Source: an uncultured Clostridia bacterium (GTDB lineage Bacteria; Bacillota; Clostridia; Oscillospirales; Ruminococcaceae). From it: a DNA stretch of 32,391 nucleotides. The DNA is taken from contig CAMOKN010000219.1 in the NCBI GenBank assembly GCA_946617595.1, positions 1 through 32,391 of the forward strand, written 5' to 3'. The notes beneath the pieces are model-generated. The model saw only the letters and a program-made list of their open reading frames with translations, was not told the origin of the DNA and ran no database searches. This document shows positions 1 through 32,391 of the stretch, piece by piece; the first letter of the stretch is position 1, and each line of letters begins with the position of its first letter. The position numbers and the translations under genes are program-made.

Positions 1-122
1 TGAACGCCTGATACTTCGTCAAGTCTCCTGACCGTGCGCCAGCACGGTGTCGTCGGCTTTCCTTGTATCCGACGTCCCTATCTTGATCTCTCTGCTCAAA
101 GTGTTTTTTAGAGGTACCCTTA
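1..122. repeat. Partial copy (right end) of an interspersed MITE-like repeat
   Basis: Shares the right end TTTTTTAGAGGTACCCTTA and the internal TGCGCCAGCA core with the copy at 2741-2906; truncated by the window edge. Confidence 0.65.
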
Positions 123-350
123 ATTATTGACATTAACTACATGTTTTATTCTCTATAATAATATATAAATATCTACAAAATAATTTACGGTCAGAGTGTG
201 TCTGAACTTTTGAAATAAAAAGTTATGCGTTTATGCTGTACCCTATGTATTTTATGTTAAAAGCGGTTTGCGGCTTTTTGTTGCAATTGCTATAAAAAAG
301 ATATATAATATTGTTTGATGTGACGAAAAATAAAAATTTTTTTAAATAAT

Positions 351-376
351 GTAACAAAACGGCTACTCCATTCGAT
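351..376 (+). promoter_or_regulatory. Candidate ECF-type promoter (GTAAC-N17-CGAT) upstream of the sigma factor gene
   Basis: gtaac at 351-355 and cgat at 373-376, a spacing plausible for ECF autoregulation; motif match only. Confidence 0.25.
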
Positions 377-415
377 TTATTGTTGAAGGCGCCTTACACA
401 GAAGGGGGGATAGGA

Positions 416-898
416 ATGACCGATAACGAGCTTGACAGATGTATGCGAAGATTCTATACAAATGTTTACACCGTTGCGTTATGCCACTGCAAAAATCCGT
501 CTGATGCAGACGATATAGCGCAGGAAGTTTTTCTCGATCTTTACACATATCGCGGAACATTCACCGGAGATGAGCATATCAAAGCGTGGCTGTTGAGATG
601 CGCCATAAACAAGAGTATAGATCTGACTCGATCTCACTGGTATATGTTCTCACTTCCGCTTGAAGCCGCAGATTATAAAACGCAAAGTGATATTGTCGGA
701 AGCAGTAATTCTGAACTGCTGAAAACTATAATGAAGCTTAACCGAAAGATCGTAGAAGTGCTGTATCTGCATTATATTGAAGCGTATTCTATTTCAGAGA
801 CAGCGGAAATACTTGACATCAGCGAAGCTGCGGTACGGACACGCCTATCCCGTGGAAGAAAGCAATTGAAGAAATTGCTCGACAGTGAAAGGAACTGA
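416..898 (+). CDS. RNA polymerase sigma-70 family (ECF-like) sigma factor
   Basis: Sigma2-like 'NPSDADDIAQEVFLDLYTYRGTF..IKAWLLRCAINKSIDL' and sigma4 HTH 'SISETAEILDISEAAVRTRLSRGRKQLKKLL'; ATG at 416 follows agaagggggga. Confidence 0.9.
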   Translation: MTDNELDRCMRRFYTNVYTVALCHCKNPSDADDIAQEVFLDLYTYRGTFTGDEHIKAWLLRCAINKSIDLTRSHWYMFSLPLEAADYKTQSDIVGSSNSELLKTIMKLNRKIVEVLYLHYIEAYSISETAEILDISEAAVRTRLSRGRKQLKKLLDSERN

Positions 899-902
899 TA
901 AT

Positions 903-2003
903 ATGGATTACAAAGAACTCTGTAAAAAAGCCTTTTCCTCTGTGAGAGAAACATATCCTTGTTCCGATCACGAAACGGCATTTAAAAATGTCAAAGAAAG
1001 GGCGAAGAATATGAAAGCAGATCAAAATATACGACAGGCGAATATAAGAGAAATTCCCGCAGATTACTCTATACCGAAAAGAAGCACGAAGATCATTTAC
1101 GCTGTTGCAGGCATAGCAGGAACAGCCGCAGTTCTCGTTGGAGCGATATTCGGGCTTAACTGGCTTAACGAGCATGGAGGACTGCGCGAAGTAGGAATCG
1201 AGAGCAGTACCGGCGCAGGGTATAACAAAGATGCCGCTTGGTCTGTGAACACTGAGCCGGCGATAACTACAAATGCGCTATATTATAATGATGTGATAAC
1301 GAGTGAATTGCCGGACATAAGCGAAGATGATCTTGGCGCTGAAACTACAACAGCGACCGCACCGTTTAACGACGATACAACAGCTTCGGCAGACAACGCA
1401 ATAAGCAGTATATCATCAGAATCCGGCGAAACGACTGTATCCAATACTTCGATATCACCAGTGAATGATGATATGACCTCATCAGAGCCAAATGAAAATT
1501 CTTCTACAACAACTACTCAGGAACAAGTTGCCAATGGACCGTTTATCGGAACCGGTGATAACGATGTACAGCTTCCACGCGTCGTACCAATGATCTCATC
1601 TTACGGAGATTCATCATATTCAGATGATATAGCTGTAAACAACGGATATTATGTAATGTCAGAGTCACTTGAGGGCGCACTTGAAGAGTACCGTGATACA
1701 GTGAATTATCGTGTTTTTGTCGAGCTGTTCAGAGATGGCACAGCCATAGACAGCGGCAGTCCAGAGGCGCAGGCAGAGATAACACGGCTGGGAGACGCGG
1801 GGTATATCGTTGCTTATGAGACATTTTTTGACGGCAGTGCAGAACACTATTACTTTACGCTCCACGCGAAATATGATCAGATAATTGATTTTTCGGTCAA
1901 CGCGGAGCTGGGCTACTTTCTCTCTCTGTACGGGGAGCATTTTGATAATGCGGCTGATGACCCTGTTGTATTCAACTCTTCCTTTGACGATGGAGTGTCT
2001 TGA
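903..2003 (+). CDS. Putative membrane-anchored anti-sigma factor with Ser/Thr-rich extracytoplasmic region
   Basis: Directly downstream of the sigma gene; short cytoplasmic N-terminus, one TM segment (IIYAVAGIAGTAAVLVGAIFGL), then a long S/T-rich linker and C-terminal domain. Confidence 0.65.
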   Translation: MDYKELCKKAFSSVRETYPCSDHETAFKNVKERAKNMKADQNIRQANIREIPADYSIPKRSTKIIYAVAGIAGTAAVLVGAIFGLNWLNEHGGLREVGIESSTGAGYNKDAAWSVNTEPAITTNALYYNDVITSELPDISEDDLGAETTTATAPFNDDTTASADNAISSISSESGETTVSNTSISPVNDDMTSSEPNENSSTTTTQEQVANGPFIGTGDNDVQLPRVVPMISSYGDSSYSDDIAVNNGYYVMSESLEGALEEYRDTVNYRVFVELFRDGTAIDSGSPEAQAEITRLGDAGYIVAYETFFDGSAEHYYFTLHAKYDQIIDFSVNAELGYFLSLYGEHFDNAADDPVVFNSSFDDGVS

Positions 2004-2053
2004 AAGCAATGAATGGCAAAAGAGGAGAACAGAATGCAGTTTGACAAATCCAA

Positions 2054-2096
2054 CGCAAAGGTACTTCTGACAGCAAGCTATCAGAAGTCCTTTGCG
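2054..2096. repeat. Long stem-loop downstream of the anti-sigma gene
   Basis: CGCAAAGG-t-ACTTCTGA / loop cagcaagcta / TCAGAAGT-CCTTTGCG: 16 bp stem with one bulged T; no U-tract follows. Confidence 0.6.
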
Positions 2097-2159
2097 GCAG
2101 CAGTTCCTCTGCACCCCTTTATTCGGCAATACTGCCTCAGGTGTGACAGTGTGACAATG

Positions 2160-2572
2160 TGACAAAAAGGACGAAAATCCGTATCACGGACTGATAATGC
2201 TCCTTTATGTTGCCGGCCATATAATAAATGACGGAGGAGTCGATCTCAGACACCTGTGCAATCGGGCAGTGTATGTAAACAATATTGATATCAGCAAATA
2301 CAAAGATAAATTTAAAGATGCCTCCTTGTATGTATGAACTGCAAGCTGTCTGGCTACTGCTATTATTATATGATTTGGCATTTTGCTTGTCATGTGCAGG
2401 TGCCGGACGAGAGCCTTTCTTCAAGAGATATTACAGCCTCGCAGAAAACCGACTGTCTCAATGTTATCAGCGGCGGGGCGCCTTCACGTATCCTCATGGT
2501 TCGTCTTATTTCCTTAGGTATAACGACTCTTCCGAGATCATCTATCCTTCTGACTATTCCGGTTGCTTTCAT
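2160..2572 (-). pseudogene. Degraded AbrB/SpoVT-type transition-state regulator
   Basis: Intact AbrB N-terminus 'MKATGIVRRIDDLGRVVIPKEIRRTMRIREGAP' followed by frame disruption; remnants such as 'IIIAVA' and 'PIAQVSEIDSSVIYYMAG' lie in other minus-strand frames. Confidence 0.6.
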
Positions 2573-2740
2573 ATATTAAATTCCTTTCAGCTCAATAAAT
2601 TTACGGAAGCAATTCGCTTCTTTAGAAATATTATCTGCGTCAATTGAAATTTTATACCGGCAGGATTTGTTTTATTTTTGTGATAACCTTATGGCAATTC
2701 AACACAAAAAAACTGAGGTACAGCCTATGAAAAAAAGCAT

Positions 2741-2906
2741 TAAGGCAATACCGCACAAATAGACGTACAGCGCTTGCTTGCAGAATATTCCGTCATCTTG
2801 CACAGAAATTCCTTGACTTGCGCCAGCAAGCTTTCGGAGCCTTTTCTCGTCTTCGACACGGCTGCCACATTTTCTCTTTTCAAAGCGGTTTTTAGAGGTA
2901 CCCTTA
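2741..2906. repeat. MITE-like interspersed repeat, about 166 bp
   Basis: Left end TAAGGCAATACCGCACAAA and right end TTTTTAGAGGTACCCTTA (revcomp TAAGGGTACCTCTAAAAA) form imperfect terminal inverted repeats; second copy at 1-122. Confidence 0.65.
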
Positions 2907-2915
2907 AAAAAATAC

Positions 2916-2944
2916 TTGACAAAATAGAGTAAATCTGTTATAAT
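2916..2944 (+). promoter_or_regulatory. Consensus sigma-A promoter TTGACA-N17-TATAAT
   Basis: TTGACA 2916-2921, 17 nt spacer, TATAAT 2939-2944, just upstream of the T-box leader. Confidence 0.9.
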
Positions 2945-2952
2945 GTACTATT

Positions 2953-3190
2953 GTATAAAGGCAATGACGGAAACAGTAAGTCACCTGTGAAATCCCCAGC
3001 GAGCCGCAGACGGTGTGAGTGCGGTGAAATTAGCGTTTGACAGAAGATCATTCCCGAGCCGCAGCGACCAAACCTTGAGGAGTAATTGCTGACGCAGCTC
3101 CGGCGTTATGTGGAGAGTGGGTGACAGCCCATACGAAACAGGTGGTATAGCAGACTGACCGGTCTGTCCTATTTCGGACAGACCGGTTTT
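2953..3190 (+). ncRNA. T-box leader RNA, predicted Ile-specific (AUC specifier)
   Basis: Stem I-like 'gcaatgacggaaacagtaagt' and 'agcgagccgcagacggtgtgagtgcggtg'; specifier-loop candidate 'agaagATCattcccgag' (ATC 3047-3049); T-box 'aaacaggtggtatagca' with TGGT; terminator accggtctgtcc-tattt-ggacagaccggt-TTTT; ileS downstream. Confidence 0.88.
3157..3190 (+). terminator. Intrinsic terminator of the T-box leader
   Basis: gaccggtctgtcctatttcggacagaccggtttt. Confidence 0.85.
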
Positions 3191-3211
3191 ATATCGGAGG
3201 TAAATTTCTGT

Positions 3212-3844
3212 ATGAAAAAAAAAATAACAGTCCTGATAATATCGCTTATCGTGATCTCCGGGCTGACTTTTCTCGGCGGAATGCTCAGATCGTTGGATCA
3301 GTTGTGGCTGAGAATAATGCTGCTGGCGATCATTAATCTGTGTAACGGTGCAGTCGCCCTTATTGCAATGAAGATCACTGATATGAAGCCGGATTTTGAT
3401 ATAAAGAATATCAGACAGTACGGCATCGGGATACTCATTGCGCTTTGCCTGTCTCTTGTCATTGCGTTTATACCTGCATTATGTGGGTTTTCACTCGTGG
3501 GCCAGCACTCGGATTTTTCGTGGTTCAGCATCATATATAATTTTCTGAACTACTTCCTTATAATCGGACCGGTCGAAGAGATGATATTCAGGGTGTATAT
3601 TCAGGACACAATGATCTCATTCTTTAAGAAGAACAAGTATGCGGGCGTTGTCATTGCAGCGCTGATTTTCGGAGCGTGGCATCTGATAAACGGCTCGTTG
3701 GTGCAGATGATGTTCACATTTGGCATAGGTCTTGTCTTCGGTACGTGCAGATATCTTATAAAGGACTGCAAATACTGCGGACTTGCAGTAGGTCACGGTC
3801 TGTATGATTTCCTTAATGTGATAGTAAGGATATACATTGCCTGA
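3212..3844 (+). CDS. CPBP (CAAX-like) family intramembrane metalloprotease
   Basis: Hydrophobic multi-TM protein with 'EEMIFRVYIQ' (EExxxR), 'FGAWHLING' (FxxxH) and 'GHGLYDFLN'. Confidence 0.87.
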   Translation: MKKKITVLIISLIVISGLTFLGGMLRSLDQLWLRIMLLAIINLCNGAVALIAMKITDMKPDFDIKNIRQYGIGILIALCLSLVIAFIPALCGFSLVGQHSDFSWFSIIYNFLNYFLIIGPVEEMIFRVYIQDTMISFFKKNKYAGVVIAALIFGAWHLINGSLVQMMFTFGIGLVFGTCRYLIKDCKYCGLAVGHGLYDFLNVIVRIYIA

Positions 3845-3905
3845 CCGCAGTATAGCCTATATAACTGTAATCTATAATCAATAAATATATATTCCGGAGG
3901 TAAAT

Positions 3906-6900
3906 ATGTACAAGAAAGTCGAAGGCGATCTTAATTTCGTCGCAAGAGAAAAACAGATCAAGCTGTTCTGGAAGGAGCACAATATCTTTAAAAAAAGTAT
4001 TGATATGCGCTCAAAGGCAAATTCATACGTGTTCTATGACGGTCCTCCCACTGCAAACGGAAAGCCTCATATCGGTCATGTCCTCACAAGAACTATAAAG
4101 GATATGATACCGAGATACAAGACCATGAAGGGATATATGGTACCGAGAAAAGCCGGTTGGGATACACACGGACTTCCCGTTGAGCTTGAAGTGGAGAAGA
4201 TGCTTGGTATCGACGGAAAAGATCAGATCGAGAAATACGGTCTTGAACCCTTCATCAACAAGTGCAAGGAATCGGTATGGAAATATAAGGGAATGTGGGA
4301 GGATTTCTCCGAGACAGTCGGCTTCTGGGCTGATATGGAGCACCCCTATGTTACGTATCACAATGATTTCATCGAGTCTGAATGGTGGGCTCTCAAGGAG
4401 ATCTATAAAAAGAACCTGCTCTATAAGGGATTCAAGATAGTTCCTTACTGCCCTCGCTGCGGAACACCGCTCTCTTCTCACGAAGTGGCTCAGGGCTATA
4501 AGACGGTCAAGGAGCGTTCGGCTGTCGTAAGATTCAAGATCAAGGACAGGGAGAACGAATATTTCCTCGCATGGACGACAACCCCCTGGACACTTCCGTC
4601 GAATGTTGCACTGTGCGTGAACCCGGACGAAAAATACTGCAAAGTGAAGGCCGCCGACGGTTACACATATATTATGGCTGAAGCGCTGCTCGATTCCGTG
4701 CTCGGAAAGCTCGGGGAAGAGGGAAAGCCAGCTTATGAAGTGCTTGAAAGCTATACAGGAAAAGACCTTGAGCGCATCGAGTATGAGCCGCTTATGGATT
4801 GTTCAGGAAAAGCTGCCGAGAAGACAGGGAAGAAGGGTCACTACATCGTATGTGACAATTACGTTACTATGTCCGACGGTACAGGTATCGTTCATATCGC
4901 ACCCGCTTTCGGTGAGGACGACTCGCGTGTCGGAAGAAACTACGATCTGCCTTTTGTGCAGCTCGTTGACGCAAAGGGCTGCATGACAGCCGATACAGAC
5001 TATGCAGGATTGTTCGTAAAGGACGCTGACCCGAAGATACTCGTTGATCTCGACAAGGCAGGAAAGCTGTTCGATGCTCCGAAATTCGAGCATGAATATC
5101 CTCACTGCTGGAGATGCAATTCTCCCCTGATCTACTACGCAAGAGAAACGTGGTTCATTAAGATGACCGAGATGCGTGACAGACTTATCGCCAATAACGA
5201 TAAGGTGAACTGGATACCTGAGAGCATCGGTAAGGGACGTTTTGGTGACTGGCTGAAAAATATCCAGGACTGGGGCATTTCAAGAAACCGCTATTGGGGA
5301 ACCCCTCTCAATATCTGGGAATGTGAGTGCGGATGCCGCCACAGCATCGGTTCTATCGCAGAACTGAAGGAGATGTCCGACAACTGCCCTGAAAATATCG
5401 AGCTTCACAGACCTTATATTGATGAGGTAACAATAAAGTGCCCCGAATGCGGAAAACAGATGAAGCGTGTTCCGGAAGTCATAGACTGCTGGTTCGATTC
5501 GGGTTCAATGCCGTTTGCGCAGCATCACTATCCTTTTGAGAACAAAGAGCTGTTTGAGCAGCAGTTCCCGGCTGACTTTATTTCAGAAGCCGTGGATCAG
5601 ACGAGAGGCTGGTTCTATTCGCTGCTTGCGATATCGACTCTTCTTTTCGATAAAGAGCCGTTCAGGAACGTTATAGTTCTCGGTCTTGTTCAGGACGAGA
5701 ACGGTCAGAAGATGTCAAAGTCAAAAGGCAATGCGGTAGATCCGTTCGAGGCACTTGAAAAGCACGGTGCAGACGCTATCCGCTGGTATTTCTACACAAA
5801 TTCTCAGCCGTGGCTCCCGAATAAGTTCCATGACAAGGTGGTCATAGAAGGTCAGCGCAAGTTTATGGGAACGCTCTGGAACACCTATGCGTTCTACATC
5901 ATGTATGCCGACATAATCGGTTTTGATCCGACAAAATATACTCTCGATGTAAGCAAGCTCTCCGTAATGGACAAGTGGCTGCTGTCGAGAATGAACACAA
6001 TGATAAAGAACACCGACGACAATCTCGCAAACTATCGTATCCCCGAAGCTGCAAAGGCAATGCAGGATTTTGTCGATGAGCTTTCAAACTGGTATGTCAG
6101 ACGCAGCAGAGAGCGTTTCTGGTCGCCGGAGCTTACCGAAGATACCGTAAATGCGTATATGACACTCTATACCGCGCTTACAAATGTGTGCAAGTGCGCA
6201 GCTCCTATGGTTCCGTTCATTACCGAGGAAATATATCAGAATATGGTGCTCAGTGTTGACAAGAACGCTCCCGAGAGCATACATCTCTGTGATTATCCGA
6301 AGTATGATGAGAAGCTGATAGATGCCGATCTTGAAGCGAAGATGCAGGAAGTCCTCGATATAGTCGTACTCGGACGTGCGGCGAGAAATGCCTCCAACCG
6401 CAAGAACAGACAGCCTCTCGGCACAATGTATGTGAAGTCCGACGCAGCGCTCGACGTATTTTTCACTGACATAGTAAAGGACGAGCTGAATGTCAAGAAT
6501 GTCGTATTCACAGATGATATGGCAGGATTTGCTTCCTACAACTTCAAGCCGCAGCTCAAGACGCTTGGTCCGAAATACGGAAAGAATCTCGGCGAGATTA
6601 AGAACGCTCTTGCGGATATTTCAGCAAACCGCAGCGGCGAAGCAATGGCTGAACTCAACAAGAACGGCGTGCTTAAGCTTGAGATCTCCATAGGCACAAT
6701 AGAGCTTACTAAGGAAGATCTTCTCATAGAAGCGCAGCAGAAGGAAGATTTCTGCACGATGTTCGAGGGAAGTATAACCGTTGCGCTCGATACCGCACTT
6801 ACTCCCGAGCTTATCGAAGAGGGTTATGTAAGAGAGATCGTCAGCAAGATACAGAATATGCGTAAGGACAGCGGATTTGAGGTAATGGATCACATCAACG

Positions 6901-7064
6901 CAAAGTTCAGCGGCAATGACAAGCTTATTGAAATAATTATGAAGAACTCAGCTTCGATCAGCAGCGATGTCCTTGCAGACAGTATAACTGTCGGTGATAC
7001 CCCGAACAGCAAGGAATGGAACATCAACGGCGAGAATATCAACATCGGTATAGAGAAGGTGTGA
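3906..7064 (+). CDS. ileS: Isoleucyl-tRNA synthetase, eukaryotic-like (IleRS2) type
   Basis: HIGH 'PPTANGKPHIGH', KMSKS 'KMSKSKGN', 'GWDTHGLPVELEVEKMLGI'; 1052 aa; Ile T-box upstream. Confidence 0.97.
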   Translation: MYKKVEGDLNFVAREKQIKLFWKEHNIFKKSIDMRSKANSYVFYDGPPTANGKPHIGHVLTRTIKDMIPRYKTMKGYMVPRKAGWDTHGLPVELEVEKMLGIDGKDQIEKYGLEPFINKCKESVWKYKGMWEDFSETVGFWADMEHPYVTYHNDFIESEWWALKEIYKKNLLYKGFKIVPYCPRCGTPLSSHEVAQGYKTVKERSAVVRFKIKDRENEYFLAWTTTPWTLPSNVALCVNPDEKYCKVKAADGYTYIMAEALLDSVLGKLGEEGKPAYEVLESYTGKDLERIEYEPLMDCSGKAAEKTGKKGHYIVCDNYVTMSDGTGIVHIAPAFGEDDSRVGRNYDLPFVQLVDAKGCMTADTDYAGLFVKDADPKILVDLDKAGKLFDAPKFEHEYPHCWRCNSPLIYYARETWFIKMTEMRDRLIANNDKVNWIPESIGKGRFGDWLKNIQDWGISRNRYWGTPLNIWECECGCRHSIGSIAELKEMSDNCPENIELHRPYIDEVTIKCPECGKQMKRVPEVIDCWFDSGSMPFAQHHYPFENKELFEQQFPADFISEAVDQTRGWFYSLLAISTLLFDKEPFRNVIVLGLVQDENGQKMSKSKGNAVDPFEALEKHGADAIRWYFYTNSQPWLPNKFHDKVVIEGQRKFMGTLWNTYAFYIMYADIIGFDPTKYTLDVSKLSVMDKWLLSRMNTMIKNTDDNLANYRIPEAAKAMQDFVDELSNWYVRRSRERFWSPELTEDTVNAYMTLYTALTNVCKCAAPMVPFITEEIYQNMVLSVDKNAPESIHLCDYPKYDEKLIDADLEAKMQEVLDIVVLGRAARNASNRKNRQPLGTMYVKSDAALDVFFTDIVKDELNVKNVVFTDDMAGFASYNFKPQLKTLGPKYGKNLGEIKNALADISANRSGEAMAELNKNGVLKLEISIGTIELTKEDLLIEAQQKEDFCTMFEGSITVALDTALTPELIEEGYVREIVSKIQNMRKDSGFEVMDHINAKFSGNDKLIEIIMKNSASISSDVLADSITVGDTPNSKEWNINGENINIGIEKV

Positions 7065-7086
7065 TATCACCTTCTTCTTCCGGATG

Positions 7087-7130
7087 AAAAAATACCGCAC
7101 AAGGCATACGATGCTTTGTGCGGTATTTTT
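7087..7130. terminator. Bidirectional intrinsic terminator between convergent genes
   Basis: aaaaaTACCGCACAAggcatacgatgcTTTGTGCGGTAttttt; A and T tracts on both flanks. Confidence 0.85.
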
Positions 7131-7152
7131 CGTAATATCTTTAGGGTACCCT

Positions 7153-8316
7153 TTATAGTGCAAGGCTTTCAAGTTTCGGGACGAGTTCAAGAATGTGATC
7201 TCTGCAAACATCTGCGAGAGCCTTTCTTCGTACCTGACTGTCTCTTGTCAGGCTGTTGTATATACGGACGCAGCCGATGAGCTGTGCTTTTCGTGTTGCT
7301 TCTGTGATCTCTTCTTCGGTCCTGCCTTCAAGGTATCTGTGGATCGACATATCCCATATATGTATGGCTCTTTCGTAAGGTATTCCGAGAAATTCCATGG
7401 CATTATCGTGATCGGGCTCGGTATATTGGCAGTAAGTATTGAAGATGCCGGCAAATTCAAGGATAGGATCACCTGCGGAGAGCGTGTCCATATCTATAAG
7501 AAGAAGTTCTCCGTTCTGTATCATGATATTCTTTATCTGAAGATCTCCGTGGATCATATTGTCTGTATCCGGAAGACCTGCGATAAGACGCTGAAGTTTT
7601 TCGTTGATCTCAGGCGGAAAACTGTTTTCAATATTTTTTGCGTTCTCCATTATCTGATCTTTCATATAAGGCAGATCTCCGTGTTTTACGGAAGTTGAAT
7701 GTATCTGCTTCATCAGACCGACAGTTTTTTCGATCATCTCATCTGTTCTTGAAGGTTCTTCTATCATCACCTGCGCGAAGGATTCCGCGTCCAGCAGCTC
7801 GAATACAGATCCGAACTGATCTCCGACTTTTACGATATCATAAGGTATCGCGGTCGGCAGTCCGAGTACGAAAGCGCGCTTTGCAAGCTCACGTTCACGG
7901 TTTATATCCGATACATCGGTCCCTTTCTTGTAAACTTTCACCACAGTGTCCGGCGCTATGCGGAACACTTCACCTACAGCACCTCTTCCGAGTACTTCGC
8001 AGCCTTCGACAGATATAGTGCGGTACGCCCTTTCGATATCAAACAGTTCAACGAACCCTGTTATTGCGAATATTTCATATATTTCAAGTCTTGCACCTAT
8101 GATCTTAAGGTTTTTATAAGTCCTGCTGAGACGCATTATCACACGAAGTCCTGCGCTTGAGATATAAGTGAGTCCTTCTATGTCTATTATTACTTTATTG
8201 ATCTCTTTTCCTTCGATAATGCTGTTGATCTCTGATTCTGTACTTGCAGAGCTGTTGCTGTCAAGGCGTCCTGTCAGAAAAAGGGTGATAGTATTATCTG
8301 TATATGTGGATCTCAT
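7153..8316 (-). CDS. STAS domain fused to an APH/TIGR02172-like small-molecule kinase domain
   Basis: N-terminal STAS 'VIIDIEGLTYISSAGLRVIMRLS'; kinase region 'LGRGAVGEVFRI..VVKVYKKG', 'HGDLQIKNIM', 'LLIDMDTLSAGDP'. Confidence 0.85.
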   Translation of the reverse strand: MRSTYTDNTITLFLTGRLDSNSSASTESEINSIIEGKEINKVIIDIEGLTYISSAGLRVIMRLSRTYKNLKIIGARLEIYEIFAITGFVELFDIERAYRTISVEGCEVLGRGAVGEVFRIAPDTVVKVYKKGTDVSDINRERELAKRAFVLGLPTAIPYDIVKVGDQFGSVFELLDAESFAQVMIEEPSRTDEMIEKTVGLMKQIHSTSVKHGDLPYMKDQIMENAKNIENSFPPEINEKLQRLIAGLPDTDNMIHGDLQIKNIMIQNGELLLIDMDTLSAGDPILEFAGIFNTYCQYTEPDHDNAMEFLGIPYERAIHIWDMSIHRYLEGRTEEEITEATRKAQLIGCVRIYNSLTRDSQVRRKALADVCRDHILELVPKLESLAL

Positions 8317-8352
8317 TTTTCTCCTCCATGTATTCCACAGTATTACAGTATT

Positions 8353-8381
8353 ATTATATCACAAACAAATAATAATGTCAA
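8353..8381 (-). promoter_or_regulatory. Consensus sigma-A promoter for the STAS-kinase gene
   Basis: Minus strand TTGACA (8381-8376), 17 nt, TATAAT (8358-8353). Confidence 0.85.
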
Positions 8382-8395
8382 ATAAAATCGAAATG

Positions 8396-8427
8396 AAAAA
8401 GCCTTCCCCGTATTATACGGGGAAAGC
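8396..8427 (-). terminator. Intrinsic terminator for the preA-like gene
   Basis: Minus strand gctttCCCCGTATaatACGGGGaaggctttttc. Confidence 0.75.
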
Positions 8428-8451
8428 ATGTAAATTTACTGCTGAGTGTCA

Positions 8452-9972
8452 TCAGGATTTTTTCTTGCTTCTGTCTATTCTTTTGTTGAGTGTTCCTATA
8501 GCTCTTTCCGGACAGACAAGAACACACAGATGACAGCCTACGCATTTGCTGCCGTTAAGCACGGGCTTTCCGTCATCTCCCTGCCTTATGGCACTGTGAC
8601 CTCCGTCGCTGCATGATATTGCGCATCTGCCGCAGCCGATACACTTACTGTGGTCAAATTTAGGAAACAGCACGGTGTCACGTTCGAGAACATCGGTCGT
8701 GTCGCTTACTGAATCAGCCGCAAGACCGACGATATCCTTAACGCTGTCGTATCCTTTTTCGGCAAGATAATAATTCAGTCCTGATGTGAGATCATCTATT
8801 ATGCGATACCCGTACTGCATTACCGCGGTGGTTATCTGAACTGAGCCGGAACCGAGAAGAATGAATTCCAGCGCATCCTGCCATGTTTCGATACCGCCCA
8901 TTCCGCTTATATGCATTCCCGACAGATTCTTATCTCGTGCAAGCTCGGCTATGAACCGCAGAGCAATAGGCTTCACAGCATTTCCGCTGTATCCGCCCAG
9001 TGCGGACTGCCCGTGTACTGACGGAGCAGCAACCAATGTGTGGGGATTAACTCCCGTGATGCTCTTGATCGTGTTTATAGCGGCGATTCCGTCCGCGCCT
9101 CCGCGCATTGCAGCTTCGCCGGCGGGTATCACAGAAGCAACATTCGGCGTGAGTTTTGCGAGTACGGGGATATTGCAGCCGCGCTTTGCTGCCCGTGTAA
9201 GCTGTTCGACCAGCTCAGGTATCTGCCCGATGTCCGAGCCAAGGCCGTCTTCTGCCATATTAGGACATGAGAAGTTAAGTTCCACCGCATCGGCACCGTT
9301 TTCTTCGCACATACCTGAAAGCTCTTCCCATTCAGCCTCATTTCTTCCCATGATCGAAGCAAGAATGAACTTTGACGGATAGTTCTGCTTAAGTCTGCGG
9401 AATATCTCCATATTTTCTGCAACGCTGTGATCTGACAGCTGCTCGATGTTCTTGAAACCGATAATCTCGCCGCTGCTCCCTTTTATTGCTGAAAAACGAG
9501 GTGATGCCTCATGTATGTCGAATGCGCATATAGTCTTGAATGCGGCACCTGCCCAACCTGCCTCAAATGCTCTTGCGCACATATCGTATGTACTTGCGAC
9601 AACCGATGAAGACAGCAGAAACGGGTTTTCAAGCGGTATGCCGCAAAGCTCTGCCCTGAGTCTGTTATTATCAGCCGGCGCGGCTATTTCTGTACTGGGT
9701 CTTACTTCGTCGTACAGACGTGAGATCAGCTCTTTTATCGGCACCTTTCCGGGTCTGACACAGGCTTTCTCACACGGAGCCGTACATCCGATGCAGGGAT
9801 TCTCCTGCGGCAGCTTTGCGGCAGTGCATCGGCTGTTGTCGAACCATATCCCTCTGAGCGCCTTTGCCGGTATTCCGGCAGGACAGCTGCTTTCACAGCG
9901 TGCATTTCCGCAGAGTACGCAGTTCACTGCTTCCGAACGATATATTTTCTTTTCAAATGTCATACAGATCAC
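8452..9972 (-). CDS. preA: PreA-like dihydropyrimidine/dihydroorotate dehydrogenase family protein with 4Fe-4S ferredoxin domains
   Basis: N-terminal Cys-rich 'CVLCGNARCESSCP..CIGCTAPCEKAC', TIM-barrel 'VELNFSCPNM', 'ALGGYSGNAVKPIALR', C-terminal 'CIGCGRCAISC..CVGCHLCVLVCP'. Confidence 0.85.
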   Translation of the reverse strand: MICMTFEKKIYRSEAVNCVLCGNARCESSCPAGIPAKALRGIWFDNSRCTAAKLPQENPCIGCTAPCEKACVRPGKVPIKELISRLYDEVRPSTEIAAPADNNRLRAELCGIPLENPFLLSSSVVASTYDMCARAFEAGWAGAAFKTICAFDIHEASPRFSAIKGSSGEIIGFKNIEQLSDHSVAENMEIFRRLKQNYPSKFILASIMGRNEAEWEELSGMCEENGADAVELNFSCPNMAEDGLGSDIGQIPELVEQLTRAAKRGCNIPVLAKLTPNVASVIPAGEAAMRGGADGIAAINTIKSITGVNPHTLVAAPSVHGQSALGGYSGNAVKPIALRFIAELARDKNLSGMHISGMGGIETWQDALEFILLGSGSVQITTAVMQYGYRIIDDLTSGLNYYLAEKGYDSVKDIVGLAADSVSDTTDVLERDTVLFPKFDHSKCIGCGRCAISCSDGGHSAIRQGDDGKPVLNGSKCVGCHLCVLVCPERAIGTLNKRIDRSKKKS

Positions 9973-10227
9973 CTCTTTATCGGTTTCACGTATTGCTTGC
10001 TTCTTTTTTTATTATTATACACTATTTTTGATGATTTGTCTTTACCTAATCCGCAAGATCATAAAAAAACGTTTACTTGCACAAAAATGAACATCATGTT
10101 ATAGACATTTTGCCCACTGCGGTATTGCCGCAATGCCCTTATAGGTATATATGAATATCATGGATTTCACTTTATGTGAATAATGTCCAAAAAACAGCGT
10201 GAAAATCAGACATATCTGAAAAAACTA

Positions 10228-10256
10228 TTGACATATCATAGGATATCTGATAAAAT
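10228..10256 (+). promoter_or_regulatory. Sigma-A promoter for the glycan locus (TTGACA-N17-TAAAAT)
   Basis: TTGACA 10228-10233, spacer 17, TAAAAT 10251-10256. Confidence 0.75.
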
Positions 10257-10304
10257 AAAATAATATGGGTATCTATGTCTAAATCAGGATAATATGGTAT
10301 TTAC

Positions 10305-10320
10305 GCATATTGCAATATGC
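10305..10320. promoter_or_regulatory. Perfect 16 bp palindrome GCATATTGCAATATGC in the 5' leader of the glycan locus
   Basis: Sequence equals its own reverse complement; lies between the promoter and the first start codon. Confidence 0.6.
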
Positions 10321-10388
10321 CGGAATATGCTCAGCCGCATTCTCACGAACGGCTGAATTATTGCAAAGAAATAAAAGAAGGAACGACA

Positions 10389-11036
10389 ATGAAGAAAATC
10401 GTTATTATATGTGCCGGGGACTTCGGGAGAGAGCTTACCTGGCTGATAGAAGGCATTAATGCCGCAGGACCTGCCTATGATATCATCGGATTTCTCGATG
10501 ATGCTCCGGATAAGATAGGTAAGACTTTCAACGGATACGAGTGTCTCGGAAAGACAGATATGCTTGCAGAACTGTCCGAAAAATATGATGTATGCGCGGT
10601 AATCGCCACACAGGACAGCCGGTTCAGAAGAAAATTCGCTGAGGAAAATCCCGGTTTCGATAAATGGGAGACTCTGATACACCCATCGGCAAATATCTCC
10701 CGTACTTCTAAGCTCGGAAAGGGCTGTATCGTATGTGCGAACTGCAATATCAGCGTTAATACGGTGATCGGCGATCACTGTCTGTTCAATCTGGGCGTTA
10801 CCATAGGACACGACTGCAATATAGGCGATTATGCGTCTGTAATGACAGGAACGGTCATATCCGGTCATGTGACGGTCAAGCCGTCCTCGTATTTCGGGAC
10901 GAACAGCACAGTCGTCCCCGGGATAAGCGTAGGTGAAAATTCAAAAATAGGAGCGGGTTCTTTAGTAGTGCGGAATGTCAGGGATAATGTGACAGTAATG
11001 GGAGTCCCCGCAAAAACAGTAAACATTGTGCAGTGA
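10389..11036 (+). CDS. NeuD/PglD-like sugar O/N-acyltransferase (left-handed beta-helix)
   Basis: N-terminal Rossmann-like 'IVIICAGDFGRELTWLIEG..IIGFLDD' and hexapeptide repeats 'VNTVIGDHCLFNLGVTIGHDCNIGDYASVMTGTVISG'. Confidence 0.88.
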   Translation: MKKIVIICAGDFGRELTWLIEGINAAGPAYDIIGFLDDAPDKIGKTFNGYECLGKTDMLAELSEKYDVCAVIATQDSRFRRKFAEENPGFDKWETLIHPSANISRTSKLGKGCIVCANCNISVNTVIGDHCLFNLGVTIGHDCNIGDYASVMTGTVISGHVTVKPSSYFGTNSTVVPGISVGENSKIGAGSLVVRNVRDNVTVMGVPAKTVNIVQ

Positions 11037-11068
11037 TCTGCCGCAATGAGGTGAGGGAGTGACAGAAA

Positions 11069-12151
11069 ATGCAGATCCTGAATATCAGCGGAGTACATAT
11101 AGACGGTATTTCGGCGTGTGTGCCGGAAAACAGGATCGATAATGAAGCTTCGCTTCGTGAGATATACGGAAATGATGCAAGTCTCATCATAGGCTCTACC
11201 GGTATAAAGACAAGATATACCGCAGCCCCGGGGACCTCCTCCTCAGATCTTTGTATAGCCTGTGCCGAGGATATTCTCAATGCTTCCGGAACTTCTGCCG
11301 ATGAGATAGGCGCAGTAATATTCGTTACCTTCACTCCCGACAGGCTGATGCCGTTCAACGCTGCGATAGTGCAGGATAAACTCGGGCTCGGAAAAGAGAT
11401 CCCCGCATTCGATATATCGCTTGCCTGTTCGGGATATACTTATGGACTATATATTGCATCGACATTCGTGAAAGCCACCGGAAAGAAAGTCCTTCTTCTT
11501 GACGGAGATATACAGAGCGCATATATGAGCGGATATGACAGATCAACAGTGCCGGTAATGGCTGACGCAGGCACGGCAACGCTTCTTTCACCCTGCAAGT
11601 CTGATGCTGAGTGGAAATTCACATTCTATACGGACGGTTCCGGAAGGGACAGTCTGATGATACCGGCAGGTGGTTCAGCTGCACCGATCAAGCCGGAGGA
11701 TCTGGAATATATCCCTTCCGATGACGGGGGAAAAAGAAGAAACGCAGATATCTTCATGGACGGATTTGCGATATTCCGGTTCATAGCAAGCGATATCTCT
11801 AAGTGGCTGCTGAACTTTATGAAAGATGCAGGTGTAACGGCGGGCATGATCGACTCGTTTGTGCCGCATCAGGCTAATATGTATATGATAAAAAAGCTTT
11901 CAAAGAAGCTTGGATTCGACTGGGATAAAACATGGCGGTCGGGGGACGAGGTCGGAAATTCCGCCTCGGCAACTGTGCCGCTGACGATAGCATTTGACTG
12001 CCGCGACAGACTAATATCGGACAGGGAGAACAAAGTGCTGATCTCCGGGTTCGGCGGAGGTCTTTCGGCAGGTGCGGGGATAATAACACTTGACCCCGGC
12101 GCTTATTATCACTTCTTTCAGTATTTCGGAAAAATGCTGAAAAGAGCTTAA
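11069..12151 (+). CDS. 3-oxoacyl-ACP synthase III (KASIII/FabH-like)
   Basis: Cys 'FDISLACSGY', His 'VPHQANMYM', Asn 'GDEVGNSASATVPL': intact Cys-His-Asn triad. Confidence 0.92.
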   Translation: MQILNISGVHIDGISACVPENRIDNEASLREIYGNDASLIIGSTGIKTRYTAAPGTSSSDLCIACAEDILNASGTSADEIGAVIFVTFTPDRLMPFNAAIVQDKLGLGKEIPAFDISLACSGYTYGLYIASTFVKATGKKVLLLDGDIQSAYMSGYDRSTVPVMADAGTATLLSPCKSDAEWKFTFYTDGSGRDSLMIPAGGSAAPIKPEDLEYIPSDDGGKRRNADIFMDGFAIFRFIASDISKWLLNFMKDAGVTAGMIDSFVPHQANMYMIKKLSKKLGFDWDKTWRSGDEVGNSASATVPLTIAFDCRDRLISDRENKVLISGFGGGLSAGAGIITLDPGAYYHFFQYFGKMLKRA

Positions 12152-12169
12152 ACCGGGAGGATATTTAAT

Positions 12170-12391
12170 ATGGAGCGATTTATAGATCTGGTGGCTGAGA
12201 TATTTGAAGTTGAGCCTGAGGAAGTTGCCATGGACACGGTATTTCGTGAGGAACTTCCGGATTTCAGTTCGCTTGTGGGATTTTCGCTTATAGTAATGAT
12301 GGAAGACGAATACGGTGTGAAGGTTCCGGTCGGAGAATTTCTTGAATGTAAAACGGTCGGTGATCTTTACAGAAAGTGCGTGAAAGAATAG
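12170..12391 (+). CDS. Acyl carrier protein (SSL variant of the DSL motif)
   Basis: 'FREELPDFSSLVGFSLIVMMEDEYGVKVPVGEFLECKTVGDLY' aligns with the ACP fold; candidate phosphopantetheine Ser in SSL. Confidence 0.85.
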   Translation: MERFIDLVAEIFEVEPEEVAMDTVFREELPDFSSLVGFSLIVMMEDEYGVKVPVGEFLECKTVGDLYRKCVKE

Positions 12392-12403
12392 AGTGTGGGT
12401 ATA

Positions 12404-13144
12404 ATGGAAAAAGTACTTGTCACGGGCGTATGCGGCGGTATCGGAAAATGCACTGCCGAAAAGCTGCTTGCCGGAGGTTCGGCTGTCATAGGCGCGGATA
12501 TTGAGATAAGCGAAAGCATCAGAGAGACAGCAGAAAAATATCCCGGAAAACTGTTTTTGTATCAGACAGATCTTACCGATACAGACGGGCTGGCAGAATT
12601 TGTAAAGCGCATAGTCTCCGTCCATGGTCCGGTAAGCGGATTTGTGCATTGCGCGGGATTTGACAAGATGATGCCTCTTCATCTTTCAAAGGCGCGGGAT
12701 ATCGAAGCTCTGTGGAAGATCCACGCACTTGTGCCGATGCTCATTACTGCGGCTTTAAGCAAGAAAAACAATCACACTGAAAATGCCGCTGTGGTTTTAA
12801 TAACATCGCAGTCGGCGCATGAGGGCGCAATGGGGCATTCAGCTTATGCCGCAGCGAAGGGAGCGGTCGAGGGATTCCTTGCTCCGGCTGCTGCCGAGCT
12901 TATGGAAAAGAATATCAGAATAAACGAGGTTTGTCTTGCTCCTGTTAAGACACCAATGTCGGAGAGCTGGACGAATAAGCTTACAGATGAGGGAAGAAAA
13001 AGACTTGCCGAAAGCTATCCGCTTGGGCTCGGAGAACCCGAAGACGCGGCTGAGCTTATATGCTTTCTGCTCAGCAGTGAGTCGCGCTGGATAAACGGGC
13101 AGATAATCACCGCGGACGGCGGACATTCAGTAAGAAAGGTCTGA
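12404..13144 (+). CDS. SDR family oxidoreductase (FabG-like)
   Basis: 'VLVTGVCGGIGKCTAEKLL', 'SAYAAAKGAVEGF' (YxxxK), C-terminal 'INGQIITADGG'. GTG at 12395 is an alternative start. Confidence 0.92.
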   Translation: MEKVLVTGVCGGIGKCTAEKLLAGGSAVIGADIEISESIRETAEKYPGKLFLYQTDLTDTDGLAEFVKRIVSVHGPVSGFVHCAGFDKMMPLHLSKARDIEALWKIHALVPMLITAALSKKNNHTENAAVVLITSQSAHEGAMGHSAYAAAKGAVEGFLAPAAAELMEKNIRINEVCLAPVKTPMSESWTNKLTDEGRKRLAESYPLGLGEPEDAAELICFLLSSESRWINGQIITADGGHSVRKV

Positions 13145-13184
13145 CCGGCGCTATTTATGCGGTCCGGAAAAGAGGAGAACGCAG

Positions 13185-13400
13185 ATGAAGGAATTTTTAA
13201 AATTTGTTGCCGGAGTCATGGAGGTCGATCCCTCCGAATTGAGTGAAGATACTGCTTACGGCGAATATGAAAAATGGGATTCTCTGATGCACATACGACT
13301 TATTATGGAAACTGAAGAAAAGTATGATATCGAGATACCGATAGATGAGGTCCCCGGAATAAAAAATCTGAAGGATCTTTACAGATATACAGATAAGTGA
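13185..13400 (+). CDS. Acyl carrier protein (second copy)
   Basis: 'YEKWDSLMHIRLIMETEEKYDIEIPIDEVPGIKNLKDLY' with a DSL motif. Confidence 0.9.
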   Translation: MKEFLKFVAGVMEVDPSELSEDTAYGEYEKWDSLMHIRLIMETEEKYDIEIPIDEVPGIKNLKDLYRYTDK

Positions 13401-13436
13401 CGATATGGGGTTCCGGTCTGAATGGAGGGGAGTATG

Positions 13437-15083
13437 ATGCGGGTTGCTCTTCTGTCAAATGTGACTGTCGATCTGCTTGCGGGAATGCTCGGAAAAAATG
13501 CAGAAATATATGTTCCGGCAGGTTATGACACATGGCAGCGTGAGATGACAGACCGTTCTTCCGGATTATACGGATCCGGACCCGAAGCGGCGGCAGTCCT
13601 GCTGCACGCTGAGCAGTACAATAATGTGTGGAACGATGAGACAAGGGGCGGACAGCTTATCGGCGAGTGGTGCAGTGCGTTCAGGGCATTTGCTGAGACG
13701 CTTCCGGGAGTACCGCTATTTGTGTCATCTGTTGATATATGCGGAATGAAATGCTCTTACGGTGCTGAAAAGATACTTAGCGCTCATTTTGAAGATCTGC
13801 TGATACAGAAAGTGCAGGAACTTCACAGCGAGGGTCACGCGGTCTATATCCTGCCTGTCAGAGAACTGATAGCCGATATCGGGCGGAAGAATTTCTATTA
13901 CCCGAAGATGTGGTATCTCGGCTCGATGCCTTATTCGGCGAAAGCTCTTGCGGGGATATCTGAGCTTATTCTGAGATATGTTTCCGCATCGGGCGGACGG
14001 AGAAAAAAATGCATCGCTCTCGATCTTGACAATACTCTATGGGGCGGAGTCATCGGAGAAGACGGTGTAAACGGAATTCTTCTTTCGGATCACAAAGAGG
14101 GCGCAAGATTCAAGGATACACAGCGCCTTCTCAAAAAAATGAAGGAACAGGGAGTAATGCTTGCTGTGCTTTCAAAGAACAATCCCGAAGATGTCATTCC
14201 GGTCTTCGATCACCCCGATATGCTTATCAGGCGTGAAGATATAGTTGCAAGCCGCATCAATTGGGAACCAAAATATCAGAACATAAGACAGCTTGCGGAA
14301 GAACTGAACATCGGACTGGATTCGTTCGTATTCCTTGACGACGATCCTGCCGAGCGGGAGCAGATGAAGGCGGAGTGTCCCGAAGTCACGGTGGTCGAAT
14401 TTCCGCCTGATACGTCTCTTCTTCCATATGCGGTGGAGAAAGTCTATGAAGAATACTTTCTTTCTCTTGATATAACCGGAGAAGACAGCAGAAAAACAGA
14501 AATGTACATAGCAGAGAACCGGCGCAGGGCAGAACGTGAGCATTCAGCAACTCCGGAGGATTTTCTGAAAAATCTCGGAATGTCCATGGATATCCGCTTT
14601 ATGACAGCCGAAGATGAGCAAAGGACAGTACAGCTCATTAACAAGACAAATCAGTTCAACGTGACAACAAAGAGGTATTCTCAGGAGGAGATACGCAGGC
14701 TTTCGGAGCATGAAAGCTGCGATATCATCACGGTACGTATGTCGGACAAGTACGGGGATCAGGGACTGGTCGCCGTAATGATACTTGAATATGAGAGAAA
14801 TGAAGCCGTTATCGACACTTTTCTTATGTCGTGCAGAGTAATGGGCAGATGCGCTGAGCTTGAGATCATGGCGCAGGTAAGAGGAATGCTTGAGAAAAAG
14901 GGTATAGGTATCATCAAGGCTTCGTATATAAAAACAGCGAAGAATGCTCCCGTAGCTGAATTGTTTGAGAAGCTCGGATTTGACGCAGTTGATGTCTCCG
15001 CAGAACGTAAGATGTACAGGGCGGAAGTGAGCGTGCTTCCTCAGTCTTCGGGAGTATTCAAAGAGGTAAGATGCAGCTTATGA
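13437..15083 (+). CDS. FkbH-like HAD-IIIC family protein
   Basis: 'KCIALDLDNTLWGGVIGEDG', 'GVMLAVLSKNNPEDV', 'FVFLDDDPAEREQM', then a C-terminal GNAT-like region 'TKRYSQEEIRRL..DKYGDQGLVAVMI'. Confidence 0.93.
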   Translation: MRVALLSNVTVDLLAGMLGKNAEIYVPAGYDTWQREMTDRSSGLYGSGPEAAAVLLHAEQYNNVWNDETRGGQLIGEWCSAFRAFAETLPGVPLFVSSVDICGMKCSYGAEKILSAHFEDLLIQKVQELHSEGHAVYILPVRELIADIGRKNFYYPKMWYLGSMPYSAKALAGISELILRYVSASGGRRKKCIALDLDNTLWGGVIGEDGVNGILLSDHKEGARFKDTQRLLKKMKEQGVMLAVLSKNNPEDVIPVFDHPDMLIRREDIVASRINWEPKYQNIRQLAEELNIGLDSFVFLDDDPAEREQMKAECPEVTVVEFPPDTSLLPYAVEKVYEEYFLSLDITGEDSRKTEMYIAENRRRAEREHSATPEDFLKNLGMSMDIRFMTAEDEQRTVQLINKTNQFNVTTKRYSQEEIRRLSEHESCDIITVRMSDKYGDQGLVAVMILEYERNEAVIDTFLMSCRVMGRCAELEIMAQVRGMLEKKGIGIIKASYIKTAKNAPVAELFEKLGFDAVDVSAERKMYRAEVSVLPQSSGVFKEVRCSL

Positions 15084-15466
15084 AAACAGATCATATCGGA
15101 TATGCGGTAAAGGATATAGAAAAAGCAAAAAAGACTATGGAAGTACTTGGCTATACCGTAGGAGATACGGTCGGGGACAGGGACAGAAACATATATTTTT
15201 CTTTCTGTGAAATGGACGGTCAGCGTGTCGAACTGGTAGCACCGATGTCGGAAGGTTCGCCGGTTGACGGCTATCTTGCAAAATCAGGTCCGATGCCTTA
15301 TCATATATGTTACAAAAGCAGTGATCTCGATGGTGATATAGAGCGGCTTAAAGCGAACAGATTCAGGGTATCCGTTCCTCCGGCTCCGGCGATAGCTTTC
15401 GGAAACAAGAGAGTCGTTTTCATGTACTCGCTTTCGGTCGGACTGATCGAGATAGCGGAGGAATAG
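15071..15466 (+). CDS. VOC (glyoxalase/methylmalonyl-CoA epimerase-like) family protein
   Basis: 'DHIGYAVKDIEKAKKTMEVLGY', 'QRVELVAP', 'PYHICYKSSDLDGDIERLK', 'VGLIEIAE'. ATG at 15080 (ATGA overlap) is an alternative start. Confidence 0.87.
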   Translation: MQLMKTDHIGYAVKDIEKAKKTMEVLGYTVGDTVGDRDRNIYFSFCEMDGQRVELVAPMSEGSPVDGYLAKSGPMPYHICYKSSDLDGDIERLKANRFRVSVPPAPAIAFGNKRVVFMYSLSVGLIEIAEE

Positions 15467-15468
15467 TT

Positions 15469-16395
15469 ATGCCGCTGTCAAAGTATCTGAGACTGCCTCT
15501 GTATGAGGTGAGAGGATATCCGAAGGAATGCCCGGAGAAAGTGCAGGAGCTGTTTTCGCGAGCTTTTAAAGGCAGGACGGAATCCCTTGAAATGCTGCGC
15601 TGGCAGATGGAGGATAATCCGTGTCTGAAAGAGCGTGCAACTTCTCTCTGGAAAGGCGATGCACTTGTTGCGTACAACGCGCTTACTCCTCACCCGGCGT
15701 TTCTGCGCGGCAAAGAAGTTTATGCTGCTGTCAGCGGAACGACAATGGCGGACGAGCTTTACCCCGGCTGCTCAGTACAGCTTTTCAGAGAGTGTGCGCA
15801 GCAGAACAGGGATATCGCGGTGATCGTGGGATTTCCGAACCGCAATTCATTTAATATAACTGTAAAATATTCGGGTCATCACTATGTCGGTGATGTCGCG
15901 TTCTGGACTGCCGCAGCACGCAGAGAAGATGTTTCCGGAAGTATCAGGGAGTTTTACAGCTTTTCGCCGGAGTATGAGAGTATCAGCCGCGGATTGTCAG
16001 AGTCGCACGAGCTTATACAGACCCGTCAGAAGGATTTTCTTGACTGGAGGATCTTCAAAAAGCCGGAGACGGATTACAGATGCTTTGAATATAAAAAGAG
16101 CGGTTATATCGTCACTGATATCTACACCGAAAATAACGTAAGACAATTGCAGATAGTGGATATTATAGCCGATTCGGAAGATGTGATGTATGAGCTGCTG
16201 AGATTTGCGCTTGATTTTGCCGCAGAGCAGGCTTGCAGCATGGTAAAGCTGTGGTTCACATCTGAGCGGTACCGCAGGGTTCTCGAAAGCTGCGGATTTG
16301 AATACGGTGAGCACCCTTTCCCGATGACTGTGTGGGATAGTGACCTGGATATCTCCGGGTCATACATTACTATGATAGATTCGGATATTTTTTAA
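15469..16395 (+). CDS. GNAT-like N-acyltransferase
   Basis: Two-lobed GNAT-like pattern 'LVAYNALTPHPAFLRGKEVYAAVSGTTMADELYPGCSVQLFRECA', 'KDFLDWRIFKKPETDYRCFEYKKSGYIV'. Confidence 0.65.
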   Translation: MPLSKYLRLPLYEVRGYPKECPEKVQELFSRAFKGRTESLEMLRWQMEDNPCLKERATSLWKGDALVAYNALTPHPAFLRGKEVYAAVSGTTMADELYPGCSVQLFRECAQQNRDIAVIVGFPNRNSFNITVKYSGHHYVGDVAFWTAAARREDVSGSIREFYSFSPEYESISRGLSESHELIQTRQKDFLDWRIFKKPETDYRCFEYKKSGYIVTDIYTENNVRQLQIVDIIADSEDVMYELLRFALDFAAEQACSMVKLWFTSERYRRVLESCGFEYGEHPFPMTVWDSDLDISGSYITMIDSDIF

Positions 16396-16412
16396 TCAAG
16401 AGGTCAGATAGA

Positions 16413-17120
16413 ATGGAAGAAGATGTACTTCCTAAGGTAAAAAGATCCTTTTATGCTGTTGTTGTCAAGAGAATACTTGATATTGTCATAAGCTCAGCGG
16501 CATTGATAATACTGTCTCCGCTTCTGCTGACCGTTTGTGTGCTGGAGCTTATTTTTCACGGAAGTCCGGTCATATACCGCACCAGACGTCCCGGAAAAGA
16601 CGGCAGGATCTTCAATATGTATAAATTCCGCAGCATGACGAATGAGCGGGGAGCAGACGGACTGCTTCTTCCCGAGGATAAGCGTCTCACAAGGTTCGGA
16701 CATTTTATCCGCAAGTTGTCGATAGACGAGCTGCCGGGTCTGATAAATATAGTAAAGGGAGATATGAGCATAGTCGGACCTCGTCCGCTTCTGATAGAAT
16801 ATCTGCCGTATTATAATGCACGTCACGCCATGAGACACGCTGTACGCCCCGGACTGACGCTTGAAAGGATCGACGGTACGGACAGCGGTACATGGACTTG
16901 GCGTGAACAGTTTGAAAATGATATATGGTATATAGAGCATATAAGTTTTATTACAGATGTCCGTATGCTGTTTGCGATCGTAAAGGCTGTTTTCAGAAGA
17001 AGCGAGAACAGGGCGAGCGACACGAGAACGCCGTTTGACGGTACAAATCTTGATGAGACAAGGGGAAGAAACGAGCTTGGCATCGAGAAGCATTTCGACA
17101 GTCTGGAGAAAAAGGACTGA
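16413..17120 (+). CDS. Initiating sugar-1-phosphate (undecaprenyl-phosphate) transferase
   Basis: 'KRILDIVISSAALIILSPLLLTV', 'YRTRRPGKDGRIFNMYKFRSM', 'RKLSIDELPGLINIVKGDMSIVGPRPL'. Confidence 0.95.
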   Translation: MEEDVLPKVKRSFYAVVVKRILDIVISSAALIILSPLLLTVCVLELIFHGSPVIYRTRRPGKDGRIFNMYKFRSMTNERGADGLLLPEDKRLTRFGHFIRKLSIDELPGLINIVKGDMSIVGPRPLLIEYLPYYNARHAMRHAVRPGLTLERIDGTDSGTWTWREQFENDIWYIEHISFITDVRMLFAIVKAVFRRSENRASDTRTPFDGTNLDETRGRNELGIEKHFDSLEKKD

Positions 17121-17153
17121 AAGGAGCTGCACCGGTGAGGTGCTGTCATAACT

Positions 17154-17843
17154 ATGAATGTATTGGTATTTGCGCCACATCCGGACGATGATGTGCTGGG
17201 CTGCGGCGGAACTCTGAGCAGATATGCTGCCGAAGGACATGATGTATATGTGTGCATAATGACAAGCGGTTTTCCGCCTCTTTATGAGGAGGATTATAAT
17301 AATGCACAGAAGAACGGCTGGCCGCATATACAGTATCCCGATATCATGAAAGCACATAAGATACTGGGAATAAAGGAAACGTTTTTCCTGCAATTTCCGA
17401 CAGTGCAGCTGGAGACGGTTCCGCGGTACGAGGTGAACTCAAAGGTGTGCGGGCTTGTGCGCAGTCTGACTCCGGAAATCGTATATATCCCGCATTTCGG
17501 CGATCTGCACAAGGATCACCTTATCACATCAGAGGCTGTAATGGTCGCGGTAAGACCCGGAGGTGAGAATACCGTAAGATATGTTTATTCCTACGAGACA
17601 CTTTCAGAGACAGAGTGGAACGTTTCGCATGTATCAAACAGTTTTATTCCAAATACCTTTGTGGATATCAGCGGAACGCTTGATAAAAAGCTTGAAGCAA
17701 TGGGCTGCTTTTCAACACAGCTGTGCGAATTTCCGAGCCCCAGATCATTAAAGGCGGTTGAGGCTCTTGCGGTGCTGCGGGGATCAACAATGGGAGCGCA
17801 GGCGGCGGAAGCGTTTTCTTTGGTGAGAGAGTACAGGAGATAA
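17154..17843 (+). CDS. PIG-L family N-acetylglucosaminyl deacetylase
   Basis: 'VFAPHPDDDVLGCGGTL' and 'HFGDLHKDHLITSEAV'. Confidence 0.92.
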   Translation: MNVLVFAPHPDDDVLGCGGTLSRYAAEGHDVYVCIMTSGFPPLYEEDYNNAQKNGWPHIQYPDIMKAHKILGIKETFFLQFPTVQLETVPRYEVNSKVCGLVRSLTPEIVYIPHFGDLHKDHLITSEAVMVAVRPGGENTVRYVYSYETLSETEWNVSHVSNSFIPNTFVDISGTLDKKLEAMGCFSTQLCEFPSPRSLKAVEALAVLRGSTMGAQAAEAFSLVREYRR

Positions 17844-17873
17844 AAATTTATTTTTTTGATATGGTGCGGTGAA

Positions 17874-18968
17874 ATGAGGATCATAACATTCGGGATCTTT
17901 TCCGATAAGCTGTCAGGACAGGATACATTCCTTCTGAATATGAATGAACACATGAGATCGGTGAAGATGGATTTCGTGGTAGTGGGTTCCGACTGCATAC
18001 ATAAGGATATCATAAGTTCTCAGGGGAGTGAACTGTACTATGTTTCGGATTACTGGAAGGATCCTGTGAAATATATCTCGGATTGCAGAAAGGTTTTGAA
18101 GCAGAACAGGAAAACACACCCGATAGCTTATTTCAACTTGTTTTCAATGGTGCATATAATTCCGGTCATCATTGCAAAGATGCTGAAATATAAAGTTGTT
18201 CTGCATTCGCACAACAGTGATATCCCGGATAAAAAAGCACTGCACAGACTGAACCGCTTTTTGTTCAGCAGCAAAAAAGGCTTCACCCGTTTCGCCTGTT
18301 CTGAAAAAGCGGCACTGTTCATGTTTGGTAAGAAGCGGGTAAAAGATACTATCATTATAAAAAACGCGATCGACACCGGGCACTTTATGTTCTCGGAAGA
18401 AGCGAGATCTCAGCTCCGCGCAGAACTCGAAATCGGAAACAGAAATGTTTATGGTTTTGTCGGAAGACTTGATAGTCAGAAAAATCCTCTCTTCCTGATA
18501 GAGATATTTAAGAGGATCTCCGAGCGTGATAAGGATCCGGTATTTCTTATAGTCGGTGAAGGAAAACTGAAAGATGAAGTAATTGAACTGATCGGAAAAT
18601 ATTCTTTGCGTGACAGGGTCATACTGCTCGGAAACCGCAGAGATGTAAACAGGATATACAGCTGTATGGATCTTTTCCTGCTTCCGTCAAAATATGAAGG
18701 CTTCAGTATCGTGCTGGTGGAAGCGCAGGCATCAGGACTGACGTGCATAATATCCGAGGGCGTGATGCCGGAAGAAATAAGGCTGACAGAAGGCGGTGTC
18801 AGGTTTGTATCTCTTGAAAGCAGTGCTGATGTATGGGCTGATGAAGCGGTAAGGTGCATCGGAGAAAGCCTCAGCAGAAAAGATCGCAATGATGAGGTCA
18901 GACGATCGGATTATAACATAGAAAAAGAGGCAGGTCGTCTCGAAAATTTATTCCTACATTTAAGGTAA
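17874..18968 (+). CDS. GT4-like glycosyltransferase
   Basis: 'VYGFVGRLDSQKNPLFLIEIFKRI', 'LFLLPSKYEGFSIVLVEAQASGLTCIIS'. Confidence 0.92.
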   Translation: MRIITFGIFSDKLSGQDTFLLNMNEHMRSVKMDFVVVGSDCIHKDIISSQGSELYYVSDYWKDPVKYISDCRKVLKQNRKTHPIAYFNLFSMVHIIPVIIAKMLKYKVVLHSHNSDIPDKKALHRLNRFLFSSKKGFTRFACSEKAALFMFGKKRVKDTIIIKNAIDTGHFMFSEEARSQLRAELEIGNRNVYGFVGRLDSQKNPLFLIEIFKRISERDKDPVFLIVGEGKLKDEVIELIGKYSLRDRVILLGNRRDVNRIYSCMDLFLLPSKYEGFSIVLVEAQASGLTCIISEGVMPEEIRLTEGGVRFVSLESSADVWADEAVRCIGESLSRKDRNDEVRRSDYNIEKEAGRLENLFLHLR

Positions 18969-18975
18969 AGAAAAC

Positions 18976-20139
18976 ATGGAGATTTTAGCGGTTACAGGAT
19001 ATAATAAAGCGCTGACAGATGTTCCTAACACAGAATGTATATATAGTATTTTGAACGAACTGTCCGGGATAGATGATGTTAATGTAACGGTCGCCGGAGA
19101 TGTTATGACCTCGGAGGAATCAGAAAAAAACTGGAAAACTCACCCGATCATCGCATTACGCCGCATAGCAGGGTGGCCTGTAAGAGATCCCGGGGCTGCC
19201 GACCGATGCTATAAAGATGTTCTGGAAAAAATGAGGGAAAAAAAGTACGATGCGATGATCGCATTCCTCAATCCTTATGAAGCGGTCAGGACTGCTGTAA
19301 AAATAAAAAGAAAATATCCCGGAATGCTTTTCATTATCTATGAGATAGATCCGATAACAAACGATATAGATATGAATATCGGGCTCGGAAAAAAACTTCG
19401 TTCGCTTGCAGAACGTTCCGAAAAGAAGGCGTTTGAAAGTGCCGACCTGATAATACACATGAACAGCAACAGGAATAAATTTGATCGCGCTGAATACAGT
19501 GAATTTTCACAGAAGAATGTTTATGTCGATCTTCCGATAATAAATGAGATAAAAAAATATGAGGGAGCCGGATCAAGCGGCGGTGATGAAATAAAGGTAG
19601 TTTTTTCCGGAAGGCTGAGCAGCGTGTATCGTTCTCCGGAATATATCCTGAGAGTGTTTGAGAAGGCTGAAAAAAATACAGATCTTAAATTGTATTTCTA
19701 TTCACGCGGTGACTGTCAGAAGAGAATATCCGAATATGCGCATGAGCATGATTTTCTGTCTGTTAATGATTATGTAGATGCATCAGAACTTGACAGGATA
19801 CTCAGGGAAGCGGATTTTCTTCTTGACATCGGAAATAAGATGTCCGATATGCTCCCGTCAAAACTATTCAATTATATAAGCTACAGAAAGCCGATAATAC
19901 ACGTCTCATCGAAAGAGAACGATGCCTGCGTACCGTATCTTGAAAGATACGGAATATACACTGTCATTGATGAAGGTGATACTGTGGAGCATTCGGCTGA
20001 TAAACTCACTGAGTTTGTTTCAAAGAATAAAGGAAGACTTGCTGATGAAGCGCTGACAGAAAAAGAATTTTACACGAACACTCCTGCGTACAGTGCAAAA
20101 GTAATTGCCGAGCAGATAAAAATGAGATGTCAGAAATGA
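18976..20139 (+). CDS. Glycosyltransferase (GT-B, GT4-like)
   Basis: 'VVFSGRLSSVYRSPEYILRVFEKAEKNTDLKLYFYSRGDC', 'DMLPSKLFNYISYRKPIIHVSS'. Confidence 0.75.
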   Translation: MEILAVTGYNKALTDVPNTECIYSILNELSGIDDVNVTVAGDVMTSEESEKNWKTHPIIALRRIAGWPVRDPGAADRCYKDVLEKMREKKYDAMIAFLNPYEAVRTAVKIKRKYPGMLFIIYEIDPITNDIDMNIGLGKKLRSLAERSEKKAFESADLIIHMNSNRNKFDRAEYSEFSQKNVYVDLPIINEIKKYEGAGSSGGDEIKVVFSGRLSSVYRSPEYILRVFEKAEKNTDLKLYFYSRGDCQKRISEYAHEHDFLSVNDYVDASELDRILREADFLLDIGNKMSDMLPSKLFNYISYRKPIIHVSSKENDACVPYLERYGIYTVIDEGDTVEHSADKLTEFVSKNKGRLADEALTEKEFYTNTPAYSAKVIAEQIKMRCQK

Positions 20140-21335
20140 AAAAGATCCTTTCTATAAATGTTGCAAATTACGGAAGCACCGGAAACATAATGCGCGGTAT
20201 CTCAGAGCTTGCCGAAAAGAACGGATATGAGTGCTGGCAGGCGTATGCACCGGACAAAATAAATGCCCCCGGACTTGAACGGGATATTGTTGTTGCATCT
20301 TATAATATCCGGCGTATAAATGAGCGTTATGCACGATATACGGGAATGAGAGGGTATCAGGCTTATTTCTCCACAAAACTTTTCCTGAAAAAAATTGACA
20401 GGATAGCTCCGGATATCATTCATCTGCATAATCTGCATAATAACTACATTCACGTCGGATTGTTGTTTAATTATATAAAAAAGAATGATATCAGGGTAGT
20501 ATGGACTCTTCACGACTGCTGGGCATTTACCGGCAGATGCCCTCATTTTGAGATCACCGGCTGTGAAAAATGGATAAGCGGCTGTTATGAATGTCAATAT
20601 CCGGCAAACGAATACCCTTCCGCAAAGAAAGACAGGACAGCCGAACTCTGGAGACGAAAAAAAGAGTCGTTTTCCGGAGTAAAAAATATGACACTTGTAA
20701 CACCTTCGGAATGGCTTTCCCGACTTGTAAAACAGTCTTTTCTGAAAGAGTATGAGACTAAGGTGATCAATAACGGCATAGACCTCGGTGTTTTCAGACC
20801 GACAGAAAGCGATTTCAGAAAAAAACACTCTCTTGGGGACAAATTTGTGGTGTTGGGTGTTTCTTTCGGTTGGAATAAGAGAAAGGGAATTGATGTATTT
20901 GCAGAACTTGCTTCACGTCTGGACGAACGGTTTGCGATAGTTCTTGTCGGTACCGATGACCTTACAGATAAGATGCTTCCCGGAAACATCATAACAATAC
21001 ACAGAACTGACAGCCAGCGCGAGCTTGCTGAGATCTATTCTTCTGCCGATGTTTTTGTTGATCCGACACGGGAGGACAATTTTCCGACGGTTGTCATGGA
21101 AGCATTAGCCTGCGGTACTCCCGCAGTTGTGTTCAATACAGGCGGCTGTCCTGAGATAATCAGTGAAAATTGCGGATATGTTGTGGAAAAGGACGATATC
21201 TGCGATCTTGTGGATAAAACAGTGAAAGTATGTGTGGATAAACCGTTTGACAAAGAAGACTGTGTCACAAGAGCAGAGTCTTTTGACCGTCAGAATAAAT
21301 TCAAGGAGTATGTTGATCTGTATAACTCAATATAG
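20136..21335 (+). CDS. GT4 glycosyltransferase (colanic-acid-type)
   Basis: 'NVANYGSTGNIMRGI', 'WTLHDCWAFTGRCPHFE', 'FVDPTREDNFPTVVMEALACGTPAVVFNTGG'. Start at 20127 or 20136, overlapping the previous gene. Confidence 0.93.
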   Translation: MKKILSINVANYGSTGNIMRGISELAEKNGYECWQAYAPDKINAPGLERDIVVASYNIRRINERYARYTGMRGYQAYFSTKLFLKKIDRIAPDIIHLHNLHNNYIHVGLLFNYIKKNDIRVVWTLHDCWAFTGRCPHFEITGCEKWISGCYECQYPANEYPSAKKDRTAELWRRKKESFSGVKNMTLVTPSEWLSRLVKQSFLKEYETKVINNGIDLGVFRPTESDFRKKHSLGDKFVVLGVSFGWNKRKGIDVFAELASRLDERFAIVLVGTDDLTDKMLPGNIITIHRTDSQRELAEIYSSADVFVDPTREDNFPTVVMEALACGTPAVVFNTGGCPEIISENCGYVVEKDDICDLVDKTVKVCVDKPFDKEDCVTRAESFDRQNKFKEYVDLYNSI

Positions 21336-21344
21336 GTAGAGTAA

Positions 21345-22631
21345 ATGAACAAGGTTGTAAAAAACGCCTCATGGATAATTATATGCCGTGTCATTCAGGC
21401 TGTGCTTGCACTTATAATTTCCATGATGACTGCGAGATATCTGGGACCTTCAAATTATGGACTGCTGAATTATGCAATGTCTGTAGTGTCATTTGTGATC
21501 CCGGTCATGAAGCTTGGGATAACAAACATACTTGTGCGTGAATTTGTTGACGAGCCCGAAAAAGAGGGAGAGATCTTAGGTACATCAACAATTCTCAGCC
21601 TGTTGTCTTCGTTCATTTGTGTTGCCGGTGTCAATATTTTTGTGGGGATCGCAAATGCGGGTGAAACTGATACGAGAGTGGTATGCGCACTGTACAGCTC
21701 AATACTGGTGATGAATGTTTTTGAAGTGTTCAACTACTGGTTTCAGGCAAGACTTCTGGCAAAGTACAGCTCGGTGATCGCACTTATCGCGTATGGGATC
21801 GTGTCGGCATACAAGATATGGCTTCTGATAACAGAAAAGAATATTTACTGGTTTTCGGTTGCAAATACTCTTGACTACCTGATGATCGCGGTGGGGCTGA
21901 TAGTAGTCTATACCGTAAAAGGAGGGCAGAAGCTGCGGTTCAGCAAACAGCGTGCAAAGCGTCTGTTGTCGGTCAGCGGTTTCTATATAATTTCTGATCT
22001 TATGATAGTCATTTTTGCGCAGACGGACAGAGTAATGCTTAAAGCTATGATAGACAATACCGCAACGGGATATTATTCCGCCGCGATAAACTGCGCGGGA
22101 ATGACGCAGTTTGTCTTTGCTGCAATAATTGATTCGATGCGCCCGATGATCTTTGAGGGAAAGAAAAGATCAGATGATTCATACAAGCGTGATCTGACCC
22201 TGCTTTTTTCGATCATTATTTACCTGTCCTTAACGCAGAGTATAGCGATGACACTTCTGGCACCGCTGATAATAAATATACTTTACGGAGCAGATTATGC
22301 TGCGGCTGTACCGGCACTTCAGATAGTAGTCTGGTACACTACATTTTCATATCTTGGTTCGGCGCGGAATATATGGATACTGTCAGAAGGAAAACAGAAA
22401 TATCTCTGGCGGATCAATCTTTTCGGTGCTGTCGCGAATGTGCTGCTGAATGCAGTTCTGATACCTTTTCTCGGAGTGAACGGAGCCGCGCTCGCTTCGC
22501 TGATAACACAATTTATGACAAATGTAGTTACCGGATTCATTTTTGCGCCGATACGCGGAGTCAACGCGCTGATGCTGAGAGGAACAGACCCTCGTGTCCT
22601 GATAAATGCACTGAAAAAATTAAAGAGATGA
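21345..22631 (+). CDS. Oligosaccharide flippase (Wzx/MATE-like)
   Basis: Multi-TM protein 'NASWIIICRVIQAVLALIISMMTARYLGPSNYGLLNYAMSVVSF', typical polysaccharide exporter. Confidence 0.92.
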   Translation: MNKVVKNASWIIICRVIQAVLALIISMMTARYLGPSNYGLLNYAMSVVSFVIPVMKLGITNILVREFVDEPEKEGEILGTSTILSLLSSFICVAGVNIFVGIANAGETDTRVVCALYSSILVMNVFEVFNYWFQARLLAKYSSVIALIAYGIVSAYKIWLLITEKNIYWFSVANTLDYLMIAVGLIVVYTVKGGQKLRFSKQRAKRLLSVSGFYIISDLMIVIFAQTDRVMLKAMIDNTATGYYSAAINCAGMTQFVFAAIIDSMRPMIFEGKKRSDDSYKRDLTLLFSIIIYLSLTQSIAMTLLAPLIINILYGADYAAAVPALQIVVWYTTFSYLGSARNIWILSEGKQKYLWRINLFGAVANVLLNAVLIPFLGVNGAALASLITQFMTNVVTGFIFAPIRGVNALMLRGTDPRVLINALKKLKR

Positions 22632-23470
22632 ATTTCTTGGAGAATCAAATGGAAACTGAAAAGTACGAGCGGCTGTCTGTCGAAGAACTGAAAAAGATCC
22701 AGCTTGGAATTCTTGAATATGTGGCAGATTATTGCGAAAAAAACAATATCAGATATTGGCTGGATTTTGGTACGCTAATTGGCGCAATACGGCACAAAGG
22801 GTATATCCCGTGGGACGATGATATCGATCTGGGAATGTTAAGAGAAGACTATGATAAATTTATTTCTGAATTCAATATAAATAATGATTCAAAATATGAA
22901 GTTCATTGCATTGAAAATGATCCGGGGTATTTTGTGCCTTATGCTAAAGTATATGATACAACAACAATACTGTTTGAGCCTGATGAAAAAGGACACAAGC
23001 TATGTGTAAACATTGATATTTTTCCTCATGACAATGCACCGGATGATGACGAGGAAGTAAAAAGGATGTATGACATACGTGATCGGCTCAGAGAAAAATA
23101 TCTGATAATTGATTACAAAGATAAGTTTACAGGAAATATGATAAAGAGATCGGCTAAACATCTCAGAAGATTTTTGTATAGCATAATTTATAAAAACAGT
23201 ATTAATATAATTGCGGATAATTCTAAAAGATATAAAGACACTATGACAAAAAGAGTCGGAAATTTTACAGGCTATTCAAGAATTGCTTGTAACAGGCAGA
23301 TATTTGACAGCTTTACAGATGTAGAATTTGAAATGAAAAAATACAAAGCGCCGATCGGTTATGATGAATGGCTTAGGTCAATATATGGAGATTATATGGA
23401 ATTGCCTCCGCCTGAAAAGCAAATTACTCATCACCGCAATATATCTTTTAAAAGGAAACAGGAAAAGTAA
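22628..23470 (+). CDS. LicD family phosphotransferase
   Basis: 'YWLDFGTLIGAIRHKGYIPWDDDIDLGMLREDYDKF'; ATGA overlap with the flippase stop. Confidence 0.93.
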   Translation: MNFLENQMETEKYERLSVEELKKIQLGILEYVADYCEKNNIRYWLDFGTLIGAIRHKGYIPWDDDIDLGMLREDYDKFISEFNINNDSKYEVHCIENDPGYFVPYAKVYDTTTILFEPDEKGHKLCVNIDIFPHDNAPDDDEEVKRMYDIRDRLREKYLIIDYKDKFTGNMIKRSAKHLRRFLYSIIYKNSINIIADNSKRYKDTMTKRVGNFTGYSRIACNRQIFDSFTDVEFEMKKYKAPIGYDEWLRSIYGDYMELPPPEKQITHHRNISFKRKQEK

Positions 23471-23536
23471 TAAATGATATATACATCATGCTGTTTGTAC
23501 GGTACAGTTATGGATAAGAATGAAAGGAACTGATCT

Positions 23537-23977
23537 ATGAAAAAATATCATATAGGATATACCTGTGGAGTGTTTGATGTATTTCATGTAGGGCATCTTA
23601 ATCTCCTGGAAAGATGTAAAAAAATGTGCGATTATCTTATAGTCGGAGTCTGTGATGATTTATATGTCAGAGAGATCAAAAAACAGATTCCTGTGTACTC
23701 AGAAAATGACAGGATCCGTATTCTTAATGCTCTTAAAGTTGTTGATGAAGCCGTTCTGGTAGATATAGAAACAACCAATGATAAGCTGATCGCCTTAAAA
23801 AGATTCAATTTCGATGTATTGTTTTCCGGTGATGACTGGAAAGGCACAGAACGTTATTTAAAGACTGAACAGCAATTTGCGCAATTAGGTGTACATATCG
23901 AGTATTTCCCATATACAAATGGGATCAGTACCTCTATGATAAGAGAATCTCTCGGAAATAACAAAATAAAGGAATAA
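23537..23977 (+). CDS. TagD-like glycerol-3-phosphate (or related) cytidylyltransferase
   Basis: 'GYTCGVFDVFHVGHLNLLERCK', 'YTNGISTSMIRESL'. Confidence 0.9.
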   Translation: MKKYHIGYTCGVFDVFHVGHLNLLERCKKMCDYLIVGVCDDLYVREIKKQIPVYSENDRIRILNALKVVDEAVLVDIETTNDKLIALKRFNFDVLFSGDDWKGTERYLKTEQQFAQLGVHIEYFPYTNGISTSMIRESLGNNKIKE

Positions 23978-23980
23978 AAA

Positions 23981-25033
23981 ATGACTGATAATTTAGCAGA
24001 GACATTAAAAGAAAAAACATTGCTTATCACCGGCGGTACCGGCTCATTCGGCTCTGCCGTCCTGAAGCATTTTATCAATACCGGTATCGGGCAGATACGT
24101 ATTTTCTCGCGCGATGAAAAAAAACAGGACGATATGCGGCACGAGCTTCAGGCAAAATATCCTGAGAATTATAAAAAAGTCAGATTTTATATAGGTGATG
24201 TGCGTAACTACCGATCGGTGGCTGATGCAATGCCCGGAGTTGATTATATTTTTCACGCTGCGGCTCTCAAGCAGGTCCCTTCGTGCGAATTTTTCCCTAT
24301 GGAGGCGGTCAGGACGAATATCGAGGGAACCGACAACGTTCTTCACGCAGCTACAGAAGCCGGAGTTAAGCGTGTAGTCTGCCTCTCCACGGACAAGGCT
24401 GCTTATCCGATCAATGCAATGGGAACTTCAAAAGCAATGATGGAGCACGTTGTCTTCGCCAATGCGCGTGTTGCAGCCGAAATGGGAAAAACCGTCATCT
24501 GCTGTACACGATACGGAAACGTAATGTGCAGCCGCGGTTCTGTTATACCGCTTTTCATAGATCAGATAAAGTCAGGAGCTCCGATCACCGTTACAAATCC
24601 GGCAATGACAAGATTTCTCATGAATCTTGACGAAGCGGTAGAGCTTGTGCGTTTTGCCTTTGAGAATGCAGCTCCCGGCGATCTGTTCATACAGAGATCC
24701 GACGCATCTACTATCGGTGATCTCGCAAAGGGAGTCCAGCGGCTTTTCGGAGATACCGGAACAAACATCATAGGTACCCGTCACGGTGAAAAACTTTATG
24801 AGACTCTGATGACAAGAGAAGAACGTCTGCGTGCAGTGGATATGGGTAACTATTTCCGCGTTTCAGCAGATGACCGCGATCTCAATTATGACAAATATTT
24901 TGCTGAGGGAACCGTAATGACCGGGAACGAGGAAAGCTATACAAGCCACAATACGAATCTTCTCGATGTTGACGGCGTTGTAAAAAAGCTGCTCACCAAT
25001 GATTATGTAAAAGAGCAGCTCGGAGAGGTATGA
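23981..25033 (+). CDS. capE: CapE/FnlA-like UDP-GlcNAc 4,6-dehydratase/epimerase
   Basis: 'LLITGGTGSFGSAVLKHFI', 'HAAALKQVPSCEFFPMEAVRTNIEGT', 'LSTDKAAYPINAMGTSKAMME'. Confidence 0.9.
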   Translation: MTDNLAETLKEKTLLITGGTGSFGSAVLKHFINTGIGQIRIFSRDEKKQDDMRHELQAKYPENYKKVRFYIGDVRNYRSVADAMPGVDYIFHAAALKQVPSCEFFPMEAVRTNIEGTDNVLHAATEAGVKRVVCLSTDKAAYPINAMGTSKAMMEHVVFANARVAAEMGKTVICCTRYGNVMCSRGSVIPLFIDQIKSGAPITVTNPAMTRFLMNLDEAVELVRFAFENAAPGDLFIQRSDASTIGDLAKGVQRLFGDTGTNIIGTRHGEKLYETLMTREERLRAVDMGNYFRVSADDRDLNYDKYFAEGTVMTGNEESYTSHNTNLLDVDGVVKKLLTNDYVKEQLGEV

Positions 25034-26205
25034 ATATGGCAGAATGGCAGAATAACGGCAGAATAAAGCTGATGATAATTGCAGGCACCCGTCCGGAGAT
25101 AATCCGCCTTTCCGCGGTCATCAAAAAGTGCCGCAGGTATTTTGATACTATACTCGTTCACACAGGACAGAACTATGATTATAACCTGAACGGTATCTTT
25201 TTCAGGGATCTCGGACTTGACGCTCCCGAAATTTATCTTGACGCGGTGGGCGCAGATCTCGGAGAGACTATGGGCAATATCATCTCTGCGTCTTACAGGG
25301 TCATGGCTGAGATGATGCCTGATGCAGTCCTTGTTCTCGGAGATACGAACAGCTGTCTGTCCGTTATCGGAGCAAAACGTCTGCACATACCGATATTCCA
25401 CATGGAAGCCGGAAACCGCTGCAAAGATGAATGTCTGCCGGAGGAGACCAACCGCCGCATTGTGGATATCATCTCTGATGTGAATCTTGCGTATTCGGAA
25501 CACGCAAGGCGTTATCTCGCTGACTGCGGACTTCCGAAAGAGCGGACTTTTGTTACCGGTTCTCCCATGGCAGAGGTACTTGCCGAAAATCTTGAGGCGA
25601 TAAAAAGATCTGATATACATTCACGGCTCGGACTTGAAAAAGGAAAATATATCCTGCTTTCCGCGCACCGTGAAGAGAACATCGACACAGAAGTAAATTT
25701 CACGTCGCTGTTTTCCGCGATAAACAGTATGGCAGAAAAATATGATATGCCGGTGCTTTATTCCTGTCACCCACGCTCAAAAAAACGGCTCGAATCAAGC
25801 GGATTCAGGCTTGATAAACGTGTGATCCGGCATGAGCCGCTCGGATTCCATGACTATAACTGTCTTCAGATGAATGCGTTCTGTGTAGTATCCGACAGCG
25901 GAACCCTTCCGGAAGAGAGCAGCTTTTTCGCGTCGGTCGGAAACCCCATTCCCGCAGTCTGTATCCGCACTTCCACAGAACGTCCCGAAGCGCTTGAAAA
26001 GGCTTGCTTCATACTGTCGGGAATAGATACAAAGGGTTTGTTACAGGCAGTAGATACCGCTGTAGAAATGATAAAAAACGAGCCGGACGGCGGTGCTGTG
26101 CCGGTGCCGGACTACACCGACCTGAACGTGTCCGGAAAGGTAGTTAAAATAATCCAGTCGTATGTAGGAGCCGTGAATAAAATGGTGTGGAGAAAAGATG
26201 TATGA
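25030..26205 (+). CDS. capG: CapG/FnlC-like UDP-N-acetyl hexosamine 2-epimerase
   Basis: 'IIAGTRPEIIRLSAVI', 'HTGQNYDYNLNGIFFRDL', 'HMEAGNRCKDECLPEETNR'; sits between the capE- and capF-like genes. Confidence 0.87.
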   Translation: MNMAEWQNNGRIKLMIIAGTRPEIIRLSAVIKKCRRYFDTILVHTGQNYDYNLNGIFFRDLGLDAPEIYLDAVGADLGETMGNIISASYRVMAEMMPDAVLVLGDTNSCLSVIGAKRLHIPIFHMEAGNRCKDECLPEETNRRIVDIISDVNLAYSEHARRYLADCGLPKERTFVTGSPMAEVLAENLEAIKRSDIHSRLGLEKGKYILLSAHREENIDTEVNFTSLFSAINSMAEKYDMPVLYSCHPRSKKRLESSGFRLDKRVIRHEPLGFHDYNCLQMNAFCVVSDSGTLPEESSFFASVGNPIPAVCIRTSTERPEALEKACFILSGIDTKGLLQAVDTAVEMIKNEPDGGAVPVPDYTDLNVSGKVVKIIQSYVGAVNKMVWRKDV

Positions 26206-27401
26206 ATATTCTCATAACAGGTGCGGCTGGGTTCGTTGGACGTAATCTGACCGAGAATCTGAAAAATATCCGCGACGGAAAGAATCGTACCCGTCCGCTC
26301 ATAAAAATAGATAATATTTTTGAATTTGACAGGGAAAACTCTCCCGATGATCTCGGCAGGTTCTGCCGTGACTGCGATTTTGTGTTCAATCTTGCCGGTG
26401 TGAACCGTCCTTTGGATACGAAAGAGTTCAAAGAAGGAAATTACGGTTTTGCCGCACATCTGCTTGACACTCTGAAAGAGCATAATAACAGATGCCCCGT
26501 GATGCTCAGCAGCAGTATCCAGGCATCGCTGTCGGGACGTTTCGGAACATCTGATTACGGCATTTCAAAACGTGACTGTGAAGAATTGTTCTTCCGTTAT
26601 TCACAAGAAACAGGTGCAGACGTATATGTCTATCGTTTCCCGAATATAGTCGGAAAATGGGTGCGCCCGAATTATAACAGTGCTGTCGCTACATTCTGTC
26701 ATAATATAGCAAATGATCTTCCGATAACAGTAAATGACCCGTCGGTCGAGCTGGAACTGCTGTTTGTGGAAGATCTTATAGAAGAAATGTATGATGCGCT
26801 TGAAGGTCACCCTCACCGGTGCAATTTCAACGGTGTTATGTCAATTGCCGATGATGACGGAAAGTATTGCTTTTCTCCGGTAACTCACAGAGCATCGCTC
26901 GGAAAGATCACAGAACTGCTCTATGCTTTCCGCAGACAGCCTGAGGATCTCATAATGCCGGCGATACCCGAAGGTTCGCTGGAGAAAAAACTGTATTCGA
27001 TGTATCTGTCATATCTTCCGAAAGAAAAAGCCGCGGTCGATCTTAAAATGAACCGCGACGAGAGGGGGAGCTTTACCGAACTGCTCAAAACCGCAGATCA
27101 CGGTCAGTTCTCCGTGAATGTCACCAGACCCGGCGTTACAAAAGGTCAGCACTGGCACAACTCAAAATGGGAATTATTCATTGTTGTCAGCGGACACGGA
27201 CTGATACAGCAGAGAAGGATCGGCACCGACGAAGTGCTGGAATTTGAAGTAAGCGGTGAGAAAATTCAGGCGGTCCATACTCTTCCCGGCTATGCGCACA
27301 ATATCATCAATCTTTCCGATACCGATGATCTGGTAACTCTTATGTGGGCAAACGAGATATTTGATCCCGACCACCCGGATACTTTCTCGGAAAAAGTCTG
27401 A
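26202..27401 (+). CDS. capF: CapF/FnlB-like bifunctional SDR-cupin reductase (UDP-L-FucNAc pathway)
   Basis: 'ILITGAAGFVGRNL', 'FNLAGVNRP', C-terminal cupin 'TRPGVTKGQHWHNSKWELFIVVSGHGLIQQR'. Confidence 0.92.
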   Translation: MNILITGAAGFVGRNLTENLKNIRDGKNRTRPLIKIDNIFEFDRENSPDDLGRFCRDCDFVFNLAGVNRPLDTKEFKEGNYGFAAHLLDTLKEHNNRCPVMLSSSIQASLSGRFGTSDYGISKRDCEELFFRYSQETGADVYVYRFPNIVGKWVRPNYNSAVATFCHNIANDLPITVNDPSVELELLFVEDLIEEMYDALEGHPHRCNFNGVMSIADDDGKYCFSPVTHRASLGKITELLYAFRRQPEDLIMPAIPEGSLEKKLYSMYLSYLPKEKAAVDLKMNRDERGSFTELLKTADHGQFSVNVTRPGVTKGQHWHNSKWELFIVVSGHGLIQQRRIGTDEVLEFEVSGEKIQAVHTLPGYAHNIINLSDTDDLVTLMWANEIFDPDHPDTFSEKV

Positions 27402-27414
27402 TTAAAAGTTAATC
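27400..27414. terminator. Short hairpin embedding the stop codons of convergent genes (weak terminator candidate)
   Basis: GATTAA-AAG-TTAATC; contains part of the capF TGA and the lipoprotein TAA. Confidence 0.35.
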
Positions 27415-28365
27415 GGAAAACAGATATACGGTTGTATCATCGTATGGAAAAATGCCGTCAAATAAGACGCTTTTTCCGGGATCGCAGTAGGCTGTATAAC
27501 CGTCTCCGGCAACGAGTTCAACTGCATATTGCCCGTTATACTGCATCGTGTAGGTCTGCTCACTGTCCGAACCGCTGTTACGGATCACCGTAAGAGTTTT
27601 AGTTCCGGTGCTGTCATCGCTGTATGCCTGCTCCGCCATTGCCATGACCGCTCTCATAAAATCAGGCTCGTTTACATCGTACTGTACAGAAATTAGATAA
27701 CGTGTTTCTTTCTTGTCATTCACAGTCAGATAATCGCGATGCATCGTCACGATATTGTCGGACAGACCAAATACATATTTATGATCTATATTTGCACCGC
27801 TGTATTCCGAAGCGCTGAGTCCGAATTTTTCAAGGGCATCGTTCACATATTCCTTTTTGCTTCTGGTGAGCATTACCGCAGTTCCGTCTTCATTGTCGGT
27901 GATATCCGTTATATATTCCCTTTCCGTCATCTGAGAGTCAAGCAGATCTGTGGTATCTTTAACGAACAGCTCTGCTTTTTCTTTGTCTGTCATAGCATAC
28001 CAGCAATATTTCATGACCGGAGATCCGCTCTCGTCGTAGTCGAGATACCACCTTCCGCCGTTGAAATATACGTCGGCGTTATGATCTCTTGTCTCAGGCT
28101 TCAGGTATTCGTAGAAATAAACTCCGTCCTTTATGAACATAATGTAATCGGGGTATTGCTGACCGTCATAGTACACGCAGACATAACAGTTTTTGTATAT
28201 TCCGACTGCATTATCAAAGCTCTTGTTTGCATCATACAGCTGATCTATGGTGACTTTTATATCGCATTTATCGGGATCGAAAACAGGTTCAGTCTCAGAA
28301 CAGCCGGATATGAGCAGTGCCGCAGCGGTCACGCAGGCAGCTGCTTTCAGAACTTTTTTCTTCAT
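27409..28365 (-). CDS. Lipoprotein of unknown function
   Basis: Signal peptide and lipobox 'AAALLISGCSE'; no family recognised. Confidence 0.8.
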   Translation of the reverse strand: MKKKVLKAAACVTAAALLISGCSETEPVFDPDKCDIKVTIDQLYDANKSFDNAVGIYKNCYVCVYYDGQQYPDYIMFIKDGVYFYEYLKPETRDHNADVYFNGGRWYLDYDESGSPVMKYCWYAMTDKEKAELFVKDTTDLLDSQMTEREYITDITDNEDGTAVMLTRSKKEYVNDALEKFGLSASEYSGANIDHKYVFGLSDNIVTMHRDYLTVNDKKETRYLISVQYDVNEPDFMRAVMAMAEQAYSDDSTGTKTLTVIRNSGSDSEQTYTMQYNGQYAVELVAGDGYTAYCDPGKSVLFDGIFPYDDTTVYLFSD

Positions 28366-28380
28366 TTTAGTGTCCTTTCG

Positions 28381-28412
28381 TAAAAAGCGGCAGACACTTT
28401 ACTGCCTGCCGC
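28381..28412 (-). terminator. Intrinsic terminator for the 28424-28726 gene
   Basis: Minus strand GCGGCAGgcagtaaagtgtCTGCCGCtttttac. Confidence 0.75.
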
Positions 28413-28423
28413 CGTTAAACTGT

Positions 28424-28726
28424 TTACGCTATCCCTGTCCGGTAGATCTCTTCCGGTTCGCCCGCTATATAGTCCTCGAAGTACGAATCGAAAATATCCT
28501 GCTCATAGTTGAGGGCGCTTTGCTTTGTGAAAAATCCGCTCTTGTTGAATTTTGCAAAATAGGGAAGGTGGAATCTTACTGCGTACCCGGTCTTGTCGTT
28601 TCCGGTAAGCTCTGCATAGTAGAGTGTGCTTTCTGTTTTTACATTTTTATGGGTAACTTCACCCGGTTTATATACCACCGATATGTATGTATCGCCATCG
28701 GCGGTAAATATCATCGTTGTCTTCAT
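28424..28726 (-). CDS. Hypothetical protein, 100 aa
   Basis: ORF with a preceding ribosome-binding-site-like aaaggagataag and a downstream terminator; no family recognised. Confidence 0.6.
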   Translation of the reverse strand: MKTTMIFTADGDTYISVVYKPGEVTHKNVKTESTLYYAELTGNDKTGYAVRFHLPYFAKFNKSGFFTKQSALNYEQDIFDSYFEDYIAGEPEEIYRTGIA

Positions 28727-29171
28727 AACTTATCTCCTTTACATATACCTTGTATGAACAAACTGATTTCTGTTAATATCTGTAGAATATATTGTATTTA
28801 TCTTATTCTGTCTTTCGAGCGTATTATAACACGGTGCATTGTAATTGTCAACGGGTAAAAACAACATTTCAAAAAATTGACACCTTTTCTGTAACTTTTC
28901 ACAATAACAGGTCAAAAACGCAGAATATTACAGTTATTTTGCATTATCACGTAACCGATTACACCACGAACGGGTGGATCAGACAGCTGAACAGTGTCGG
29001 AAAATTCCGTATTCCGTAACATCTTGTGCTTCAGTAGATATGGTTCCGGAGAGAATACAGCTGTATATTGATAGATATATGAACTGATTTGTGCAAAATG
29101 CATAAAATGATATCTGAGATATGACTTATAGTAGGCATGTTGTAGAATTTTTGTTACCGCATAATTCATAC

Positions 29172-29201
29172 TTGATTTTGATGTGTCAAAAGTTGTATAA
29201 T
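29172..29201 (+). promoter_or_regulatory. Putative sigma-A promoter (TTGATT-N18-TATAAT)
   Basis: TTGATT 29172-29177, 18 nt spacer, TATAAT 29196-29201; structured leader follows. Confidence 0.6.
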
Positions 29202-29331
29202 AGTATGGGGGAATCCGAAGTGCCACGGTTTACATAGTAAGCCTGCTGTACGATTTACTCACGTCAGTAAAGCCCCGGAGACTGTGATCCCGCATCTGAA
29301 GATACCCCAGATAAGGAAAGGTAGTGTGTCT

Positions 29332-29940
29332 ATGAAGACAGATGTTTACAAATTTCAGAAGGCTGTTACCGATATCGACAGTATAAGCGGACTTGCTTCA
29401 AAGATCTCCGCATATAACGGACTTGACAAGAAGCAGGAACTGAAACTTAGCCTTCTGTGTGAGGAGCTTGTAGAAATGCTCCCGAATCTTCTTATTTATG
29501 GAAACGGCGAGTTCTGGATCGAAAACCATAACAATGATTATGAGATCCATGCACTGGTCGAGGCCGATTCGCTTCTTTCAAGCACAGACAGAGAAGAGAT
29601 ACTTTCGGTGTCAAAAAGCGGAAAGAATGCAGCTGCTGTGGGCATAATGAACAAGATAAAGGCGGCAGCAGAGGTAATGATCGCAAACTATGCCCAGACA
29701 GCCGGAACATCCGGAATGAATTACCCAGAGGCAAATTACGCATATTATGATATGGGAATGTATGTTGACCCGATCGGTTATTCAAGTGAGTGGTCCCTTG
29801 AAAATTACAGATCCGAGGCAAAGAATGACAAAGAGGCATGGGACGAGCTGGAGAAATCCATTATTGCAAATTTAGCTGACGATGTTATCGTAGGCATCAT
29901 AAAAGGCAAGGTAGAGATCATCGTAAAAAAGAAATTATGA
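29332..29940 (+). CDS. Divergent HATPase/RsbW-like protein (putative partner-switch regulator)
   Basis: 'LKLSLLCEELVEMLPNLLIYGNGEFWIENHNNDYEIHALVEAD' and C-terminal 'ELEKSIIANLADDVIVGIIKGKVEIIVKKKL' resemble an RsbW-type fold; directly upstream of a STAS gene. Confidence 0.55.
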   Translation: MKTDVYKFQKAVTDIDSISGLASKISAYNGLDKKQELKLSLLCEELVEMLPNLLIYGNGEFWIENHNNDYEIHALVEADSLLSSTDREEILSVSKSGKNAAAVGIMNKIKAAAEVMIANYAQTAGTSGMNYPEANYAYYDMGMYVDPIGYSSEWSLENYRSEAKNDKEAWDELEKSIIANLADDVIVGIIKGKVEIIVKKKL

Positions 29941-30088
29941 TCTGCATTTTCGTGTTGAAAACATACGCTTCCGGAAAGCGGACTTGTATGAAACTGCACT
30001 GCAATATGCATTGACTGATATTTTGTTTTAAAAAGGTAATAAACGGGTTATAATCCGTAAATAATAAGACCATAAGGAGAAAATTAAA

Positions 30089-30400
30089 ATGAGCAAATTG
30101 ACAATAACAAAACAGAAGGAAAACGACACACTGAACATAGCTGTTGCAGGAAGAATAGACACTGCAACTTCTCCCGAATTTGACACAGAAACAAAGTCTG
30201 AGCTTGACGGTATAAAGAAGCTGGTAATTAATTTTGAGCAGGTTGAGTACATATCTTCATCTGGACTCAGAGTTCTTCTTTCACTGCATAAGAAGATGAT
30301 TGCTAATGGCGGTGAACTCATAATCAGTAAGCCTACCGAAATGGTGCTTGAGGTATTTGATGTAACGGGATTTGCAGATATGCTCAACATTGAGCAGTGA
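30089..30400 (+). CDS. STAS domain anti-anti-sigma factor
   Basis: 'LNIAVAGRIDTATSPEFD', 'LVINFEQVEYISSSGLRVLLSLHK'; preceded by aaggaga. Confidence 0.93.
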   Translation: MSKLTITKQKENDTLNIAVAGRIDTATSPEFDTETKSELDGIKKLVINFEQVEYISSSGLRVLLSLHKKMIANGGELIISKPTEMVLEVFDVTGFADMLNIEQ

Positions 30401-30425
30401 TCCTTCACACACTTGAATAAAGAAG

Positions 30426-30462
30426 CGGACATTCTCACACTCGTGGGAATGTCCGTTATTTT
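30426..30462 (+). terminator. Intrinsic terminator after the STAS gene
   Basis: CGGACATTCtcacactcgtggGAATGTCCGttatttt. Confidence 0.85.
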
Positions 30463-30529
30463 ATCAAAAAAGCATTTGCACGAATTGTGAAGAGACTTTT
30501 CAAGTTCCGTTTTAACGGTATTCGCCTTT

Positions 30530-30619
30530 GCTCCTTTCGGCGTTCCGAAAGGAGCGGGGTTTGGGGCGGAGCCCCGATCTGCATATTCTCGAGCGCAGCG
30601 ACTGATCTCGAGCGCAGCG
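30530..30619. repeat. GC-rich structured intergenic block: two hairpins and a 14 nt direct repeat
   Basis: Perfect hairpin GCTCCTTTCGG-cgtt-CCGAAAGGAGC (30530-30555), GGGGC-gga-GCCCC (30563-30575), TCTCGAGCGCAGCG twice (30587-30600, 30606-30619). Confidence 0.75.
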
Positions 30620-30648
30620 TTTTGCCGAAATTCTCAAACGGACATCTG

Positions 30649-31062
30649 TCAGTCCTTGACCGTCTCTCCGACCCAGTCGATTATTCCGCCGAATTCATAT
30701 ACATTATCATATCCGATGTCAGCGAGCTTCTGAGCAGCCTGCTTGCTTCGCCTGCCGCTCCTGCAATAAACAAGTATCACCTGATGGGTGTCAGGCAGTT
30801 CTGCCGGCATTTCACTTCCGATCGATTCGTTTGGTATGCATATTGCCCCGGGGATATGACCTGATCCAAACTCGTCCTGCCTGCGCACGTCAACTATGAT
30901 GCAGTTTTCATCAGTGCTCATTATCTCTTTTGCCTTGTCCTGAGTGATCTGTGTGTATGTCTGAGATGCGGCTTCTGTTGTGCTTCCGGCAGCATTGTCT
31001 GCCGTACAGCCGGACAGGGCAGTAACAGTAATAATGATCGCAGCAATTATCAAACGTTTCAT
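30649..31062 (-). CDS. Rhodanese-like domain lipoprotein
   Basis: Lipobox 'VTALSGCTA'; 'CIIVDVRRQDEFGSGHIPGAICIP', active-site loop 'VYCRSGRRSKQAA'. Confidence 0.92.
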   Translation of the reverse strand: MKRLIIAAIIITVTALSGCTADNAAGSTTEAASQTYTQITQDKAKEIMSTDENCIIVDVRRQDEFGSGHIPGAICIPNESIGSEMPAELPDTHQVILVYCRSGRRSKQAAQKLADIGYDNVYEFGGIIDWVGETVKD

Positions 31063-31112
31063 TTTTCTGTTCCTCCATAAGAAATGTGTCCTCAATAACT
31101 GCCTTCGGACGA

Positions 31113-31148
31113 ACAAATGGCTTCAAGCTGCGCTATGAAGCCATTTGT
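31113..31148. repeat. Perfect 13 bp stem-loop between the surE and rhodanese genes
   Basis: ACAAATGGCTTCA-agctgcgcta-TGAAGCCATTTGT; no U-tract on either strand. Confidence 0.6.
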
Positions 31149-31206
31149 TGGCTGATGAGCAGACATTAAGAATTTATTGGTCTGCGGTATGTCTGTAAAT
31201 CGTGCG

Positions 31207-31920
31207 TCATGAAATGTTAGTTGCAATACCTATTGATACGCAGTTGTCGAGTATTGCTTTCAGATCAGTGCCCTGAGAAGCTTCCCAGCGCCGTACCCCT
31301 TCCACCGTATATCGTATCCTGCCGTCCGGCAGCTCAGTCTCGGTGTAATGATCCTGATAGAAAACATCTGTAGAGACAGTCCTGCCGCGAAGGATTCCGC
31401 GGCATTCCGCAAGACCGCACCCGGGAAAATTCACATTCCATATCTGATTCGTTCCAAGCGGTTTTACGAGAAGCTCCGCTATGATCTCGTCAAGATATCT
31501 GTCTGTAACTTCGTGATCTCCTGACGCGCTTTCGGAAAACGCGATAGTATGTATTTTCTGGAATGCGGCTTCAAACGCAGCACCGGCGGTTGCGGAATAC
31601 TGTATGTCGGAGGCGAGATTATAGCCGTGATTTATTCCGGAGAATACATGATCGGGACCGCCGGGAACTATATTCAGCACACCTATCCTTACACAGTCTG
31701 CGGGCATACCGTCACAGGCGAATGCCCTGACTCCGCGTACCGGAAAATCCGCTTTCCACGCTTCGACGCTGTGGCTGAGGGAAATGCTGTGAGATGCTGC
31801 GCTTCTCTGACTTTCGGGAGCAACTACCCATACTTCGCCATATTTTCCGGCAGCTTCGGCAAGACGCGCGATACCGTCGGAATTTATTCCGTCATCATTT
31901 GTTATCAGTATTTTTTTCAT
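31207..31920 (-). CDS. surE: 5'/3'-nucleotidase SurE
   Basis: 'MKKILITNDDGINSDGI', 'VVAPESQRSAASHSISL', 'DGMPADCVRIGVLNI', 'VFSGINHGYNLASDIQYSATAGAAFEA'. Confidence 0.96.
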   Translation of the reverse strand: MKKILITNDDGINSDGIARLAEAAGKYGEVWVVAPESQRSAASHSISLSHSVEAWKADFPVRGVRAFACDGMPADCVRIGVLNIVPGGPDHVFSGINHGYNLASDIQYSATAGAAFEAAFQKIHTIAFSESASGDHEVTDRYLDEIIAELLVKPLGTNQIWNVNFPGCGLAECRGILRGRTVSTDVFYQDHYTETELPDGRIRYTVEGVRRWEASQGTDLKAILDNCVSIGIATNIS

Positions 31921-31926
31921 GTCAGG

Positions 31927-32265
31927 TCACCTCTTCAGACACCGTGGAAGTACATGCTGAGCATCGTAGTATGCCGATGCCTTTGAGATTATTCTTTCCG
32001 AGACAGTACGGCTTTTTATTTTTTCGTCCATGAGTATCAGGCATTCAAGCCTGTCATATGGAATTATATCGAACACATAAGTCTCCGGGACTTCTTCTTC
32101 ACGCCAGTAAAGATCACAGTTCAGTGCGTATATCATTACACGGCAGTTATATTTCAGAAGAAACTTGTTAAGTTCCTCAAGAAATGTGTGAAGCTGGTTG
32201 TCGTAGATCCTTGAAGTGCATACCGCGATTATATTTTTACCGTTTATCATTGTTATCACCGCCAT
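31927..32265 (-). pseudogene. Truncated N-terminal fragment of a LacI-like/periplasmic-binding-type sensor protein
   Basis: 'KNIIAVCTSRIYDNQLHTFLEELNKFLLKYNCRVMIYALNCD..DYDRLECLILMDEKIKSRTVSERIISKASAY' resembles the start of such a sensor domain, then ends after a short unrelated tail. Confidence 0.45.
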
Positions 32266-32327
32266 ATATTATATATTTAATCACTGTTCACAACTTAAGC
32301 GAAAAAGAAAGGTTTACGTTTATGTCT

Positions 32328-32370
32328 CCCCCCCCCGAGGCGGGGGGGGCAAAAACAAAATTTTTTTTTT
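32328..32370. repeat. Homopolymer/low-complexity segment at the window end
   Basis: C9-gagg-c-G8-caaaaacaaaa-T10. Confidence 0.8.
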
Positions 32371-32391
32371 GTTGTTGATTGTGGGTTGGCA

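Follow-up and report, generated by a model that had tools for sequence, protein, structure and literature searches.

Organization of the locus

The window, a stretch of 32,391 nucleotides from an uncultured Clostridia bacterium (Ruminococcaceae), carries ten consecutive genes, preceded by a promoter-like site and followed by further genes on the same strand:

10228..10256, + strand: promoter-like site TTGACA-17-TAAAAT with TG before the -10 element, ahead of the operon
10389..11036, + strand: PglD/NeuD/VioB-type left-handed beta-helix sugar acyltransferase (TIGR03570, 192 bits)
11069..12151, + strand: KASIII (FabH-like) with Cys-His-Asn (PF08541/PF08545, motif alignment)
12170..12391, + strand: ACP1 (PF00550; attachment Ser in FSSL)
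12395..13144, + strand: SDR, predicted 3-ketoacyl-ACP reductase (PF13561, 145 bits)
13185..13400, + strand: ACP2, predicted FkbH partner (PF00550; WDSL motif)
13422..15083, + strand: FkbH-like HAD-IIIC protein, predicted glyceryl-ACP synthase (TIGR01686, 315 bits, E 4e-94)
15071..15466, + strand: VOC protein related to methylmalonyl-CoA epimerase (PF13669)
15469..16395, + strand: possible GNAT-type acyltransferase, weak assignment (PF22998, E 0.022)
16413..17120, + strand: monotopic initiating sugar-phosphate transferase, PGT (PF02397, 178 bits)
17154..17843, + strand: PIG-L/LmbE-type N-deacetylase (PF02585)
17856..22631, + strand: three glycosyltransferase-like genes and a Wzx-type flippase gene, same operon (PF00534/PF13692, PF01943)
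22640..23977, + strand: LicD-family protein and cytidylyltransferase-like protein (PF04991, PF01467)
23981..27401, + strand: UDP-L-FucNAc pathway genes, FnlA/CapE-like, WecB-like and WbcJ/CapF-like (profile matches)

The original prediction had described ten genes on one strand with short gaps or overlaps, and all ten were recovered in this arrangement, separated from the first to the last by 32, 18, 3, 40, 21, -13, 2, 17 and 33 bases. Nine of the ten gene labels were likewise borne out by family matches, whereas the GNAT label was weak, with nothing retrieved at default thresholds. Of 13 matches to the consensus, the promoter-like site was the best, with 11 of 12 bases, but it is offered as a suggestion only, since shuffled sequence gave just as many matches. 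An RNA family search returned no families in the window. Among the downstream genes, the second glycosyltransferase-like ORF (18976-20139) had no clear glycosyltransferase match and takes its name from its context, and the UDP-L-FucNAc genes scored 470 bits (TIGR04130), 210 bits (TIGR00236) and 358 bits (NF047837), each under the strict cut-off.

Conservation of the gene block

Sporofaciens musculi has the same ten genes, arranged identically, and as this order is kept at 60-77% identity, the sequence comparison indicates that it is not due to chance. The Sporofaciens block additionally contains a PglE-like aminotransferase, a FabD-type malonyltransferase (over its cut-off) and an MmdA-like carboxyltransferase, while PglF is encoded elsewhere in the genome, likewise in the genome studied here. 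In at least three more distant Firmicutes genomes, KASIII, ACP, FkbH and VOC genes were found beside those for a PglD-like acyltransferase, a DegT aminotransferase and a PGT. One of the related loci, G501, has the order DegT-PGT-PglD-KASIII-ACP2-FkbH-VOC-ACP1-SDR, and the same functions are combined in G846 and G579, where KASIII and FkbH occur together with one PglD-like enzyme and, in G579, a 3-hydroxyacyl-CoA dehydrogenase replaces the SDR. In the neighbourhood survey that had been suggested as a check of the block, the full ten-gene set recurred in Sporofaciens; the GNAT-like gene is missing from G501, which keeps FkbH, VOC and both ACPs, and no PIG-L gene was present in the stretches read of the G501, G821, G846 and G579 cassette loci. 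At the thresholds of this survey (1e-60 to 1e-72) distant cases are missed, and its counts are no measure of prevalence.

Of six related loci, five (L031, G501, G821, G846 and G579) have a PglD-like acyltransferase and DegT alongside the KASIII-ACP set; the sixth is a minimal set, G639, where no DegT was seen. This comparison supports the earlier proposal that a dedicated short hydroxyacyl-ACP may be made for sugar N-acylation. VOC and KASIII genes were both present in five of nine FkbH neighbourhoods (the window, L031, G501 and L055-L060) and both absent from the remaining four. Four of the five loci with KASIII and FkbH contain two ACPs, and G821 (L053), which is without FkbH, contains two KASIIIs and one ACP.

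The combination of KASIII, FkbH and ACP is also the tetronate triad (PMC7489565), which would fit a tetronate-like small-molecule pathway located by chance in a glycan locus. We regard this as extremely improbable, since Agg4/Agg5-type acyltransferase/dehydratase and polyketide synthase genes were not seen in the window, and the block is flanked by PGT, glycosyltransferase or flippase genes in several genomes.

Proteins predicted to supply the acyl chain

The Cys-His-Asn triad of KASIII, originally described as intact, was retained in the alignment, and the protein is 70% identical to its Sporofaciens counterpart and 50% to that of G501. Both ACPs align with their attachment Ser in place; the motif of ACP1 reads SSL where DSL is usual, the Asp before this residue being missing. 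ACP1 adjoins the SDR in the three closest loci; ACP2-like proteins adjoin other FkbHs in many genomes, and in the window ACP2 ends 21 bases upstream of FkbH. The SDR matched FabG-like models, none of them over its cut-off. FkbH scored above the TIGR01686 cut-off of 147 bits, with its catalytic motifs intact in the alignment (DLDNT...SKNN...K...DDDP) and 3slr as its structure relative.

In the VOC protein, which has 3hdp and 3rmu as structure relatives, the H/E/H/E metal-site positions were intact in the alignment. A role as housekeeping methylmalonyl-CoA epimerase is unlikely, because a search of this 87.7% complete assembly gave no methylmalonyl-CoA mutase and the TIGR03081 score (65 bits) falls under the cut-off of 115. 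Methylmalonyl was also rejected as the extender, as the AAFHS motif in the Sporofaciens transferase is of the malonyl type and the enzyme scores over the FabD cut-off. The window is without the malonyltransferase and carboxyltransferase of Sporofaciens, and malonyl units must therefore be supplied by housekeeping enzymes.

Proteins predicted to act on the sugar and the possible source of the acceptor amine

The beta-helix acyltransferase exceeded the NeuD cut-off (161 bits), and its best solved relatives are VioB (7txp), perosamine N-acetyltransferase (4ea7) and a pilin-glycosylation protein (4m98). All relatives share a GHD motif where the catalytic His is presumed to lie, and the closest of them (62%) is encoded directly behind a PglE-like gene. 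This family is best known for acting on 4-amino nucleotide sugars, though TIGR03570 also takes in NeuD O-acetyltransferases. The enzyme might accordingly O-acylate a sugar, as NeuD does with sialic acid, in which case no amino sugar acceptor would be involved, in line with the failure to find DegT in the genome. With N-acyltransferases for 4-amino sugars as its best solved relatives, and with relatives linked to DegT, O-acylation is very unlikely.

The sole match of the GNAT-like protein, which is 63% identical to its Sporofaciens counterpart, was a weak one to GNAT_LYC1-like PF22998, and its structure model, built from two sequences, was too poor for use (mean pLDDT 38). The PGT is 77% identical to that of Sporofaciens, and both diverge near the C-terminal region from the PGTs of other KASIII loci, so that the primed sugar may differ from the one used there. 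The PIG-L protein has an N-deacetylase domain with HPDD and HKDH retained; it is BshB1-like, under the cut-off, and shares 71% identity with the Sporofaciens protein and 45% with that of G1254.

It had been proposed that PIG-L frees the acceptor amine by removing the N-acetyl group of a GlcNAc-type sugar, which the beta-helix enzyme would then acylate without need of an aminotransferase. The presence of PIG-L, with intact motifs, in the same operon and the lack of a detected DegT gene in this genome are consistent with such a route. The relatives speak against it: cassette-bearing loci have DegT, four of them are without PIG-L in the stretches read, and G1254 has a PglF-PglE-LbH-PGT-PIG-L locus with no acyl cassette. 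On the basis of these four cassettes and of G1254, PIG-L seems to associate with PGT and bacillosamine genes, and not with acyl supply. The acyltransferase family and the PglE-like neighbour of its closest member also point to a 4-amino sugar, and we consider the proposed route improbable. For this organism it is graded unlikely, and not more than that, because the 87.7% complete assembly has PglF but no DegT (PglE) gene was found in it. A search of the window for a decayed DegT gene with two DegT proteins gave nothing above noise.

Proposed pathway

The cassette may be a minimal acyl/polyketide factory of type II, private to the assembly of a surface glycan, with its chain put on a bacillosamine-type 4-amine, a reading that we hold to be slightly more probable than its negation. 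FkbH would transfer a glyceryl unit from 1,3-bisphosphoglycerate to ACP2, where the VOC protein would act on it, perhaps inverting the alpha carbon (a guess). KASIII would use glyceryl-ACP2 as primer for condensation with malonyl-ACP1, and the SDR would reduce the 3-keto group. The PglD/VioB-like enzyme would then take the hydroxyacyl chain off ACP1 and place it on the 4-amine of a UDP-bacillosamine-type sugar. Once acylated, this sugar would be passed by the PGT to undecaprenyl phosphate, and in the lipid-linked form its 2-acetamido group would be edited by PIG-L, perhaps with the GNAT-like protein; no report of PIG-L acting on lipid-linked bacillosamine was found in the open-access literature. 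The pathway is based on gene content, gene order, intact motifs and the conserved association with PglD-like, DegT and PGT genes, and from these we infer all substrates, the identity of the chain, the VOC and PIG-L steps and the origin of the 4-amino sugar here.

The simplest product would be 3,4,5-trihydroxypentanoyl. The specific version, in which 1,3-bisphosphoglycerate primes a two-ACP polyketide line in glycan loci to give this C5 polyhydroxyacyl amide on a bacillosamine-type sugar, perhaps after inversion of the glyceryl carbon by VOC, is put forward tentatively, as possible but doubtful. KASIII might instead take an ordinary acyl-CoA primer. The failure to find a DegT gene in this genome, the lack of the Sporofaciens malonyltransferase and carboxyltransferase in the window, the missing Asp of ACP1, the C-terminal-region difference of the PGT, the guessed VOC function and the KASIII-free L032 locus also speak against the pathway.

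Two separate chains could alternatively be made, with glyceryl transferred directly from FkbH/ACP2 as an N- or O-glyceryl group, 3-hydroxybutyryl formed from acetyl-CoA by KASIII, ACP1 and SDR, and the beta-helix and GNAT-like enzymes installing them separately. The two ACPs and two putative acyltransferases would suit this, as would Methylomonas (L032), where FkbH-ACP-VOC lies beside an MBOAT gene with no KASIII, and glyceryl may therefore also be used directly. Since G501 retains FkbH, VOC and both ACPs without a GNAT-like gene, and KASIII and FkbH stay together with a single PglD-like enzyme in G846 and G579, we find two chains rather unlikely.

The serotype of bacteria and their recognition by the immune system can be shaped by the N-acyl groups of their surface sugars, most of which are taken to be acetyl, formyl or 3-hydroxybutyryl groups. 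Should the chain be primed by FkbH, a predictable gene set would lead to polyhydroxylated acyl groups, making gut-bacterial glycan structures readable from genomes. A function would also be gained for a subfamily of VOC proteins whose present annotation is glyoxalase or methylmalonyl-CoA epimerase. The C5 reading, if true, would add a new substituent to those of sugars and show FkbH put to a new use in several lineages of Firmicutes. Searches of the open-access literature gave no report of a module that combines FkbH and VOC with two ACPs, and none that links FkbH with glycan loci.

Comparison with known systems

Private acyl-ACP modules feeding a PglD/VioB-type enzyme are already known from Flavobacterium psychrophilum and Pseudomonas syringae. 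The window has the PglD/VioB-family acyltransferase and the KAS, ACP and ketoreductase genes of such a module in one operon; the DegT gene was found in L031, G501, G821, G846 and G579 but not in the window or assembly, and assignment to this kind, as a locus that works like it, is therefore provisional.

In F. psychrophilum, KAS, ACP and KR feeding a PglD homologue form the proposed route to 3,5-dihydroxyhexanoyl-Qui2NAc4N, and wfpC-wfpG resemble the present block in that a KAS, an ACP, a reductase and a PglD homologue are encoded in a glycan locus which also holds UDP-L-FucNAc genes (PMC6519341). The O-polysaccharide locus described there has pglE/pglF and two KAS with one ACP, no FkbH or VOC being mentioned (PMC6519341). 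Here PglE was not found, PglF lies elsewhere in the genome, and one KASIII is combined with two ACPs, FkbH, VOC and PIG-L; G821 is closer than the window to the F. psychrophilum type.

The viosamine island of P. syringae and the glycosylation island of P. aeruginosa PAK similarly contain KASIII (vioS), reductase (vioR), ACP and a VioB-type acyltransferase, and make an N-(3-hydroxybutyryl) amino sugar; deletion of vioR in P. syringae abolishes the modified viosamine (PMC3927599). The viosamine island differs in its dTDP-viosamine aminotransferase, in modifying a flagellin glycan and in having no FkbH or VOC among its seven genes (PMC3927599).

The tetronate glycerate-utilisation operon resembles the block in its FkbH-like protein, its standalone ACP and its FabH-like enzyme that uses glyceryl-ACP, and these three make up the glyceryl-ACP route proposed for tetronates (PMC7489565). 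In place of PKS and Agg4/Agg5-type genes, not seen here, the window has the SDR and sugar acyltransferase. The methoxymalonyl-ACP operon (FkbG-K type) likewise has FkbH and ACP, but positions 10389-17843 hold no O-methyltransferase or dehydrogenase pair and a single SDR, linked to the other ACP. Finally, the Campylobacter jejuni Pgl bacillosamine pathway (PglF, PglE, PglD, PglC) is matched by the PglD-like enzyme and PGT in the locus and the PglF-like protein elsewhere in the genome; it differs in that PglE was not found here, PIG-L is added, and the predicted donor is an acyl-ACP rather than acetyl-CoA.

Composition of the cassette

All ten genes of the predicted cassette (10389-17843, + strand) were confirmed, from the PglD-type acyltransferase through to the initiating sugar-phosphate transferase (PGT) and PIG-L deacetylase, with nine matching their named families. 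The GNAT gene was present, but its identity as a GNAT came down to a weak GNAT-like match (E 0.022), and its predicted structure was unusable. As predicted, Cys-His-Asn was intact in the KASIII; the FkbH and PIG-L retained their HAD and metal motifs, respectively, the VOC all four expected metal positions, and ACP1 and ACP2 each the attachment Ser. Intergenic gaps ranged from -13 to 40 bases, and the closely spaced run extended into glycosyltransferases, a flippase, a LicD protein, a cytidylyltransferase-like protein and UDP-L-FucNAc genes. Although this glycan operon (17856-27401) has a Wzx-type flippase, it showed no recognisable Wzy-type polymerase, in contrast to Sporofaciens musculi, which encodes a Wzy_C protein at L031:18891-20189. 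Separately, the minus-strand gene at 7153-8316 was judged by eye to encode a STAS-like N-terminal region and a small-molecule-kinase-like domain.

Related loci and gene associations

A scan of GTDB contigs gave a single close carrier, Sporofaciens musculi (locus L031), in which the ten genes are all present and keep their order, with 60-77% identity to those of the window. It has three additional genes. One, immediately 5' of the PglD-like gene, encodes a DegT aminotransferase; another, preceding the KASIII, an Acyl_transf_1 protein (a FabD-type malonyltransferase, above the curated cut-off); and the third, following the VOC, a carboxyltransferase (MmdA-like, below cut-off), which appears split over two overlapping frames (L031:12061-13609) and may be frameshifted or misassembled. 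The top structure matches of the aminotransferase were 1o61 and 4ztc, which we take to be C. jejuni PglE, and it also matched LegC/PseC models; a PglF relative is encoded elsewhere in that genome. Searches with KASIII and FkbH retrieved more distant loci.

Gene orders of the more distant loci
G501: DegT-PGT-PglD-KASIII-ACP2-FkbH-VOC-ACP1-SDR
G846: PGT, AcpS, SDR, PglD, ACP, KASIII, ACP, VOC, FkbH; DegT ~5 kb further
G579: PGT-HTH-KASIII-ACP-VOC-FkbH-3HCDH-PglD-DegT
G821: PGT-KASIII-ACP-KASIII-SDR-PglD-AcpS-DegT; without FkbH
G639: PglD-KASIII-ACP only; no DegT seen

The block is uncommon: counting the window's own genome, KASIII relatives occurred in 2 of 391 class genomes at E<=1e-70 and 3 of 399 phylum genomes at E<=1e-60. 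FkbH matches within the genus had ~35% identity, aligned mostly from residue 130 onward and came from longer proteins, which, together with a GC content of 47.7% against 43-45% in the surroundings, suggests acquisition by transfer.

In the three closest loci ACP1 adjoins the SDR and ACP2 immediately precedes FkbH, and ACP2-like proteins adjoin other FkbHs across many genomes. VOC and KASIII occurred together in five of nine FkbH neighbourhoods, and neither in the other four. An exception outside this set, FkbH-ACP-VOC-MBOAT in Methylomonas (L032:4039-7962), suggests that FkbH-ACP-VOC can be a self-standing unit; this arrangement is a possible glyceryl O-acylation unit. Locus L003 also carries FkbH-ACP-VOC, with flanks too short for judging neighbours. 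Since no methylmalonyl-CoA mutase was seen in the window's assembly (fragmented, 3.02 Mb, 87.7% complete), the VOC most likely works within the cassette, where, by kinship with methylmalonyl-CoA epimerase, it would epimerise a carrier-bound alpha carbon.

The window's genome encodes another, longer FkbH-like protein (592 aa; G000:C197, L037:7690-13636) next to three SGNH proteins of DHHW/AlgX-like type, which suggests that a further polysaccharide undergoes FkbH-linked acylation. FkbHs of this size (~600 aa) occur commonly in the genus, and many have an ACP beside them.

Source of the acceptor amine

The original prediction held that PIG-L frees the amine receiving the acyl chain, and the failure to find a DegT aminotransferase in the 87.7% complete assembly would favour this. 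The comparison did not support it, however: PIG-L was absent from the stretches read around the G501, G821, G846 and G579 cassettes, while genome G1254 carries a PglF-PglE-LbH-PGT-PIG-L operon (L063:5969-11827) with no acyl cassette, its PGT and PIG-L being 54% and 45% identical to the window's. That operon encodes a bacillosamine-type pathway together with an N-deacetylase. PIG-L thus appears to be associated with the PGT and bacillosamine genes, and its simplest role would be later editing of the 2-acetamido group of the lipid-linked sugar. A PglF-like gene on another contig of the assembly is 60-67% identical to the PglFs of G018 and G1254, both of which adjoin PglE-like genes; it is therefore plausible that a PglE-like gene was lost in an assembly gap.

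Predicted acyl chain and known systems

Comparison with related loci supports the predicted synthesis of a dedicated acyl chain by the cassette. In the simplest case, extension of a glyceryl primer by a single malonyl unit, followed by one reduction, would give 3,4,5-trihydroxypentanoyl-ACP1, from which the chain would be transferred to a 4-amine. Four of the five FkbH loci pair one KASIII with two ACPs, and G821, which lacks FkbH, has two KASIIIs and a single ACP; in this small sample, these counts fit a glyceryl primer.

Private acyl-ACP modules feeding a sugar acyltransferase are already known. Routes using KASIII, ACP, reductase and a PglD/VioB enzyme have been proposed for P. syringae, where vioR deletion removed the modified viosamine from flagellin (PMC3927599), and for F. 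psychrophilum, whose 3,5-dihydroxyhexanoyl genes comprise the same enzyme set as G821 (PMC6519341). The FkbH/VOC version appears undescribed within the open-access papers searched. FkbH, ACP and a FabH-like enzyme form the proposed tetronate route via glyceryl-ACP (PMC7489565), and the window's cassette combines this tetronate-type gene set with the acyl-sugar gene set of the F. psychrophilum and P. syringae type.
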